A stretch of 64,000 nucleotides of DNA from Pseudomonas sp. B21-028 (GTDB lineage Bacteria; Pseudomonadota; Gammaproteobacteria; Pseudomonadales; Pseudomonadaceae): contig NZ_CP087184.1 of NCBI RefSeq assembly GCF_024749045.1, positions 4,588,001-4,652,000 of the forward strand, read 5' to 3'. The notes below the pieces were generated by a model. That model made no database searches. It was given only the letters and a program-made list of their open reading frames with translations, and was not told the origin of the DNA. Position numbers and translations under genes: made by a program. Of the stretch, positions 1 to 64,000 are shown piece after piece (the first letter of the stretch is position 1; every line of letters begins with the position of its first letter).

Positions 1-459
1 CTCCGCCTGCCAACCCGCCAGTCCGGTGGCAAGGCCAACCTGCACCAAGGCGCCATCGGTGTGGGCGTGGACCTTGCCACCGGCCTGACGCTGCGCGGCA
101 CCTGGCTGAACAACATCATCGCCAAACACCCCGACACCACCAACGCGGTAGACGGTGTGCAACTGCCCTACTGGGACGGTTTCATGAAGCTGGCCGCCGG
201 CTGCCATGAGCTGTGCGGGCTGGGCTACATCGGCGTGGACATGGTGCTGGATCAGGAAAAAGGTCCGCTGATCCTGGAATTGAACGCCCGGCCGGGGCTG
301 AACATCCAAATCGCCAACGACTGCGGCCTGACCCTGCGCACCCACGCCGTGGAAGCGCACCTGGAGCAGCTAAAAGCCCGGGGCGTCGTTGAAACCGTGG
401 AAGAGCGGGTGGCATTTGCCCAGGAGTTGTTTGGGCATATTCCTCCGGTCGAGGGCTAA
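1..459 (+). CDS. ATP-grasp alpha-L-glutamate ligase-like protein (C-terminal part)
   Basis: The frame is open from base 1 and stops at TAA 457-459, so the start lies upstream and 152 residues are visible. The segment GVDMVLD followed by LILELNARPG (visible residues 79-99) is the metal/ATP-binding end of an ATP-grasp fold, as in RimK-like alpha-L-glutamate ligases. In pseudomonads such a protein is usually encoded beside a 7TM transglutaminase-like gene and a zinc-protease-like gene; those would lie outside the window. The substrate is unknown. The last ~190 bp of this gene are the founder of the tandem repeat that follows, so its 3' end exists in four partial copies. Family assignment is fairly sure; activity is not. 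Confidence 0.75.
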   Translation, partial: LRLPTRQSGGKANLHQGAIGVGVDLATGLTLRGTWLNNIIAKHPDTTNAVDGVQLPYWDGFMKLAAGCHELCGLGYIGVDMVLDQEKGPLILELNARPGLNIQIANDCGLTLRTHAVEAHLEQLKARGVVETVEERVAFAQELFGHIPPVEG

Positions 460-486
460 GCACTTAAGCGGCTTAATAGAAAACCT

Positions 487-616
487 GTGGCAAGGGGATT
501 TATCCCCGCTGGGTTGCGAAGCAGCCCCAACAAAGTTAACTCAATCTGTCTGATACACCGAAGTGTCAGAATTTGGGGTTGCTTCGCAACCCAGCGGGGA
601 TAAATCCCCTCGCCAC
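487..616. repeat. Long dispersed inverted repeat (family B), array copy 1
   Basis: Near-perfect palindrome. The arms read GTGGCRAGGGGATTTATCCC then CGCTGGGTTGCGAAGCAGCCCC, and return as the complement before CCCCTCGCCAC. The centre is ~45 bp. The same family occurs at 28128-28229 and 57481-57609, and a short form at 11295-11322. Confidence 0.9.
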
Positions 617-809
617 AAGGCCGTTCAGATTCTGGAGCTGAACGCCCGGCCTGAGCCTGCTCACCCACGCCGTGGAAGCACACCTGGAGCAGCTAAAAGC
701 CCGGGGCATGGTTGAAACCATGGAAGAGCGGGTGACGTTTGCCCAGGAGTTGTTTGGGCATATTCCACCGGTCGAGGGCTAAGCACTTAAGCGACTTAAT
801 AGAAAACCT

Positions 810-938
810 GTGGCGAGGGATTTATCCCCGCTGGGTTGCGAAGCAGCCCCAACAAAGTTAACTCAATCTGTCTGATACACCGAGGTGTCAGAGTTTGGGG
901 TTGCTTCGCAACCCAGCGGGGATAAATCCCCTCGCCAC
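810..938. repeat. Long dispersed inverted repeat (family B), array copy 2
   Basis: Same palindrome as at 487-616, with one base lost in the left-arm G run (GCGAGGGATTT). Confidence 0.9.
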
Positions 939-1131
939 AAGGTCGTTCAGATTCTGGAGCTGAACGCCCGGCCTGAGCCTGCTCACCCACGCCGTGGAAG
1001 CACACCTGGAGCAGCTAAAAGCCCGGGGCATGGTTGAAACCATGGAAGAGCGGGTGGCGTTTGCCCAGGAGTTGTTTGGGCATATTCCTCCGGTCGAGGG
1101 CTAAGCACTTAAGCGGTTTAATAGAAAACCT

Positions 1132-1261
1132 GTGGCGAGGGGATTTATCCCCGCTGGGTTGCGAAGCAGCCCCAACAAAGTTAACTCAATCTGTCTGATA
1201 CACCGAAGTGTCAGGATTTTGGGTTGCTTCGCAACCCAGCGGGGATAAATCCCCTCGCCAC
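1132..1261. repeat. Long dispersed inverted repeat (family B), array copy 3
   Basis: Third copy of the ~130-bp palindrome inside the tandem array. Confidence 0.9.
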
Positions 1262-1453
1262 AATGTCGTTCAGACTCTGGAGCTGAACGCCCGGCCTGAG
1301 CCTGCTCACCCACGCCGTGGAAGCACACCTGGAGCAGCTAAAAGCCCGGGGCGTCGTTGAAACCGTGGAAGAGCGGGTGGCGTTTGCCCAGGAGTTGTTT
1401 GGGCATATTCCTCCGGTCGAGGGCTAAGCACTTAAGCGGTTTAATAGAAAACC

Positions 1454-1584
1454 TGTGGCGAGGGGATTTATCCCCGCTGGGTTGCGAAGCAGCCCCAACA
1501 AAGTTAACTCAATCTGTCTGATACACCGAAGTGTCAGGGTTTGGGGTTGCTTCGCAACCCAGCGGGGATAAATCCCCTCGCCAC
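1454..1584. repeat. Long dispersed inverted repeat (family B), array copy 4
   Basis: Last copy of the ~130-bp palindrome. The array ends just after it, and ~120 bp of unique sequence lead into pabB. Confidence 0.9.
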
Positions 1585-1707
1585 AAGGGCTCATACTGCA
1601 GGTAGCTCAGAACCCCGGACTTGCTCATCTCCGACATCCCTCTAGGAGCAAATCCTACACAGGGATTACAATCGCCCCCCCGCCTCAATGGCTGATCTGC
1701 CCCGCCC

Positions 1708-3051
<1,344 letters not shown>

Positions 3052-3069
3052 CCACCACACAACTTTCCC

Positions 3070-3158
3070 TGTGGGAGCGAGCCTGCTCGCGATAGCGTCG
3101 TGTCAGTCAAGATCAATGCAACTGAACCAACGCTATCGCGAGCAGGCTCGCTCTCACA
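3070..3158. repeat. REP pair (inverted) between convergent pabB and thrH
   Basis: TGTGGGAGCGAGCCTGCTCG is followed ~60 bp later by its inverted copy. Lying between convergent genes, it may help end transcription from both sides. Confidence 0.9.
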
Positions 3159-3170
3159 AAGGGATTGTGT

Positions 3171-3788
3171 TTACAGGCTCAGGTTGCGGTTCGAGGCCTT
3201 GAGGAACTCCTGTTTCAATTCGGCAAAGCTGTGCACCGCCGGGAACTGCGGAAATTCCCGGATCACGTTGTCCGGCGCATGGAACAGGATGCCGGCGTCG
3301 GCTTCGCCGAGCATGGTGGTGTCGTTGTAGGAATCTCCCGCCGCAATCACCCGGTAGTACAGGCTCTTGAAGGCCAGGACCGACTGCCTCTTGGGATCTT
3401 TCTGACGCAGTTGATAGCCCGTCACCCGCCCGCCTTCATCCGTGATCAGACGATGGCAGAGCAAGGTCGGGAAACCCAATTGGCGCATCAGGGGTTGGGA
3501 AAACTCGTAGAACGTGTCGGAAAGAATCACCACCTGGAAGCGCTCGCGCAGCCAGTCGACAAACTCGATGGCGCCGTCCAGCGGCTTGAGGGAAGCAATC
3601 ACCTCCTGTATGTCGGAGAGCTTGAGGCCATGCTCGTCGAGGATGCGCAACCGCTGCTTCATCAGTACGTCGTAATCGGGAATATCCCGAGTGGTTGCCC
3701 TGAGGGATTCAATCCCGGTTTTTTCGGCGAAGGCGATCCAGATTTCCGGGACCAGCACCCCTTCCAGGTCGAGACAGGCAATTTCCAC
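3171..3788 (-). CDS. thrH: Bifunctional phosphoserine phosphatase / homoserine phosphotransferase ThrH
   Basis: A 205-residue HAD-superfamily enzyme. The N-terminus has CLDLEGVLVPE (HAD motif I, DxExV form), then ILSDTFYEF (motif II) and AAGDSYNDTTML (motif IV). This combination is typical of ThrH, which dephosphorylates phosphoserine and can pass the phosphate to homoserine, bypassing ThrB in pseudomonads. The start is GTG at 3788, chosen because GGGAG lies about six bases upstream. It is divergent from cysH and convergent with pabB, the same arrangement as in P. aeruginosa. Confidence 0.93.
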   Translation of the reverse strand: MEIACLDLEGVLVPEIWIAFAEKTGIESLRATTRDIPDYDVLMKQRLRILDEHGLKLSDIQEVIASLKPLDGAIEFVDWLRERFQVVILSDTFYEFSQPLMRQLGFPTLLCHRLITDEGGRVTGYQLRQKDPKRQSVLAFKSLYYRVIAAGDSYNDTTMLGEADAGILFHAPDNVIREFPQFPAVHSFAELKQEFLKASNRNLSL

Positions 3789-3944
3789 AAGACACTCCCA
3801 TTTTTGGATGTTTATCGGTTGAGCGGAACAAACGGCCTGCCGACTCTAGCCGCAACGCACAGGAACGCGCCAGTCCCGGCCGGTTTTGTTACCATCAGCG
3901 TCCTATAGAGCGCGCAGCGCCACCGACCTGTAGGAAACCGCCTG

Positions 3945-4685
3945 ATGAGCCCATCGTTTGACGTCGTGGAACTCGCCACGACTTATGCCAACAAGTCTCC
4001 ACAAGACATCCTCAAGCTGGCCTTCGCCGAATTCGGCGATGACCTGTGGATATCTTTCAGCGGCGCCGAGGATGTGGTGCTGGTGGACATGGCCTGGAAG
4101 CTGAACAAGAACGTCAAGGTGTTCAGCCTCGACACCGGTCGCCTGCACCCGGAAACCTATCGGTTCATCGATCAGGTCCGAGAGCACTATAAGATCGACA
4201 TCGAACTGATCTCACCGGACCATACGAAACTGGAGCCTTTCGTGAAGGAAAAGGGTCTGTTCAGTTTCTACAAGGACGGCCATGGCGAATGCTGCGGCAT
4301 CCGCAAGATCGAGCCGCTGCGCCGCAAGCTGTCCGACGTCCGCGCCTGGGCCACCGGCCAGCGCCGCGACCAGAGCCCAGGCACTCGCAGCCAGGTGGCC
4401 GTGCTGGAAATCGACACGGCGTTCTCCACGCCGGAGCGCACCCTGTACAAATTCAACCCGCTGTCGCAAATGACCAGCGAGGAAGTCTGGGGTTACATCC
4501 GCATGCTGGAGCTGCCCTACAACAGCCTGCATGAGCGCGGCTTCATCAGCATCGGCTGCGAGCCCTGCACCCGCCCGGTACTGCCGAACCAGCATGAACG
4601 CGAAGGCCGCTGGTGGTGGGAGGAAGCGACGCAGAAGGAATGCGGCTTGCACGCCGGTAACATCATCAGCAAATCCAAGGCTTGA
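3945..4685 (+). CDS. cysH: Adenylyl-sulfate (APS) reductase, 4Fe-4S type
   Basis: A 246-residue PAPS/APS reductase that reduces activated sulfate to sulfite with thioredoxin in assimilatory sulfate reduction. It has the substrate-binding [10 protein letters not shown], then the cysteine pair in [11 protein letters not shown] (Cys116-117), GCEPCTRP near residue 200 and the C-terminal KECGLH. The paired CC and CxxC mark the [4Fe-4S] APS-reducing form used by pseudomonads, not the cluster-free PAPS form of enterics. The start is at 3945, 156 bp from the divergent thrH start. A hairpin follows 20 bp after the stop. Confidence 0.95.
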
Positions 4686-4705
4686 TAACGTAGCCGGACT
4701 TTCTG

Positions 4706-4742
4706 TACACAAAAATGTCACTTCAAGTGGCATTTTTTGTGT
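4706..4742 (+). terminator. Terminator-like hairpin after cysH
   Basis: TACACAAAAATGTCAC pairs with GTGGCATTTTTTGTGTG across a TTCAA loop. The T run lies inside the right arm, so it could act on both strands. Confidence 0.65.
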
Positions 4743-4930
4743 GCATTCCTCCATGTAATGCACCGAAAAGTTACACCTTCGCCTTCCTGCTGCCGAGCTT
4801 CGCCGTTCCCCTCCCGTTCTAAAGAAAATAAATACCTGTTCGACGGTCAATTTATTAGCACCAAATTTCAGCAAGTTATCGCTGATCGATAACTAATCGA
4901 AATCAAGGTCGTCATTATTAGATCTTTGAA

Positions 4931-4946
4931 TGGCACAAATCTGGCT
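4931..4946 (+). promoter_or_regulatory. Candidate sigma54 (RpoN) promoter for the NCS1 permease
   Basis: TGGCACAAATCTGGCT has the invariant GG and GC exactly 10 bp apart, and differs from the consensus TGGCAC-N5-TTGCW at one position. It is the only such match I noticed upstream of the permease, 195 bp before its start. RpoN control would fit a nitrogen-scavenging transporter. Confidence 0.5.
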
Positions 4947-4961
4947 TGAGACGACAAGTGT

Positions 4962-4973
4962 TTTGTATACAAA
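4962..4973. promoter_or_regulatory. Palindromic operator candidate TTTGTATACAAA
   Basis: A perfect 12-bp palindrome starting about 16 bases after the -12 GC of the candidate sigma54 promoter, near the expected transcription start. GTATAC-centred palindromes are common for GntR-family regulators. The cognate regulator is not obvious nearby. Confidence 0.45.
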
Positions 4974-5140
4974 CCAAATAAAACATACACACACTTTAGA
5001 TCCGCAAGCCTGAAGCGCCCTATCCCGTACAGGCTGCAGATGCCCCATCACCAATGATGCTTGCCGCGCCGCGACGAAGATTGCCGAGCTCCGCGCTCAT
5101 GCACAGTCATCGCTGCGCCGAGAATCAGGAGCCTGCCGGA

Positions 5141-6670
5141 ATGCGTACAAGTCTCTCTAACAACATCGCGCTGGATCTACCCTCACCCACCACTGCCTTC
5201 GATGATCAAACCATCGCCACCCTGGCCTTGAGTCCGAGGCTGCACAACAAGGACCTGGCGCCGACCAAGGCCGAAGGTCGACGCTGGGGTCGCTACAGCA
5301 TCTTTGCCCTGTGGACCAACGACGTACACAACATCGCCAACTACTCCTTTGCCATCGGCCTCTATGCACTGGGCCTGGGCGGCTGGCAGATCCTGCTGTC
5401 CCTGGGGATCGGCGCGGCCCTGGTGTACGGTTTCATGAACCTGTCCGGCTACATGGGCCAGAAGACCGGGGTGCCGTTCCCGGTCATCAGCCGGATCAGC
5501 TTCGGCATCCACGGCGCACAGATTCCCGCATTGATCAGGGCCGTCATCGCCATCGCCTGGTTTGGCATTCAGACCTACCTCGCGTCGGTGGTTTTCCGGG
5601 TGTTGCTGACGGCGATTCATCCAGGCTTCGCCGACTACGACCACAACTCGATCCTTGGCCTGTCGAGCCTGGGCTGGGTGTGTTTCGTGTCGATCTGGTT
5701 CGTGCAACTGCTGATCCTGGCCTACGGGATGGAAACGGTACGCCGTTACGAAGGCTTCGCCGGGCCGGTGATCCTGGTGACCGTCGCGGCCCTGGCCGGA
5801 TGGATGTACACCCAGGCCGACGCAACCATTGCCTGGTCGATCCGCGAACCGCTGACCGGCGGCAAGATGTGGCGCAATATCTTCGCCGGCGGCGCGCTGT
5901 GGCTGGCGATCTACGGCACGCTGGTGCTCAACTTCTGTGACTTCGCCCGTTCTTCGCCGTGCCGTCGGACCATCATTGTCGGCAACTTCTGGGGGCTGCC
6001 GGTGAATATCCTGGTGTTTGCCGCCATTACGGTCCTGCTGTGCGGTGCGCAGTTCCAGATCAACGGACAGATCATCGAGAGCCCGACCCAGGTCATCGCC
6101 TCGATCCCCAACACCTTTTTCCTGGTGCTCGGCTGCCTGGCGTTCCTGATCGTCACTGTGGCGGTGAACATCATGGCCAACTTCGTCGCCCCGGCCTTCG
6201 TGCTCAGCAACCTGGCGCCCAAGTACTTGAACTTCCGCCGCGCCGGGTTGATCAGCGCCGCCATCGCCGTGCTGATCCTGCCGTGGAACCTCTATAACAG
6301 CCCGCTGGTGATCGTGTACTTCCTGTCTGGCCTCGGTGCCCTGCTCGGCCCGCTGTACGGCGTGATCATGGTCGATTACTGGCTGCTGCGAAAAGGCCGC
6401 ATCAACGTGCCGCAGTTGTACAGCGAGGATCCGAACGGTGCGTATTTCTACAGCAACGGGGTCAACCTGCGGGCCGTGGCGGCATTCATTCCGGCGGCGT
6501 TGATCGCGATCGTCCTGGCGCTGGTGCCCGGCTTCGACAGTGTTTCACCGTTCTCCTGGCTGATCGGCGCTTCGATTGCCGGCCTGCTGTACCTGATCAT
6601 CGCCAAGCGCCAGGCGTATTACGAGGACGTCAGCGGTGAATCCATCGCTGTGGATAACGTCAGCCATTGA
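5141..6670 (+). CDS. NCS1-family cytosine/purine/hydantoin/allantoin permease
   Basis: A 509-residue inner-membrane symporter with about 12 hydrophobic segments. The early motif RRWGRYSIFALWTNDVHNIANY and the helix-3 region GVPFPVISRISFGIHGAQIPAL are diagnostic of NCS1 transporters (Mhp1, PucI, CodB group). The ATG at 5141 is preferred over the longer frame from 5054 because AGGAG lies 8-9 bases upstream and the length fits the family. Substrate cannot be read from sequence; the downstream hydantoin-racemase-like gene suggests a hydantoin or allantoin. A strong terminator sits between the two genes. Confidence 0.9.
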   Translation: MRTSLSNNIALDLPSPTTAFDDQTIATLALSPRLHNKDLAPTKAEGRRWGRYSIFALWTNDVHNIANYSFAIGLYALGLGGWQILLSLGIGAALVYGFMNLSGYMGQKTGVPFPVISRISFGIHGAQIPALIRAVIAIAWFGIQTYLASVVFRVLLTAIHPGFADYDHNSILGLSSLGWVCFVSIWFVQLLILAYGMETVRRYEGFAGPVILVTVAALAGWMYTQADATIAWSIREPLTGGKMWRNIFAGGALWLAIYGTLVLNFCDFARSSPCRRTIIVGNFWGLPVNILVFAAITVLLCGAQFQINGQIIESPTQVIASIPNTFFLVLGCLAFLIVTVAVNIMANFVAPAFVLSNLAPKYLNFRRAGLISAAIAVLILPWNLYNSPLVIVYFLSGLGALLGPLYGVIMVDYWLLRKGRINVPQLYSEDPNGAYFYSNGVNLRAVAAFIPAALIAIVLALVPGFDSVSPFSWLIGASIAGLLYLIIAKRQAYYEDVSGESIAVDNVSH

Positions 6671-6678
6671 TCGTTCAA

Positions 6679-6710
6679 GGCGGCCCGCCGGTCCGGGCCG
6701 CCGTTTTTTC
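6679..6710 (+). terminator. Intrinsic terminator between permease and racemase genes
   Basis: GGCGGCCCG pairs with CGGGCCGCC across a 6-base loop, followed by GTTTTTTC. It ends 21 bp before the next start, so racemase expression would need readthrough or its own promoter. Confidence 0.85.
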
Positions 6711-6730
6711 TGCGTTAAAGGAACCTGCTC

Positions 6731-7459
6731 ATGCGAATTCTCGTGGTCAACGTCAACACCACCGAATCCATCACCGAGGCCATCGCCCGGCAAGCCCAGG
6801 CCGTGGCCGCACCCGGCACCGAAATCGTCGGGCTCACCCCGCATTTCGGTGCCGAATCCGTTGAAGGCAATTTCGAAAGTTACCTGGCCGCCATCGCCGT
6901 GATGGATCGGGTGATGTCCTACGACCAGCCGTTCGACGCGGTGATCCAGGCCGGCTACGGCGAGCATGGCCGTGAAGGTCTGCAGGAACTGCTCGACGTC
7001 CCGGTGGTGGACATCACCGACGCTGGCGCCAGCACCGCCATGTTCCTCGGCCATGCCTATTCGGTGGTCACCACCCTGGACCGCACCGTGCCGCTGATCG
7101 AAGACCGTCTCAAGCTGTCCGGCCTGTACGACCGCTGCGCCTCGGTACGGGCCAGTGGCCTGGCGGTGCTGGAGCTGGAGGAAGACCCGCAGCGGGCGGT
7201 CGAAGCCATCGTCCGCCAGGCCGAACTGGCAGTCAGCCAGGACAAGGCCGAAGTCATCTGCCTGGGTTGTGGCGGCATGGCCGGGCTCGATGAACAGATC
7301 CGCCAACGCACCGGGGTGCCGGTGGTCGATGGGGTGACGGCGGCGGTGACCATTGCCGAATCCCTGGTGCGGCTGGGGCTGTCGACTTCGAAAGTGCGCA
7401 CCTATGCGACGCCTCGGCCCAAGACCATCATTGGCTGGCCGGGGCGGTTTGGGCGGTGA
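6731..7459 (+). CDS. Asp/Glu/hydantoin racemase family protein (HyuE/HpxA-like)
   Basis: A 242-residue member of the cofactor-independent racemase superfamily, with AAAGGAA 8 bases before the ATG. MRILVVNVNTTESIT is the family N-terminus. Known hydantoin and allantoin racemases use two cysteines. The second is present in ICLGCGGMAGL (Cys177/Cys180). The first, normally in an ACFGD-like motif, is replaced here: AGYGEHG puts Gly75 at that place. It follows an NCS1 permease, so a role with hydantoins, allantoin or related cyclic ureides is likely, but racemase activity by the standard two-cysteine mechanism is doubtful. No hydantoinase or allantoinase gene is nearby. Confidence 0.85.
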   Translation: MRILVVNVNTTESITEAIARQAQAVAAPGTEIVGLTPHFGAESVEGNFESYLAAIAVMDRVMSYDQPFDAVIQAGYGEHGREGLQELLDVPVVDITDAGASTAMFLGHAYSVVTTLDRTVPLIEDRLKLSGLYDRCASVRASGLAVLELEEDPQRAVEAIVRQAELAVSQDKAEVICLGCGGMAGLDEQIRQRTGVPVVDGVTAAVTIAESLVRLGLSTSKVRTYATPRPKTIIGWPGRFGR

Positions 7460-7487
7460 GTTCTCAGCTCTGGACCGCGTTGTCCCC

Positions 7488-7580
7488 ATCGCGAGCAGGC
7501 TCGCTCCCACACTGGATTTGCGGTGATCAGAAGATTTTCTAACACCACAACCCTGTGGGAGCGAGCCTGCTCGCGATAGG
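7488..7580. repeat. REP pair (inverted)
   Basis: ATCGCGAGCAGGCTCGCTCC and its inverted copy ~60 bp later, between the convergent racemase and LysR genes. Confidence 0.9.
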
Positions 7581-7603
7581 GCCGACACGGTCTGAAGCCA
7601 GGC

Positions 7604-8527
7604 TCAAACCGCACTGAACCGCTCCCCCAACCCCTGCGCGGCGAACTGCTCGATGATGAAATCCACAAACGCCCGGGTCTTGCCCGGCAGCAGCTTGTGC
7701 TCGGCGTAATAAATGGAGATGTTGCCGTCGTCGACGTACCAGTCCGGCAGGACCCGTTGTAACGCACCGCTCTGCAGATAGGGCACGGCGAACGGCATAC
7801 TCACCAGGGCAATCCCCAGCCCTTGGCTTGCGGTGGCGCAGGCGGCTTCCGAATCACTCATGGTCATGCGCGCTTTCAGTGTCAACGGGCTGTGTTGCCG
7901 GGTGCGGCTGGTCAGTTGCCATGAGCGGATGCGACCGGTCTGCGGTGAACGGATCAAGATACCCTGGTGCTGCGCCAGGTCTTCCGGCTCGACCACCGGA
8001 GCCTGTTGCTGCACATAGGATGGCGCTGCGACCAATACCCGGTGAGCCACCGTCAGCTTGCGCGCGACCACTCCTTGGGGCAGCTCAAACCCACCGCCAA
8101 TGGCCGCATCGAAACCTTGGCCGATCAAGTCCACCTGACGGTTATCGAAATGCCAGTCCGGATTGATTGCCGGATACCGCCGCAGGAAATCCCCCAACAA
8201 TGGCACCACATACAATCGACCGAACACGGTGCCCATGCTCACCTTCAGCGTACCTGCCGGTTGTCCACCCGCGCTGGCGAGGTTGGCGACGGCGTTCTGG
8301 ATGGTATTGAGACTGCCGCTCACTTCACCCAGGAACAATTGGCCCGCTTCAGTCAGTGTCAGGCTACGGGTGCTACGCTGGAACAGCCGCACCCCCAGAC
8401 GCGCCTCAAGCTTGGCGACGCTTTTACCCACTGCCGCCGGGGTCACGCTCAGGCGTCGTGCGGCTTCGGCAAAGCTGCCGACTTCAGCGCTACGCACAAA
8501 GCATTCGATACTGCTGAAAGTCTCCAT
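7604..8527 (-). CDS. LysR-family transcriptional regulator
   Basis: A 307-residue LysR-type regulator. The N-terminal winged helix-turn-helix reads FVRSAEVGSFAEAARRLSV, then AVGKSVAKLEARLGVRLFQR, followed by the substrate-binding domain. The ATG at 8527 is preferred over GTG at 8536, since neither has a strong ribosome site and METFSSIECFV is the usual LTTR beginning. It is divergent from the SDR gene at 8653 with 125 bp between starts, the classic arrangement for an LTTR controlling its neighbour. Effector unknown. Confidence 0.93.
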   Translation of the reverse strand: METFSSIECFVRSAEVGSFAEAARRLSVTPAAVGKSVAKLEARLGVRLFQRSTRSLTLTEAGQLFLGEVSGSLNTIQNAVANLASAGGQPAGTLKVSMGTVFGRLYVVPLLGDFLRRYPAINPDWHFDNRQVDLIGQGFDAAIGGGFELPQGVVARKLTVAHRVLVAAPSYVQQQAPVVEPEDLAQHQGILIRSPQTGRIRSWQLTSRTRQHSPLTLKARMTMSDSEAACATASQGLGIALVSMPFAVPYLQSGALQRVLPDWYVDDGNISIYYAEHKLLPGKTRAFVDFIIEQFAAQGLGERFSAV

Positions 8528-8652
8528 TGGCGCCACTCTAAACTTTTGGTTGATACAGACTGTAGCAAAGACCGTCTACACAAGCTGGCGTCGCATCCTG
8601 ATACTCACCCCATCGCCGCGGCATCTCGCCCCGGTACATTTTGGAGAACATC

Positions 8653-9399
8653 ATGAGCACTCAAACACTGAACGGTAAAGTCGCCTTGATCCAGGGCGGT
8701 TCCCGCGGCATCGGCGCCGCCATCGTCAAGCGCCTGGCCGCCGAAGGCGCCGCTGTCGCCTTCACCTATGTCAGCTCAACCGCAAAGGCTGAAGAACTGC
8801 AGAACAGCATCACGGCAGCGGGCGGCAAGGCCCTGGCGATCAAGGCCGACAGCGCCGACGCCGATGCCATCCGCAACGCCGTCGAAGCGACTGCCGAGGC
8901 CTTCGGCGGGCTGGACATCCTGGTCAACAACGCCGGCGTCCTGGCAATGGCACCGCTGGACGAGTTCAAGCTCGAAGACTTCGACCAGACCCTGGCCATC
9001 AACGTACGCAGCGTGTTCATCGCCACCCAGGCTGCCGCACGCCACATGAGCGAAGGCGGTCGGGTGATCAATATCGGCAGCACCAACGCCGACCGCATGC
9101 CCTTTGCCGGCGGAGCCCCTTATGCCATGAGCAAAGCCGCACTGGTGGGCCTGACCAAAGGCCTGGCCCGTGACCTTGGCCCGCGAGGCATCACGGTCAA
9201 CAACGTACAGCCAGGCCCGGTCGACACCGACATGAACCCGGCCGACAGCGACTTCGCCTCCAGCCTGATGGCGCTGATGGCTGTCGGGCGCTACGGCAAG
9301 GCGGACGAAATCGCCAGCTTCGTCGCCTACCTGGCGGGTCCGGAAGCGGCCTATATCACCGGGGCCAGCCTGACCATCGACGGTGGTTTCGGCGCCTGA
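8653..9399 (+). CDS. SDR-family oxidoreductase (FabG-like)
   Basis: A 248-residue classical short-chain dehydrogenase. It has the nucleotide-binding QGGSRGIGAA at the N-terminus, NNAGVLAM, the catalytic serine in INIGSTNADR and YAMSK with catalytic Tyr and Lys. The C-terminus TGASLTIDGGF is typical. The ATG at 8653 has GGAGAA 4-9 bases upstream and is preferred over TTG at 8641. Expression is probably controlled by the divergent LysR gene. Such LysR/SDR pairs often handle quinones or reactive carbonyls, but the substrate cannot be read here. It is unlikely to be the essential FabG, which sits in a fatty acid cluster. Confidence 0.92.
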   Translation: MSTQTLNGKVALIQGGSRGIGAAIVKRLAAEGAAVAFTYVSSTAKAEELQNSITAAGGKALAIKADSADADAIRNAVEATAEAFGGLDILVNNAGVLAMAPLDEFKLEDFDQTLAINVRSVFIATQAAARHMSEGGRVINIGSTNADRMPFAGGAPYAMSKAALVGLTKGLARDLGPRGITVNNVQPGPVDTDMNPADSDFASSLMALMAVGRYGKADEIASFVAYLAGPEAAYITGASLTIDGGFGA

Positions 9400-9414
9400 T
9401 CCGGGCATGAAAAA

Positions 9415-9448
9415 AACGCCGGTCATGGCGTCAACCATGACCGGCGTT
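9415..9448. terminator. Bidirectional terminator between SDR and HAD genes
   Basis: A 14-bp perfect stem (AACGCCGGTCATGG / CCATGACCGGCGTT) with a 6-base loop, an A run to its left and T-rich sequence to its right, between convergent genes. Confidence 0.85.
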
Positions 9449-9469
9449 TCGTTGTACCGCCGTGGGTTT

Positions 9470-10165
9470 TCAGGCTCGCTCCAGCTCCGGCAGGCCACAG
9501 AGCCCTGGCTGGAACATTTTCAGCGAACGGATGATCCCGTCGGCGTGGGTATATTTTTCGTCGGCCATGGCCGGATCCGGGATGGCGATGGCCGTCATGC
9601 CCGCCGCCTTCGCGGCGGTGACGCCGAACGGTGAATCCTCGAACACCAGGCAATCACCAGGATCGACGCCCAGGCGACGGGCCGCGACCAGGAAGATATC
9701 CGGTGCCGGTTTTGCCGCGCCCACTTCCGGATCGTCCGCCGTGACGATGAAGTCGAACAGCGCGAACCAGTCCCGGTGCAGGGTGGTTTTCAAGGCGAAG
9801 GTATGGCGCGATGAGCTGGTGCCCACCGCGATGGGCACGCCGCTGGCCTTGAGGTGACGCACCAGTTCCTCGGCACCCGGCATCGCCAGGGCATGGGGAA
9901 AACGCTCGCGCATCAAGGGCTCGCGGATCACCAGGAATTCCTCCGGGGTGATTGGTAGTTCCAGGGCCTGGACCACATAGCGGGCCAGATCCCCCGCACC
10001 CCGGCCGATGATGTTCTGCTTGACGCTCCAGTCAAACGTACGCCCATAACGCTCGGCGATGATAGACGTGACCTCGGTGTAGATGCCCTCGGTGTCCAGC
10101 AACAGCCCATCCATGTCGAAAATCACGGCTTTGATCGGGCCAAACTCTTTCAACGGTGCATTCAT
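9470..10165 (-). CDS. HAD-IA family phosphatase (beta-phosphoglucomutase / pseudouridine-phosphatase-like)
   Basis: A 231-residue HAD hydrolase. Motif I is VIFDMDGLLLDTE, motif II VGTSSSRHT, motif III lysine in GAAKPAPDIF and motif IV FEDSPFGVTAAKAAG. The DMDGLLLDTE form with an alpha-helical cap after it places it with the YniC, HDHD1 and beta-phosphoglucomutase-like enzymes, which dephosphorylate sugar phosphates or pseudouridine monophosphate. Substrate is not decided by sequence. It is transcribed alone; the next gene upstream is 260 bp away beyond a dispersed repeat. Confidence 0.9.
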   Translation of the reverse strand: MNAPLKEFGPIKAVIFDMDGLLLDTEGIYTEVTSIIAERYGRTFDWSVKQNIIGRGAGDLARYVVQALELPITPEEFLVIREPLMRERFPHALAMPGAEELVRHLKASGVPIAVGTSSSRHTFALKTTLHRDWFALFDFIVTADDPEVGAAKPAPDIFLVAARRLGVDPGDCLVFEDSPFGVTAAKAAGMTAIAIPDPAMADEKYTHADGIIRSLKMFQPGLCGLPELERA

Positions 10166-10299
10166 CGCATCTGATCCGTTATCAACACAACATTCCGGGG
10201 ACGGCTCAGGCGCGACCGGAGCAACGTGTTTGCCTTAAAGGATTCAGCAGAATAGCGAGGGGGCCTGGAAGAGGCAACGGAAAATCTTACGAACACCCC

Positions 10300-10407
10300 G
10301 TAGGCGCTGTCGAGCGTAGCGAGGCTGCGATCTTTTGATCTTGATCTTCCCAAGACTTGTGAGCGTAGGGAAAAGATCGCAGCCTCGCTACGCTCGACAG
10401 CGCCTAC
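10300..10407. repeat. Dispersed long hairpin (family C), 37-bp perfect arms
   Basis: GTAGGCGCTGTCGAGCGTAG... at 10300-10336 is exactly complementary to 10371-10407, separated by 34 bases. It is unlike the REP and family B repeats and occurs once in this window. It fills much of the 262-bp gap between the HAD gene and the next small gene. Confidence 0.9.
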
Positions 10408-10427
10408 AGAGTCCCATCAGTGCCTGG

Positions 10428-10769
10428 TCATTGGCTTGAGCTGCTGGAGCCGCCCGAGCTGCTGCTGGAGCCGGTTCCGCTGCTGGAGGAATCGTCGCCC
10501 ATGGTGCTGCCACCGCTGGTGGAGCCACTACCGGTGCCAGGGTTCGTGCTGCTGCCGTTGGCGTCGCCGCCATTACCGCCACTCACGGAACCGGGAGGCA
10601 GCGCGTTGCCATTAGCGTCGGAGGTGCGGCCGGCATCCATTTGGGTCGAAGGTGGCATGCCGCCTTTATCCACGGGTGGACTGCCGCCCGAGGTCTGGGC
10701 GACAGCTACCAGCGAACTGACGGAAAGAATGCCCGCAAGGGTCAACGCCGTCATGTTTGACTTCATCAT
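10428..10769 (-). CDS. Small secreted Ser/Gly-rich protein, unknown function
   Basis: A 113-residue protein with AAGGAG 8 bases before the ATG at 10769. Residues 1-24 form a signal peptide (MMKSNMTALTLAGILSVSSL, then VAVA-Q), so it is exported. The mature part is disordered: Pro/Gly/Asn-rich, ending in runs of Ser and Gly. There are no cysteines and no known domain. Its plan (signal peptide, then Gly/Ser/Asn-rich tail ending SSQ) resembles the 114-residue protein at 48540-48884, which ends ASQ. Function unknown. Confidence 0.7.
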   Translation of the reverse strand: MMKSNMTALTLAGILSVSSLVAVAQTSGGSPPVDKGGMPPSTQMDAGRTSDANGNALPPGSVSGGNGGDANGSSTNPGTGSGSTSGGSTMGDDSSSSGTGSSSSSGGSSSSSQ

Positions 10770-10855
10770 GGTGAGTCTCCTTTTCGAAGTACCTACCTGA
10801 TGTGGCAACTTGGGCGTGCAGATGGTGCCAGGAAATCGACAGGCGGCCCGGGCCG

Positions 10856-11155
10856 TCAGCTCGGTTTGCCGGAAGCATCATCACCGGCGATATCCGGGTC
10901 ATCCGGGCTCACCTCGACATCATCGTCCTCGCCGGGCGCCGGCTCTGCGCCGCTCTCATCATCCGGCGGCCGTTGATCGCGGCCCAGGGAATTGGTTGGC
11001 GAGGGTAGCGGGTATTCCGGGGTTTCGTCCTCGGTCTCGATCAAGGGAACCAGGGCGTCATCCATCAGCGAGCCAGGGTCTTCATTACCCGGATCATTGA
11101 CGTAAGGCTGACCCGACGGGCCTTTCTCTTCCTTGCCTTCAGTTTCCGGCGTCAT
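10856..11155 (-). CDS. Acidic disordered protein, unknown function
   Basis: 99 residues, start ATG at 11155 with GAGGTG 6 bases upstream. The sequence is rich in Glu, Asp, Pro and Gly (for example GEDDDVEVSPDDPDIAG), lacks a signal peptide and membrane segment, and is predicted to be unfolded. Upstream residues in the longer frame (from 11221) look non-coding. No family recognised. It may be an orphan of the group. Confidence 0.6.
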   Translation of the reverse strand: MTPETEGKEEKGPSGQPYVNDPGNEDPGSLMDDALVPLIETEDETPEYPLPSPTNSLGRDQRPPDDESGAEPAPGEDDDVEVSPDDPDIAGDDASGKPS

Positions 11156-11238
11156 GGCACACCTCGCATTGCAAATGGATGTATCAATTCGAGGCAAAGG
11201 GACAGTAAACGTTCCAGGCAAATGCTCTGGAAAGAAAA

Positions 11239-11262
11239 ACCGGCACGGGGTTCATGCCGGTC
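11239..11262 (-). terminator. Terminator after the glycine-zipper gene
   Basis: ACCGGCA pairs with TGCCGGT; on the minus strand it is followed by GTTTTTCTTT. It would end transcription coming from 11361. Confidence 0.65.
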
Positions 11263-11294
11263 GTTGACGCAATGAGGGCTCAATACAGAACTTT

Positions 11295-11322
11295 GTGGTG
11301 AGGGGATTTATCCCCTCGCCAC
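11295..11322. repeat. Short form of family B inverted repeat
   Basis: GTGGTGAGGGGATTTATCCC followed by CTCGCCAC: only the outer arms of the longer palindrome, fused into one hairpin. Confidence 0.8.
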
Positions 11323-11360
11323 AGCTATGTACGGACTGGTTTTCTCAGTCAGACATCGAT

Positions 11361-11768
11361 TCAGCGATGCTTTCTTTTATGCTTGTGCTTCTTACCGGAA
11401 TGCCCGTCGTTGTCGTTGGACAGGTTGCTGCCCAACGCACCACCCGCCGCGCCGCCAATGCCCGCGCCGATGGTCGAACCGGAGGAGCCACCCAGGCGGT
11501 TACCGACAATCGAACCACCGGCCGAACCCAGGCCGCCGCCAATGGCTGCTTCCGTACGGCTGCCCTTGCGAGCTCCTACCGCACTGCCAGCCGCGCCGCC
11601 GACACCGGCACCAATCGCAGCGCCTGTGCTGCCGCCCATCTGCTGGCCGACCACATTACCCAATACACCGCCAAGGCCACCGCCGATTGCAGCGGTACCA
11701 TCGCCAGCCGCCATCGCACCTTGGGCAACCACCAGCCCAAGCACCAGGGTGGACAAAGTCAAACGCAT
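11361..11768 (-). CDS. Exported glycine-zipper protein
   Basis: 135 residues, start ATG at 11768 with GAGG 9-12 bases upstream. A signal peptide (to AMA-A, residue ~20) is followed by at least six GxxxG-type segments such as IGGGLGGVLGNVVG and IGAGIGGAAGGALG. These are glycine zippers that pack helices in or at membranes, as in SlyB/YMGG-type proteins. The tail is a basic KKHKHKRKHR, unusual next to such a neutral body. No lipobox is present. Role unknown; an envelope or stress protein is the likeliest class. Confidence 0.8.
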   Translation of the reverse strand: MRLTLSTLVLGLVVAQGAMAAGDGTAAIGGGLGGVLGNVVGQQMGGSTGAAIGAGVGGAAGSAVGARKGSRTEAAIGGGLGSAGGSIVGNRLGGSSGSTIGAGIGGAAGGALGSNLSNDNDGHSGKKHKHKRKHR

Positions 11769-11889
11769 GATAAAAACCTCAAGAATGCCGCATCGGGGAA
11801 GATGGCCGGTGCGCGCGGGCGCGAGTTTACGCCAAACGGCATCAACCATGCTGCTTGGACAACGAACGTCGGGGGAGTTTTATGACAGG

Positions 11890-11917
11890 CAAAAAAAAGC
11901 CCGCTGGGGAAACGGGC
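11890..11917 (-). terminator. Short terminator-like hairpin (minus strand)
   Basis: GCCCG...CGGGC with an eight-base A run on its left, which reads as a T run on the minus strand. It lies upstream of the glycine-zipper gene and could end transcripts arriving from the right. Confidence 0.5.
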
Positions 11918-12038
11918 AGGTACTGCTTTCTAACGGATGAGCTCAGCCTACGTTCCCGAGTGTGAAAGAAACGTGAAAGAAATCGCGCGCAGGAGAAAGA
12001 GTAGAAAAATTTACATCGACGACAGGAATAGTCTGAAG

Positions 12039-12117
12039 CGAGGGAGCCCGTCACCGCCAGGCTGCATGGCAATCCTCTTGTGAGTGCCTGCATTCAACCG
12101 CGGGCAAGCTCCCTCGC
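12039..12117. repeat. Imperfect REP-like inverted repeat
   Basis: GCGAGGGAGCCCGTC and CGGGCAAGCTCCCTCGCC are inverted, ~45 bp apart. This sequence and unremarkable DNA fill the gap 11918-12178. Confidence 0.6.
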
Positions 12118-12178
12118 CACAGGCTCATTCCAGTTTGAATGAACGGCATATGTCGCCAGTGGCGGGGTTGTACTTGGG

Positions 12179-12364
12179 CTATTTTCTGGCAGGTACCCGG
12201 GGCAGGAACTTGGCTTTTTCCCCGCGTTGCACTTTTGCAACCTTCGTCCGGATGGACTTGATCGGCTCGTCGCCAAAGTCCGACCGATACGCCGATTGAC
12301 CACACTGCAGCCCTTCATTGATCGGATATGCAGCTGCGCTTTCCTCGCTGTACGGTGCTCCCAT
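12179..12364 (-). CDS. Small hypothetical protein (61 aa)
   Basis: Start ATG at 12364 with AAGGGGA ending about 7 bases upstream; two in-frame upstream ATGs are less well placed. The protein is mixed in composition, with a basic end (KVAKVQRGEKAKFLPRVPARK), no signal peptide and no membrane segment. Base composition and codon use look like a real gene rather than a shadow, and no better frame overlaps it. Not recognised. It could be an independent small gene between the repeat and the kinase gene. Confidence 0.45.
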   Translation of the reverse strand: MGAPYSEESAAAYPINEGLQCGQSAYRSDFGDEPIKSIRTKVAKVQRGEKAKFLPRVPARK

Positions 12365-12521
12365 CGCCATTCCCCTTTTCATCGAGATCGATACCGGCAT
12401 CAACCGATTACCTGGACAATATCGACCTTCACGGCTTTGAGACTAGCCGGTCATCAACAGACCGCACGACCGCGCGAGCATCGACCGACGAATGGAACCC
12501 ACTGTTTCAAAAGGGAAACAC

Positions 12522-14711
12522 TCAATCCACGGCGCGCATCGTCCGGCTGAGGATCCGCGAAACCTGGTCAGCCGAGTAAGGTTTGGACAAGAACTCAAAG
12601 CCTTCACGACCGCTATGGGCCAGCTCCTCGCTGTAGCCGGACGTCAGGACCACCGGCAAGTCCTTGCGGCGCTGGCGCAGCTCCCGGGCCAATGCGATGC
12701 CACCGATGCCTGGCATGACCACATCGGAAAATATCGCATCGAATGCAGCAGCGTCCGGACCGGCCAACTCCAGCGCTTCTTCAGCGTTGGTAGCCCAGGA
12801 GGTTTCGTACCCCAGGTCCTGCAGGATCTGGTTGGCGAAGCGCCCTACCTCCAGGTTGTCTTCCACGATCAACACCCGGCGCCTGCCCTTTTCCAGTATC
12901 AGGTGTGTGGTTTCTTCCCGGGTGGGTTCGTGCAGCTTTTCGGCTTCGACTTCCGGGAGGTACAGGGTAAACACGGTGCCCTCCCCGACAACGGTCGAAA
13001 CATCGACATTGCCGCCGGATTGCTTGGCAAAGCCGAACACCTGGGACAACCCCAGCCCCGTGCCCTTGCCTACCTCCTTGGTGGTGAAGAAGGGTTCGAA
13101 AATGTGCTCCAGATCTTCCGAGGCAATACCGGTACCGGTATCCGCCAGGGTCACCGCGACAAAGGGCTGGCCAGACCCGGCATGACCCCGAATCGGCGGC
13201 ATGCCTTCGCCGCATTTGAGGCGAAGCCACAATGTACCCTGGCCACTCATGGCATCCCGGGCATTCAAGGCCATGTTGATCAGGGCCGTTTCAAACTGGC
13301 TCAGATCCGCACGGATGTAACAGGGTCGGTCGCACAACTCGACCTTGACCTTCATTCGCGCCCCCGTGATGGTTTCCAGCATGTCCCCCAGGTTCCGCAC
13401 CTGCTTGCCGACATCAATGACTTCCGGTTTCAACGGCTGGCGTCGGGCAAAGGCCAGTAGTTGGCTGGTCAGTTTGGCGGCACGATCCACCGTTTCGGAC
13501 ACCGCGGTCATGTAGCGCTGGCGGCGCTCATTGGACAGATCGGGCATGCGCAGGAAGTCGACGGAAGAACGGATGATCGTCAGCAGGTTATTGAAATCAT
13601 GGGCCACGCCGCCGGTGAGCTGGCCGATGGCCTCGAGTTTTTGCGACTGACGCAGCGCAGCTTCCGTCTGTTTCAGGCGCCTGCTGCGCTCCTCGACCCG
13701 TTGCTCAAGCGTTGCATTCAACTCGGCCAGGGCCGCGAGGCCTTCACGCACGGCGGCGTCCGCACGGGCGCGTTCGATATGGGCCCAGGATCGCTCGGTG
13801 ACTTCCTTGAGCAGCGCCAGATCGTAGGAAGACCAGCGCCGGGGTGTTTTGTCATGGATCGCCATCAGCGCCGTCAACCGTCCGCCCTTGATCAGCGGAA
13901 CGCAAATGGTCGCCGCGATCCCAAGGGACTCGAACGTCGCCGCCTCCTGTGGTGCCAGCTCCACCAGGTTGTCGTTGACCACCAATGCCTTGCCGGCCCT
14001 AAGCTTGGTAATCGCCAGTCGACCGAAATCGGCCAACCGGTAATGCCCGACAATACTGGGCGAGCCCGCCCTGGCCCAGTCGCCGCGAATCGTGAAGCCG
14101 TCTTCGTCCTCGTCCACGTCGGCATACGCGCAATTGGACAGGTTCAGGTGCGCCGCCAGGATTCGCGTGGTGGCCGCCATGATGTCCTGCGGATCGGTGA
14201 CGTTCGCCACGGCGGTACCGATGGCATCCAGCACAGCCAGGCGCTGGTTCATGAACACCGTCGAGGTGGTCTCGGTGACGGTATCCAGCATGCCCACGAC
14301 CTTGCCGAACTGGTCACGGATGGGGCTGTAGCAGAAGGTGAAATAAGCTTGCTCGGGACCGTCGCCACGCTCGATGACGAGGGGGAAATTCTCGATATAG
14401 GTCGCCTGCCCGTCGAAGGCCCCCTGCACGATCGGGCCGATGTCGCTCCAGGCTTCCCGCCAGACCTCATCGAACCGCCGCCCCAGTGCATCGGGCTTAT
14501 TACCGAGGATGGGCACGAAAGCGTCGTTGTACAGCATGATCAGATCCGCCCCCCACACAATGGCCTGGGGAAAATGCGAGGCGAGACTGAGGGCCACGGT
14601 GGTCTTCAATACATCGGGCCACTGCGTCGGCGACCCAAGGGGCGTGCTCGCCCAATCATGGCACCGCACCCGCTCGGCCATTTCCCCATAGCTTTGCAGC
14701 CAGTCTGTCAT
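12522..14711 (-). CDS. Hybrid sensor histidine kinase / response regulator with PAS- and GAF-like sensor domains
   Basis: A 729-residue soluble hybrid kinase. The N-terminus (about 1-150) is PAS-like (AIVWGADLIMLYNDAF, then PILG). Residues 155-315 form a GAF domain and 320-360 a coiled coil. The H-box is GGVAHDFNNLLT with phospho-acceptor His371, followed by ATPase boxes ALNARDAM, DTGTGI and GKGTGLGLS. The C-terminal receiver domain has phospho-Asp in IFSDVVMPG. No membrane segment is visible, so it senses a cytoplasmic signal. The GAF and PAS arrangement with HisKA of the VAHDFNN type resembles bacteriophytochrome-like or light/redox kinases, but the ligand is unknown. AAGGATC lies upstream of the start. 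No partner regulator is adjacent. Confidence 0.92.
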   Translation of the reverse strand: MTDWLQSYGEMAERVRCHDWASTPLGSPTQWPDVLKTTVALSLASHFPQAIVWGADLIMLYNDAFVPILGNKPDALGRRFDEVWREAWSDIGPIVQGAFDGQATYIENFPLVIERGDGPEQAYFTFCYSPIRDQFGKVVGMLDTVTETTSTVFMNQRLAVLDAIGTAVANVTDPQDIMAATTRILAAHLNLSNCAYADVDEDEDGFTIRGDWARAGSPSIVGHYRLADFGRLAITKLRAGKALVVNDNLVELAPQEAATFESLGIAATICVPLIKGGRLTALMAIHDKTPRRWSSYDLALLKEVTERSWAHIERARADAAVREGLAALAELNATLEQRVEERSRRLKQTEAALRQSQKLEAIGQLTGGVAHDFNNLLTIIRSSVDFLRMPDLSNERRQRYMTAVSETVDRAAKLTSQLLAFARRQPLKPEVIDVGKQVRNLGDMLETITGARMKVKVELCDRPCYIRADLSQFETALINMALNARDAMSGQGTLWLRLKCGEGMPPIRGHAGSGQPFVAVTLADTGTGIASEDLEHIFEPFFTTKEVGKGTGLGLSQVFGFAKQSGGNVDVSTVVGEGTVFTLYLPEVEAEKLHEPTREETTHLILEKGRRRVLIVEDNLEVGRFANQILQDLGYETSWATNAEEALELAGPDAAAFDAIFSDVVMPGIGGIALARELRQRRKDLPVVLTSGYSEELAHSGREGFEFLSKPYSADQVSRILSRTMRAVD

Positions 14712-14934
14712 TGCATTAGATCCTTCTGCCGCCCATTCAATCGAGGTACGAAGCGCTCCGGCTTCAGACTGGTGCGTATTATCCCGCTGAGTGTGGGAAT
14801 GTGCGACGGATTCTGAAGGACGGAGCGTATTAAATCGTAGGGGGGCGGCAGAGATGGCTGATTGGCCTACGGTGACCTCCTACATATCTTGGGAAAATCG
14901 GATTGGCGCACCGTGAGCAGCCGACACACCGCCT

Positions 14935-14962
14935 TCGCGAGCAGGCTCGCTCCCACAGGAGC
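14935..14962. repeat. Single REP
   Basis: CGCGAGCAGGCTCGCTCCCA alone, without an inverted partner. The rest of the 326-bp gap 14712-15037 holds only this and a terminator. Confidence 0.85.
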
Positions 14963-15001
14963 TGCGCGATGTTTCGTGAAAAGTAGAAACGCTAGAAACT
15001 A

Positions 15002-15032
15002 AAGCCCCCGACTCAACCTGAATCAGGGGCTT
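15002..15032 (-). terminator. Terminator of the small coiled-coil membrane gene
   Basis: AAGCCCC and GGGGCTT flank an inner imperfect stem; TTTAGTTTC follows on the minus strand. It starts right after the stop of the gene at 15038. Confidence 0.7.
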
Positions 15033-15037
15033 CTCAT

Positions 15038-15226
15038 TTATAACCAGCCGAAACCTTTAGCCATCATCCCGGCCAGTCCCAGTGAGGCCACGATCAAGGC
15101 CGCGAACAGAACCCTGAAGTCCAGCCTGGTTTCAGTGCGATGTTCCCGCAGGCCCACGCCCATGCCATTCAGTTCATGCCGGATATATTCGACATGGGTC
15201 TCAAGCTTCACTACACGCGATTCCAT
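15038..15226 (-). CDS. Small coiled-coil protein with C-terminal membrane anchor
   Basis: 62 residues, ATG at 15226 with GGGAGG 7 bases upstream. Residues 1-35 are an amphipathic helix (MESRVVKLETHVEYIRHELN). Residues 38-60 are hydrophobic (VLFAALIVASLGLAGMMAKG), so it is tail-anchored in the inner membrane. This plan recalls small phage or holin-associated proteins, but no phage genes are near. Unknown function; a good small-gene call because of its strong ribosome site and dedicated terminator. Confidence 0.75.
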   Translation of the reverse strand: MESRVVKLETHVEYIRHELNGMGVGLREHRTETRLDFRVLFAALIVASLGLAGMMAKGFGWL

Positions 15227-15370
15227 TCCCAACCTCCCAAGGATGCGACCTCATTTCAAGGCCTTAAACGTTGAGATTGCACGATAACTCTTCTCGGCTT
15301 TGGACGTTTCTGTATGGAAGGTAGGAGGTTTCTTGTTTTCTTGTATCCGCTAGCGCTGCCACGACAGGCG

Positions 15371-16399
15371 CTATGAATACGGCGTCTGCGTTTTGATTCC
15401 TCGCAAGCGTTTCCCCGGCAACTTGCCGGCAATGTCGACAAAGGGCGTGACAATCAGGCTGTACACCGACAGGTATCGCCGGTGATCCTGTTCCCCTGTG
15501 CCAAAGCGCAGAGGCTCGGGCCGGGCGCTGGTGACATAGAGCGTGCCGAACATCCAGTCCCAGAGCGACAGGTTCGTGCCGAAGTTACGGTTGAAGTGAC
15601 GTGGCGCATCGCTGTGATGAATCTGGTGCTGGGCGGGGCTGTTCAGCGCGTGTTCGAGCACCGGGCCGAATGACAGCCAGACGTGGGTATGGCGCAGATT
15701 AGCCGCCAGGCTATTGAAGATGAACACCACGTAGGTCACACCGAACAGCCTGTAGTGGCTGATCTCACCGCCGCTCAGGTACCAGAAAGTACCGACGTAG
15801 AGGCCAAGGCAGGCGGTAATGCTCAGGGTTCCGACAATCCTCTCCACAAAATGAATCCGGCTCGCTGTCGCCGGTACCAGCACCGGCGCTGAATGATGGA
15901 CCTTGTGAAAAGCCCACAGCCAGCGCGAGTGAAACGCCCGGTGCACCCAGTAGTGGGCGAAGTCTTTCACCAGGAACACCCCCAGCCCATAGAGCAAAGC
16001 CAGTGATAACCCGTCCCCCAGGCGCGGCCGCGCGCCCCAGAGGTTGTTGAAGAATGCCAGGTAGTCTCCGGATCGCAGGATGTACGGATCGACCAGATGA
16101 ACGATGGGCAATACCAGTGCGAGCTTGAGGATCTTGCGCAGTAGGTAGTAGCGGCAATCCAGCCACGCAGAGCGATGAAAATACACCCGACTGCCACCGA
16201 TGAACTGCCAGAACGAAGGAGCGTCGGTCAGCCCGTGCTGTTTCCTGAAGCGGAACAGGCCATAAGCCACGCCATAGGAGGCGCAGAGGAACAAAACCCC
16301 GAGACGGCCATTGAAGCTGAAAATGCTGTAGAACTGTTCGGTAATGGGTGTGATGACCCACTCGATCAGCCGTTTGTAGATCAGGGAAAACACATCCAC
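15371..16399 (-). CDS. Sterol desaturase / fatty acid hydroxylase family protein
   Basis: A 342-residue integral membrane di-iron oxygenase-like protein. The histidine boxes are HYWVHRAFH, HKVHHSAP and HQIHHSDAPRH, which bind two iron atoms in this family. Several hydrophobic segments precede them. The frame is open further upstream, but GTG at 16399 with GAGG ~10 bases before it gives a family-like length; upstream residues look non-coding. It may hydroxylate lipids or sterol-like molecules; the bacterial substrate is unknown. Upstream lies a broken transporter gene in the opposite direction. Confidence 0.87.
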   Translation of the reverse strand: MDVFSLIYKRLIEWVITPITEQFYSIFSFNGRLGVLFLCASYGVAYGLFRFRKQHGLTDAPSFWQFIGGSRVYFHRSAWLDCRYYLLRKILKLALVLPIVHLVDPYILRSGDYLAFFNNLWGARPRLGDGLSLALLYGLGVFLVKDFAHYWVHRAFHSRWLWAFHKVHHSAPVLVPATASRIHFVERIVGTLSITACLGLYVGTFWYLSGGEISHYRLFGVTYVVFIFNSLAANLRHTHVWLSFGPVLEHALNSPAQHQIHHSDAPRHFNRNFGTNLSLWDWMFGTLYVTSARPEPLRFGTGEQDHRRYLSVYSLIVTPFVDIAGKLPGKRLRGIKTQTPYS

Positions 16400-16509
16400 G
16401 AAAGACCGGCCTCTGCTGAAGAGAGGCCATTGTAGATCAGTCGATTGGGGGATGGCGTTCCAGAACCGACAAGGCTGTTCGGGCCTCGAAGCATCGATAC
16501 GCTGACTGA

Positions 16510-16740
16510 CAGGGGCTGGTCTTTGTCTGCGGCTATGCCATCGCCCTGATTGCAATCAATACCGCGACGGCAAGGGCCTATCAAATTGCACCGGCCGCGC
16601 TGATCGGCACGTTTGACTACGCCTACCTGGTCTTTGCCTGCTTCTGGGGGTATTGGCTGTTTGACGAAGTGCCGGACGGGCTGACCTGGGGTGGAATGTC
16701 GCTGATCCTGGGTGCGGGGTTATTGGTGTTGCGCCGATAA
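16510..16740 (+). pseudogene. Remnant of an EamA/DMT-family transporter (last ~76 codons)
   Basis: The frame after the stop at 16507-16509 encodes GLVFVCGYAIALIAINTATA, APAALIGTFDYAYLVFACFW and a tail SLILGAGLLVLRR, ending at TAA 16738-16740. This is the final two to three helices of an EamA (drug/metabolite) transporter, including the family's typical last helix. There is no start codon, no ribosome site and no trace of the first ~200 residues. It is a 3' stub left after a deletion. Confidence 0.8.
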
Positions 16741-16910
16741 CTGTCGAACTGTTTCCTTGAAAGACGGTTGAACCGCCAAGCGCTGCAACGGGCTTGCGCA
16801 GCCGTCCTCCCATGCCGCCGCTACGCTGCCTTTCACTTCGATCGAACGCCTCCCACCTCGACGGGTCTTCTCCTTATCACGTCTCTTTATCACGTCTTCG
16901 GAATCAGACC

Positions 16911-17729
16911 ATGTCCGCACAAAAGGGCCTTGTTGTACTCGCTCGGGGTGGTTACGCCGCCCGAGGCATTATCTACTTGATCATCGGCATTTTCGCTTTG
17001 CTGGCGGCTCAGGATTCGAGCAAACCCAAGGACAGCCACAAAAGCCTGGTGGCATTGCTGAGTCAGCCATTCGGGCACGTATTGGTCGGGCTGGTGGTAG
17101 CGGGCCTGCTCGCCTTCGCCGGCTGGCGCATCCTGCAAGCGACGCAAGACGTGGACCATCATGGCAAAGACTTGAAAGGCCTGGTGATACGCGCAGGTCT
17201 GTTGGCGGGAGGGGCAGTCAACGGTGCGCTGGCCTTTTTCGCGTTGGGCCTGCTTATCAGCGGCCTTAGAAGCTCCAGCGGTTCAGGCGGTGGACAAACC
17301 CGGGACTTGCTGGCCCATCTGCTGTCCTGGGAGCACTCCAATCTGTTGATCTATCTGGTTGCACTGGTCCCGCTGGGCACAGGCCTCGCTCATATCATCA
17401 AGGGCTGGAGGGCTTCGTTCGAGAAGTACTTCGAAGCGGACGAAGACGTCATGCGCTACGTCCGTCCGGTGTCGCGATTCGGTCTTGTCGCCCGTGGCGT
17501 GGTCTTCATCGAAATCGCCTTCCTGCTGCTGATCAGTGGTTCAAGCTATAAGGCCATGGATCCACCGGGAATGAGGGAGGCGCTCGATGCCCTCCAGAAC
17601 CTGCCCGCCGGCAGTATTGTTCTGATGTTGATGGCCTTGGGATTGATCGCCTTCTCGGTCTACAGCTTTGCCGAAGCGTTCTGGCGCCGGATAAACATGG
17701 AGGTGCCGGGCGTTGCCACTTTGCAGTAG
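16911..17729 (+). CDS. DUF1206 membrane protein
   Basis: 272 residues with six hydrophobic segments in three similar pairs, each opening with a short arginine/glycine motif (ARGGYAARGIIYLIIG, IRAGLLAGGAVNGALAF, SRFGLVARGVVFIEIAF). This internal threefold repeat is the DUF1206 signature. The start is ATG at 16911; the ribosome site is weak (GGAATC). Function is unknown for the family. It is a monocistronic gene between two decayed genes. Confidence 0.88.
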   Translation: MSAQKGLVVLARGGYAARGIIYLIIGIFALLAAQDSSKPKDSHKSLVALLSQPFGHVLVGLVVAGLLAFAGWRILQATQDVDHHGKDLKGLVIRAGLLAGGAVNGALAFFALGLLISGLRSSSGSGGGQTRDLLAHLLSWEHSNLLIYLVALVPLGTGLAHIIKGWRASFEKYFEADEDVMRYVRPVSRFGLVARGVVFIEIAFLLLISGSSYKAMDPPGMREALDALQNLPAGSIVLMLMALGLIAFSVYSFAEAFWRRINMEVPGVATLQ

Positions 17730-17749
17730 ACCTGTACAGTCAAGGCCAG

Positions 17750-17869
17750 ATGAACTTCACAGCCCACAACGTCAGCAGCAACGGCTATAACCTCCTCCTG
17801 CAAATGACCCTGGAGGATCGAGGCGTTTGTATGCGCTTGAAGAGGTTGGCCGATCGATTTCAGTCATGA
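17750..17869 (+). CDS. Possible 39-residue ORF, unrecognised
   Basis: ATG at 17750 with AAGG 6-9 bases upstream, stop TGA 17867-17869. The product (MNFTAHNVSSNGYNLLLQMT...) is too short to classify and has no signal peptide. It lies in a region of gene debris, so it may be another scrap. Kept only as a candidate. Confidence 0.2.
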   Translation: MNFTAHNVSSNGYNLLLQMTLEDRGVCMRLKRLADRFQS

Positions 17870-17908
17870 GGGTGGGAGAGTGGCATCACACCTCTGAAAC
17901 TGTCCCAT

Positions 17909-18006
17909 CGCTATCGCGAGCAGGCTCGCTCCCACATTGGATTTGAGGTGGACGCAACCTTTGCGGACGCCACCAGACCTGTGGGAGCCGGGCTTGCCCG
18001 CGATGG
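17909..18006. repeat. Two REPs of opposite orientation
   Basis: CTATCGCGAGCAGGCTCGCT at 17909-17935 and GTGGGAGCCGGGCTTGCCCG at 17981-18006. The second abuts the hydroxyacid dehydrogenase remnant, so the REP may mark the break point. Confidence 0.85.
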
Positions 18007-18012
18007 CGGCGG

Positions 18013-18126
18013 TCACGCGGATCACGCAATCCCGGGCGTAAGCCAGGTCCACCGCATCGGCGCCCACACCGTTGACCGCTACCACTTCGAGGTTGGGTAA
18101 CTGGGCCATGAGCTCATGGTTGATGC
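18013..18126 (-). pseudogene. Remnant of a D-2-hydroxyacid dehydrogenase gene
   Basis: On the minus strand the sequence INHELMAQLPNLEVVAVNGV then GADAVDLAYARDCVIRVT matches the N-terminal part of NAD-dependent 2-hydroxyacid dehydrogenases, around residues 45-85 of a typical ~310-residue enzyme. Before and after it the frame turns into unrelated sequence and a REP, so only ~38 codons remain. It lies immediately downstream of the zinc-ribbon gene stop. Confidence 0.75.
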
Positions 18127-18135
18127 CGGTATGCT

Positions 18136-18363
18136 TCAGCGCAGAATCAACACCGCCGCCACCGCTATCACCAGCACCACGCCGAACACCATGCGTGCGA
18201 TCCACGGCGCGGTCAGCCAGACCCCAGTCACCCCGGCAATCTGCCCGACGTTCTTCTCCGTCAGGCGAAAGCTGGGCTCGCGAAAGGGGTTGCCGCATTG
18301 AGGGCAAGCGTATGCCTTGTCGGAAATACGGGAAGAACATTCAGGACAATCGATCAGGCTCAT
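18136..18363 (-). CDS. Zinc-ribbon protein with C-terminal membrane helix
   Basis: 75 residues, ATG at 18363, GAGGTAG upstream. The N-terminus CPECSSRISDKAYACPQCG is a zinc ribbon (two CxxC pairs 14 residues apart). Residues ~50-74 are hydrophobic (VFGVVLVIAVAAVLILR), giving a membrane-anchored, cytoplasm-facing zinc ribbon. Single gene. Partner unknown. Confidence 0.85.
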   Translation of the reverse strand: MSLIDCPECSSRISDKAYACPQCGNPFREPSFRLTEKNVGQIAGVTGVWLTAPWIARMVFGVVLVIAVAAVLILR

Positions 18364-18507
18364 TGCGCTACCTCGGGTGGGTTGGATTTCGGCTACTCAA
18401 CAGACCATTCAGCAATTCCTTTGTTCTGAATCGAGCTTAGCCAATTGAAGTGATGCTTATGGGCAGGCTGCACACGCAACAGTCCGGGTCGGGTTTCACC
18501 CCGCGGC

Positions 18508-18987
18508 CTATTGCTGAACATATTTGGACAATGTTGCCTTGAGCGCGTCAGAGACGAGCGAAACCAGGATGGGCTGGGCATTGGCTTGCATGTAGCGACC
18601 AATTCCGGCTTGTCGCTCTCTCACTTCTGGCGCGTATTGTGAAGCGCGACCTTGCGAAACGAGCGATGACAACTCCTCCTCGGAGAAGGATTTCTCATAG
18701 GCTCTGGCAAGACTCTCATTCCACTTGGGCTGGTATTGCGGCAGCAGCGCATTGATCTCGTCGGATAACGCACTGTTCGCGCTGGCGTTTCCAAGCTTAT
18801 CGGCGATCGTCGCGTAGGTCGTCGTGCCCTTCGCCGTCAACAATGCAAGTGAGGAGAGTTTCCTGCCCAAACCGGTCTGGGCAACGAGCGCACGTGCCTC
18901 GTCAAGCGAAGCTGCGTCAGCTTGAACGGTAGTTGAGCAAGTGATGAGCAGCGTCAATGCGACTGCTGCCGACGAAATCCTTTTCAT
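18508..18987 (-). CDS. Exported DUF2059-like protein
   Basis: 159 residues. Of three in-frame starts, ATG at 18987 has GGAA 9 bases upstream and begins the signal peptide MKRISSAAVALTLLITCSTT, cleaved after VQA. The mature helical protein has the SFSEEELSSLVS segment preceded by YQPKWNESLARAYEK, similar in layout to DUF2059 proteins (region after 'FSEAEL'). Periplasmic; function unknown. ATG at 18996 is a possible alternative. Confidence 0.72.
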   Translation of the reverse strand: MKRISSAAVALTLLITCSTTVQADAASLDEARALVAQTGLGRKLSSLALLTAKGTTTYATIADKLGNASANSALSDEINALLPQYQPKWNESLARAYEKSFSEEELSSLVSQGRASQYAPEVRERQAGIGRYMQANAQPILVSLVSDALKATLSKYVQQ

Positions 18988-19112
18988 TTTTTCCATTTCC
19001 AAACAGGGAGCAATAGGCTTCAGGGTAGTTTCATCCTCGAAACGATGCCAGAGGCCCGGTTCTGTTCAGGGCATGAAGCATGCTTGGCCCCGAATCATCA
19101 ATTTCCAGACAC

Positions 19113-19162
19113 CAAAAACACAAACCCCCGACTTTCTCTAGGAAAGTCAGGGGTTTGTGTTT
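19113..19162 (-). terminator. Terminator of the tRNA-Ser gene
   Basis: A ~20-bp stem (AAACACAAACCCC(C)GACTTTC with its complement), TCTAG loop, then TTTTTGG on the minus strand, starting 9 bp after the tRNA 3' end. Confidence 0.85.
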
Positions 19163-19170
19163 GCAGAATG

Positions 19171-19260
19171 TGGCGGTGAAGGAGAGATTCGAACTCTCGA
19201 TACAGTTTCCTGTATACACACTTTCCAGGCGTGCTCCTTAAGCCACTCGGACACTTCACC
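19171..19260 (-). tRNA. tRNA-Ser (anticodon GGA)
   Basis: On the minus strand: acceptor GGTGAAG paired with CTTCACC, discriminator G, encoded CCA; D-arm TCCGAGTGG; anticodon loop CTGGAAA with GGA; long variable arm TATACAGGAAACTGTATC; T-loop GTTCGAATC. 90 nt, the class II layout of tRNA-Ser reading UCC/UCU. The 305-bp gap to the next gene (19261-19565) shows nothing else. Confidence 0.97.
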
Positions 19261-19565
19261 GTGTCTCGGCAAACTGTTCAGTCTGTCGAGGCGCGCTAAT
19301 GTAGTCGAAAGCCTTTCCGATGGCAAAGGTTTTTTTCAGAATTTTCATGCGGTTAAGGTGTTCCGGGATTTCAAACGCAACGGAACAGGGCAAACCGGCC
19401 AATCTCCGGTCGACATGTATGCCGCCTGACGGATGCAGACACGGCCGCCCGGGCGGGACAGACTGTTTATACGGCCCGGGGCTGACCGGTGAGTCAGTCA
19501 CGGCGCTTTACCTGATCCGCGACGGTGGGTAACGTTTGCGGCACTTCTCCTACAAGGAATGCGTC

Positions 19566-20255
19566 ATGAGCGACCTGATTGCCTACCATCTCGAAGACGG
19601 TATCGCGACCCTGACCTTGAACAACGGCAAGGTCAATGCCATCTCACCGGACGTCATTGCAGCGTTCAACGCTGCACTGGATCAGGCGACAGAGGATCGG
19701 GCAGTCGTGATCATCACCGGGCAACCGGGGATCTTGTCAGGTGGTTATGATTTGAAGGTGATGACGGCCGGCCCCAAGGAGGCGGTAGGCCTGGTCACCG
19801 CCGGCTCGACCCTGGCCCGTCGCCTGTTGTCACACCCCTTCCCCGTCGTTGTTGCTTGCCCTGGCCACGCCGTGGCGAAAGGCGCATTCCTGTTGCTCTC
19901 GGCAGACTACCGCATCGGCGTGGACGGGCCGTTCAGCATTGGCCTGAACGAAGTGCAGATCGGCATGACAATGCACCACGCCGGCATCGAGCTGGCCCGT
20001 GATCGCTTGCGCAAATCCGCGTTTCATCGCTCGGTCATCAATGGCGAGATGTTCAACCCGCAGAGCGCCGTGGATGCTGGCTTCCTCGATAAAGTGGTGT
20101 CGGCGCAGGAGTTGCAGAATGCGGCGCTGGAAGCGGCGCGCCAACTGCAGAAAATCAACATGAAAGCGCACAAGAACACCAAGCTGAAAGTGCGCAAGGC
20201 ACTGCTGGAGTCCCTGGACACTGCAATCCTGCTGGACCAGGAATACCAGGGCTGA
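19566..20255 (+). CDS. Crotonase / enoyl-CoA hydratase-isomerase family protein
   Basis: 229 residues, ATG at 19566 with AAGGA 9 bases upstream. The crotonase fold is shown by TLNNGKVNAIS near the N-terminus, the first oxyanion loop GILSGGYDLKVM and the second HAVAKGAFLLLSADYRIG. The usual catalytic glutamates of enoyl-CoA hydratase are not evident in the KGAF loop, so hydration of enoyl-CoA is not certain. Members of this size in pseudomonads are annotated simply as crotonase family. Transcribed alone, with a REP pair after it. Confidence 0.88.
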   Translation: MSDLIAYHLEDGIATLTLNNGKVNAISPDVIAAFNAALDQATEDRAVVIITGQPGILSGGYDLKVMTAGPKEAVGLVTAGSTLARRLLSHPFPVVVACPGHAVAKGAFLLLSADYRIGVDGPFSIGLNEVQIGMTMHHAGIELARDRLRKSAFHRSVINGEMFNPQSAVDAGFLDKVVSAQELQNAALEAARQLQKINMKAHKNTKLKVRKALLESLDTAILLDQEYQG

Positions 20256-20269
20256 TCCCTGTTTATCCT

Positions 20270-20359
20270 TGTGGGAGCGAGCCTGCTCGCGATAGCGGTA
20301 CATCAGCAACATTATCTATTGAATGTACCTCTGCCATCGCGAGCAGGCTCGCTCCCACA
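20270..20359. repeat. REP pair (inverted)
   Basis: GTGGGAGCGAGCCTGCTCGC and its inverted copy, 15 bp after the crotonase stop. Confidence 0.9.
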
Positions 20360-20506
20360 GAAGCTGAGGCTGCTCTAGCCTGCGGCTCTCCCTCCGTTGA
20401 AAACATGCCCTCGAACACCGCCCATCTCCCCCCTCCCTAGGGGCAATTGCCGAAAGCAGTGCACACTCGTACACTGCGCCACCTTTTTGTCCCGGTGGGC
20501 CTGTGG

Positions 20507-21229
20507 ATGTTGTTCGTATTGCGTATGTCGCTGATGGGTCTGCATTTTCTTATCGCGGGCGTGTTGGGTGTGATTCTGGGTCTGTGCCGCCCCTTCAACC
20601 CGGACAACAGCCGTTTATGCGCAAGGTTGTATGCCTGGCCCGCCATGCGGATTCTGGGCCTACGGGTCAGGGCTGATGTCGAGATGTTGGTGGATAAACC
20701 CCAGAGTTGCGTGATCATCGCCAACCACCAATCCAACTATGACCTGTTCGTGTTCGGCAATGTGGTGCCCCACCGCACGGTGTGCATCGGCAAAAAGAGC
20801 CTGAAGTGGGTGCCGCTGTTCGGGCAGTTGTTCTGGCTGGCGGGTAACGTGTTGATCGACCGGGGCAACGCGATCAAGGCGCGCCGCGCCATGCAGACCA
20901 CGACCCACACGCTGCAGCATGAACAGACTTCCATCTGGGTGTTCCCGGAGGGCACCCGCAATCTTGGCGGGGATTTGCTGCCGTTCAAGAAAGGCGCCTT
21001 TCAGATGGCCATCGCCGCCGGGGTGCCGATTGTTCCGGTATGCGTCAGCCGCTACATCAAGCACATGCACCTCAACCGCTGGCATAGCGGTGACATTCTC
21101 ATACGCTCACTGCCGGCGATTCCTACGCAAGGGCTGACCCTGGACGACATGCCCCGCCTCATCGACCAGTGCCGAGAGCAGATGCAGGCGTGCATCGTGG
21201 CGATGGACAGCCAATTGCAGGCCGGCTGA
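20507..21229 (+). CDS. 1-acyl-sn-glycerol-3-phosphate acyltransferase (PlsC family)
   Basis: 240 residues. It carries the acyltransferase motif I NHQSNYD (catalytic His and Asp), then GKKSLKWVPLFG, motif III FPEGTRN and motif IV PIVPV, with an N-terminal hydrophobic stretch for membrane binding. It transfers an acyl group to lysophosphatidate for phospholipid synthesis. The frame opens at TTG 20447, but ATG 20507 gives the usual length; GTG codons between are alternatives. Pseudomonads have several PlsC paralogs, so this may be a secondary one. Confidence 0.88.
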   Translation: MLFVLRMSLMGLHFLIAGVLGVILGLCRPFNPDNSRLCARLYAWPAMRILGLRVRADVEMLVDKPQSCVIIANHQSNYDLFVFGNVVPHRTVCIGKKSLKWVPLFGQLFWLAGNVLIDRGNAIKARRAMQTTTHTLQHEQTSIWVFPEGTRNLGGDLLPFKKGAFQMAIAAGVPIVPVCVSRYIKHMHLNRWHSGDILIRSLPAIPTQGLTLDDMPRLIDQCREQMQACIVAMDSQLQAG

Positions 21230-21360
21230 GCACAGCCTCTTCCCACGACGCGTCTTCTATTGGAGAACTCAGCGGATTTTGCTGACTCTCATGCAACAGG
21301 GCGCGCTAAGCTGCACGGTGCCTGCCACTGCCATTTGCCAATAAGAAGTGAACCACCATC

Positions 21361-22332
21361 ATGGGTAGAGTCGTTGCTGCTGCGGTTTACAGCGCCGGTA
21401 AGAAAGTCACCAATATCACCCTCGACGAAGGCAGCGCCTGGGCCGCAAAACCAGGGCATTTTGTGTGGATCGGCCTCGAAGAACCCAGTGTCCAGGAACT
21501 GACCAATCTGCAGCGTCAATTCAACCTGCACGAACTGGCAATTGAAGATGCCATGGAGAAGCACAGCCGCCCCAAGCTCGAGACCTTCGGCGATGCGCTG
21601 TTCATCGTCACGTACTCGCCGATACGCAAGGACGGCAAGCTGCAATTCATCGAAACCCATATCTTCGCCGGCAAGGGCTACATCATCACCGCCCGTAATG
21701 GACACTCGGCCTCCTACGCCTATGTCCGACAACGCTGTGAGGCTCGCCCACTCCTGCTGGAGCATGGGGAAGATTTCGTACTCTATGCCATCCTCGATTT
21801 CGTGATTGAAAACTATCAGCCGATGGGCGAAGCCATTCATAACGAGATCGATGAGCTGGAGCACCATGTGCTGTGCAGCGCCTTGAACGAGCGGGACATC
21901 CAGAAGCTGCACAGCTTGCGTCGCGACGTGTTGCGCCTGCGCCGCTACGCAGCACCGATGGTGGAGATCAGCGAGGAGTTGCAGAAGCTGAACTTTCCTT
22001 TTATCGACAAGAACATGCGTCCGTACTTTCGCGATGTACAGATCCACGTCACGCGGCAGATGGAAGACCTGACGACCCTGGCGGACATTGCCAGCCAGAC
22101 CATCGAAGTCGGCGTGCTGCTCGAAGCGTCACGCCAGAGTGTGGTGCAACGCAAGTTCGCGGCATGGGCGGCGATCCTGGCGTTTCCGACGGCGGTGGCC
22201 GGGATCTACGGGATGAACTTCCAGGACATGCCGGAGCTGAGTTGGCACTACGGCTATTTCACGGTGCTGGGAGTGATTACCGTGGGATGCACCGCGTTAT
22301 GGGCCAGCTTCAAGCGGTCGGGGTGGTTGTAG
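21361..22332 (+). CDS. corA: CorA-family magnesium/cobalt transporter
   Basis: 323 residues. The C-terminus has two helices with the selectivity signature YGMNF between them, and the long N-terminal cytoplasmic domain is typical of CorA channels, which form pentamers and import Mg2+. A conserved ALNERDIQKLHSLRRDVLRLRR helix precedes the pore. The ATG follows AAGAAG ~13 bases upstream. Neither neighbour is functionally related. No Mg2+-sensing leader is evident in the 130-bp gap upstream. Confidence 0.93.
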   Translation: MGRVVAAAVYSAGKKVTNITLDEGSAWAAKPGHFVWIGLEEPSVQELTNLQRQFNLHELAIEDAMEKHSRPKLETFGDALFIVTYSPIRKDGKLQFIETHIFAGKGYIITARNGHSASYAYVRQRCEARPLLLEHGEDFVLYAILDFVIENYQPMGEAIHNEIDELEHHVLCSALNERDIQKLHSLRRDVLRLRRYAAPMVEISEELQKLNFPFIDKNMRPYFRDVQIHVTRQMEDLTTLADIASQTIEVGVLLEASRQSVVQRKFAAWAAILAFPTAVAGIYGMNFQDMPELSWHYGYFTVLGVITVGCTALWASFKRSGWL

Positions 22333-22371
22333 GCAGACCTTATCCCCATTTGACCCATGTACACATAACCT

Positions 22372-22461
22372 TGTGGGAGCGAGCCTGCTCGCGATAGCGG
22401 TTTATCAGTCGCCACTGTTGTCGACTGACCCTCCGCTATCGCGAGCAGGCTCGCTCCCACA
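22372..22461. repeat. REP pair (inverted) between convergent corA and amidotransferase
   Basis: TGTGGGAGCGAGCCTGCTCG then its inverted copy; the right arm ends 10 bp before the next gene's stop codon. Confidence 0.9.
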
Positions 22462-22470
22462 TGAAAATCT

Positions 22471-23205
22471 TCAGCCTTGAGCCGTTTCTGCCTGGGGCTT
22501 GTGAGCGACGAAACGCATCATCCACTCTGCCACGGTCGTGCCGTGATGTTCCTGTTCCAGGCTCGCCACACCCTGGCTGTAGACCTGCTCGCCAAGGTGT
22601 TGCTGGCGCAGCTCCAGCAGCGCCCGGGAGTAATCGTGGATGAACTCGGGGTGGCCTTGGAAGCACAGCACCTGATCATTGATGTGGTAGGCGGCGTACG
22701 GGCAGAAATCGCTGGAGGCGATGACCGTAGCGTTTTCGGGCAGCTGGGTGACCTGGTCCTGATGGCTGATCAGCAAGGTCAGTTCTTCCATCACCGGGCT
22801 CATCCACGGGGCCTTGGCGGCGAGTTTGTAGCGATGCGTGCCGACGCCCCAGCCCTGGGTCGCGCGTTCGGTCTTGCCGCCCAGCAGCAGCGCCAACAAT
22901 TGGTGGCCGAAGCAAATACCCAACAGTTTGTCGCCACGCTGGTAGCGGTCCAGCAGATATTTCTTGAGGGTTTGAATCCAGGGATCGGTACCAAAGGAAT
23001 CGGCCTTGCTACCGGTCACCAGGTAGGCGTCGAACACCTCATCATCGCTCGGATATTGGCCATCCACGACGTTGTACACGGCGAAATCGGCCGCGACAGG
23101 CTGTTGTGAAAAAAGACGCTGGAACATCTGCCCGTAACCCTGATATTGATCGACCAGCTCGGGGCGCAGGATATCGGTTTCGAGGATGCAGATGCGTAGG
23201 GACAT
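22471..23205 (-). CDS. Class I glutamine amidotransferase-like protein
   Basis: 244 residues, start ATG at 23205 (upstream frame extension looks non-coding). The nucleophile elbow GICFGHQLLALLLGG holds the catalytic Cys, and the later GHPEF supplies the catalytic His, as in GMP-synthase-like GATase1 domains. No synthetase domain is attached. Such stand-alone proteins hydrolyse glutamine or gamma-glutamyl compounds for an unknown partner. Located downstream of the beta-oxidation pair but 80 bp away. Confidence 0.87.
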   Translation of the reverse strand: MSLRICILETDILRPELVDQYQGYGQMFQRLFSQQPVAADFAVYNVVDGQYPSDDEVFDAYLVTGSKADSFGTDPWIQTLKKYLLDRYQRGDKLLGICFGHQLLALLLGGKTERATQGWGVGTHRYKLAAKAPWMSPVMEELTLLISHQDQVTQLPENATVIASSDFCPYAAYHINDQVLCFQGHPEFIHDYSRALLELRQQHLGEQVYSQGVASLEQEHHGTTVAEWMMRFVAHKPQAETAQG

Positions 23206-23287
23206 AAAAAATACCTGACACGGTGATGGGAATATTGCACACCCCAGAGCCTGCCTTGAAACACCCCTCAAGGCAAGCCCCCCGCCA

Positions 23288-25432
23288 TCAGAACAACGCC
23301 TGTCTGGCGGCTTTTTCCAGCAACAGGGCTGGCGGTGAGAAACGTTCGCCATATTGCTCGGCCAGGTACTGGGCCCGGGCGACAAAGTCCCGCAGGCCGT
23401 ACTGGTTTATGAATTGCAACGCACCGCCGGTCCAGGTCGCGAAACCGATCCCGAAGATCGAACCAACGTTGGCGTCGGCCGTCGACATGAGCACGCCCTC
23501 CTCCACACAACGCACGGTTTCCAGGGCCTGGATAAACAGCAAGCGATCACGGATGTCCTGGGGCGGAATCTGCCTGTCGGCATCCTCGAAACGACGTTTG
23601 AGCGCCGGCCACAGATGTTTCTGTCCACCGACCGGGTACTCATAGAAACCGGCCCCGGCGGCTTTGCCCGGCCGCTGGTACTCCTCGAGCAATACGTCAA
23701 TCACGGCGAAGGCCGGATGCTCAGTCGGCGCTTTCCCTTCTGCTTGAAGGCCCTTGGCGGTTTCGGCCCGGATATGGCTGATCAAGCTGAGAGAAACTTC
23801 GTCGGAAACCGCCAGAGGCCCGACCGGCATCCCGGCCTTGCGGGCCTCGGTCTCGATCATCGGCGCACTCACCCCTTCACCAAGCATGGCGATGCCCTCA
23901 TGGACAAAGGTGCCGAATACCCGCGACGTGAAGAAACCGCGACCGTCATTGACCACAATCGGCGTCTTGTTGATCTGCACGACGAAATCGAAACCACGAG
24001 CGAGGGTTGCCTCGCTGGTGTGGACCCCCTTGACGATCTCCACCAGTGGCATTTTTTCCACCGGGCTGAAGAAATGCAGGCCGATGAATTTCGTCGGGTC
24101 GGCAATCGCATCGGCCAGGCCGGTGATGGGCAACGTCGAGGTGTTGGAGGCGATCACCGCATCCGGCCCCGCTGCCGCATGGGCGGCCGCCGACACTTTG
24201 GCTTTCAGGGCGCGATCCTCGAACACCGCTTCGATGACCAGATCGCAACCGGACAGGTCCGCATCGTTGTCAGTGGCGTGGATCCGCGCCAACGTGGTTT
24301 CGCGCTGCTGCACGCTGATCTGCTGGCGGGCGACCTGTTTGTCCAGCAGCGCGGCCAAACGGGCCTTGCCCTTTTCAGCCGCGGCCAGGTCGATATCCTT
24401 GAGGACGACCTCGATACCGGCCAGGGCGCTGACGCAGGCAATCCCAGCCCCCATCATGCCAGCGCCGAGCACACCGACTTTTTTTGTCAGATAAGGCGCA
24501 AAACCTTGTGGGCGCGAGCCTCCGGCCTTGATCTCGTTGAGCTGGAACCAGAGCGTACCGATCAGGTTCTTGGCGATCTGGCCCGTGGTCAGCTCAGTGA
24601 AATAGCGGGTCTCGATCAGGTGCGCCGCGTCATAACCCACTTGGGCACCTTCCACCGCGGCACAGAGGATTTTCTCTGGCGCCGGCAAGCAACCCTGGGT
24701 CCTGCTGCCCAGGATCGAAGGGGCAATCGCCAGCGTCTGCATGACATTCGGATCGGACGGCGTGCCCCCGGGAATCCGATAGCCCTTTACGTCCCAAGGC
24801 TGGACCGCATCCGGATTGGCGAGGATCCAGGCCCGCGCCTTGGCCAGCAGCTCATCACGATCGACCGCCAGTTCATCGATCAACCCGGCCTGTAGCGCTT
24901 GTCGAGGGCGGACCCGCTTGCCTTCGAGCAGATACGGCAAGGCTTTCTCCAGGCCAAGCAGGCGCACCATCCGCACCACCCCGCCGCCGCCCGGCAACAG
25001 GCCCAGGGTGACTTCCGGTAGCCCGATCTGCACCGACGGATGATCCAGGGCCACGCGATGATGGCAAGCCAGGCAGATCTCCCAGCCGCCGCCCAGCGCC
25101 GCACCGTTGATGGCGGCCACCACCGGTCTGCCCAGCGTCTCGAGGGCGCGCAACTGCGCCTTGAGCCCCAGGGTCATCTCGTAGAACGCCTTGGCCTCGG
25201 ACTTGCCGACCGCGACCAACTCGTTGAGATCGCCGCCGGCGAAGAAGGTCTTCTTGGCCGAGGTGACAATCACGCCGGCAATCGAATCTCTTTCGGCAAC
25301 CAGACGGGCCACACAGCCGGCCATGGCTTCACGGTACACAGCGTTCATGGTGTTGGCGCTCTGGCCAGGCAGGTCCATTGTCAGGACGACGATCCGGTCC
25401 TGGCCGGTTTCGTAACGAATGGCAGAGGTCAT
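23288..25432 (-). CDS. Bifunctional enoyl-CoA hydratase / 3-hydroxyacyl-CoA dehydrogenase (FadB/FadJ type)
   Basis: 714 residues. The N-terminal ~190 residues form the crotonase hydratase domain (AINGAALGGGWEICLACHH). After a linker comes the Rossmann fold KKVGVLGAGMMGAGIA and the dehydrogenase domain with HFFSPVEKMPLVEIV, SRVF and the C-terminal helical domain. It performs the second and third steps of fatty acid beta-oxidation. ATG at 25432 with AAGGA upstream. 23 bp separate it from the thiolase gene at its 5' side, so they form an operon. It is distinct from the canonical fadBA by neighbourhood and sequence; substrate range unknown. Confidence 0.93.
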   Translation of the reverse strand: MTSAIRYETGQDRIVVLTMDLPGQSANTMNAVYREAMAGCVARLVAERDSIAGVIVTSAKKTFFAGGDLNELVAVGKSEAKAFYEMTLGLKAQLRALETLGRPVVAAINGAALGGGWEICLACHHRVALDHPSVQIGLPEVTLGLLPGGGGVVRMVRLLGLEKALPYLLEGKRVRPRQALQAGLIDELAVDRDELLAKARAWILANPDAVQPWDVKGYRIPGGTPSDPNVMQTLAIAPSILGSRTQGCLPAPEKILCAAVEGAQVGYDAAHLIETRYFTELTTGQIAKNLIGTLWFQLNEIKAGGSRPQGFAPYLTKKVGVLGAGMMGAGIACVSALAGIEVVLKDIDLAAAEKGKARLAALLDKQVARQQISVQQRETTLARIHATDNDADLSGCDLVIEAVFEDRALKAKVSAAAHAAAGPDAVIASNTSTLPITGLADAIADPTKFIGLHFFSPVEKMPLVEIVKGVHTSEATLARGFDFVVQINKTPIVVNDGRGFFTSRVFGTFVHEGIAMLGEGVSAPMIETEARKAGMPVGPLAVSDEVSLSLISHIRAETAKGLQAEGKAPTEHPAFAVIDVLLEEYQRPGKAAGAGFYEYPVGGQKHLWPALKRRFEDADRQIPPQDIRDRLLFIQALETVRCVEEGVLMSTADANVGSIFGIGFATWTGGALQFINQYGLRDFVARAQYLAEQYGERFSPPALLLEKAARQALF

Positions 25433-25455
25433 TGAAATTGTTCCTTGAAGTCGGC

Positions 25456-26661
25456 TCAGAGGCGTTCGATAACAGTGGCAATGCCCATGCCGCCGCCCAC
25501 ACACAAAGTCGCCAGCCCGTAGCGCAGGCGACGCACCTCCAGTTCATCGAGCAGGGTGCCGAGAATGGCGCACCCCGTTGCCCCCAAGGGGTGCCCCATG
25601 GCGATGGAGCCACCGTTGACGTTGACTTTGGCAGGGTCGATGGCCATGTCCTTGATGAACTTGAGCACCACCGAGGCGAAGGCTTCGTTGACCTCGAACA
25701 GGTCGATGTCCTCCACCCGCAAACCGGCCTTGGCCAAGGCTTTGCGGGTGGCCGGCGCCGGACCGGTGAGCATGATGGTCGGATCGGTGCTGGTGACGGC
25801 CGTGGCGATGATCCGCGCCCGAGGCTGCAGGCCCAGGGCGCGCCCCTTGGCTTCAGAGCCAATCAGCATCAGCGCCGCGCCATCGACGATCCCCGAGCTA
25901 TTACCAGGGGTATGCACATGGTCGATCCGCTCGACATGGCTGTAGACCCGCAAAGCCGTGGCGTCGAAGCCCATCTGGCCCATCGCTTGGAAACTCGGCT
26001 TGAGCCTGCCCAGACCTTCGAGTGTGGTGTCGACACGGATGAATTCATCATGGTCCAGCAGCACGATGCCGTTCTGATCCTGAACCGCTACCAGAGACTT
26101 GTTGAAAGAGCCGTCGGCCCGGGCCCGCGCGGCTTTTTCCTGGGAATTCAGCGCGTAGGCATCGACGTCTTCGCGACTGAAGCCCTCCAGCGTGGCGATC
26201 AGGTCGGCACCGATGCCCTGGGGGACGAAGTGACCGTGCAGGTTGGCTTGCGGGTCCAGCGCCCAGGCGCCGCCGTCGCTGCCCATCGGCACCCGGGACA
26301 TCGACTCGACACCACCGGCCACCACCAGGTCCTCAAACCCGGAGCGCACTTTCATCGCGGCCAGGTTCACCGCTTCGAGGCCCGAGGCACAGAACCGATT
26401 GAGCTGGACACCCGGAACGCTGACATCCCAGTTGGCCATCAGGGCGGCGGTCTTGGCAATGTCGGCCCCCTGCTCGCCTACCGGTGTCACGCAACCGAGC
26501 ACAATGTCGTCGACATGGCGGGTGTCCAGGTCCATGCGCTGTTGCAAGGCTTGAAGCAATCCTCCCATCAGGTTCACCGGCTTGACGCTGTGCAGGGCGC
26601 CGTCGACCTTGCCCTTGCCACGGGGGGTGCGCAGGGCATCGAAAATCAAAGCTTGGGTCAT
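25456..26661 (-). CDS. Acetyl-CoA C-acyltransferase (thiolase)
   Basis: 401 residues. Catalytic residues are in NRFCASG (nucleophile Cys), [14 protein letters not shown] (His) and the C-terminal CVGGGMG (second Cys). It performs the last step of beta-oxidation, cleaving 3-ketoacyl-CoA. ATG at 26661 with GAGGATG upstream. It is the first gene of the two-gene operon with the FadB/J-type protein. The 390-bp region upstream (26662-27048) contains its promoter; no gene was found there. Confidence 0.93.
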
Positions 26662-27048
26662 GACATCCTCGAACCACGACGGAAAACGCAATGCCTCCAA
26701 CCATAAGCCCAGCGGCCCCGGATTCAATGACCCGAGCGCTCAACCGCATTGACGACCACGGTCAGACGAACGGTAGCCTGCTATCGGGTTAACCGATTCA
26801 GGAACGCAAGCTGTCTAGCTTAGGGACCCGCAAGAAGGTGGCAATAAGCCTCATAGCGTTTTCATAGCGACATAATTAAAACTGATACGAATTGGATCTA
26901 AGCCAACGCGGCTGCGGCCCCTAATGTAATCCTTGTACAAGAGAGTCGTCGGGTTTTGCCGAGGCGCTTGTCAGACAGGAAGTGCAACGCCAGCCGTTAC
27001 GGAGTTATGCAGGCTGGCTCAGGAAATAACAAAAAAGGCGGGTCAGCC

Positions 27049-27144
27049 ATGTTCAAACATTCGAAAGTTCGTCAAGCCGGACTCATTCTCTTCGCCACGA
27101 CGTTGCTGTTGATTTTGCCGAATATTCCCAAGGTGATCGGCTGA
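27049..27144 (+). CDS. 31-residue single-span membrane protein
   Basis: ATG at 27049; AAAAAAGGCGGG lies 7-18 bases upstream and can act as a ribosome site. The product MFKHSKVRQAGLILFATTLL continues LILPNIPKVIG: basic N-terminus, one hydrophobic helix of ~18 residues, short tail. This fits a positive-inside small inner-membrane protein. Too short for gene callers. It stands alone with ~380 bp of non-coding DNA before it. Function unknown. Confidence 0.55.
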   Translation: MFKHSKVRQAGLILFATTLLLILPNIPKVIG

Positions 27145-27284
27145 ACACTGCGTGTGGGTGTCTGCATCAACAATGAGCGGTATCGCCATCCATTGTGTCG
27201 CCAAAAAATGTGACGGGCTCGTTGTTCGAGCGGCGTTGGCTGTGCCAACCTTTGCGTCACTCTCTCGACATGGAAAGCGATCCA

Positions 27285-28097
27285 TTGAAAGCTCTCATCC
27301 TGCTCGGGGCGTTGCTGCTCAGCACGCCCCTGTATGCCGCCCAACTGGTACTGGAACTGGGCGCGACTGCGCGTACCTGGCAAACCGAAGAACTGCTCAA
27401 GCATCCTGAAGCGCGAACGATCCAGATACCCGACGACGTTTCCTATAAGAAACCGATGAGTTATCGCGCCGTGCCACTGACGACGCTGCTGACGGGTGTC
27501 CAGCCGGATGATCACCTTCAGGCCGTGGCCCTGGACGGTTTCGCCGCCGAAATGTCCGCGGCGCCATTACTCAATAAGAACGGTGCACGCGCCTGGCTGG
27601 CAGTCGAAGACCCGGCCGCCCCTTGGCCCTCCCTGGGAGAGGGCAAGCCCAGCGCTGGACCGTTCTATCTGGTGTGGACCGATCCTCAAGCGGGGCATAT
27701 CAGCCCGGAACAATGGCCGTACGCAGTGGCGAGCATCAAGCGCATGTCAGCCGTGGCCGAGCGCTTCCCCGCCCTGCTGCCGGCGCCCAGCCTGGCCAAG
27801 GACGATCCGGTCAACAAGGGCTTCGAACTGTTCCAGAAGAATTGCCTGGCGTGCCATCGGCTCAACGGTGCAGGTGACGCGCAGTTTGGCCCGGACCTGA
27901 ATATTCCCTTCAACCCCACGGAATATTTCTCGGGGGATTTCCTCAAGCGCTATATCCGCGATCCGCAAGGCCTGCGTCATTGGCCCCAAGGCAAGATGCC
28001 GGCGTTTTCAGCGGCCGTGCTGCCGGACTCGGAGCTGGATCTGTTGGTGGGCTACCTGAAGCATATGGCGGGGCGTAAACAGCCGTTGAGCCAATAA
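27285..28097 (+). CDS. Exported c-type cytochrome with N-terminal molybdopterin-oxidoreductase-like region
   Basis: 270 residues. The TTG at 27285 has GGAAAG 7 bases upstream and starts a clean signal peptide (MKALILLGALLLSTPLYA-A); ATG 27270 is possible but lacks a ribosome site. Residues ~20-165 resemble the fold of periplasmic molybdopterin-domain proteins (YRAVPLTTLL, then DGFAAEM, PFYLVW), without an obvious cofactor-binding cysteine. Residues ~175-270 are a class I cytochrome c: heme site CLACHR and the axial methionine likely in QGKMPAFSAA. Probably a periplasmic electron carrier. Partner enzyme unknown. Confidence 0.83.
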   Translation: MKALILLGALLLSTPLYAAQLVLELGATARTWQTEELLKHPEARTIQIPDDVSYKKPMSYRAVPLTTLLTGVQPDDHLQAVALDGFAAEMSAAPLLNKNGARAWLAVEDPAAPWPSLGEGKPSAGPFYLVWTDPQAGHISPEQWPYAVASIKRMSAVAERFPALLPAPSLAKDDPVNKGFELFQKNCLACHRLNGAGDAQFGPDLNIPFNPTEYFSGDFLKRYIRDPQGLRHWPQGKMPAFSAAVLPDSELDLLVGYLKHMAGRKQPLSQ

Positions 28098-28127
28098 GCT
28101 GCTGGCCCTATGTTGCGACCTGCTCCT

Positions 28128-28229
28128 GTGGCGAGGGGATCTAGCGAACCGTCGCACCGCCCCGCTGGGTGGCAAAGCCCTGGTTCACGACTGCTGCGCA
28201 GCCGAACGGGGGTAAATCCCCTCGCCACA
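28128..28229. repeat. Family B inverted repeat, degenerate
   Basis: Outer arms GTGGCGAGGGGAT and GGGTAAATCCCCTCGCCAC are kept; the central part is diverged. Between the convergent cytochrome and transglutaminase genes. Confidence 0.85.
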
Positions 28230-28250
28230 ATGATCGCGACGGCCCTGTCG

Positions 28251-29051
28251 TCATTGCTGCTGCACCGTGATCACCGGTGCCGGCGTCACGGCCACTCTGG
28301 CTCGCATCTGCTCACCGCCGCCACGACGCAGGCCACGTACCGGGCAGGCATCCAGGTAATCCAGGCCAACGGCCAGCTTCAGGTGTCGCTCCGGACGTGA
28401 CAGCTGGTGGGTCACGTCGAAGCTGTACCAGGCGTCCTCGAGCCAGGCTTCTGCCCACGCGTGGCTGGCCAGGTGTTCACTGTCCCCGCTATATACATAG
28501 CCCGACACATAGCGTGCCGGTATGCCCAGGCTGCGAGCGCAGGCAAGAAATACATGGGTATGGTCCTGGCACACCCCGCTACGCCCGGCGAATGCCTCGG
28601 CTGCGCTGGTTTCCACTTCAGTGGAGCCAGGGGCGTAGACCAGATGCTGGTTCACCCCCTGCATCAGGTCAATCAGCGCCGTGCGGTCGCGGCGCTGCCG
28701 ACATTGCTCCCGAGCGAAGGCACGAAGGGCCTCGTCCGCTTCGGTCAACCGGGTGAAGCGCAGGAACGGCAAGGCTGATTGCTCCTCGTGCTCGGCCTCG
28801 CGCAGAGGGTCGATATCCACCAGGCCCCGTGCGCCGATGATGATCGTTTCATGAGGCTCCTCCAGGGTAAGGACGTGGAGGATGTTGCCGAAAGGGTCCA
28901 ACTGCGCGCGCACCGGCCTCGGCAAATCGAGCTGCCAGCTCAGCACATGCTGGCGTTCGCTGTCGTGGGGCGTCAGACGCAGGTACTGGATGCTGGCACG
29001 AACCTGCTGTTCGTAGTGGTAGGCCGTTTCGTGGCTGATCGAGAGTCTCAT
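28251..29051 (-). CDS. Transglutaminase-like cysteine peptidase family protein
   Basis: 266 residues. The N-terminal beta domain (MRLSISHETAYHYEQQVRAS) is followed by the transglutaminase core with catalytic Cys in GRSGVCQDHTH, His in LASHAWAEAWL and Asp in FDVTHQ. GGAGGTCAC lies before the ATG. In most bacteria this protein is encoded in an operon with an alpha-E protein and a circularly permuted ATP-grasp protein, thought to make or cleave a peptide. Here only the stub of the alpha-E gene remains upstream, overlapping by ATGA, and the ATP-grasp gene is missing. Confidence 0.92.
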   Translation of the reverse strand: MRLSISHETAYHYEQQVRASIQYLRLTPHDSERQHVLSWQLDLPRPVRAQLDPFGNILHVLTLEEPHETIIIGARGLVDIDPLREAEHEEQSALPFLRFTRLTEADEALRAFAREQCRQRRDRTALIDLMQGVNQHLVYAPGSTEVETSAAEAFAGRSGVCQDHTHVFLACARSLGIPARYVSGYVYSGDSEHLASHAWAEAWLEDAWYSFDVTHQLSRPERHLKLAVGLDYLDACPVRGLRRGGGEQMRARVAVTPAPVITVQQQ

Positions 29052-29200
29052 GTGACCTCCAGGTAGGAACTGTGGATGGCGTTGCCCAGTTCCCGAACCA
29101 GCGGGATGAATCCGGTGAGCCAGTCACGCAGGCCACCATCGAGGATTTCGTCGATACCGAGGCTTTCCGCCCGCTCCGGTAACCTGCCCCCAGCACAGGT
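29048..29200 (-). pseudogene. 3' remnant of an alpha-E domain gene
   Basis: The last ~45 codons encode AESLGIDEILDGGLRDWLTG then FIPLVRELGNAIHSSYL, the C-terminal helix pair of alpha-E (DUF403) proteins. The stop TGA (29050-29048) overlaps the transglutaminase ATG, as in an intact operon. Upstream the frame runs into the terminator of the RraB gene without any start codon or ribosome site. The normal ~310-residue gene and the preceding ATP-grasp gene are therefore deleted. Confidence 0.75.
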
Positions 29201-29204
29201 CCGA

Positions 29205-29236
29205 CGAAAACGGCCAACCCGAGGGTCAGCCGTTGT
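29205..29236 (-). terminator. Terminator after the RraB-like gene
   Basis: AACGGC pairs with GCCGTT across ~14 bases, followed on the minus strand by GTTTTCG. It marks the junction with the alpha-E remnant. Confidence 0.5.
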
Positions 29237-29256
29237 ACTGTTGCAGGGTACGAATA

Positions 29257-29598
29257 TCAGGCCTGGAGACGCCGGATTTCCTGTTTTACCCCCCAACCTT
29301 CGATAATGCCGCCCAAGGGCTCCACCACCGCCTCGAAGTCTTGCTCGAAATCTCCAATGTCATCGTAGGTGGCATACATCACCCGGCTCAGTTCCAATGC
29401 CCAGGCACCATCGTCCCGTGCGCTGATCTGTGCATTCAACGACTCACCCCGAAAATGACCCGCCGCCCTGCGCGCCCGCTCCTCGTCCGGGAAAATGGCG
29501 TAGAACTCGATTGGATGGAATTGTGAGAAGTCGAACCCGCCTTCTTTCATGCGGCGCAACACGCTGGTACTGATGTCTTCTTGATAGGCTGTGCTCAT
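29257..29598 (-). CDS. RraB-domain protein (ribonuclease E inhibitor family)
   Basis: 113 residues. DFSQFHPIEFYAIFPDEERA, RDDGAWALELSRVM and YDDIGDFEQDFEAVVEPLGG are typical of the RraB domain. In E. coli RraB binds RNase E and alters mRNA turnover; whether the pseudomonad form does so is inferred. GAGGAGGAC lies 6 bases before ATG. Monocistronic. Confidence 0.85.
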   Translation of the reverse strand: MSTAYQEDISTSVLRRMKEGGFDFSQFHPIEFYAIFPDEERARRAAGHFRGESLNAQISARDDGAWALELSRVMYATYDDIGDFEQDFEAVVEPLGGIIEGWGVKQEIRRLQA

Positions 29599-29801
29599 GA
29601 AACGTCCTCCTCAGATCGATGGATAGACTTTCCGTCTTCCCGTGCGGGCAACCCGTGGATTGCAAGCGATACGGCATCAAATGACCGTCGGGACACAAGC
29701 ATGTAGCTGACAAGACCGGACCTTGGCGATCCTTTCGCTGATCTCAATTGCAGAGTAGCCGCAAGTGATGGCCACTGCCAAGCGGGGCCAGGCCAAGAAC
29801 T

Positions 29802-30038
29802 TCATGAAATCGGTTTAATGTTGATGATTTCAATGCTGTGCTGGGATTTGAGATTCTTGACCGTTGGCTCGGCGGTTCGCCCTTCCAGGTCATTGAGGTC
29901 CAACTGGGCGGGCACCGGGAGCAATCTTTCGCGAATCAACTGTGCTGCCTGCTCCATAGTGGGCTCCTGGTCATAGTCGAACTGCTCGGCGATCGCTTCG
30001 CCGTGGTCATCAACGAACGTGATTTCCCACTTTTGCAT
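29802..30038 (-). CDS. Conserved hypothetical protein (78 aa)
   Basis: ATG at 30038 with GAGGAGAC upstream. The beginning MQKWEITFVDDHGEAIAEQF looks like a beta-hairpin of a small alpha/beta protein, and the end reads SIEIINIKPIS. No signal peptide, no cysteines, no known motif. I do not recognise the family. It stands alone with ~200 bp on the RraB side. Confidence 0.7.
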   Translation of the reverse strand: MQKWEITFVDDHGEAIAEQFDYDQEPTMEQAAQLIRERLLPVPAQLDLNDLEGRTAEPTVKNLKSQHSIEIINIKPIS

Positions 30039-30132
30039 TGCTGTCTCCTCGATCAAATCATGGCCGGGCTTACCTCTATCTCGACATTTGGGGTGGAATA
30101 ATCGTTCCACTGATTCCCTGGACGGCACCTAT

Positions 30133-30157
30133 GAAAAGACCGCCTCAAGGGCGGTCT
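30133..30157 (-). terminator. Terminator of the START-domain gene
   Basis: GACCGCC / GGCGGTC stem with a TCAAG loop and CTTTTC following on the minus strand. Confidence 0.75.
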
Positions 30158-30185
30158 CGGTGTGGACATCCATCAGGCCTGCCGA

Positions 30186-30794
30186 TTACTTCTCGGCCCG
30201 TTCCCTCAAGGCCTTCAAAGTATTGAACGGAGCATCCACCACGAATTTGTTGGCCAGCCAGGATGGCACATCACCACCAGGCTCGGTGTGGACCTGATAG
30301 GTCACCTCGATCTGGTCCGCGCCCTTGGGCGTGAATTTCCAGAAACCGTCGACCTGGGCCACTCGCACAAACCCCTGCTCTTCCGGGAGGTAGGTCGGCA
30401 CGCCCTTGAGGTTACGGGTCAGGCTGCCATCAGCGCCTTCGACGGTGGTGACTTGCAGCACCGAATCCCGGGACGTGACCGGCCACGGCGTATTGAACTG
30501 GGTATAGGTCCAGCTCTGGTTGCCTTCGTGCTTGAGCAGCTTCTGGGTCTTGCACTCATGAATCCAGGCACAGGCACCCGAGACATCTTCCTGCAGGGCC
30601 CGCAACTTCGCCATGGTGGTCTTCATGACGGTCACGCCGCGGTAGGCCTTGTACTTGGAGCCAGCCACTTCACTGAGTGAAACCTTGATACCGTCCCGCT
30701 CCTTGGCGACCTGCCAGTCTTCCGCCTGCGCAGTTGCGGTCGCCAGAAAGGCGGTCAAGCCACACAACACAGCCATACGATGCAGCGAACCCAT
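30186..30794 (-). CDS. Exported START-domain protein
   Basis: 202 residues. A signal peptide (MGSLHRMAVLCGLTAFLATA, cleaved after AQA) is followed by a START/SRPBCC lipid-binding fold: WQVAKERDGIKV, CAWIHECK, PWPVTSRDSVL and the C-terminal amphipathic helix FNTLKALRERAEK. In eukaryotes START domains carry lipids; the bacterial exported form has no firmly known ligand. Single gene with its own terminator. Confidence 0.87.
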   Translation of the reverse strand: MGSLHRMAVLCGLTAFLATATAQAEDWQVAKERDGIKVSLSEVAGSKYKAYRGVTVMKTTMAKLRALQEDVSGACAWIHECKTQKLLKHEGNQSWTYTQFNTPWPVTSRDSVLQVTTVEGADGSLTRNLKGVPTYLPEEQGFVRVAQVDGFWKFTPKGADQIEVTYQVHTEPGGDVPSWLANKFVVDAPFNTLKALRERAEK

Positions 30795-30874
30795 AGTTTT
30801 TTTCCTTATTGTCGAAGTCCGGTCATTTGAATTTCGTCATTGGGCTTCGCCATTCAGCCCTGTCCATAGACCCA

Positions 30875-31129
30875 TTACACCGCCGTGGCCTGCTCCCACC
30901 AGCCGATCAGCCGGATGGCTTCCTCGCTGCTGTTGCCGCAGACCTCAATGTCGGCTGCGAAACCCGAGCATACCGCCGGACGTTCCGGCTGACCGAAGAT
31001 CCGGCACAAGTTATCGACTGACAATTGCACACAACGTTCTCCCGCCGGTTTGCCGTGGGGCATGCCCGGGATCGACGAACTGATGGAAGGGGCAATGCAG
31101 CAGGCGCCACAGCCTTCACGGCATTTCAT
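30875..31129 (-). CDS. YkgJ-family cysteine cluster protein (UPF0153)
   Basis: 84 residues, ATG at 31129. The N-terminal MKCREGCGACC and the later cysteines in GERCVQLSVDNLCRIFG and RPAVCSGF form the CxxCxxCC...C...C pattern of the YkgJ family, thought to bind a metal, zinc or Fe-S. GAGGATG lies ~12 bases upstream. Function unknown. Confidence 0.88.
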   Translation of the reverse strand: MKCREGCGACCIAPSISSSIPGMPHGKPAGERCVQLSVDNLCRIFGQPERPAVCSGFAADIEVCGNSSEEAIRLIGWWEQATAV

Positions 31130-31276
31130 GACGACAACATCCTCAGGGCTAATGGCCCAATAACGAACCACAGAGTAACGGCTTAAACACTCGTTTTAAA
31201 TTACCGTCTGCGTGTTTTTTCGACCAATGGAAGATGACCGAACAGTCAGCGACGAATTGCACTCGCGCTCGAAGAC

Positions 31277-31762
31277 TTAGCGTTTGAATTCGAAATCCAG
31301 AGCTGCGCCCTCCACTTCCCGACGCTCCGAATTACGCAGCGGCAGCTGCATCTCGTTATTCAGCAGCCGGCCATTGAGCTGGAACGGATCCGGCTTCTGC
31401 CCGAACATCGACGGCAGCAGCGGCTCACGCTTGGGTAGCGGTACCGTCCCGGGTGGTTGCAGTTTCTGAACCATGTCATGGGGCAGGCTCAGATCCAGGT
31501 TCGCTGGCGGTAATGGAGTCTTGGCGACCTCATGGGCAGATTTGCTCTTGGAGGCAATGGGCGCGCGTTTTTTCTGCGAGGAAGCCGTTTTCCTGACAGG
31601 CGCCTTCTTCGCTGCCGGTGGCTTCTTCGAGACGCTTTTCGATGGCTTTTTCGTGGCGCTGGCGGCCGGCTTTTCTTGCACCGAAGCAGCCACGACACCT
31701 CCGGCATGGAAGACTGTCAGCAGGCCGATCAAAACCCAGGTGGCAGGAGCAATGGCTTTCAT
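31277..31762 (-). CDS. Exported Lys/Pro/Ala-rich protein, unknown function
   Basis: 161 residues, ATG at 31762. A signal peptide (MKAIAPATWVLIGLLTVFHA, then GGVVAA) precedes a low-complexity basic segment of residues 30-75 (KKPSKSVSKKPPAAKKAPVRK). A more ordered part follows with LPHDMVQKLQPPGTVPLP, MFGQKPDPFQLNGRLL. The basic region resembles the N-terminal linker of IF2, which can cause mislabelling, but there is no GTPase domain. A charge-driven envelope role is possible. Conserved function unknown. Confidence 0.72.
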   Translation of the reverse strand: MKAIAPATWVLIGLLTVFHAGGVVAASVQEKPAASATKKPSKSVSKKPPAAKKAPVRKTASSQKKRAPIASKSKSAHEVAKTPLPPANLDLSLPHDMVQKLQPPGTVPLPKREPLLPSMFGQKPDPFQLNGRLLNNEMQLPLRNSERREVEGAALDFEFKR

Positions 31763-31834
31763 AGATACGACGGCACTTACGGCAGAGAAGTATATGCTCG
31801 CTTGATAAGCCGACGCTGACAAGCCCGCTGATGC

Positions 31835-33277
31835 CTACAGAAAACCGCTGGCGGTCTCCTGGCACAACTGCGTGGCCAACAGCCCCAACGTCATCAAGGC
31901 CCGTTCCGCCTCGCGATTCCAAGGGATACCGCAGTTCAAGCGAATGCAATGGTTGAACTGCTCGGTGTTACTGAAGATCAACCCCGGCGCGATACTGATC
32001 CCTTGTTGCAGGGCCCGGACGTGCAACTCCTGGGTATTGACCCGCCCCGGCAGGCTGACCCACAGGATGAAACCGCCGGTGGGACGACTCATTTGCGTGC
32101 CTTCGGGGAAGTACTGTTGCACCGCCAGCTGGAAGGCGCTGAGATTCTTGCGGTACTCCTGGCGGATATAACGCAGGTGGCGGTCGTAGCCGCCATTTTC
32201 CAGGTACGCCGCGATGCCCATCTGCGTGACGCTGCACGCCGAATGTGTACTGAACGTCTGCAGCCGCTGGATCTCCTGCTGGAACTTGCCGGCGATCATC
32301 CAGCCGATGCGTACACCCGGCGACAAGGTCTTGGAAAAACTCGAACAGTAGATGACCCGGTCCAGCCGATCATAGGCCTTGAGCGCCTTGGTGCGGCCCT
32401 GCTCGAACATCAGCTCGCCGTAGATGTCATCCTCGACAATCTGAATGTCGAAATCCGAAGCCAGGCGCAACAGTTGCTTCTGCCGCTCCTCGGGCATGGT
32501 ACCGCCCAGCGGGTTGCTCAGCCGCGTGGTCAGCACCAGCGCCTTGATCGACCATTGGTTGGCCGCCAGTTGCAGGGCCTCCAGGCTCATGCCGGTCACC
32601 GGGTCGCTGGGAATCTCGATGACCTTGAGGCCCAACAGATCCGCCAGTTGCAGCAAACCGTAGTAAGTCGGCGATTCGGCGGCGATCAGATCCCCTGGCC
32701 GGGTCAGTACCCGCAGGGACATCTGCAGCGCATCGACACAACCGTGGGTAATCACCACTTCGGAAGGGTCCACCACGACACCGGCATCGCGCATGCGAAT
32801 CGCCACCTGACGACGCAAGGGTTCGAAGCCTGGGCTGAACATGTAGCTGAATGCCCGCGGGCTGTGGAAGCGCGTGACCTTGGCCAATTGCTGATGCAGT
32901 GCCCGTACAGGCAGGTAATCCACACTCGGCACCGCCGCGCCCAACGGAAATACCCCTTCGCGACGGGACTCGACCAGTACCTGCTGGATGATGCTGCTGC
33001 GCGTCACCAACCCCGGCCGCTCTACCCGGGCAATATCCGGGGTCGGCGCCGTCAGCGCTGGCGTCTGGTGCACGTAATAACCCGATTGCGGCCGCGCACG
33101 AATCAGCCCCTGATCCTCAAGGTTGGCGTAGGCCTGCAACACCGTCGCGTGACTGACGTTGAGCTGCGAACTCATCTTGCGCACCGACGGCACGCGTTCA
33201 CCGGGCTGATACACACCCCGGCGGATGTCTTCGGCCAGTTGCTGAGCAATACGTTGGTAGAGCAAGAGGTTGGTCAT
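31835..33277 (-). CDS. MocR-type regulator (GntR winged helix fused to PLP aminotransferase)
   Basis: 480 residues. Residues 1-75 are a GntR DNA-binding domain (QLAEDIRRGVYQPGERVPSV, then LNVSHATVLQAYANLEDQGL). The rest is a fold-type I aminotransferase domain with YGLLQ, EDDIYGEL and the PLP lysine in SSFSKTLSPGVRIGW. MocR proteins use PLP-bound ligands as effectors and often control vitamin B6, GABA or taurine genes. ATG at 33277; the frame extends upstream without good starts. No obvious target gene adjoins it. Confidence 0.93.
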   Translation of the reverse strand: MTNLLLYQRIAQQLAEDIRRGVYQPGERVPSVRKMSSQLNVSHATVLQAYANLEDQGLIRARPQSGYYVHQTPALTAPTPDIARVERPGLVTRSSIIQQVLVESRREGVFPLGAAVPSVDYLPVRALHQQLAKVTRFHSPRAFSYMFSPGFEPLRRQVAIRMRDAGVVVDPSEVVITHGCVDALQMSLRVLTRPGDLIAAESPTYYGLLQLADLLGLKVIEIPSDPVTGMSLEALQLAANQWSIKALVLTTRLSNPLGGTMPEERQKQLLRLASDFDIQIVEDDIYGELMFEQGRTKALKAYDRLDRVIYCSSFSKTLSPGVRIGWMIAGKFQQEIQRLQTFSTHSACSVTQMGIAAYLENGGYDRHLRYIRQEYRKNLSAFQLAVQQYFPEGTQMSRPTGGFILWVSLPGRVNTQELHVRALQQGISIAPGLIFSNTEQFNHCIRLNCGIPWNREAERALMTLGLLATQLCQETASGFL

Positions 33278-33424
33278 GACGCAGCACTCGATTTCACGGG
33301 CATGTTGTTCTTGTAGGAAACGATACCGGAACAGTTTAGAAGTGTACGGGGACAGTTGCCAGATTACTCGACCGTACAGTGCAGTGACAGCCCCAACTGT
33401 GCGCGAGTGTATGAACCACAGGCA

Positions 33425-33458
33425 CAAAAAAACCCGGCGCTCCTGAGAGGCCGGGTTT
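33425..33458 (-). terminator. Terminator of the OmpA/DUF4398/solute-binding operon
   Basis: AACCCGGC / GCCGGGTT stem; on the minus strand TTTTTTTGTGCC follows. It lies just after the OmpA-gene stop. Confidence 0.85.
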
Positions 33459-33474
33459 TCCAGTGACGCAGCCC

Positions 33475-34284
33475 TTAGCGAGCAGCGCCGAGCTGGCCCT
33501 TCTCATCGGAGAACACGATTTCAACCCGACGGTTCTGCGCCCGGCCACGCTCGGTGGCGTTGACGTCCACCGGGAACTCGTCGCCGTAGCCTTCGACCTG
33601 GATGCGCTTGTCATCGATCCCCAGGTCCACCAGCACGTCCGCCACCGCCTGTGCGCGGTCCCGGGACAGCTTGAGGTTTTCCTGCTTGCCGCCGGTGCTG
33701 TCGGCATAGCCTTCGATGCGCACCACCCGCTTGGGGTTGAGTTGCAGGAACTGCACGATCTTGAGCACGACCCGGTTGGCCGAGTTCTTCAATTCAGCCT
33801 CGCCGGTGTCGAACAGCACATCACCGAGGGTCATCACCAGGCCGCGATTAGTCTGGGTGGTGGTCATCTCCATGATCTGCTCTTCCAGCCATTTGCCCTG
33901 TTGCTGGACACTGAGCAACTTGGATTCGCGCAGTGCCAGCTGCAGGCGCTGGCGCTCCAGTTCGAGCTTCGCCGCACGCTCTTCGTTGAGCACCTGGTTA
34001 CTGTGTTCCCGGGCGATTTCACTGTAGCGCTGGCTGAGGTAGGCGTAATGCAATACGTCCTCGCCGCTGCCCCAGTAACTGGACAAGCGATCGGCCCGGG
34101 CCAGCGACTCGCCGGCGCGAATCACGTCCCTGGGCGCTGCGCGCAGGACGTTGGCGTCTTCCTTCACTTTCTGGAAATCGGTACTGGCTTTTTCCAGTGC
34201 CGCTTCACTGCGCTGACCCGCGCAACCATACAAGCTGGCCAGGCCCGCCAGGATCAAACCGCCAAACACATGGGAGTGCTTCAT
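33475..34284 (-). CDS. OmpA-family lipoprotein with N-terminal DUF4398 region
   Basis: 269 residues. Lipobox ASLYGC gives lipidation at Cys21. Residues ~25-140 are helical and coiled (DUF4398-like). The C-terminal 110 residues are an OmpA peptidoglycan-binding domain: GDVLFDTGEAELK, RIEGYADSTGG, LSRDRAQAVADVL, NRRVEIVF. It probably links the outer membrane to peptidoglycan. Its start overlaps the stop of the next-upstream gene by ATGA, so the two are translationally coupled. Confidence 0.92.
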   Translation of the reverse strand: MKHSHVFGGLILAGLASLYGCAGQRSEAALEKASTDFQKVKEDANVLRAAPRDVIRAGESLARADRLSSYWGSGEDVLHYAYLSQRYSEIAREHSNQVLNEERAAKLELERQRLQLALRESKLLSVQQQGKWLEEQIMEMTTTQTNRGLVMTLGDVLFDTGEAELKNSANRVVLKIVQFLQLNPKRVVRIEGYADSTGGKQENLKLSRDRAQAVADVLVDLGIDDKRIQVEGYGDEFPVDVNATERGRAQNRRVEIVFSDEKGQLGAAR

Positions 34285-34640
34285 TGGGCATCCTCCCTCA
34301 GTTGTTTACGCAAGCGCTTGATGCGGGTGTCGAGCACGTTCAGTTGCTCCTGGCTCTTGAGGGTCAGCACCTTCGCCTCGGCCAGACGTGCGTCCAGCTC
34401 GGCCTGCTCGGCACGCATGCGCGCCTTTTTGTACGACTCGTCGGCCATGTTGGATTTTGCGCGGGCGAATTTTTCTTCCGCCAGCTTCAATTCGGGCACT
34501 TCGTCGGCGTTGGCGCCCACGGCCCGGGCTTGTTCCAAGGCCTGTTCAGTCAGGCGGATCTGTTCATTCGGCGCCGGATCGGCTGCGCAACCCGCCAGAG
34601 CCAGAACGGCCAGGGCAGCGAAAAGAGGTCGAATAGTCAC
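34281..34640 (-). CDS. DUF4398 lipoprotein
   Basis: 119 residues. Lipobox LALAGC (Cys18), then a long alpha-helical, Glu/Ala/Lys-rich coiled coil (ALEQARAVGANADEVPELKL). The fold matches the N-terminal part of the downstream OmpA protein, suggesting a gene duplication within the operon. It probably forms a complex with that protein in the outer membrane periplasmic face. Nine bases separate it from the solute-binding gene upstream. Confidence 0.87.
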   Translation of the reverse strand: MTIRPLFAALAVLALAGCAADPAPNEQIRLTEQALEQARAVGANADEVPELKLAEEKFARAKSNMADESYKKARMRAEQAELDARLAEAKVLTLKSQEQLNVLDTRIKRLRKQLREDAQ

Positions 34641-34649
34641 TAATGTTCC

Positions 34650-35474
34650 CTACTGTTTTGGGGCACCGACAGGTGGCTGCAACTGTGTGTTCCACCGTTC
34701 GAGATTGCGTTGCAACACAGACTCCGTCAGGCCGGACGCGGCCAATTCTGTCATCTTTTGCGCCAGCTGTCCGCGCAACCATGGGTCGTTGCAGGCGGAG
34801 TCATGGGAAACCGCGAGGAACAGTCCCGGCTTATCCACCGGTTGCGCGGCCGCTTGCAGGTCGTTCGCCATGCCCAGTGTCTGCGCCATTGCCAGGCCCG
34901 AGTAGCGCCCGGCGAGGACATATTCCACCTCCCCCAGCAGCAATTTCTGAAAGGCCTGGGTCAGGTTGGAGGTACGGACAAGGGTCAATGTCTGCTCGGC
35001 AAAGAGACCAAATGCCTGGGTCATGCGAGCCTTTTCCGACAAGGCACCGGGATGACCGTGCAGATCCTCGGGCCGATTGACGACCAGCGGAGAATCCTTG
35101 CGGGTCCAGACCAGGTAATCGTTTTCCAGCACGGGGGGATGAACATAGTCCAGGAAATCAAGCCCGGTCGGCGTCAGCGGGGCGTCGGCTAGCAGGTCCA
35201 TGCGCCCGCTGCGCACCTCGTCCAGTGCCTGGTCGCGCTTGCCGGCATAAAGCAATTCGACCTTGATGCCCAATTCCCCCGCGACCTTGCTCAGCAAGTC
35301 GGCACTGGCACCGATCAAGTGCTTGGGATCCTGAGGATCCTGCCAGAGATAAGGCGGCGCATCCGGGCTGCCGGTGGCAATCAGCCGCTCGCACTTGCCG
35401 GCGGCAACAGACAGGCCCGGGACACCCGCCAGCGCCCACAGCAACGACCAGCCAGCCAAACGGCGAAGATCCAT
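34650..35474 (-). CDS. Periplasmic substrate-binding protein, family 3-like
   Basis: 274 residues. A signal peptide (to ~25, VAAGKCE) precedes a two-lobe solute-binding fold with APPYLWQDP, LSKVAGELGIKVEL, SGRMDLLADAPLTP and VEYVLAGRYSGL. No ABC permease genes are nearby, so it is probably a sensor or scavenging partner rather than a transporter part. It is the first gene of a three-gene operon with the two envelope lipoproteins. GGGGAGCG is upstream. Confidence 0.82.
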   Translation of the reverse strand: MDLRRLAGWSLLWALAGVPGLSVAAGKCERLIATGSPDAPPYLWQDPQDPKHLIGASADLLSKVAGELGIKVELLYAGKRDQALDEVRSGRMDLLADAPLTPTGLDFLDYVHPPVLENDYLVWTRKDSPLVVNRPEDLHGHPGALSEKARMTQAFGLFAEQTLTLVRTSNLTQAFQKLLLGEVEYVLAGRYSGLAMAQTLGMANDLQAAAQPVDKPGLFLAVSHDSACNDPWLRGQLAQKMTELAASGLTESVLQRNLERWNTQLQPPVGAPKQ

Positions 35475-35510
35475 GACGTTACGCTCCCCTTGAAAATGCA
35501 GACAATAAAA

Positions 35511-35590
35511 AGCCCGGCCTGAACCGTATCGCGGTCATTCAAGGATTCAGTTCCACCTTAAATGAACAGCACTACGGTCAAAGCCGGGCT
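35511..35590 (-). terminator. Long stem-loop after etfA
   Basis: AGCCCGGC (35511) pairs with GCCGGGCT (35583), and ACCGTA with TACGGT inside it. Going leftward on the minus strand the stem is followed by TTTTTATTG. The 80-base element ends etfBA transcription just before the solute-binding gene's promoter region. Confidence 0.65.
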
Positions 35591-35612
35591 CTTTATAAGT
35601 GAAGAGGCCGGA

Positions 35613-36542
35613 TTAGACCAGCTTCTCCAACTCAGGGACCGCTTCGAACAGATCCGCCACCAGGCCGTAATCGGCCACCTGGAAGATCGGCGCTTCTTCG
35701 TCCTTGTTGATCGCAACGATCACCTTGGAGTCCTTCATACCGGCCAGATGCTGGATCGCGCCGGAGATACCGACGGCGATGTACAGCTGTGGCGCGACGA
35801 TCTTGCCGGTCTGACCGACCTGCATATCGTTGGGTACGAAACCTGCGTCGACCGCAGCGCGGGAAGCGCCGACGGCGGCGCCCAGCTTGTCGGCCAGGGC
35901 GTACAGGTGCTTGAAGTTGTCGCCGTTCTGCATGCCGCGACCGCCGGAAACGACGATCTTGGCAGCGGTCAGCTCAGGACGATCGGACTTGGCCAGTTCT
36001 TCGTTGACGAAGCTGGAAATACCGGCATCGTGGGCGGCGCTGACGGCTTCGACAGCGGCGGAACCACCTTCGGCGGCAACCGGGTCGAAACCGGTGGCGC
36101 GGACGGTGATGACCTTGATCGCAGCGGTCGATTGCACGGTGGCAATGGCGTTACCGGCATAGATCGGACGCTGGAAGGTGTCGGCGCTTTCCACCGAGAT
36201 GATCTCGGAGATCTGGTCGACGTCCAGGGCCGCGGCTACCCGTGGCAGGATGTTTTTGCCGTTGGACGTGGCGGCGGCCAGGATGTGGCTGTAGCCCTTG
36301 CCCAGCTCGGCAACCAGGGGAGCAACGTTTTCCGGCAGCTGGTGCGCATAGGCGGCGTTGTCGGCCGACAGCACTTTTGCCACGCCGGCGATTTTCGCGG
36401 CGGCTTCGGCAACGGCGCCAGCGCCCTGCCCGGCTACCAGAACGTGGATATCGCCGCCGATTTTGGCAGCGGCAGCAACGGTGTTCAGCGTGGCCGGAGC
36501 CAGCGCCTTGTTGTCGTGTTCGGCGATTACCAAGATAGTCAT
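35613..36542 (-). CDS. etfA: Electron transfer flavoprotein alpha subunit
   Basis: 309 residues. The C-terminal FAD-binding domain shows [48 protein letters not shown] and [10 protein letters not shown]. It pairs with EtfB to accept electrons from acyl-CoA dehydrogenases and pass them to the ETF-quinone oxidoreductase encoded opposite. Two bases separate it from etfB. In this window it serves the beta-oxidation pair at 23-27 kb among others. Confidence 0.96.
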
Positions 36543-36544
36543 AG

Positions 36545-37294
36545 TTAGATTACCTTCGCTTCGTTTTTCAGTTTCTCGACCAGTTCAGCCACCGACTTGA
36601 CCTTGATGCCCGCGCTGCGTGCAGCCGGCGCTTCGACTTTCAGGGTCTTGTTGGTGGAGGCGGTGGAAACGCCCAAAGCGTCAGGAGTCAGCACTTCAAG
36701 CGGCTTCTTCTTGGCTTTCATGATGTTTGGCAGGGACGCGTAGCGCGGCTCGTTCAAACGCAGGTCGGTGGTGACGATGGCCGGCAGTTTCAGGGAAACG
36801 GTCTGCGCACCGCCGTCGATTTCGCGGGTTACGGCAACGCTGTCGCCGGACACTTCGACTTTCGACGCGAAGGTGCCCTGACCGTAGCCGCTCAACGCCG
36901 CGAGCATCTGGCCGGTCTGGTTGTTATCGCTGTCGATGGCTTGTTTGCCGAGAATCACCAGCTGTGGCTGTTCCTTGTCGACAACGGCCTTGAGCAGCTT
37001 GGCCACGGCCAGGGAAGTCAGCTCTTCGGCGGATTCGACGAGAATGGCGCGATCAGCACCCAGCGCCAGCGCAGTGCGCAGTTGCTCCTGGGCGGTGGTC
37101 GGGCCGATGGAGACGACGACGATCTCGGTCGCCACGCCTTTTTCTTTCAGGCGTACGGCTTCTTCCACGGCGATTTCGCAGAAAGGGTTCATCGACATCT
37201 TGACATTGGCGAGGTCGACGCCGGAGTTGTCCGCCTTGACGCGAACCTTGACGTTATAGTCGACCACTCGTTTGACAGCTACAAGAACCTTCAT
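36545..37294 (-). CDS. etfB: Electron transfer flavoprotein beta subunit
   Basis: 249 residues, starting [20 protein letters not shown]. The AMP-binding region includes [20 protein letters not shown] and the recognition-loop region [17 protein letters not shown]. First gene of the etfBA operon, with GAGGAATCC before ATG. Divergent from the ETF-quinone oxidoreductase gene across 545 bp. Confidence 0.96.
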
Positions 37295-37669
37295 GGATTC
37301 CTCGTTACTCTCCGGTGAAAAGAAAGTCGCCTAGGCGAACCTGGCGGTTGATGCTCATGGGCGCAAGGGCACCTCTAAAAACGCCGACATGAACCACACA
37401 TGACTCTTGCTCACGGGAGTGAAGACCGTTCGTCGATGGTGACCGATGAGTCATTCATTATCGCGGCGTGTAAACTGCGCGTCCAAACACGCAATACGTC
37501 ACTTCGTGCTGCCTTCGCCCTGTCTTTAGAGGTGCTCTTGAAACCAACAGTCAGCCTACGGCGAGCGCAAAACCGCCCGTATCTTGACCGGAACGCCTAT
37601 TCCGGTCAATACGGCAAAATGGCCAGTCATAAGCCGCACGTCGGTGATTTATCTGGGCTGCGGCTATTT

Positions 37670-37683
37670 CAAACAAACGTTTG
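37670..37683. promoter_or_regulatory. PsrA-type operator candidate CAAACAAACGTTTG
   Basis: This matches the reported PsrA pattern G/C-AAAC-N4-GTTT-G/C. It ends 3 bp before the -35 box of the ETF-quinone oxidoreductase promoter. PsrA is the fatty-acid-responsive TetR regulator of pseudomonads, so the fit with this gene's role is good. Confidence 0.6.
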
Positions 37684-37685
37684 TA

Positions 37686-37714
37686 TTGGACCCTGAGAGT
37701 GGTGTAGATATAAT
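37686..37714 (+). promoter_or_regulatory. Sigma70-type promoter of the ETF-quinone oxidoreductase gene
   Basis: TTGGAC (37686-37691), 17-bp spacer, TATAAT (37709-37714). The rest of the 545-bp gap (37295-37839) holds the etfB promoter side and an 11-bp inverted repeat (GCACCTCTAAA at 37368, TTTAGAGGTGC at 37525); no gene was seen. Confidence 0.7.
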
Positions 37715-37839
37715 GCGCCCCCAAGAGAGAACCGCGGGTCATCCATTGCCGCTTTCGTCGTTTTCCCGACAGAAACAATGGATGCAACGCCCAACCTCCA
37801 ATTAGAAAAACCGTGAGCCTTGAGAGTAGGAGATAGCCT

Positions 37840-39504
37840 GTGGAACGCGAATACATGGAATTCGACGTGGTCATCGTCGGTGCCGGCCCCGCTGGCCTGT
37901 CTGCCGCCTGCCGCCTGAAGCAGAAGGCCGCCGAAGCCGGTAAGGAAATCAGCGTCTGCGTGGTGGAAAAAGGCTCCGAAGTCGGTGCGCACATCCTTTC
38001 CGGCGCGGTGTTCGAACCCCGCGCCCTGAATGAACTGTTCCCGGACTGGAAGGAACTCGGCGCCCCGCTGAACACGCCAGTCAAGCGCGATGACATTTAT
38101 GTCCTGAGAAACGCCGACACTGCGAACAAAATCCCTGACTTCTTCGTGCCCAAGACCATGCACAACGAAGGCAACTATATTATTTCCCTCGGCAATCTTT
38201 GCCGCTGGCTGGCCCAGCAGGCCGAGAACCTGGGCGTGGAAATCTACCCGGGCTTCGCCGCCCAGGAAGCGCTGTTCGACGAAAACGGCGTGGTCCGCGG
38301 GATCATCACCGGCGATCTGGGTGTCGACCGTGAAGGCCATCCGAAGGAAGGCCTCTACACGCCGGGCATGGAACTGCGCGGCAAATACACGCTGTTCGCC
38401 GAAGGTTGCCGTGGCCATATCGGCAAGCAACTGATCAAGCGTTTCAACCTGGACAGCGACGCCGACGCCCAGCACTACGGCATCGGCCTGAAGGAAATCT
38501 GGGAAATCGACCCGGCCAAGCATCAACCTGGCCTGGTGGTGCACACCGCCGGCTGGCCGCTGGACATCATGGGCACCGAGAACACCGGCGGTTCCTTCCT
38601 CTATCACTTGGAAAACAACCAGGTGGTCGTGGGTCTGATCGTCGACCTGTCCTACAGCAACACCCACCTGTCGCCATTCGACGAGTTCCAGCGCCTCAAG
38701 CATCACCCGGTGCTCAAGCAATACCTGGAAGGCGGCAAGCGCGTCAGCTACGGCGCCCGCGCCATCTGCAAGGGCGGCCTGAACTCCCTGCCGAAAATGG
38801 TCTTCAAGGGCGGCGCGCTGATCGGTTGCGACCTGGGCACGCTGAACTTCGCCAAGATCAAGGGCAGCCACACCGCCATGAAGTCCGGCATGCTCGCCGC
38901 CGATGCCGTGGCCGATCGCCTGTTCGCCGAATCCGAAGGCGGTGATGAACTGACCGCTTACGTCGACAGCTTCAAGAACAGCTGGCTGTACGAAGAGCTG
39001 TTCGCCAGCCGCAACTTCGGCGCGGCGATCCACAAGTACGGCGCAATCGTCGGTGGCGGCTTCAACTGGCTCGACCAAAACATCTTCGGCGGCAAGCTGC
39101 CCTTCACCCTGCACGACAACAAGCCCGACTACGCTTGCCTGAAGTTGGCAGCCGACTGCAAGAAGATCGACTACCCGAAACCGGACGGCAAGATCAGCTT
39201 CGACAAACTCAGCTCGGTGTTCATCTCCGGTACCAACCATGAAGAAGAACAACCCTGCCACCTGAAGCTGACCGACCCGAGCATCCCGATCGGCAAGAAC
39301 CTGCCCCTGTACGACGAACCGGCCCAACGCTACTGCCCGGCCGGCGTGTATGAGGTGGTGACCAAGGAGGACGGCGAGAAACGCTTCCAGATCAACGCCC
39401 AGAACTGCGTCCACTGCAAGACCTGCGACATCAAGGACCCGGCCCAGAACATCACCTGGGTCTCGCCGGAAGGCGCCGGCGGGCCGACTTACCCGAACAT
39501 GTAA
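37840..39504 (+). CDS. Electron transfer flavoprotein-ubiquinone oxidoreductase
   Basis: 554 residues. N-terminal FAD site VVIVGAGPAGLSAACRL, central quinone-binding and membrane-contact region, and C-terminal [4Fe-4S] motif with CPAGVYEV and NCVHCKTCDIKDP. It moves electrons from ETF into the quinone pool at the inner membrane. The start is GTG at 37840 with AGGAG 7 bases upstream; ATG 37855 is an alternative. Divergent from etfBA. Confidence 0.95.
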   Translation: MEREYMEFDVVIVGAGPAGLSAACRLKQKAAEAGKEISVCVVEKGSEVGAHILSGAVFEPRALNELFPDWKELGAPLNTPVKRDDIYVLRNADTANKIPDFFVPKTMHNEGNYIISLGNLCRWLAQQAENLGVEIYPGFAAQEALFDENGVVRGIITGDLGVDREGHPKEGLYTPGMELRGKYTLFAEGCRGHIGKQLIKRFNLDSDADAQHYGIGLKEIWEIDPAKHQPGLVVHTAGWPLDIMGTENTGGSFLYHLENNQVVVGLIVDLSYSNTHLSPFDEFQRLKHHPVLKQYLEGGKRVSYGARAICKGGLNSLPKMVFKGGALIGCDLGTLNFAKIKGSHTAMKSGMLAADAVADRLFAESEGGDELTAYVDSFKNSWLYEELFASRNFGAAIHKYGAIVGGGFNWLDQNIFGGKLPFTLHDNKPDYACLKLAADCKKIDYPKPDGKISFDKLSSVFISGTNHEEEQPCHLKLTDPSIPIGKNLPLYDEPAQRYCPAGVYEVVTKEDGEKRFQINAQNCVHCKTCDIKDPAQNITWVSPEGAGGPTYPNM

Positions 39505-39522
39505 GCCGATTCGCTGAACATC

Positions 39523-39551
39523 AAGGCTCCCGCGATGGGGGCCTTTTTGTT
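39523..39551 (+). terminator. Terminator of the ETF-quinone oxidoreductase gene
   Basis: AAGGCTCCC and GGGGGCCTT stem followed by TTTTG. Confidence 0.8.
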
Positions 39552-39581
39552 GCCTGCGATTAATGGAGCGCCGATACCCCC

Positions 39582-39671
39582 TGTGGGAGCGAGCCTGCTC
39601 GCGAAGCGGTGTATCAGCCAGTAAAAATGCCGACAGGTGAACCGCTATCGCGAGCAGGCTCGCTCCCACAG
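39582..39671. repeat. REP pair (inverted)
   Basis: TGTGGGAGCGAGCCTGCTCG and its inverted copy, between convergent genes and after the terminator at 39523. Confidence 0.9.
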
Positions 39672-39686
39672 GGGATTTGCTGCGGT

Positions 39687-40577
39687 TCAGGCGGCGCGTT
39701 CCTCTCCAGGGTTGCGCTCGAAGTAACGCTTGTACTCCCGACTGAACTGCGACGAGCTCTGGTAACCCACCTGATGTGCGACCTGGGCCACGCCCATGCC
39801 CTCGCTGAGCAACAACCGCTGCGCCTTGAGCAGGCGCAATCGCTTGAGGTATTGCACCGGCGACAGCAACGTACTGCGCTTGAAATGCTCATGGAAGGTC
39901 GAGGCGCTCATGTTCGCGCAGTTGGCCAGGGTCTCGACGTTCAGCGGTTCGGTGAAGTGCGCGTGCAAATGGCACAACGCGGCAGCGATCCGGGCGAACT
40001 GCCCATGCTGCTCTACCAGCGCCCGCAACACATCGGCCTGAGGGCCGCGCAATGCGGCGAAGAGCAATTCCCGCAACCGCGCCTGGCCCATGACCTGGCA
40101 CTCCAATGGGTCGTGCAAGCATTGCAACAGACGCTCGACGCATCCGCGCATGGCGTCATCAAGCACCGCGCTGGTCATGGACTCCGGTGTCTGCGGCGGC
40201 AGGTTCCGCCCCGGCATCAACCCCATGGCCAGCACCAGCTCGCCCAACAGCGCGCGATCGATCGCAACGGAAATCCCGAGCAGCGGAGCATCGGGCATGG
40301 CGTAGGTTTCGCACTCGAACGGCACCGGCAGCGCCTGGATCAGGTAATGCCCGGCGCCGTACTCCAGCGTGCGCGGTCCCAGGTAAGCCAGCTTGCTGCC
40401 CTGGGCAATGATCACCAGGCTCGGCTCGTAGAGCTGCGGGCCACGGGCGATGTCTTGGCTGCATCGCAGCACTTGCACGCCTGGCAGCTGTGTAGGAATA
40501 AAGCCGTCACGGGTCGCCAAGGGTTCGATCAGCGAGACCAGCGCCGCGTTGGCATCGAGATAGCGGGTCAGCAACAT
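39687..40577 (-). CDS. AraC-family regulator with AraC_N (PF06719-type) domain
   Basis: 296 residues. The N-terminal half is the CupXX-like AraC-type N domain (GVQVLRCSQDIARGPQLYEP). The C-terminal half has two helix-turn-helix motifs: LANCANMSASTFHEHFKR and VAHQVGYQSSSQFSREYKRYF. It is divergent from the zinc alcohol dehydrogenase gene at 40757, with ~180 bp between starts, and such pairs usually function together (the regulator activating the dehydrogenase in response to an aldehyde or alcohol). Confidence 0.92.
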   Translation of the reverse strand: MLLTRYLDANAALVSLIEPLATRDGFIPTQLPGVQVLRCSQDIARGPQLYEPSLVIIAQGSKLAYLGPRTLEYGAGHYLIQALPVPFECETYAMPDAPLLGISVAIDRALLGELVLAMGLMPGRNLPPQTPESMTSAVLDDAMRGCVERLLQCLHDPLECQVMGQARLRELLFAALRGPQADVLRALVEQHGQFARIAAALCHLHAHFTEPLNVETLANCANMSASTFHEHFKRSTLLSPVQYLKRLRLLKAQRLLLSEGMGVAQVAHQVGYQSSSQFSREYKRYFERNPGEERAA

Positions 40578-40756
40578 GGGAAAAACTTCACGGAAAAAGG
40601 GACGGAAACATCATCGCAGGTCTGGCGCTCCATAGGATCAATCTAAGGCCAAGGTCGGAGGATTAGGCATGACACCCGTAGGAATCGCCATCGCGGGATG
40701 CGGCCATGGCTCCCAGAATAGATCGCCTGACTGTTCACTGCTTAGCGAGGTTCAAT

Positions 40757-41809
40757 ATGTACACCGCCATCGGCTATGCCGCTCAATCGCCCACCACTCC
40801 CCTCGCCCCCATGAAGTTCGAACGTCGCAGCCCGCGTCCCGATGATGTGGCCATCGAGATTCTCTACTGCGGCGTGTGCCACTCCGATATCCACCAGGCC
40901 CGCAACGAATGGGGCATCGCCGTTTATCCGCTGATGCCCGGTCATGAAATCGTAGGTAAAGTCACGGCGGTGGGTGCGAACGTCACCCGCTACAATGTAG
41001 GCGACCTGGTAGGCGTTGGCTGCATGGTCGACTCCTGCCGCGAGTGCGAAGCCTGTCGCGCTGACCTGGAGCAATACTGCTACCAGGGCATGACGCAGAC
41101 CTACGCCAGCCCCGATCGTATCGGCGGCGGTCACACCATGGGTGGCTACTCCAACAGCATCGTGGTCAGCGAGCATTTCGTGCTGCGTATACCGGAAAAG
41201 CTCGACCCGGCCAGCGCCGCACCGATTCTCTGCGCCGGCATCACCACCTACTCCCCTCTCAAGCATTACGGCGTGAAGGCCGGTGACAAGGTCGGCGTGC
41301 TCGGCATGGGTGGTCTCGGCCACATGGGCATCAAGTTCGCCAAGGCCATGGGTGCCGAAGTGACGTTGTTCACCCGCTCGGCGAGCAAGGCGGAAGAAGC
41401 TCGTCGCCAGGGTGCCGATCATGTGATCGTGTCCACCGACGCCGAGCAAATGGCCGCTGCCGCCGGACGCTTCCACTTCCTGTTGGACACGATTCCGGTA
41501 CAGCACGACCTCAATCCCTACCTCGACACACTGCGTTTCGACGGCGTACACATCCTGGTGGGGCTGGTCGAACCGATTGATCCACCGGTCCATGCCGCGA
41601 AACTGATCCTGGGTCGACGGGTCCTGGCCGGCTCGTTGATTGGCGGCATCGCAGAAACCCAGGAAGTGCTGGATTTCTGCGCCGAGCACAACATCAGTTG
41701 CGACGTTGAAATGCTCGACATCCGCCAGATCAACGAGGCCTACAGCCGCATGATCGCTGGAGACGTGAAGTACCGCTTTGTCATCGACATGGCGACGCTC
41801 AAGGTCTGA
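40757..41809 (+). CDS. Zinc-dependent NAD(P) alcohol dehydrogenase (YahK/CAD type)
   Basis: 350 residues. Catalytic zinc site CGVCHSD (Cys) and GHE (His/Glu); structural zinc cysteines in CMVDSCRECEACRADLEQYC; Rossmann motif GVLGMGGLGHMGIKF. The IPEKLDPASAAPILCAG segment is typical of the cinnamyl-alcohol/YahK group, which reduces aldehydes. ATG at 40757 with GAGG 8-11 bases upstream; the longer frame from 40706 is rejected. Probably controlled by the divergent AraC gene. Confidence 0.93.
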   Translation: MYTAIGYAAQSPTTPLAPMKFERRSPRPDDVAIEILYCGVCHSDIHQARNEWGIAVYPLMPGHEIVGKVTAVGANVTRYNVGDLVGVGCMVDSCRECEACRADLEQYCYQGMTQTYASPDRIGGGHTMGGYSNSIVVSEHFVLRIPEKLDPASAAPILCAGITTYSPLKHYGVKAGDKVGVLGMGGLGHMGIKFAKAMGAEVTLFTRSASKAEEARRQGADHVIVSTDAEQMAAAAGRFHFLLDTIPVQHDLNPYLDTLRFDGVHILVGLVEPIDPPVHAAKLILGRRVLAGSLIGGIAETQEVLDFCAEHNISCDVEMLDIRQINEAYSRMIAGDVKYRFVIDMATLKV

Positions 41810-41812
41810 CGC

Positions 41813-41876
41813 AGTGGCCTGTATGGTTAATTCGGGCACTCGAAGTTGAGTGCATGAATTAGCCACACAGGCCACT
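41813..41876. terminator. Long hairpin between convergent adh and iclR genes
   Basis: 21-base arms (41813-41833 and 41856-41876) pair with two mismatches, and an inner GCACTC/GAGTGC stem sits in the loop. It has no T run, so it may stop or stabilise transcripts of both genes rather than act as a standard intrinsic terminator. Confidence 0.6.
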
Positions 41877-41878
41877 CA

Positions 41879-42682
41879 TCAGACCTTGGCACCCAGCTCC
41901 GCCGACAACCGGGCTGTGACCCCTTTGACCAGGGGAATCAGCTCGGCCATTTTTTCCAGCGGCATGTACGGTACGGTGCTGGCAATGCTGATGCCGGCGA
42001 CAATCCGCTTGCCGGCATCCCGGATCGGCGCCGCCACGCAACGGATCGACGGTTCGTTGTCCTCCAGGTCGAAGGCATAGCCTCCCGCCACGTACTCCAT
42101 CATCCGCTGCTGGAACTGTTCCCAGGATTGCTCCTGGTGCTGGGGCCAGAATTGACTCTTCCCAGCGGCCGGCAGACTGATTTCGTACAACCGCCGCCAA
42201 TTGTCCTCGGGATCATCGAGCATCAGCGCCTTGCCGATCCCCGTGCGCGCCAACGGCATGCGATGGCCCACCCGCGAGCGCATTTCCGGGCCATTGCGCC
42301 CCGGATTCTTCAGCAGGTACAACACCTCGTCACCCTCGCGAATCGCCAGGTGAACGGTGTCGCCGGTCAATGCTGACAACTCGTCCAGGTACGGTCCCGC
42401 CAGGCTCACCAGTGGCAGTTCTTCCCGGGCCTGGAAACCCAGTTCGATCAACTTCGGCCCCAACAGGTAACCCACCTGCGGCACCACGCGCAGGTAGCGC
42501 TCGTCCACCAGGCAACTGGCCAGGCGATGGGTGGTGCTGCGGGTCGTGCCGATCAGCCGGGCAATTTCCTTCAGGTCACGGGCACCGCTGGCGACCGCTT
42601 GAACCACACCCAGGCCGCGCAGCAATGTCTGGGTACCTGTAGGCGCTACGTCCTTGGTGATTTTTGGATCGTCTTGCTGCAT
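41879..42682 (-). CDS. IclR-family regulator, likely of galactonate catabolism
   Basis: 267 residues. N-terminal winged helix (LLRGLGVVQAVASGARDLKE, then LIGTTRSTTHRLASCLVDER) and a C-terminal IclR effector domain (RVGHRMPLARTGIGKALM, PYMPLEKM). It is the last gene of the dgoK-dgoA-dgoD-transporter series, 61 bp after the transporter. IclR proteins bind short palindromes; the TCCCA-N5-TGGGA elements at 47138 and 54380 are the obvious candidates for its targets. That link is inference. Confidence 0.9.
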   Translation of the reverse strand: MQQDDPKITKDVAPTGTQTLLRGLGVVQAVASGARDLKEIARLIGTTRSTTHRLASCLVDERYLRVVPQVGYLLGPKLIELGFQAREELPLVSLAGPYLDELSALTGDTVHLAIREGDEVLYLLKNPGRNGPEMRSRVGHRMPLARTGIGKALMLDDPEDNWRRLYEISLPAAGKSQFWPQHQEQSWEQFQQRMMEYVAGGYAFDLEDNEPSIRCVAAPIRDAGKRIVAGISIASTVPYMPLEKMAELIPLVKGVTARLSAELGAKV

Positions 42683-42743
42683 TTAGCCGGCCTTCAACAG
42701 TGAGCGGGGAACGGGCGGCATTATGGTCGCCCGCCCCGTCGGA

Positions 42744-44054
42744 CTACAACTCGATGCGCTCGACCTTCCCAACCAGCAGGATGTAGGACAGCGCGCCCAC
42801 CAGCGCGAGCACGGCGATATAGGTGATGGCCGGGGCAAACGAATCGCCGCTGGCGAGGAAGCCAATGACAATCGGCGTGGCGATGGCCGCCAGGTTGCCG
42901 ATGAAGTTGAACACCCCACCCGTCAGCCCGAGCAGCCGCGCCGGCGCCAGGGTCGATACCAGCGACCAGGTGATCGACGCCAGGCCATTGCCGAAGAAGG
43001 CCAGCGCCAGGAACGCGATCACCAGCGGCGTCGATTCAACGAAGTTGGCGCCAATGATCGAGGTCGAGATCAGCAACCCGCCAATGATCGGCAGCTTTCG
43101 GGCGAACCCGACCGTGGCGCCACGACGGATCAGCCAGTCGGAAAAGAACCCGGAACACAACACGCCGACAAACGCCGCGAGAAACGGCAACGATGCCAGC
43201 AGGCCGGACTTGATGAAGTCCATGCCGCGATATTTCACCAGGTAGGTCGGGAACCACGTCAGGAAAAACCACAGCGTGGAGTTCAGGCAGAACTGGCCCA
43301 GGTAGATGCCCCACAGCTTGCGGCGGGTCAGGACGGTACCCAGGTCGGTCCAGCTGAATTTCGCCTTGGTCTTGGCCGCCTCGGCCTGGATGTCCACCAA
43401 ACCGCCGCCCTCGCGAATCAAATCGATTTCAGCGGCGTTGGCGCCCTTGAAATCCCGTGGTTCGCGATACACGGCGTACCAGATTACCGCCCAGATGATA
43501 CCGACCGCACCGGTCACCACGAACACCATGTGCCAGCCAAACGTGTGCTGCAGCCAGGCCAGCACCGGCGTCAGGAAGGCCAGGCCAACGAACTGCCCAG
43601 AGGTGTAGAAGCCGATGGCCGTGGCCCGCTCGCGCTCGGGAAACCAAGTGGTGACCACGCGGCTGTTGATGGGATAGGCCGGCGCCTCCAGGGCACCGAC
43701 CGCCATGCGCAGCACGAACAGGGCGATGAAGCTGGCGGCGAAACCGAGCATCACCGTGGCCAGCGACCACAACAGCAACGCGACGCTGTACAGAATCCGC
43801 GGCGGCACGCGGTCCACCAGCCAGCCACCGGGGATCTGCATGGCCGCGTAGGTCCAGCCGAACGCCGAGAAGATCAGCCCGACATGGATCGGGTCGATGC
43901 CCAGTTCACTGGTCAGCGCGGGGGCGGCAATCGACAGGTTGCTGCGGTCCAGGTAGTTGATCACCACGGTGATGAACAGCAGGACCATGATGAAAAAACG
44001 CTTGCGGCTGGGCGTCACCAACGACGCCTGCGCGCTCAGGGTGTGCGCTTGCAT
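42744..44054 (-). CDS. MFS transporter of the anion:cation symporter family, galactonate-type
   Basis: 436 residues with 12 hydrophobic segments. NYLDRSNLSIAAPAL after helix 1 and the helix 4 region RMAVGALEAPAYPINSRVVT are typical of the ACS family (DgoT, GudP, ExuT). Given the genes around it, D-galactonate is the likeliest substrate. It is separated from dgoD by a 90-bp REP pair, so its expression may differ from that of the upstream genes. Confidence 0.9.
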   Translation of the reverse strand: MQAHTLSAQASLVTPSRKRFFIMVLLFITVVINYLDRSNLSIAAPALTSELGIDPIHVGLIFSAFGWTYAAMQIPGGWLVDRVPPRILYSVALLLWSLATVMLGFAASFIALFVLRMAVGALEAPAYPINSRVVTTWFPERERATAIGFYTSGQFVGLAFLTPVLAWLQHTFGWHMVFVVTGAVGIIWAVIWYAVYREPRDFKGANAAEIDLIREGGGLVDIQAEAAKTKAKFSWTDLGTVLTRRKLWGIYLGQFCLNSTLWFFLTWFPTYLVKYRGMDFIKSGLLASLPFLAAFVGVLCSGFFSDWLIRRGATVGFARKLPIIGGLLISTSIIGANFVESTPLVIAFLALAFFGNGLASITWSLVSTLAPARLLGLTGGVFNFIGNLAAIATPIVIGFLASGDSFAPAITYIAVLALVGALSYILLVGKVERIEL

Positions 44055-44107
44055 GTGAGGTGCCTCTTTTTATATTTGTCGAATATGGCAAAGGTGAAGG
44101 AAGCCCC

Positions 44108-44197
44108 TATGGGAGCAAGGCTTGCCCGCGACGCAGGCGATGCGTTTTGCAGTCGGACCGCGTTATCGTTCATCGCGGGCAAGCCTTGCTCCCACAG
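44108..44197. repeat. REP pair inside the dgo gene cluster
   Basis: GGGAGCAAGGCTTGCCCGCG and its inverted copy, between the transporter gene and dgoD, both on the minus strand. Such intra-operon REPs can protect upstream mRNA from 3' exonucleases. Confidence 0.9.
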
Positions 44198-44232
44198 GAT
44201 TCCATGGCTTGCACAGTGCGATCAGGCCTCAA

Positions 44233-45381
44233 TCACCACTCGGCAAAACTGCCATCGGCATGGCGCCAGATCGGATTGCGCCAGCGGTGGCCGACGGCGG
44301 CGCGTTCGATGACGTACTCCTCGTTGATCTCGATGCCCAGGCCCGGGCCGTTGGGGATCTTCACGAAGCCTTTGTCATAGTCGAACACCCGCGCATCCTT
44401 GACGTAATCCAGCAGGTCGTTGCTCTCGTTGTAGTGGATGCCCAGGCTCTGTTCCTGGATGAACGCGTTGTAGCAAGCCGCATCCAGTTGCAGGCATGCC
44501 GCCAGGGCAATCGGGCCCAGCGGACAGTGCAGCGCCAGCGCCACGTCGTAGGCCTCGGCCATGTTGGCGATTTTGCGGGTTTCGGTGATGCCACCGGCGT
44601 GGGACGCATCCGGCTGGATGATGTCCACGTAGCCTTCGCTGAGCACTCGCTTGAAATCCCAGCGGGAAAACAGCCGTTCGCCCAGGGCAATCGGCGTGCT
44701 GGTCAGCGGTGCCAGCTCCTTGAGGGCCTCGTAGTTTTCGCTGAGCACCGGCTCTTCGATAAACATCAGTTTGTACGGGTCGAGTTCCTTCATCAGCACC
44801 TTGGCCATCGGCTTGTGGACCCGGCCGTGGAAGTCCACGCCGATGCCGACGTTCGGCCCTACCGCGTCCCGCACCGCTGCCACATTGGCGAGGGCCAGGT
44901 CGACTTTTTCGAAGGTGTCGAGAAACTGCAGCTCTTCAGTGCCGTTCATTTTCACTGCCGTGAAGCCTCGCCCTACCGCTTCTTTCGCTGCGCGGGCGGT
45001 GTCCGCCGGCCGGTCGCCGCCGATCCATGAGTAGACGCGAATCTTGTCGCGCACCTGACCGCCCAGCAGGTCGCTGACCGACACGCCCAGTGCCTTGCCC
45101 TTGATGTCCCACAACGCCTGGTCGATACCGGCCAGGGCGCTCATGTGCACGGCGCCACCGCGATAGAAGCCGCCGCGATACAGCACGGTCCAGATGTCTT
45201 CGATGTTGCGTGGGTCTTTGCCGATCAGGTAGTCGGACAATTCCTCGACGGCGGCCGCTACCGTATGGGCACGGCCCTCGACCACCGGCTCGCCCCAACC
45301 GGTCACGCCCTCGTCGGTCTCGACCTTGAGGAAGCACCAGCGCGGTGGAACGATAAAGGTGGTCAGTTTGGTGATTTTCAT
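44233..45381 (-). CDS. dgoD: D-galactonate dehydratase
   Basis: 382 residues, enolase superfamily. N-terminal capping domain ([20 protein letters not shown]), barrel with metal ligands in [19 protein letters not shown] and GERLFSRW, and the catalytic His region [10 protein letters not shown]. It removes water from D-galactonate to give 2-dehydro-3-deoxygalactonate. 48 bp from dgoA upstream; same transcript as dgoK and dgoA. Confidence 0.94.
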
Positions 45382-45429
45382 CTTGTTGTCTCTCTTGTCA
45401 GATGCAGCGCACGGGCGCTGGAAAAGTCT

Positions 45430-46050
45430 TCAGTTCAAGGCATTCCACGCGGCCACGTAAGCCTTGGCGCGCACCGCAACCTCGTCAGCTGTCAGGCCCG
45501 GCTTGAACAGCCCGGAGCCCAGGCCGAACCCCTTGACGCCTGCCTCGAGGAACACCGCCATGTTGTCCGGCGTGATCCCACCCACCGGCACCAGCACGGT
45601 CCCGGCCGGCAGCACCGCGAGCCAGGCCTTGACCACCGCCGGGCCCATTTGCTCGGCAGGAAACAACTTCAATACATGGGCGCCTTCGGCCAACGCGGCA
45701 AATGCCTCGGTCGGCGTGGCGACGCCGGGCGAGAGATAGAGCCCCGCCGCTTTCGCCGCCCGCAACACCTTCGGATCGCTGTGGGGCATGACGATCACCT
45801 GGCCACCGGCGGCTTTGACCTGCTCCACTTGCTCCGGCGTCAGCACGGTGCCGGCGCCGATCAGGCAGTCGGCGGGCAAGGTATCGCGCAGGATGCGAAT
45901 ACTTTCGTATGGCTCGGGGGAATTGAGCGGTACTTCGATGACGCGAAATCCCGCGCTGTACAGGACTTCGCCGATGGCTGCCGCCTCTTCGGGACGCAGA
46001 CCGCGCAGGATCGCGATCAGCCCGTTGTGCGCCAGTGCTTGTGTGAGCAT
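45430..46050 (-). CDS. dgoA: 2-dehydro-3-deoxy-6-phosphogalactonate aldolase
   Basis: 206 residues, KDPG-aldolase-type barrel. LIAILRGLRPEEAAAIGE at the N-terminus; catalytic Glu region IEVPLNSPEP; Schiff-base Lys in HVLKLFPAE. Splits the phosphorylated sugar acid to pyruvate and D-glyceraldehyde 3-phosphate. Lies 19 bp from dgoK. Confidence 0.94.
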   Translation of the reverse strand: MLTQALAHNGLIAILRGLRPEEAAAIGEVLYSAGFRVIEVPLNSPEPYESIRILRDTLPADCLIGAGTVLTPEQVEQVKAAGGQVIVMPHSDPKVLRAAKAAGLYLSPGVATPTEAFAALAEGAHVLKLFPAEQMGPAVVKAWLAVLPAGTVLVPVGGITPDNMAVFLEAGVKGFGLGSGLFKPGLTADEVAVRAKAYVAAWNALN

Positions 46051-46069
46051 GTCAGACCTCCAGTCAGGT

Positions 46070-47053
46070 TTAACGCGATGCGCTGGATTCGAGCAGCCCG
46101 GCCGCCACGGCCAGTTGCCACAAACCCCGTTCGGTGGCCTGTTCGGCCAGGGTCACCCGGGCAAAGCCGCAGGCGTCGAGGGCCCGTTGATAACGGGCGC
46201 AGAGTTGGGAGTTGCCGATCAGCACCACCGTCGGCAAGTGCACGCTATTGCGCCGATGGCGTTGTGCGGCGGCCAGTGCCGTCAGCTCATGGCCGATCAA
46301 CAAACCAGAGAGATAGTCAGCCTGGGCACTCGCGCCGAGTTCGCCGGTCAGCCCCAGGCTGCGAGCGCTGAACACGGTGGACAGCGGGCCGACCTGTCCG
46401 TCCGTCGACAGCGCCACCTGCACACCCCGGTCGAAGGCCACGCCGTCGAACGCGGCGCCGCGCTGTTGGGTACGGCCGAGAATGCTGTGGTCGCTGAGCA
46501 CGGCGAAGATTTCGCCGGTCATGAAGGTGTCGAAATGCACGATGCAGCCGTCGGCCACTTCCACCCATTTCGAGTGACTGCCGGGCAAACCGATCAGCAC
46601 CGCTTCGTTCGGCAAGCTGTGCAAGGCGCCGAGTACCTGGGTTTCTTCGCCGCGCATCACATTGGGCAACCGCGAACGCTGGATCACCCCTGGCACGATA
46701 TGCACATCGACACCGCGAAGACTCCGAACGGTTTGTAGGGAATGTCCGAGATTGGCGACGTTCGCCGGTGTGTCGCAGTAAGGCGCTTCGCACCAGCCCT
46801 GGGCGCTGCCGACCATGCCGCAGGCAATGACGGGCAGGCCCGGCTGCGCGTCCAGCCAATCACCGCAGGCTTCGTCGAACGCCAGCTCGAAACCGTTGGT
46901 GCACACCCGACCGGCCACGGTTCGTGGCCCGGAAGGCAACTGCATGATCCCCGACGAAAGCGAGCGCTGTTCGAGCACCTCGCCTCCCGCGGCGAGTTTG
47001 TAAGCCCGTAGTGAGGTAGTCCCCCAATCGAGCGCGATCAATTGCGCCTGCAT
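46070..47053 (-). CDS. dgoK: 2-dehydro-3-deoxygalactonokinase
   Basis: 327 residues, sugar-kinase fold. ALDWGTTSLRAYKL is the phosphate-1 motif; LIGLPGSHSKWVEV and IGNSQL match DgoK. ATG at 47053 with AGGTGAAG 4-11 bases upstream. First gene of the dgo operon, controlled by the promoter at 47094-47123. Confidence 0.93.
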   Translation of the reverse strand: MQAQLIALDWGTTSLRAYKLAAGGEVLEQRSLSSGIMQLPSGPRTVAGRVCTNGFELAFDEACGDWLDAQPGLPVIACGMVGSAQGWCEAPYCDTPANVANLGHSLQTVRSLRGVDVHIVPGVIQRSRLPNVMRGEETQVLGALHSLPNEAVLIGLPGSHSKWVEVADGCIVHFDTFMTGEIFAVLSDHSILGRTQQRGAAFDGVAFDRGVQVALSTDGQVGPLSTVFSARSLGLTGELGASAQADYLSGLLIGHELTALAAAQRHRRNSVHLPTVVLIGNSQLCARYQRALDACGFARVTLAEQATERGLWQLAVAAGLLESSASR

Positions 47054-47093
47054 CCGCTTCACCTGTTCTGTTTTTTGGCAGTGAGTGGCACGG

Positions 47094-47123
47094 ACTATAA
47101 ACCTGAGCACGGCAAAATCTCAA
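47094..47123 (-). promoter_or_regulatory. Sigma70-type promoter of the dgo operon
   Basis: On the minus strand TTGAGA (47123-47118), 18-bp spacer, TATAGT (47099-47094). The same boxes and spacing occur upstream of the sugar dehydrogenase gene at 54336-54365. Confidence 0.65.
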
Positions 47124-47137
47124 TATATAAATATCAC

Positions 47138-47152
47138 TCCCATATATTGGGA
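47138..47152. promoter_or_regulatory. Palindromic operator TCCCATATATTGGGA upstream of dgoK
   Basis: TCCCA and TGGGA half-sites with an AT-only 5-bp centre, 14 bp upstream of the -35 box. An almost identical site is at 54380. Position upstream of -35 suggests an activator or a double-acting IclR protein. The site also lies 91 bp from the divergent GST gene. Confidence 0.6.
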
Positions 47153-47242
47153 CGCTCACGAGATCATCCAAAACCATCGCCATCTACCCCACGACCCTGC
47201 TACGTTTCCTGTCCGGACGCCTTAACTCTCAGGGATAACGAA

Positions 47243-47875
47243 ATGGGACAACTGCTGAAAATTCTCGGCCGCACTTCCTCGATCAACGTCAGAAAAGTGC
47301 TATGGACTTGTCAGGAATTGGACATCTCCTACGAGCGCGAAGATTGGGGGATCGGCTTCAATTCCACCCACGATCCTGCGTTCCTGGCGCTTAACCCAAA
47401 CGCCCAGGTACCGGTGATCATCGATGAGAACGGTGTGCTCTGGGAGTCGAACACCATCTGCCGTTATCTGGTGGGCAAGCATGGGCGCAATGACCTGCTG
47501 CCGCTAGAGCCGGCGGCCAGGGCCCGGATCGAGCAATGGATGGATTGGCAGGCGACGGAACTCAACCCGTCATGGGGTTACGCGTTTCACGCGCTGGTGC
47601 GCAAGAATCCGGATATGCAGGACCCACAATCCATCGCCGCCGGCATCAAGGGCTGGAACGAAAAGATGGGGTTGCTGGAGCAGCAGTTGAATCGCACCGG
47701 CGCCTACGTTGCCGGTGCGGATTTCTCCCTGGCGGACGTGCTCATCGGCCTGTCCGTGCACCGCTGGCGCCAGACGCCCATGGAACGGCCGGACTACCCG
47801 GCCGTGGCCGCCTATTGCAAGCGGCTCGAACAACGACCGGGGTTTACCGAATATGCTGGGGCCGGGTATTCCTGA
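47243..47875 (+). CDS. Glutathione S-transferase family protein
   Basis: 210 residues. Thioredoxin-fold N-terminus (LGRTSSINVRKVLWTCQELD) with a Ser-type active-site region SSINVRK, cis-Pro in NPNAQVPVI and ESNT binding glutathione; then the all-helical domain with GADFSLADVLIG (N-capping box). ATG at 47243; AGGGAT lies ~9 bases upstream. Divergent from dgoK. Substrate unknown. Confidence 0.92.
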   Translation: MGQLLKILGRTSSINVRKVLWTCQELDISYEREDWGIGFNSTHDPAFLALNPNAQVPVIIDENGVLWESNTICRYLVGKHGRNDLLPLEPAARARIEQWMDWQATELNPSWGYAFHALVRKNPDMQDPQSIAAGIKGWNEKMGLLEQQLNRTGAYVAGADFSLADVLIGLSVHRWRQTPMERPDYPAVAAYCKRLEQRPGFTEYAGAGYS

Positions 47876-47880
47876 GACCT

Positions 47881-48363
47881 TCAGTTGCCTTGGGCGAAAT
47901 CCCGTAGCACCTTGCCGTCCATCCGGTAGCGCACCCATTCTTCCTGGGGTTGCGCGCCGAGGGATTTGTAGAACTCGATCGCCGGCGTGTTCCAGTCCAG
48001 GACGCTCCATTCGAAACGACCGCAGTCGTTGTCGCAGGCGACCTTGGCCAGATGGCGCAACAACGTCTTGCCCGCCCCGCCGCCACGCTGTTCGGGCGTG
48101 ATGTACAGGTCTTCAAGGTACAGGCAGTTGCTGCCCAACCAGGTGGAGTAGCTGAAGAAAAACACCGCGAAACCAATCGGTACGCCATCGCGCAGGCAGA
48201 TCAGCCCGTGGGCGGTCGCGCCTTCGCTGAACAGGCTGCGCTCGATGTCGGCCACACTGGCGATGACTTCGTGACGGGCCTTTTCGTAGTCGGCCAGTTC
48301 GGTGATGAAGGCAAGGATTTGAGGCGCATCGCTGGGTTGCGCAGGACGGATCTCGATCGACAT
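47881..48363 (-). CDS. GNAT-family N-acetyltransferase (diamine/thialysine acetyltransferase-like)
   Basis: 160 residues. Residues ~84-105 contain YLEDLYITPEQRGGGAGKTL, the acetyl-CoA loop, with the Tyr/Asp pair seen in SAT-type enzymes; C-terminal WSVLDWNTPAIEFYKSLGA is the motif B region. Members acetylate diamines or thialysine. Convergent with the GST gene, five bases apart. Confidence 0.9.
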   Translation of the reverse strand: MSIEIRPAQPSDAPQILAFITELADYEKARHEVIASVADIERSLFSEGATAHGLICLRDGVPIGFAVFFFSYSTWLGSNCLYLEDLYITPEQRGGGAGKTLLRHLAKVACDNDCGRFEWSVLDWNTPAIEFYKSLGAQPQEEWVRYRMDGKVLRDFAQGN

Positions 48364-48539
48364 GAACGGGCCTTGTAGCCAATTGAAAGCGCCATACTAA
48401 GCCGCCACGCGGCGCTCGTCACATTTCAATCCAAATGATGACTGCGCTGGCGAAAGCACCATTCGTCGCAACCCCGGCACCAACTCCGATCCAGCACGGC
48501 CCAAGATCAGGCAAGCATCTGAAAAATGGAGGCGACACC

Positions 48540-48884
48540 ATGATCACTTCAAGGCTGACTGCGTTCACATTTGCCGCACTGCTGTCTTCGGTGGCCTTCG
48601 CGGCGTCCACCTCCGGTACCGGGCCGACCGACCCGGTGGAGGCGCCCAACTCGCCGGCCACCCAGGGCATGCCCAAGTTGAATACCGACGGCACCGGCGG
48701 CGGCACCTTGAACAATGGCCAGCCACCCGCCACTGGCACCGATCCGCGTGTGCAGGGTAATGACATGGGCCGTCAGGGCGGCATGAACACACCGGACTCC
48801 ACAGCGCCCGATAACGCCGAAACCGGCGTGGGCTCGAAAACCACCAGCGGTGGTTCGGGCTCCGAAGGCGGCGCCAGCCAGTAG
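48540..48884 (+). CDS. Small secreted Gly/Thr/Asn-rich protein, unknown function
   Basis: 114 residues. GGAGG 9-13 bases before ATG at 48540. Signal peptide to AFA-A (residue ~22) then disordered Gly/Thr/Asn/Pro sequence without cysteines. It shares design with the protein at 10428-10769. It is followed, 32 bp later, by the Lys-rich gene at 48917, so they are probably co-transcribed. Confidence 0.75.
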   Translation: MITSRLTAFTFAALLSSVAFAASTSGTGPTDPVEAPNSPATQGMPKLNTDGTGGGTLNNGQPPATGTDPRVQGNDMGRQGGMNTPDSTAPDNAETGVGSKTTSGGSGSEGGASQ

Positions 48885-48916
48885 CCTCTGCTCACACACT
48901 TGAGGAGGAAAATCCC

Positions 48917-49297
48917 ATGCCTCGTGGAAGCAAAGACAAATACACCGCCGAGCAAAAGCGCAAGGCCGAACACATCGAAAAAAGCTACGAGAAGAAGGGC
49001 CTGTCCGAGGAGACGGCCGAAGCACGGGCTTGGGCGACGGTGAACAAACAGTCCGGCGGCGGCGAGCGCTCCGGCGGCTCGGGAAAACATAAACCGGCCG
49101 CGGAAAAGAAAACCGACCGCAAGGAATCGGCCCGTCGTGCAGCCAAGACCCGGGAAGGCCATCCGCGTAGCAGCAAGGCTTCCCATGAAACCCAGACGGT
49201 CGATAGCCTGATGAAAGAAGCACGGGCGAAAAACATTCCCGGGCGTTCGAAGATGCGCAAGCAGGAGTTGATCGAGGCGTTGCGCAAGGCCGCATGA
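48917..49297 (+). CDS. Basic protein with C-terminal Rho_N/SAP-like helix pair
   Basis: 126 residues, GAGGAGG upstream. The N-terminal 45 residues (KDKYTAEQKRKAEHIEKSYE) are helical and charged. The middle is a flexible Ser/Gly/Lys linker. The end VDSLMKEARAKNIPGRSKMRK then QELIEALRKA is a short Rho_N/SAP-like fold that often binds nucleic acid. In pseudomonads such proteins are named plasmid stabilisation-like without proof. Likely nucleic-acid binding. Confidence 0.8.
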   Translation: MPRGSKDKYTAEQKRKAEHIEKSYEKKGLSEETAEARAWATVNKQSGGGERSGGSGKHKPAAEKKTDRKESARRAAKTREGHPRSSKASHETQTVDSLMKEARAKNIPGRSKMRKQELIEALRKAA

Positions 49298-49319
49298 TTG
49301 ACCGCGTCAGGGCGGACGC

Positions 49320-49549
49320 CATCGCGAGCAGGCTCGCTCCCACATGGGGTCTGCGGCGTCTACGGGCTCCGCGACAGACACAAAACCCTGTGGGAGCGAG
49401 CCTGCTCGCGATAGCGCCAGGTCAGTCAACATCGATATCGATGTGCCGACGCCTTCGCGAGCAAGCCCGCTCCCACATGAGGTCTTGGGGCGGGCGCTGG
49501 TTTTGTGGCTGACACAAGCCCCGTGGGAGCCGGGCTTGCCCGCGATGGG
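49320..49549. repeat. Cluster of four REPs in alternating orientation
   Basis: REP cores at 49320-49346, 49388-49416, 49452-49480 and 49523-49549, orientations alternating. They fill the gap between two convergent genes. Confidence 0.9.
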
Positions 49550-49571
49550 GCCCGCCCGGTCGAAGCAGGTT

Positions 49572-50540
49572 TCAGCGCTGCTTCATGCGGTCGATCACCA
49601 CGGCGAGCAACAGGATCGAGCCACGGATGACGTATTGGTAGAAGGTGTCGATGTTCTTCAGGTTCATCGCGTTTTCGATGATCGCCAGAATCAGCACGCC
49701 GGCAATGACATGACGGATCATGCCGATACCACCGCTTAACGATACCCCACCCAGCACGCAGGCCGAGATCACCGTCAGTTCGAAGCCCTGGCCGATCATC
49801 GGTTGGCCGGACGTCATGCGCGAGGCCAGGATCACACCCGCCAGCGCACCGATCACACCGTGCACGGCGAAGATGATGATCTTGGTGCGATCGACGTTCA
49901 CCCCCGCCAGCAGCGCCGCTTCCTGGTTACCACCGATGGCCATGGTGTTGCGCCCATAGGTGGTGTAGTTCAACAACCAGCCGAAAAACAGGAAGCAGAC
50001 GATGGTGATCAGGATCGGTACCGGCACACCGAACAACTGGCCGTTGCCATACACGAAGAACGACTCCTGGGACACGCCCACCGCCTTGCCGTTGGCAAAG
50101 ATGTAGGCCAGGCCACGAACGATCTGCATGGTCGCCAGCGTCGTGATCAACGCATTGACCCGTAGCTTGGCAATGACGATGCCGTTGATCAGGCCAACGA
50201 TCAGGCCCATCACCAGCGCCGCGCAGACACCCAGGAACACGCTGTTGGTATCGCGCATCACCACCGCCGCGACCACGCCGGCACAGGCGATCACCGAGCC
50301 GACCGACAGGTCGAAATGCCCGGACGCCAGGCAATACAACATGGTGCAGGCCGCGATGCCGGTGGTGGAAATCGCCAGGCCAAGGCCCCGCATGTTCAAC
50401 GGCGACAGGAAATTGTCGATCAAGAAGGCGCAGAGCACGAAGATGCCGAGAGCCGCCAGCAGCATGACCCAATCGTCGAGGAACCGACGCATGTCCAGGG
50501 GTTTGCGTGCCGTCGGCAGTGCATTGTTTTGAATGGTCAT
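49572..50540 (-). CDS. araH: Sugar ABC transporter permease (AraH type)
   Basis: 322 residues with about 8-10 hydrophobic segments. The segment NTLTT-like INALITTLATMQIVRGLAYI and the conserved GGNQEAALLAGVNVDRTKI loop are typical of the ribose/arabinose permease family. It pairs with AraG and AraF just upstream in the same operon (10 bp from araG). Imports pentose or galactose. Confidence 0.92.
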   Translation of the reverse strand: MTIQNNALPTARKPLDMRRFLDDWVMLLAALGIFVLCAFLIDNFLSPLNMRGLGLAISTTGIAACTMLYCLASGHFDLSVGSVIACAGVVAAVVMRDTNSVFLGVCAALVMGLIVGLINGIVIAKLRVNALITTLATMQIVRGLAYIFANGKAVGVSQESFFVYGNGQLFGVPVPILITIVCFLFFGWLLNYTTYGRNTMAIGGNQEAALLAGVNVDRTKIIIFAVHGVIGALAGVILASRMTSGQPMIGQGFELTVISACVLGGVSLSGGIGMIRHVIAGVLILAIIENAMNLKNIDTFYQYVIRGSILLLAVVIDRMKQR

Positions 50541-50550
50541 GATTTACCTC

Positions 50551-52095
50551 TCAGTTCGCCGCGTCGGCAACGCGTTGGCGTGGCAGCGCCAGTTGCAGCA
50601 GGTTGGATTCGTTGGCCTGGTCACGCGACAGCTCGCCGCGCATGGCCCCTTCGCACAGCACCAGGATCCGGTCGGAAATGCCCATCACTTCCATCAGGTC
50701 GCTGGACACCACAATCACCGCGATGCCATTGGCCGCCAGGTTGTGGATGATCTGGTAAATCTCAGCCTTGGCACCGATGTCGATGCCGCGGGTTGGCTCG
50801 TCCAGCAACAGCACCTTCATCGGCATCGACAGCCAGCGACCGAGGATCGCCTTCTGCTGGTTGCCGCCGGACAGGAACATGATTTTCTGCCCCGCCGTGG
50901 GCGTCTTCACTTTCAACGCCTTGATCTGTTTGTCGGCATTGCCCTTTTCCCAATCGCCGCGCAACAGGCAACCAAAGGTGGAGTGGGCACTGCGGGCGCT
51001 AATGTTGATGTTCTCGCCGACGCTGGCCAGGGGCATGATGCCTTCTTTCTTGCGATCTTCCGGGCAGAGCAGCACGCCGGCGGCGATAGCATCCCGGGGC
51101 GAGCGCAGTTTCAGCGCTTCACCGTGCAGGACCATGTTGCCTTCGGTCTGGCGTTCCAGGCCACTGAGCAATCGCAGCAACTCGGTGCGTCCGGCCCCCA
51201 CCAGCCCGAACAACCCGAGGACTTCACCTTTGCGCACCTGAAAACTCACCGGCTCACGCAGCCCCGGACCGAGCAGGCGATCGACCTGCAGCGCCACTTC
51301 ACCGTGTTCACGAACGCGATAGTCGTAGATGTCCTGGATATCGCGCCCGACCATGCAGGTGACCAACTGATCGTGGGTCAACTCGCTCATGTTTTCGAAG
51401 GTGCGCACGTAGCGGCCGTCCTTGAACACCGTCACCGCGTTACAGATGCGGAACACCTCTTCCATGCGGTGGCTCACGTACAGCACCACTTTGCCCTCGT
51501 CCCGCAGGCGGGCGATGATCGCCATCAAGCGGTCGATTTCCCGTGCTGAAAGGCTGCTGGTGGGTTCATCGAAAGCAATCACATGGGCGCCCCGGGACAA
51601 GGCCTTGGCGATTTCCACCAGTTGGCGCTGACCGAGGGACAGGCGACCGACTTTTTCCTGGGGATCGATTTCGTCGGCCAGGCCCTTGAGCAGCGCCAAT
51701 GCCTGCTGGCGCAACACGCCGCGATTGACCAGGCCAAACCGGGCCGGCAAATGGCCCAGGAACAGGTTTTCGGCCACCGTCATTTCCGGCACCAGGTGCA
51801 GCTCCTGGTGAATCACCGCCACGCCGCTGGCGATGCTGTCGGCCGTGCATTTGAAGGCCATCGTCTGCTCGCCGATCTGCAACTCGCCGCTGCTCGGTAT
51901 GTAGGCCCCTCCAAGAATCTTCAGCAACGTGGACTTGCCCGCGCCGTTTTCCCCCATCAAGGCATGAACCTGGCCTGGATGGGCAACAAAACTGATATTG
52001 GCCAACGCCTGTACGCCAGGAAAGGTCTTGCCGATTCCATTGAACCGCAAGCTGGCGCCGATGTTGTGTTGCTGTGTCGCTGTTTGCGCTTGCAT
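50551..52095 (-). CDS. araG: Sugar ABC transporter ATP-binding protein (AraG type)
   Basis: 514 residues with two ABC domains. First: Walker A GENGAGKST, signature LSLGQRQLVEIAK. Second: GLVGAGRTE (degenerate Walker A), LSGGNQQKAILGRW. ATG at 52095 (longer frame rejected), GAGGTGG upstream. Powers sugar import by AraF and AraH. Confidence 0.94.
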   Translation of the reverse strand: MQAQTATQQHNIGASLRFNGIGKTFPGVQALANISFVAHPGQVHALMGENGAGKSTLLKILGGAYIPSSGELQIGEQTMAFKCTADSIASGVAVIHQELHLVPEMTVAENLFLGHLPARFGLVNRGVLRQQALALLKGLADEIDPQEKVGRLSLGQRQLVEIAKALSRGAHVIAFDEPTSSLSAREIDRLMAIIARLRDEGKVVLYVSHRMEEVFRICNAVTVFKDGRYVRTFENMSELTHDQLVTCMVGRDIQDIYDYRVREHGEVALQVDRLLGPGLREPVSFQVRKGEVLGLFGLVGAGRTELLRLLSGLERQTEGNMVLHGEALKLRSPRDAIAAGVLLCPEDRKKEGIMPLASVGENINISARSAHSTFGCLLRGDWEKGNADKQIKALKVKTPTAGQKIMFLSGGNQQKAILGRWLSMPMKVLLLDEPTRGIDIGAKAEIYQIIHNLAANGIAVIVVSSDLMEVMGISDRILVLCEGAMRGELSRDQANESNLLQLALPRQRVADAAN

Positions 52096-52163
52096 AACCA
52101 CCTCGAACTCACAGAGATCAAGCGGCCCCAAGACTCCGGGGCCGCTTTTGAATCAACCGGCCG

Positions 52164-53168
52164 TCAGTTCCACAGGCCGATCTTTTCCAGCTCCTGCTTG
52201 AAGTTCTCCCGAGTGATCAGCGTCACCTCGTCCATGGCGGTGTACTTCGGTGGTTCCTTGCCGGTGGTGACCCACTCGAACATCATCTCGGCAGTCTTGT
52301 AGCCTTCGATGTGCGGGCTAGGCAGCATCGAACCGAAGAAACCGCTGTGGGGTTTCTTCAACTCGCCGATGGCGTCGGTACCATTGATGCCGATCCCGAT
52401 CACGTTGTCTGCCTTGAAGCCGGCGCTTTCAGTCGCGCGCACGCCACCCAGCACAGTGTTGTCGTTCATGCCGCCGATGATCAGGTTCTTCGCACCGCTG
52501 GGCAGTTTCACCAGCGCGGAGTTGGTGGAGTCCATGCTCCCCGGTACGTCGAGGGTCTTGAGCGCCGTGGTGAGGATGTGATCGTCCGGCATACCGGCTT
52601 TCTTGAGGGCGTCCATCGAACCGTCGGTGCGTTTCTTGCCGGTGTCCAGCTCGTTGAAGGTGTTGATCACAGCGTAGGTTTCTTTCCAGTCCCAGCCACG
52701 TTTTTTGGCTTCAGCAGCCATGGCGGCCCCCTGCTTCTGGCCCACTTCGAACGCGGCCATGCCGAGGTATGGCACATCTTCCATGAACTTGCCGCTGGCA
52801 TCGACGAAACGGTCATCGACAGCGATGACTTTCATATTGTTGAGCTTGGCCTTGGCCATGATGGCCGGGCCCAGGGACACGTCTGGCGGGCAGATCACGA
52901 AGCCCTTGGCGCCGTTGGCCGCGAGGCTGTCGATGGCCGAGAGGGTCTTCTCACCATCGGGCACGGCAATCTTGATCACCTTGAAGCCCTTGTCCTTGCC
53001 CGCCTTCTCGGCGAACGCCCATTCGGTCTGGAACCAGGGCTCCTCGGCCTGCTTGACCAGAAAACCGATCTTCACTTCTTCAGCCGCCAGCAAGGAACTG
53101 CTGAGACCAACCGCGGCAACAGCCAGGGCAACGCGGCACAGGGAACGGATCCCACGACGATGATTCAT
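52164..53168 (-). CDS. araF: Periplasmic sugar-binding protein (AraF type)
   Basis: 334 residues. Signal peptide to LLA-A (~29), then KIGFLVKQAEEPWFQTEWAF, IAVPDGEKTLSAIDSLAANG and IIGGMNDNTVLGGVRATE, all very close to E. coli AraF, which binds L-arabinose and also D-galactose and D-fucose. ATG at 53168 with AAGGAG 7-12 bases upstream. First gene of araFGH. Confidence 0.95.
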   Translation of the reverse strand: MNHRRGIRSLCRVALAVAAVGLSSSLLAAEEVKIGFLVKQAEEPWFQTEWAFAEKAGKDKGFKVIKIAVPDGEKTLSAIDSLAANGAKGFVICPPDVSLGPAIMAKAKLNNMKVIAVDDRFVDASGKFMEDVPYLGMAAFEVGQKQGAAMAAEAKKRGWDWKETYAVINTFNELDTGKKRTDGSMDALKKAGMPDDHILTTALKTLDVPGSMDSTNSALVKLPSGAKNLIIGGMNDNTVLGGVRATESAGFKADNVIGIGINGTDAIGELKKPHSGFFGSMLPSPHIEGYKTAEMMFEWVTTGKEPPKYTAMDEVTLITRENFKQELEKIGLWN

Positions 53169-53287
53169 AGTTGACTCCTTGTTTTTTTTATTGAAAGCCA
53201 AACGTCCAGGGTCTGCTCCACCATCGGTGGCAAAACGCAGGCTGGGCGGTCACAGCAAGTTGCTACAGCATAGATCCAAATAGTCAT

Positions 53288-53301
53288 ATCGTATGATGAT
53301 T
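53288..53301. promoter_or_regulatory. FadR-type operator candidate upstream of araF
   Basis: Minus-strand AATCATCATACGAT, 13 of 14 bases shared with the site at the gntR promoter (56053). A TCATA/TATGA inverted pair overlaps it. Confidence 0.5.
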
Positions 53302-53340
53302 GAATTGCAGGCAAAGTTTCAGACTGCAATCCCGGAATAT

Positions 53341-54159
53341 TCAGTCGTGGTACATGACCGAACGTCCACCATCAATGGTGATACATGAAGCGTTGATGAA
53401 AGGTGCTTCATCACTGGCCAGAAACACGGCCGTCATTGCCACTTCGATCGGTTGCCCGATGCGCCGTGGCGGGTGCAGATCCAGCGCACGCTGGCGTTCG
53501 GCATGAGGATCGGCAAAGCCGTTCCAGTAGTCGACGTTCAGTTGGGTTTCGATATAGCCCGGCGCGATGGCGTTGACGCGTATGCCCTTGGGGGCGTATT
53601 CGATGCCCAGGGCACGGGTCAGGCCGAGCAAGCCATGCTTGGCCACCGGGTACGGGAAACAGCCAGGAATGATGTGGGACGAATGGGTCGAAGCAATGTT
53701 GATGATGCTGCCCACGCCCTGCTCGATCATCTGCGGCAATACAGCCTTGCAACCGTACCAGGCGCCGTCCAGGTCGATGGCGAAGCAGCGGCGCCAGTCT
53801 TCCTCGGTCATTTCCAGCGGGTCGCGGAACACATTGACGCCAGCGCAGTTCACCAGCACATCGATGCGGCCGTGCAGTTCAACGGCATGGCGGGCCATGG
53901 CCTGCAAGTCCTGCGGGTTCGACACATCGGCTTGCAAGGCTTGCACGGCTGCCCCGCGCTCACGCCAGTAAGCGGCAACCTGCTCGACCTTGTCAGCCTG
54001 GATGTCGCTGATCACCAGTCGCGCCTGTTGTGAAGCGAACGCCGCGACAATGGCCTCGCCAATACCTTGGGCGGCACCGGTCAGCAGCACCACTTTGTTC
54101 TTCAGCCGCTCGCCCTTCGGTGGCTCGGGCACCGGCGGCAAGGAAAGTGCCTCAGCCAT
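53341..54159 (-). CDS. SDR-family sugar 1-dehydrogenase (D-galactose or L-arabinose)
   Basis: 272 residues. TGAAQGIGEA cofactor loop, DVSNPQD, NCAGVN, catalytic Ser in NIASTHS and YPVAK (Tyr/Lys); GIRVNAIAPGYIET. An N-terminal tail of ~18 residues (MAEALSLPPVPEPPKGER) precedes the fold. With the lactonase, transporter and dgo genes it most likely oxidises D-galactose (perhaps also L-arabinose) to the lactone. Its promoter cassette matches that of dgoK. araF starts 172 bp downstream with its own operator. Confidence 0.85.
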   Translation of the reverse strand: MAEALSLPPVPEPPKGERLKNKVVLLTGAAQGIGEAIVAAFASQQARLVISDIQADKVEQVAAYWRERGAAVQALQADVSNPQDLQAMARHAVELHGRIDVLVNCAGVNVFRDPLEMTEEDWRRCFAIDLDGAWYGCKAVLPQMIEQGVGSIINIASTHSSHIIPGCFPYPVAKHGLLGLTRALGIEYAPKGIRVNAIAPGYIETQLNVDYWNGFADPHAERQRALDLHPPRRIGQPIEVAMTAVFLASDEAPFINASCITIDGGRSVMYHD

Positions 54160-54283
54160 GGTTCACCGCTCCCCGGTCCGCAACCACGACAAAAACCGGG
54201 CATCCAGGGATGACCGGCCAAAGGCGCTGGGAGGACAGTGGGTCACGTACGCCACTGGGGCGTACGGGAATGGATCGTTGCAT
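54152..54283 (-). CDS. Possible 43-residue leader peptide overlapping the sugar dehydrogenase start
   Basis: ATG at 54283 with AGGTGAAG immediately upstream, at the place that corresponds to the dgoK start in the duplicated promoter cassette. The frame ends at TGA 54154-54152, five bases into the dehydrogenase gene, in another frame. The product (MQRSIPVRPSGVRDPLSSQR...) matches nothing I know. Translational coupling to the dehydrogenase, or a remnant of the copied cassette, are both possible. Confidence 0.4.
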   Translation of the reverse strand: MQRSIPVRPSGVRDPLSSQRLWPVIPGCPVFVVVADRGAVNHG

Positions 54284-54335
54284 CACTTCACCTGTTTTGT
54301 TTTTTTAGTGTGAATGCGTGTTGCTGATGAAGCCG

Positions 54336-54365
54336 ACTATAAACCCGGCCAGCCAACAATCTCAA
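54336..54365 (-). promoter_or_regulatory. Sigma70-type promoter of the sugar dehydrogenase gene
   Basis: Minus-strand TTGAGA (54365-54360), 18-bp spacer, TATAGT (54341-54336), identical boxes and spacing to the dgoK promoter. Confidence 0.65.
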
Positions 54366-54379
54366 TATATATATTTACA

Positions 54380-54394
54380 TCCCATATTTTGGGA
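54380..54394. promoter_or_regulatory. Palindromic operator TCCCATATTTTGGGA upstream of the sugar dehydrogenase
   Basis: Same half-sites and spacing as at 47138, 14 bp upstream of the -35 box. It touches the stop region of the lactonase gene. Confidence 0.6.
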
Positions 54395-54395
54395 T

Positions 54396-55271
54396 TTAAC
54401 CCGCAAACCGCGTACAGCTCACACCTGGCACATCGACTCGCATGGACAGCACCGCGCCATCCAGCGGATGACCCGACGGGCTGGCCGCACTGGTGATGTA
54501 CAGGGTCTTGAGATCGTCCCCCCCAAACACGCAACTGGTGGGACGACTGACCGGCAGTTCGATCACCCGGTCGACCTGTCCGTCAGGGCTGATTCGCAGC
54601 AGGCAACTGCCGTCCCAGCGGGCGTTCCAGATATAACCACGGGCGTCCATTGCCGATCCGTCCGGCCCGCCGCGCGAATGGGGGCCGAACCAGACTTCGG
54701 CGGGGGCCAGGCTGCCATCGGGATGGATGAAATGCCGGTATAACGTGCCGTCGAGGCTTTCACCGAAATACACCGTGGTGCCATCAGGGCTCCACAGCAG
54801 CGTGTTGGGAATACCCCGCCCACGCAGCAACGGCATGACCCGACCATCGGCGCCCACGCGAAACAAGCCCCCCGACCGGTGTTCCAGGGGCAGATCCTCA
54901 CCGTTTTCGCCGATGTTGTTCTGCATCGTCCCGAGCCACAGCTGGCCCAGGGCATCGCAACGGGCTTCGTTGGCTCGGTTGCCGGGCTGGGGATCGGCCA
55001 TGCACAGCAATGTCAGGCGCGGCTCCAGGCCCGGCGAATCGAGATCCAGCCGGTAGATACCGCTGCTCAGCGTCACCAGCGCATCCCCTCTCTGCGTCGG
55101 GATGAAGGCGGAAACATGTTCGGGCATCTGCCAGATCTGCACATTGGCACCGATCAACCGCAGTGCCTGTTTGCCAGCGATGTCGACCCAATACAGCGCC
55201 TGGGTCGGCGCGTCCCAGAAGGGCCCCTCGCCCAGTTTCGCCCGGTGCTCCGTTACCGCCTTCCACATCAT
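54396..55271 (-). CDS. SMP-30/gluconolactonase family sugar lactonase
   Basis: 291 residues, six-bladed beta-propeller. Metal-ligand segments: GEGPFWDAP (Glu), NRANEARCDALGQLWLGTM (Asn), and PDGSAMDARGYIWNARW (Asp). Hydrolyses the lactone formed by the dehydrogenase. ATGATG start overlaps the gntR stop, GGGAGG upstream. Transcribed with the regulator. Confidence 0.92.
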   Translation of the reverse strand: MMWKAVTEHRAKLGEGPFWDAPTQALYWVDIAGKQALRLIGANVQIWQMPEHVSAFIPTQRGDALVTLSSGIYRLDLDSPGLEPRLTLLCMADPQPGNRANEARCDALGQLWLGTMQNNIGENGEDLPLEHRSGGLFRVGADGRVMPLLRGRGIPNTLLWSPDGTTVYFGESLDGTLYRHFIHPDGSLAPAEVWFGPHSRGGPDGSAMDARGYIWNARWDGSCLLRISPDGQVDRVIELPVSRPTSCVFGGDDLKTLYITSAASPSGHPLDGAVLSMRVDVPGVSCTRFAG

Positions 55272-56014
55272 TGAAACCTCCCGTTTCCAGCTTGCCCGCC
55301 AGTGTCCGTACGACCGGCCATCACATTTGGGTAGAAGCGCTTGATGGCCAGGTCAGCGTTGTCGATCAGGGTCATGCAGGCCCAGACGCCCCGTGTCGCG
55401 TCGCGGGACGCGATGGCTTCGGCGATGTCCTTGTGAATGGGCAAGGTACGGCGCAGTTCATCCGGATCGGCGGCCGATACCTCGAACGACACAGCCAGCA
55501 ACGCCCCCAAGGCCGGGACCATTTGTTCTATGAATTGATTGTGGCTGGCGGCGAGGATGCACTCGTGAAAAAACTGGTCGGCCCGGTTGTAATCGGCACC
55601 GCTGTCCACGGCTCGCTCCAGCGCATGATAGGCCAGGCGGATCGCCTGCACCTGCTCGACCGTCGCCCGCTCGCAGGCCCAGCGCACCGCCATCGGCTCG
55701 ATGGTGCGGCGCAGATCCAACAGGTCATCGACAAAATTCTCTGGCAAACCGCTGCGTGACAACCAGCCGACCACCTGTGGGTCGAACAGGTTCCAGCGTC
55801 GCACCGGCAACACCCGCGTCCCCACCTTCGGTCCGACCTCGAGCATGCCTTTGGCCACCAGGGTCTTGATCGCCTCGCGAATCACCGTGCGACTGACCCC
55901 CAGTTGCTCGCCCAGGTCTGCCTCGACCTTGATCGTCTGCCCAGGCTTGACCTGGCCGGCGGCGATCCAACCGCCGAGCCAATCGACGGTCGATGCGTGA
56001 AAACTGCTGGACAT
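55268..56014 (-). CDS. FadR-subfamily GntR regulator of the sugar region
   Basis: 248 residues. N-terminal winged helix (VEADLGEQLGVSRTVIREAI, then KTLVAKGMLEVGPKVGTRVL) and C-terminal FCD helical domain with metal-binding residues (DLLDLRRTIEPMAVRWA, ADQFFHECILAASHN). ATG 56014 is chosen over GTG 56032. Co-transcribed with the lactonase. A palindrome sits in its own promoter spacer, suggesting autoregulation. Confidence 0.92.
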   Translation of the reverse strand: MSSSFHASTVDWLGGWIAAGQVKPGQTIKVEADLGEQLGVSRTVIREAIKTLVAKGMLEVGPKVGTRVLPVRRWNLFDPQVVGWLSRSGLPENFVDDLLDLRRTIEPMAVRWACERATVEQVQAIRLAYHALERAVDSGADYNRADQFFHECILAASHNQFIEQMVPALGALLAVSFEVSAADPDELRRTLPIHKDIAEAIASRDATRGVWACMTLIDNADLAIKRFYPNVMAGRTDTGGQAGNGRFQ

Positions 56015-56052
56015 GAAAACCCCGCGGGCCACTCTTATTGGTGGCTTACGCT

Positions 56053-56076
56053 AATCATCATATGATTGGCTGTCAA
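56053..56076 (-). promoter_or_regulatory. gntR promoter -35 (TTGACA) with operator AATCATCATATGAT in the spacer
   Basis: Minus-strand TTGACA at 56076-56071 is a consensus -35. ATCATATGAT (56057-56066), a perfect palindrome, follows at once, where a repressor would block RNA polymerase. The -10 is weak. Confidence 0.55.
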
Positions 56077-56098
56077 TTGAATTCGTTCTGGACACACA

Positions 56099-56187
56099 TG
56101 TGGGAGCAAAGCTTGCTCGCGAAGGCGTAGTGTCAGTCAACATCCATGCTGGCAGCGTTATCGCGAGCAAGCTTTGCTCCCACAGGT
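56099..56187. repeat. REP pair (inverted)
   Basis: TGTGGGAGCAAAGCTTGCTC and ATCGCGAGCAAGCTTTGCTC, between gntR and the DUF1285 gene, followed by a partial third copy (TCGCTCCCACAGG, 56188-56200). Confidence 0.9.
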
Positions 56188-56204
56188 CGCTCCCACAGGA
56201 GGGG

Positions 56205-56765
56205 TTACGGTTCCAGGCCTATCGGAAAGAACATCCCGCCACTCCACACCCCCAGCCAGCGCTGCCCGTCAATCTCGCGGCTCACCGCCAGCTCCACCAA
56301 CTGGTAGAACACATTTCGGTGGATCAACGCTTCGAGGTTACTGCGCACATGCACGTAGGGCGCCGGCTCCTGGGTGTGTGGATCGATCACCACCCGCATC
56401 GGATGGTCGGGGCCGGCCTCGGTGGTTTCATCGACATGAGTCGTGAAGCGCAACAACTGCCCTTCTCCCTGGCCTTCGACCTCCAGGGTCACGGCCACGA
56501 ACGGCGCATCGTCGACCTGGATGCCGACTTTTTCCACAGGGGTAATCAGGAAGTAGTCATCGCCGTCGCGGCGGATGATGGTGGAGAACAGCTTGACCAT
56601 CGGCTTGCGTCCGATGGGCGTGCCCTGGTAGTACCAGGTGCCATCGCGAGCGATGCGCATGTCGATGTTGCCGCAGAAGTCGGGGTTCCATAAGTGGACC
56701 GGCGGCAGGCCTTTGGTCTTGGGGATCTGCCCCAGCAGGTCATTGGCTTTTTGCGGTCCGCTCAT
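56205..56765 (-). CDS. DUF1285 protein
   Basis: 186 residues. WNPDFCGNIDMRIARDGTWYY, PIGRKPMVKLFSTIIRRDGD and YFLITPVEKVGIQVDD are characteristic of DUF1285, whose structures show a double beta-barrel-like fold of unknown role. Transcribed with the DUF4823 lipoprotein gene, 15 bp downstream of it. Confidence 0.9.
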   Translation of the reverse strand: MSGPQKANDLLGQIPKTKGLPPVHLWNPDFCGNIDMRIARDGTWYYQGTPIGRKPMVKLFSTIIRRDGDDYFLITPVEKVGIQVDDAPFVAVTLEVEGQGEGQLLRFTTHVDETTEAGPDHPMRVVIDPHTQEPAPYVHVRSNLEALIHRNVFYQLVELAVSREIDGQRWLGVWSGGMFFPIGLEP

Positions 56766-56780
56766 GGTGACTCCTTGTAT

Positions 56781-57386
56781 TTACTCGTCGCTCATCCCCA
56801 ACAGGCTGCGGGCATATTCACGCAACGGCGTGGCGATGAGGTCTTGTGGCTGCTTGTCGTGCAACGTCAGTAAACCGCCACGACTCTTGATACGTGCAGT
56901 ATCAATCAAATACTGGGTGCTGGTCTCGATCAACATGATCTGGATGACGCTGGTATCGACCCCCAAGCGATCCACGGCTTCTTCGTCCAGCCATTCGTCA
57001 GAGTTGCCGATGCGGTTATCGGCTTTGGCGAACCGGGTGTACAGCAAGTAATGAGCCCCCGCGGCACGAGCTTCGCCCATGGCCTGGTCAAGGCCTTCGG
57101 GGACACGGGCGCGACGGACCATCGGGAAATATTCGATGAACCCGTTGAAGGCTTCTTCGGCCACGACGTTGGGACGCGGATAGGCGCCGCCCGGCGGTGC
57201 GAACGCGCCTTGGGCGATGTAGATGAACGAGTCGGGCTGAATACGCAGGTTGTTCACACGGCGACTGTCGCTGTGATCCAGCAGACCGGCGTCGCTCATG
57301 TGATAACGAACGCCTTCCCCCATGTCGCTGACATTCATACAGCCACCCAGCGCCAAAACGGCCAGCAGCAAAACCAGGCTACGCAT
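56781..57386 (-). CDS. DUF4823 lipoprotein
   Basis: 201 residues. Lipobox VLALGGC (Cys16); the following AEEAFNGFIEYFPMVRRARV, AGAHYLLYTRFAKADNRIG and VDTSVIQIMLIETSTQYLID fit DUF4823 outer-membrane lipoproteins of pseudomonads. Function unknown. First gene of a two-gene operon with the DUF1285 gene. Confidence 0.88.
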   Translation of the reverse strand: MRSLVLLLAVLALGGCMNVSDMGEGVRYHMSDAGLLDHSDSRRVNNLRIQPDSFIYIAQGAFAPPGGAYPRPNVVAEEAFNGFIEYFPMVRRARVPEGLDQAMGEARAAGAHYLLYTRFAKADNRIGNSDEWLDEEAVDRLGVDTSVIQIMLIETSTQYLIDTARIKSRGGLLTLHDKQPQDLIATPLREYARSLLGMSDE

Positions 57387-57480
57387 CCTACCCTCCAGAA
57401 ACCGGTGTCGGAAAACCGGCGAATGGCCGTTGAATGCAGCTTTTGCGCCAGCTCAATGAATGGAGGGTTTATTAACACCT

Positions 57481-57609
57481 GTGGTGAGGGGATTTAACGA
57501 AACGTCGCACCGCCCCGTTGGGGTGCGAAGCAGCCCCCCGAAGATGGGCTCGGGTATGACGATCTTGGGGCCGCGACGCGACCCAACGGGGATAAATCCC
57601 CTCGCCACA
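57481..57609. repeat. Family B inverted repeat
   Basis: GTGGTGAGGGGATTTAACG and GGGGATAAATCCCCTCGCCAC arms around a GC-rich centre, between the DUF4823 and moaA genes. Confidence 0.9.
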
Positions 57610-57617
57610 GCGTGGAG

Positions 57618-58586
57618 TCAGCCGCCGATGATCTTCATGATGGTCGCGCCACCGGAAAACGCCACCTCCTGCTTGTCCCCCAACGCCTTGACCAGCAGTC
57701 GCTGAAGGGCCGGCAACGCCTGGTGGCGAGGCTTGTCCAGCAGGTCGCCGACGAAGTGACGGTTGCTCGAGGACAGGCAACCATGCAACCAGCCCGTGGA
57801 GGACAACCTCAGCCGCGAGCAAGTACGGCAGAAAGGCACGCTTTCGTTGGCGATCACACCGAAATAACCCATTCCAGGGATCTGATAGCGCACCGCCGTC
57901 GCATCCACCGGCGCATCGGCTTGCAGGTATTCGTATTGGTCGCCAATCAGGCTCAACAGTTGTTGCAGGCTGACAAACTGTTGCAAGAACGCATTGGAAT
58001 CGCTGGCCAGGTGCCCCATGCGCATCAACTCGATGAAACGCAACTCATAGCCACGCGCCAGGCAGTATTCGAGTAGTGGCATCACCTGATCCAGGTTCTG
58101 CCCGCGCAACGGCACCATATTGACCTTGATCTTCATGCCCGCCGCGTGGGCCTGGTCCATGCCATCAAGCACCGTCGCCAGGTCACCGCCACGGGCGATA
58201 CTGCGAAACGCGCTGGGGTCCAGGGTGTCGAGGGAAACGTTGATGCGACGGATCCCCGCGTCCACCAGCAAAGGCAGCTTCTTCGCCAGCAACTGGCCGT
58301 TGGTGGTCAGGCTGATGTCCTCCAGACCCATCTGCCCCACCGCCGTCATGAAGCGTTCGAGCTTGGGACTGACCAACGGCTCGCCCCCGGTGATGCGAAG
58401 CCGTTCGATGCCGGCAGCTTCGATCAGGTAAGCCACGCCGCGCGCCATCGCTTCGGCCGACAACTCATCCTGCGCGGCCACCAGGCGTTTGCCGTCGGGC
58501 ACGCAATAGGTGCAGGCGTAGTTGCAGGCGGAAGTCAGGCTGATCCGCAAATTGCGGAAACGCCTGCCCTGACGGTCAACGATCAT
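57618..58586 (-). CDS. moaA: GTP 3',8-cyclase (molybdenum cofactor biosynthesis)
   Basis: 322 residues. Radical-SAM cluster CNYACTYC, ITGGEPL, and C-terminal cluster CRTCSRLR; ends IMKIIGG with the Gly-Gly tail required for activity. Converts GTP to the cyclic precursor of molybdopterin with MoaC. ATG at 58586; the longer frame is rejected. Other moa genes are not in the window. Confidence 0.94.
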   Translation of the reverse strand: MIVDRQGRRFRNLRISLTSACNYACTYCVPDGKRLVAAQDELSAEAMARGVAYLIEAAGIERLRITGGEPLVSPKLERFMTAVGQMGLEDISLTTNGQLLAKKLPLLVDAGIRRINVSLDTLDPSAFRSIARGGDLATVLDGMDQAHAAGMKIKVNMVPLRGQNLDQVMPLLEYCLARGYELRFIELMRMGHLASDSNAFLQQFVSLQQLLSLIGDQYEYLQADAPVDATAVRYQIPGMGYFGVIANESVPFCRTCSRLRLSSTGWLHGCLSSSNRHFVGDLLDKPRHQALPALQRLLVKALGDKQEVAFSGGATIMKIIGG

Positions 58587-58724
58587 GGATGACTCCGGCG
58601 AAAGAAAAATCGGACTTACGAAACTTGACCTAGAATTCAGGTTTTCGCAAGACCCAAGCCTGAGTATATTACTGGGGCACTGCGCCATGTAAGCGGACAT
58701 GGCGCAATCAGGTATCTGAATGCC

Positions 58725-59363
58725 TCAACTGCTCGGTACGTCGGTATCACGCTTGCGCTTGTTGCCCATGCGCACACCGATGTCCATCAGGAACTGGAAG
58801 AAACCTTCCTGATCCTCCAGCACGTTGCTCCAGAACGGCGAGTGGTACAACGCCACCGCACCATGCACCAACGCCCACGCGGCGCAGTAGTGGAAGTAAG
58901 GTGGCACGTCTTCGAGCTTGCCTTCGCTGATCCGGCCCTTGATCAGCAACGTCAGGCGCTCGAAGTTCGAAGCCCGGATCTTGTGGAGCTCTTCGACCAT
59001 CTCCGGCACCTGGTTGCCCTTGACCACCTTCTCTTCCAGGCGGTCGAACAAGCGGTAGCGCTGGGGATCGCGCATGCGGAACTCGAAGTAGGCCCGGGAC
59101 AGCGCCTCCTTGTCCTTGTCCACATCCGCCGAGTGCAGCAACTCGTTCAAATCGCGCTCGTAATCGAGCATCAGGCGCAGGTAGATCTCCGCCTTGGATT
59201 TGAAGTGTTTATAAATCGTGCCTTTGCCGATACCCACGGCATCCGCAATCATCTCGACGGTAACGCTGTCTTCGCCCTGGTCGAGGAACAACTTGAGCGC
59301 GGTGTCGAGAATTTCCTGCTCGCGGCGGCGAAACTCACGGACCTTACGAGGTTCTTTGTGCAT
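58725..59363 (-). CDS. TetR-family regulator
   Basis: 212 residues. N-terminal HTH VEMIADAVGIGKGTIYKHF, then a helical ligand domain (YFHYCAAWALVHGAVALY). Located as in P. aeruginosa between the moaA region side and rgsA. Targets unknown. Confidence 0.92.
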   Translation of the reverse strand: MHKEPRKVREFRRREQEILDTALKLFLDQGEDSVTVEMIADAVGIGKGTIYKHFKSKAEIYLRLMLDYERDLNELLHSADVDKDKEALSRAYFEFRMRDPQRYRLFDRLEEKVVKGNQVPEMVEELHKIRASNFERLTLLIKGRISEGKLEDVPPYFHYCAAWALVHGAVALYHSPFWSNVLEDQEGFFQFLMDIGVRMGNKRKRDTDVPSS

Positions 59364-59381
59364 AAGAAAAAGGTCTGAAGG

Positions 59382-59474
59382 TCAAAATTCGAAGCCGGGT
59401 ATTATGCCTAACTTACGCAAAAATGCACGGATCATCCGTTCCCGGCCATAGTTCTTCACAAAATCGTACAACAT
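59382..59474 (-). CDS. Possible 30-residue ORF just upstream of the TetR gene
   Basis: The product MLYDFVKNYGRERMIRAFLR KLGIIPGFEF is basic and amphipathic. It starts at ATG 59474 with only a weak GCGAG site and ends 18 bp before the TetR start, on the same strand. It could be a leader or a small protein. Kept as a weak call because its composition is protein-like. Confidence 0.35.
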   Translation of the reverse strand: MLYDFVKNYGRERMIRAFLRKLGIIPGFEF

Positions 59475-59606
59475 TGGCTCGCTGCGGCTTACGCCATCGC
59501 GTCGTCCCGACAACCGGTGACGACAGTGAGAACTTATCCGAAGCGAGCGTATTCCAAATTTGTTTAAAAACCGCCCCGGGCAAACTGGACGCACGGGTAT
59601 CCTGAT

Positions 59607-59613
59607 CAATACT
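59607..59613 (+). promoter_or_regulatory. RpoS-like -10 element of rgsA
   Basis: CAATACT differs from the RpoS -10 consensus CTATACT at one base and lies ~7 bp before the expected 5' end of the sRNA. Confidence 0.45.
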
Positions 59614-59619
59614 TGAACT

Positions 59620-59738
59620 GTCGGCGCGACATCTCCCCCAAGTGACGCGCCGATAAAGGTACCAAAGGACCGCGTGCCTTTGTTTTACTCCTAATGGTCT
59701 TAACCCGGATTCACCCCCCAGAACCCGGGTTTTTTTTG
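59620..59738 (+). ncRNA. rgsA: RgsA small regulatory RNA
   Basis: Located between the TetR and tatD-type genes, as rgsA is in P. aeruginosa. The ~119-nt transcript would have a 5' stem (TCGGCGCG / CGCGCCGA), an internal GGTACCAAAGGACCGCGTGCC hairpin region, and a terminator AACCCGG...CCGGGTT followed by T8 at 59733-59740. Known RgsA is RpoS-dependent, binds Hfq and affects stress response and motility. Ends are estimated. Confidence 0.75.
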
Positions 59739-59746
59739 CGCAAAAT

Positions 59747-60541
59747 TCAAGCCTGTACCGAACGGACATGAGCCAGCGGAAACAACCGCTTGAAGTTCTC
59801 GGTCGTCTGGTCAGCGAACCGCTCGTAGGATTCGCCACGCAGCATAGCCAGGAACTCCGCCACTTCCCGTACGTATTGCGGAAGATTCGGCTTGCCGCGA
59901 TATGGGATCGGGGCCAGGTACGGCGAGTCGGTTTCCACCAGCAGGCGGTCGGCCGGCACCCTGCTGGCGACGTCGCGCAGGGCATCGGCGTTGCGGAACG
60001 TGACGATCCCGGACAGGGAAATGTAATAGCCCATGTCCAGCGCCGCCCTGGCCATGTCCCAGTCTTCGGTAAAACAGTGCAACACGCCGGCCTGGGGCAG
60101 CGCGGCATCGCGCAGCAAGGCCAGGGTATCGGCCCGTGCGCCCCGGGTGTGGATGATCACCGGCTTGCCGGTCTGCTTCGCGGCTTCCAGGTGCAAACGA
60201 AACGAAGCCTGCTGGACCTCGGCGGCTTCCGGTTCGTAGTGATAGTCCAGGCCGGTTTCGCCGATGGCAACGACACGCGGATGGTCGAGCTCACGCAGCA
60301 GCCAATCCAGGGCCGGTGTGGCATCGGGTTGGACATCCAGCGGATGGATGCCGACCGAACAATCGACGTCCTCATAACGGTCGGCCAGGACCTTGACGTC
60401 GGCGGCGTTGTCGGCGCTGACACCGATGCACAGGAAGTGTCCGACGCCCCGTTGACGGGCAGCGTCCAGCGCGGCATCCAGGGAGCCGCCGTGGGCGGCA
60501 AGGTCGAGACGGTCGAGGTGACAATGGGAATCTACAAGCAT
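59747..60541 (-). CDS. TatD-family metal-dependent hydrolase
   Basis: 264 residues. Metal ligands: DSHCHLD, GETGLDYHY, HTRGA, HCFTED and TDSPYLAP. TatD enzymes are 3'-exonucleases or deoxyribonucleases. First downstream gene of the pilZ-holB-tmk-mltG block, though transcribed last; 11 bp from pilZ. Confidence 0.92.
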   Translation of the reverse strand: MLVDSHCHLDRLDLAAHGGSLDAALDAARQRGVGHFLCIGVSADNAADVKVLADRYEDVDCSVGIHPLDVQPDATPALDWLLRELDHPRVVAIGETGLDYHYEPEAAEVQQASFRLHLEAAKQTGKPVIIHTRGARADTLALLRDAALPQAGVLHCFTEDWDMARAALDMGYYISLSGIVTFRNADALRDVASRVPADRLLVETDSPYLAPIPYRGKPNLPQYVREVAEFLAMLRGESYERFADQTTENFKRLFPLAHVRSVQA

Positions 60542-60552
60542 AAAGGGTCGGG

Positions 60553-60909
60553 CTACATCGTATGGGTGGGACGGTCGGACTTCAGGGTTCCGGCCAGGTG
60601 GGTTTCGATCTGATTGCGGGCCGAGCTGTCGCCATCATTGAACTGCACGCCGACGCCGGCTGCTCGATTGCCCTGGGCACCTTTGGGGGTCATCCAGATC
60701 ACCTTGCCGGCGACCGGAATCTTCTCCGGTTCATCCATCAGGCTCAACAGCATGAACACCTCGTCACCCAGTCGATAATGCTTGTTGGTGGGGATGAACA
60801 GGCCGCCATTCCTGATGAAGGGCATGTAGGCGGCGTACAGCACCGACTTGTCCTTGATAGCCAGGGACAGGATGCCGTTGCGCGGTCCGGGACTGACAGG
60901 TTCGTTCAT
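60553..60909 (-). CDS. pilZ: Type IV pilus assembly protein PilZ
   Basis: 118 residues, the same length as P. aeruginosa PilZ. NGGLFIPTNKHYRLGDEVFM and VIWMTPKGAQGNRAAGVGVQF match. Founder of the PilZ name but unable to bind c-di-GMP; needed for pilus assembly through PilB and FimX. ATG at 60909 with GGAGATAA upstream. Confidence 0.93.
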   Translation of the reverse strand: MNEPVSPGPRNGILSLAIKDKSVLYAAYMPFIRNGGLFIPTNKHYRLGDEVFMLLSLMDEPEKIPVAGKVIWMTPKGAQGNRAAGVGVQFNDGDSSARNQIETHLAGTLKSDRPTHTM

Positions 60910-60959
60910 GCTTATCTCCGCTGCGATTGAGCTGAGTCTAGGAGCCCTGGCGATATCTG

Positions 60960-62580
<1,621 letters not shown>

Positions 62581-62590
62581 TTAGTCAGAG

Positions 62591-63751
62591 TCATTGCGGG
62601 CTCGGGAGCTCGTCAGCATTCGGTTCGGGAGCAGGCTTCTCGGGTTGCACCTGGGGCAGGGCTTCGGGGGCCGTGTCGGGCGAAGCCGCGGGAATCGGCG
62701 CCGAGTCGTCCAGCGTAGCCGGAGCCGGGCTGGAGCGATAGTCGGCGCGCCGCTTGAGCTGGTATTCGCGCACCGCGTTGTTGTGCTCATCCAGGTTGTC
62801 GGAGAACACGTGGCTGCCATCCCCGCGCGCAACGAAGTACAGGCTGTTGCCCGACGCCGGATTCAACGCAGCGTGAATCGCCTCGCGCCCCACCATCGCA
62901 ATCGGCGTCGGCGGTAGCCCCGGGACCATGTAGGTGTTGTAAGGATTCTCTTCTTTCAAATGGGCACGGGTGAGTTTGCCGGTGTAGCGCTCGCCCAGGC
63001 CATAGATCACAGTGGGATCGGTCTGCAACAGCATGCCCATGCGCAGGCGACGCACGAACACGCCGGCGATCTGACTGCGTTCCTGTGGCACGCCGGTTTC
63101 CTTTTCCACCAGGGACGCCATGATCAGCGCCTGGTAGGGCTGGGTATAAGGCACATCGGCAGCGCGTTCGGCCCATTCCTTGGCCAGTACGTCTTCAAGC
63201 CGGGCATAGGCCTTGTTCAGCAGATCAACGTCCGATGTCCCGCGCACGAAGCGATAGGTATCCGGGAAAAACCGTCCTTCGGGGAATACCCCGGAATGGC
63301 CCAGCCGATCCATCACCTCGCTGTCGCTCAGGCCGGCGAGGGTCTGCTGGAGTTTTTCATCCTTGGCCAGCGCCGCACGGACCTGGCGGAAATTCCAGCC
63401 TTCCACCAACGTCACGCTGTACTGCACCACCTCGCCGCGTTTCCATACGCCGATCAGGTTTTCCATGGTCATGCCCGGCACCATCCGGTATTCGCCGGAA
63501 TGCAGGGGTTGGCCGGCGAGATTGAAGCGCCAATACACCCGCAGCCAGAACGCGTCCCTGATCAGGCCGTCGGCCTCGAGACGATAGAAGGTCTTGGTCG
63601 GGGTGGTCCCGTTAGGGATTTCCAGCAGCTCTTCCTGGGTGATGTTCAGCGGCTGTTGCAACGCCGAATGAATCTTCCAGGCCGAAGCGCCCCACAGCAG
63701 CCCTGCCAGAACCAGACCGGTTTCCAGCAACAACAAGAATTTACGTCTCAC
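62591..63751 (-). CDS. mltG: Endolytic murein transglycosylase
   Basis: 386 residues. One N-terminal membrane helix, LysM-like region, and YceG catalytic domain with SLVEKETGVPQERSQIAGVF (catalytic Glu) and LQTDPTVIYGLG. A Pro/Ala/Glu-rich tail follows (residues ~340-386). Cuts nascent glycan strands to end synthesis. Three bases separate it from pabC. Confidence 0.95.
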   Translation of the reverse strand: MRRKFLLLLETGLVLAGLLWGASAWKIHSALQQPLNITQEELLEIPNGTTPTKTFYRLEADGLIRDAFWLRVYWRFNLAGQPLHSGEYRMVPGMTMENLIGVWKRGEVVQYSVTLVEGWNFRQVRAALAKDEKLQQTLAGLSDSEVMDRLGHSGVFPEGRFFPDTYRFVRGTSDVDLLNKAYARLEDVLAKEWAERAADVPYTQPYQALIMASLVEKETGVPQERSQIAGVFVRRLRMGMLLQTDPTVIYGLGERYTGKLTRAHLKEENPYNTYMVPGLPPTPIAMVGREAIHAALNPASGNSLYFVARGDGSHVFSDNLDEHNNAVREYQLKRRADYRSSPAPATLDDSAPIPAASPDTAPEALPQVQPEKPAPEPNADELPSPQ

Positions 63752-63754
63752 GAA

Positions 63755-64000
63755 TCAAACATCCAATAACGCGCGGGCAAGGGTCTGCAGTTTACGGGTG
63801 AGCGGCCCGGCCGACCAGCGCGTCGAACCGCATGCGCGTACCGGCCACACGCCATACACGCTGTTGCAGACAAAGACCTCATCGGCCTGGTGCAGCTGCT
63901 CGAGGCGGATATCGGTCACTTGCGTGGCGATGCCCTGTGACTCGGCTTGAAACAATAATTCGGCACGCATTACGCCAGCCACGCCGCACCGGCTCAGATC
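63755..64000 (-). CDS. pabC: Aminodeoxychorismate lyase (C-terminal part)
   Basis: The frame continues past base 64000, so the start is outside. 81 residues are visible: DLSRCGVAGVMRAELLFQA, VFVCNSVYGVWPVR and the terminal SAGPLTRKLQTLARALLDV, matching the end of fold-type IV PLP lyases. Converts aminodeoxychorismate to p-aminobenzoate and pyruvate, the step after PabB at the left end of the window. Same operon order as P. aeruginosa pabC-mltG-tmk-holB-pilZ. Confidence 0.9.
   Translation of the reverse strand, partial: DLSRCGVAGVMRAELLFQAESQGIATQVTDIRLEQLHQADEVFVCNSVYGVWPVRACGSTRWSAGPLTRKLQTLARALLDV

Follow-up and report, generated by a model that had tools for sequence, protein, structure and literature searches.

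In Escherichia coli, the dgo operon is under the control of DgoR, a regulator of the GntR/FCD family. The locus described here resembles that system in the control of galactonate breakdown genes, but differs from it in that a regulator of another family probably acts, while the GntR protein encoded here does not co-occur consistently with the dgoK promoter and has a candidate operator of its own. The same pathway genes make up the De Ley-Doudoroff galactose pathway of P. fluorescens SBW25, whose dgoKAD genes have been used with their native promoter (PMC6927180); the word "regulator" occurs 0 times in the main text of that paper. Operators of the IclR family were surveyed by Suvorova and Gelfand (2021, PMC8222616), who report tandem sites with a spacing of 18–22 nt for 94 IclR groups and three-box sites for 32. 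The sites described here are like these tandem operators in having palindromes with about 20 nt between centres and in lying close to genes for sugars and sugar acids as well as to the operon that encodes the regulator. The kind of control is already known, and the present cassette is a new example of it. We propose, with a probability of roughly 0.8 and from sequence comparison, that each cassette of approximately 120 bp is an operator-promoter-leader unit that is read by the IclR-family protein at 41879-42682 and was copied between two operons. In the open-licence literature we found no binding experiment on the cassettes, and a full-text search of it, judged by its result listings, returned no paper on this IclR regulator.

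The window (a stretch of 64,000 nucleotides of Pseudomonas sp. B21-028, contig NZ_CP087184.1) contained the following genes, all on the minus strand:

41879..42682, minus strand: IclR-family regulator, last gene of dgoKAD-MFS-iclR (Pfam IclR_C and HTH_IclR)
42744..44054, minus strand: MFS transporter of the dgo operon (Pfam PF07690)
44233..45381, minus strand: dgoD, galactonate dehydratase (NCBIfam NF010624, 706 bits vs. a cut-off of 311)
45430..46050, minus strand: dgoA, KDPGal aldolase (NCBIfam NF006600, 299 bits vs. a cut-off of 207)
46070..47053, minus strand: dgoK, 2-keto-3-deoxy-galactonokinase (Pfam PF05035, E 1.2e-98)
49572..50540, minus strand: sugar ABC transporter permease
50551..52131, minus strand: sugar ABC transporter ATPase
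52164..53201, minus strand: sugar ABC transporter binding protein (Pfam PF00532)
53341..54159, minus strand: SDR dehydrogenase, judged by its context a probable D-galactose/L-arabinose 1-dehydrogenase
54396..55271, minus strand: SMP-30 family lactonase (Pfam PF08450), co-directional with gntR and ending beside the SDR cassette
55268..56032, minus strand: GntR/FCD regulator, start probably at 56014 (by eye)

The protein at 41879 belongs to the IclR family, with 43.8 bits to PF09339 (cut-off 22) and 103.1 bits to PF01614 (cut-off 24). It stayed below the cut-offs of the named NCBIfam groups BhcR (105 bits vs. 350), KdgR (103 vs. 275), PcaR/PcaU/PobR (91 vs. 285), AllR (69 vs. 406), and IclR (69 vs. 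380), and is a family member outside these groups. A search of 45900-56400 against Rfam gave four matches at 56095-56188, an inverted repeat; all were below the gathering score and belonged to unsuitable miRNA families, and they were discarded.

The preliminary description had reported one layout upstream of dgoK and again at 54336-54394, and reading the sequence confirmed both cassettes at these positions. Their order on the minus strand was TCCCA-N5-TGGGA, 14 bp, TTGAGA, 18 bp, TATAGT, with the following elements:

47148..47152, minus strand: dgoK cassette, half-site 1, TCCCA
47138..47142, minus strand: dgoK cassette, half-site 2, TGGGA
47138-47152, minus strand: dgoK cassette, palindrome TCCCA-N5-TGGGA, as read from the sequence
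47118..47123, minus strand: dgoK cassette, TTGAGA, the -35 hexamer; third half-site TGAGA at 47118-47122, 20 bp from half-site 2
47094..47099, minus strand: dgoK cassette, -10 box TATAGT, inside the conserved GGTTTATAGTC
47057..47065, minus strand: ribosome site CAGGTGAAG of dgoK, whose ATG is at 47053
54390..54394, minus strand: SDR cassette, half-site 1, TCCCA
54380..54384, minus strand: SDR cassette, half-site 2, TGGGA
54380-54394, minus strand: SDR cassette, palindrome TCCCA-N5-TGGGA, as read from the sequence
54360..54365, minus strand: SDR cassette, TTGAGA, the -35 hexamer; third half-site at 54360-54364
54336..54341, minus strand: SDR cassette, -10 box TATAGT
54286..54294, minus strand: SDR cassette, CAGGTGAAG, with an A-rich stretch just before it

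The spacing, described earlier as identical at every step, was so from the palindrome to TATAGT but not from TATAGT to CAGGTGAAG, a distance of 28 bp on the dgoK side vs. 41 bp on the SDR side (counted, the alignment being gapped there). Likewise, the supposedly shared ribosome site was present at both places and serves dgoK, but its SDR-side copy stands before the start codon of a leader ORF (ATG, 54283), and in this lineage the SDR gene itself starts at 54159. With 10 of 12 positions agreeing with the sigma-70 consensus and a spacing within the 16–18 bp expected between -35 and -10, TTGAGA-18-TATAGT was the sole promoter-like site in each 401-base stretch (shuffle means 0.3 and 0.2). The same promoter/terminator scan also listed the palindrome of the dgoK cassette among the terminator-like stems.

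Exact matches to the palindrome within the window were limited to the two cassettes, and with up to 2 mismatches there were 18 matches in the window vs. 33.5 expected. The genome search proposed earlier recovered both cassettes, but the palindrome alone was not rare, with exact matches at 7 places in the genome (6.49 Mb) vs. 3 for a reversed control. As 5 of these 7 were outside the cassette list, the bare palindrome was rejected as a genome-wide marker of the regulon. A longer pattern, consisting of the palindrome and TTGAGA at a set distance (up to 3 mismatches), occurred at only these two places in this genome.

All co-occurrence counts were made on a single set of 95 genomes, which are related to each other, so that the counts are not independent. 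The longer pattern identified the cassette in 42 of these genomes, and its reversed control in 0 of 95. The cassette was strongly conserved over 132 aligned sites, 64 of them distinct. In half-site 2, GGGA was present in 132/132 sites and the preceding T in 131/132 (G.GA being fixed by the filter); half-site 3 read TGAGAT in 132/132 (TTGA.A being fixed by the filter) and TTGGGA in G093. The -10 box lay at a constant distance from the operator in all 132 sites, while the distance from operator to -35 was set by the filter. Two loci were left out of this alignment, L046, whose contig ends before the site, and L082, where TACAGT failed the TATA filter. Absence of the palindrome before dgoK in related strains had been named as a refuting observation, and the comparison did not refute: of the 55 named loci that contain dgoK, 54 passed the filter, and the exception, L082, kept the operator site before dgoK, its -10 box being TACAGT behind a spacer of 17 bp. 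A weight-matrix scan of 40 loci (>8 bits) gave 28 matches, 17 before dgoK, 7 before SDR genes, 2 before iclR, and 2 at MFS genes, and no match in 5 gntR-SMP30-ABC operons without the SDR gene. A palindrome in G022 (contig position 3256376) was set aside, with a site below 8 bits and no match to a window protein on that stretch.

The 15-bp palindrome, previously taken as the shared control site, was present in both cassettes, but the operator is probably larger, because TTGAGA also has the sequence of a half-site. Half-sites 2 and 3 were exactly 20 bp apart and in the same orientation in both cassettes, which falls within the 18–22 nt centre-to-centre spacing of tandem sites, the second palindrome being weak. 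The published consensus WTT-11-AAW (PMC8222616) was matched at 14/17 positions by the SDR palindrome and 12/17 by the dgoK palindrome, a symmetric pair of core positions differing, and 20 bp further on at 12/17 and 13/17, respectively. Only the two cassettes reached a tandem sum of at least 25/34 in a scan of the window, with threshold, spacing, and subgroup chosen after looking; a first test for tandem pairs, on the plus strand only and with other thresholds, found 0. The dgoK palindrome fitted other published subgroups slightly better (ii, 13/17; iv, 14/18). Unlike the tandem operators of PMC8222616, the cassettes depart from the published core at the symmetric pair of positions in TCCCA/TGGGA, and their second palindrome retains mainly its right half, which doubles as the -35 box. 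According to the same paper, the three-box operators of PcaU, PobR, and HmgR (Acinetobacter, Pseudomonas) likewise combine an inverted pair with an external third half-site, but have a GTNCG-type consensus and belong to pathways for aromatic compounds. In the three-box sites that PMC8222616 predicts, the direction alternates, whereas half-sites 2 and 3 of the cassettes point the same way.

The suggestion that a single regulator, most likely the IclR protein at 41879, serves both operons was supported by comparative genomics. An IclR orthologue (E up to 1e-60) was present in 43 of the 95 genomes, and its distribution agreed with that of the cassette in 94 of them: both in 42, neither in 52, and IclR only in one (G022), where a degraded site precedes dgoK (L110). 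The dgoK gene (E up to 1e-50) was found in 42/95 genomes and in 41 of the 42 with a cassette. Among 369 genomes of the class outside the genus, only G000 and G093 had IclR matches at 1e-55. In 16 of 23 closely examined genomes (counting the degraded site of G022), iclR was also part of an operon with a cassette, or followed such an operon directly, on the stretch compared: as the end of dgoKAD-MFS-iclR (e.g., G017, G025, G042), of SDR-SBP-ATP-perm-iclR (G016, G029, G047, G058), or of a single fused operon with one cassette (G006, G036, G043), and as the first gene behind the cassette in G001, which has no dgoK match, and in G093, which belongs to another family. Contig ends hid the link between iclR and cassette in 4/23 genomes (G004, G030, G039, G055).

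Co-occurrence alone would not separate this protein from an unlinked regulator, encoded outside these operons and merely accompanying the pathway, since dgoK, IclR, and cassette all belong to one pathway. Such a regulator would also suit the 3 of the 23 genomes in which iclR lies apart from the cassettes, either with no cassette within 12 kb around it (G031, G051) or approximately 9 kb beyond the dgo operon (G019). The position of iclR in the 16 genomes, including G093 and G001, argues against it, and we consider it improbable. Less credible is the GntR/FCD protein at 55268-56032 as the reader, a role suggested by its short distance from the SDR cassette, both in the window and in named loci among the matches listed. 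Its gene (E up to 1e-45) was present in 24/95 genomes and absent from 19 of the 42 with a cassette, and in 5 examined loci it headed an SMP30-ABC operon with neither SDR gene nor cassette. A distinct element occurred upstream of gntR in 81/81 loci (up to 3 mismatches):

56051..56068, minus strand: candidate operator of GntR, CAATCATATGATGATTAG, conserved, once in the window and in neither cassette

GntR was rejected as the reader of the cassettes, as it does not track them and has this separate element; a FadR-type operator identity did not fit either, the site neither tracking the GntR gene nor being shared with the gntR promoter. That the layout consists of two good sigma-70 promoters beside a chance palindrome would accord with the frequency of bare palindromes (7 places vs. 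3), but is practically ruled out: it was refuted by the reversed pattern and by a control with the spacer one base longer, found in 0 genomes of the same genus and 2 of other genera, and the strong conservation of the 132 sites also speaks against it.

The operator read by the IclR protein would consist of three TGRGA half-sites, an inverted pair and a third one oriented like the second and 20 bp on, which would double as the sigma-70 -35 hexamer TTGAGA, with 18 bp between it and TATAGT. Seen in this way, the site may be a tandem operator of the IclR type whose upstream palindrome is strong and whose downstream palindrome, lying over the -35 box, is weak. IclR would bind the cassette, and a compound of the pathway presumably acts as inducer. 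In G016, G004, and G058, the alignment of the two cassettes began within or at the operator and reached ATGCAGGC[AG]CAA, with scores of 65, 85, and 77 vs. shuffled maxima of 23, 24, and 27, respectively; in the window the score was 69 vs. 24, the alignment ending at ATGCA. These alignments indicate a common origin of the two cassettes, which in some genomes extends to the first four codons. If one of the two operons, dgo or dehydrogenase-transporter, received its unit as a copy from the other, one regulator would therefore set both halves of galactose oxidation, i.e., uptake and oxidation as well as galactonate breakdown. Wiring by copying of this kind, in which a promoter unit with operator and leader is duplicated, would keep separated operons under one switch. 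For the oxidative breakdown of galactose in many Pseudomonas species, a regulator is proposed together with its operator and a small regulon, and with the operator defined, an expression part for Pseudomonas that responds to galactose or galactonate is directly testable.

As to the sign of control, P. putida probably lacks this IclR regulator. The SBW25 dgoKAD genes under their native promoter supported growth of P. putida, which was slow and followed a 52-h lag (PMC6927180). Because these genes work in P. putida and a near-consensus -35/-10 pair is kept under the operator, release from repression is slightly favoured over activation as the mode of action of IclR. A class II-like activator, bound at the upstream palindrome and the -35 half-site and contacting RNA polymerase from there, is a conceivable but less probable alternative. 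It would account for the constant distance of the -10 box from the operator over the 132 sites (the spacer in L082 being 17 bp), and the upstream dyad, with its centre approximately 58 bp ahead of the expected start, would suit activation too; the slow growth of the P. putida strain after its lag also speaks against repression. PMC8222616 gives PcaU and PobR a palindrome with an external half-site, and titles cited there name them activators. Growth of P. putida from the native promoter counts against activation, as does the agreement of TTGAGA-18-TATAGT with consensus (10/12), with which the promoter may need no help.

Two further features were located between the SDR cassette and the SDR gene:

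54152..54283, minus strand: leader ORF of 43 codons, its stop overlapping the SDR start by 8 bp
54190..54217, minus strand: terminator-like hairpin CCGG.CATC-N4-GATG.CCGG followed by a T run, inside the leader ORF

These were compared in 79 leaders (the window and 78 loci), of which 3 were skipped in the ORF count; L018 had no assigned SDR start. The sequence of the leader ORF varied among relatives and its length, where kept, ranged from 16 to 56 codons; it ended 8 bases inside the SDR start in 47/76 leaders. The frame was open to the end of the hairpin in 72/73 leaders and a second frame in 68/73, which is nearly as open, so that selection on the leader frame is not demonstrated. The hairpin was absent from 6/79 leaders, and a stricter scan found a terminator-like stem in 40/79; in at least two of these leaders (L030, L092) the stem was another one. 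Half of the hairpin columns (11/22) were invariant among 28 distinct hairpins, from which little can be learned on pairing changes, and the whole-leader fold was no more stable than shuffles (z -0.84). It is conceivable, though rather unlikely, that the leader is a translation-gated attenuator under Hfq/Crc. On a preferred carbon source, Hfq/Crc would block the leader and the hairpin would stop transcription of dehydrogenase and transporter, while on a translated leader ribosomes would open the hairpin and pass on to the dehydrogenase. Such an arrangement might have originated from insertion of the copied cassette between the stop codon of the SMP-30 gene and a pre-existing terminator. The CA motif of Hfq/Crc, defined as AAnAAnAA (PMC10617552), was present exactly near the SDR-side ribosome site in 78/78 named loci. 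On the dgoK side, 51 of 54 leaders had a recognised ribosome site, and of these 21 carried an exact motif and 30 one with a single mismatch; the A-rich stretch upstream of the dgoK CAGGTGAAG in the window also matches with one mismatch (by eye). Counts of the motif in control genes were mostly 0, but reached 54/77 for SMP30 and 6/79 for SBP.

On the minus strand, both cassettes shared the layout TCCCA-N5-TGGGA, 14 bp, TTGAGA, 18 bp, TATAGT, and a consensus scan returned TTGAGA-18-TATAGT as the sole promoter-like site in each 401-base stretch (10/12 to consensus; shuffles 0.3 and 0.2). The preliminary description was correct except for the last spacing: its claim that the spacing is identical at every step held from the palindrome through TATAGT but failed at the step to CAGGTGAAG, since this measures 28 bp in the dgoK cassette and 41 bp in that of the probable sugar dehydrogenase gene (SDR). 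In the former, CAGGTGAAG is the ribosome site of dgoK (ATG at 47053). In the latter, which adjoins the stop codon of the SMP-30 lactonase gene, it precedes the ATG (54283) of a 43-codon leader ORF, and the SDR ORF starts at 54159. The features concerned are:

47094–47152, minus strand: dgoK cassette
54336–54394, minus strand: SDR cassette
54152–54294: leader ORF preceding SDR; its ribosome site bears the CA motif, and a terminator-like hairpin lies inside it
56051–56068: candidate operator for the GntR/FCD regulator, immediately following a TTGAC motif

By itself the palindrome carries little weight, as the genome search proposed for TCCCA-N5-TGGGA gave seven places vs. three for the reversed control. 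The combined pattern (up to 3 mismatches) occurred in 42/95 genomes, with two places in the window's own genome; its reverse matched 0/95, and a spacing control with the spacer one base longer matched no same-genus genome and two others. Among the best 80 of 388 named Pseudomonas loci, the SDR cassette was present in 78 of the 79 with a binding-protein gene and the dgoK cassette in 54 of the 55 with dgoK, the exceptions being one short contig and one dgoK site with TACAGT as its −10. The palindrome, whose absence before dgoK in related strains had been named as an argument against shared control, was thus retained there. Over 132 sites (64 distinct), GGGA of the second half-site and TTGAGAT were invariant, as was GGTTTATAGTC except for two positions with a single deviating row each, and the 12 bases separating −35 and −10 varied. 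Since the site-collecting filter preset G.GA, TTGA.A and TATA near the −10, this conservation is partly by construction, and the 132/134 sites passing it are the better measure.

The conserved block 5′ of TTGAGA exceeds the needs of a −35 box. TTGAGAT lies exactly 20 bp downstream of the second half-site (TGGGAT) and repeats it, with a difference at the point where it comes closer to TTGACA; in G093, a genome from another family, it reads TTGGGA. The candidate operator is accordingly described as three TGRGA half-sites, two of them inverted and the third a direct repeat. For the IclR family, Suvorova and Gelfand (2021; PMC8222616) describe tandem sites 18–22 nt apart in 94 orthologous groups, a range that includes the 20 bp found here, and sites of three boxes that alternate in direction in 32, citing PcaU, PobR and HmgR as cases of an external half-site. 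Their WTT-11-AAW consensus fitted the SDR and dgoK palindromes at 14/17 and 12/17, and 20 bp further on at 12/17 and 13/17, with spacing and subgroup picked after looking; other subgroups fitted the dgoK palindrome slightly better (13/17, 14/18). In a window scan with the same post hoc choices, only the two cassettes reached a summed tandem score of 25/34. An earlier pair test on the plus strand, with other thresholds, found no tandem pairs.

The proposal that the IclR protein encoded at 41879 acts on both cassettes was supported. This protein carries both IclR domains (closest solved relative by sequence 5w1e, E 7e-29), and cassette and IclR agreed in 94/95 genomes, the exception (G022) combining IclR with a degraded site upstream of dgoK. 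Counting that site, 16 of the 23 genomes with fetched loci had iclR within a cassette-bearing operon or immediately after one, and three had it apart from cassettes (G019, G031, G051). Contig ends concealed the linkage in four, where draft-assembly contigs break near iclR (L122 in G055, L102 in G004, L103 in G030, L134 in G039). Gene orders comprised two operons with iclR ending either one, one fused operon behind a lone cassette (G006, G036, G043) and cassette-iclR-dgoK (G093); in G001, without a dgoK match, the cassette directly precedes iclR. The GntR regulator fits less well: the same 95 genomes gave counts of 43 for IclR, 42 for the cassette, 42 for dgoK and 24 for GntR, which was absent from 19 cassette genomes. 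No cassette above 8 bits was found in five fetched loci where gntR heads an SMP30-ABC transporter operon without SDR. A separate conserved element, CAATC.TATGAT.ATTAG, goes with GntR: it was present upstream of gntR in 81/81 loci (up to 3 mismatches), once in the window and in neither cassette. An unlinked regulator would also be compatible with the co-occurrence, given that dgoK follows the cassette almost as closely as IclR does. IclR is the supported candidate reader of both cassettes. The kind of regulatory system is already known; the listed matches of a full-text literature search included no publication on this IclR regulator in Pseudomonas.

Regarding the sign of control, P. putida KT2440 is reported as a galactonate non-user in which SBW25 dgoKAD under its native promoter allowed slow growth on galactose after a 52-h lag, and faster growth once other genes were added (PMC6927180). 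Because the IclR–dgoK link is near-perfect, KT2440 is expected to lack this IclR. If so, and if the SBW25 promoter is this cassette, the promoter works without IclR, which mildly favours repression over activation.

The window's two cassettes aligned from the operator to ATGCA (score 69 vs. 24 shuffled), indicating that the copied unit held operator, promoter and leader. In G016, G004 and G058, the alignment of each genome's own pair began within or at the operator and stopped at ATGCAGGC[AG]CAA (65, 85 and 77 vs. shuffled maxima of 23, 24 and 27), so that the unit there included the first four codons (MQAQ). Weaker extra cassettes where MFS transporter genes (assigned by Pfam) begin in L114 of G019 (~6553–6589, 27.8 bits) and L117 of G021 (~6121–6157, 36.2 bits) suggest a larger regulon in these genomes.

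Of 79 SDR leaders (the window's and those of 78 loci), 73 contained a terminator-like hairpin by a pattern that was picked after looking and allowed 2 mismatches, 72 of these with at least five T within the following 9 bases; in a blind scan, 40/79 leaders had a terminator-like stem vs. 1/79 shuffled. In 47/76 leaders the ORF extends past the SDR start, its stop giving an 8-bp overlap. The CA motif AAnAAnAA, as defined in PMC10617552, accompanied the SDR-cassette ribosome site in 78/78 loci and was mostly absent upstream of other cluster genes, yet present at SMP30 in 54/77. Attenuation by this leader is offered as a hypothesis, because the open-frame test fails to separate the leader frame (72/73 open) from a second frame (68/73). 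Where SMP-30 does not adjoin, SDR started directly at the cassette (7/7 fetched), with no hairpin between them (0/7). The leader ORF was deleted in L021, L026 and L097, SDR there being fused to the cassette start.

Elsewhere in the window, a long inverted repeat upstream of gntR (56095–56188; Rfam miRNA matches sub-threshold) is presumably REPIN-like. A 264-codon ORF between transporter and GST genes (48549–49343), without a Pfam match at 0.001, is probably not a gene. Four matches to a 15-base pattern at steps of ~323 bp (340, 663, 985 and 1308) suggest a tandem repeat at 340–1322.
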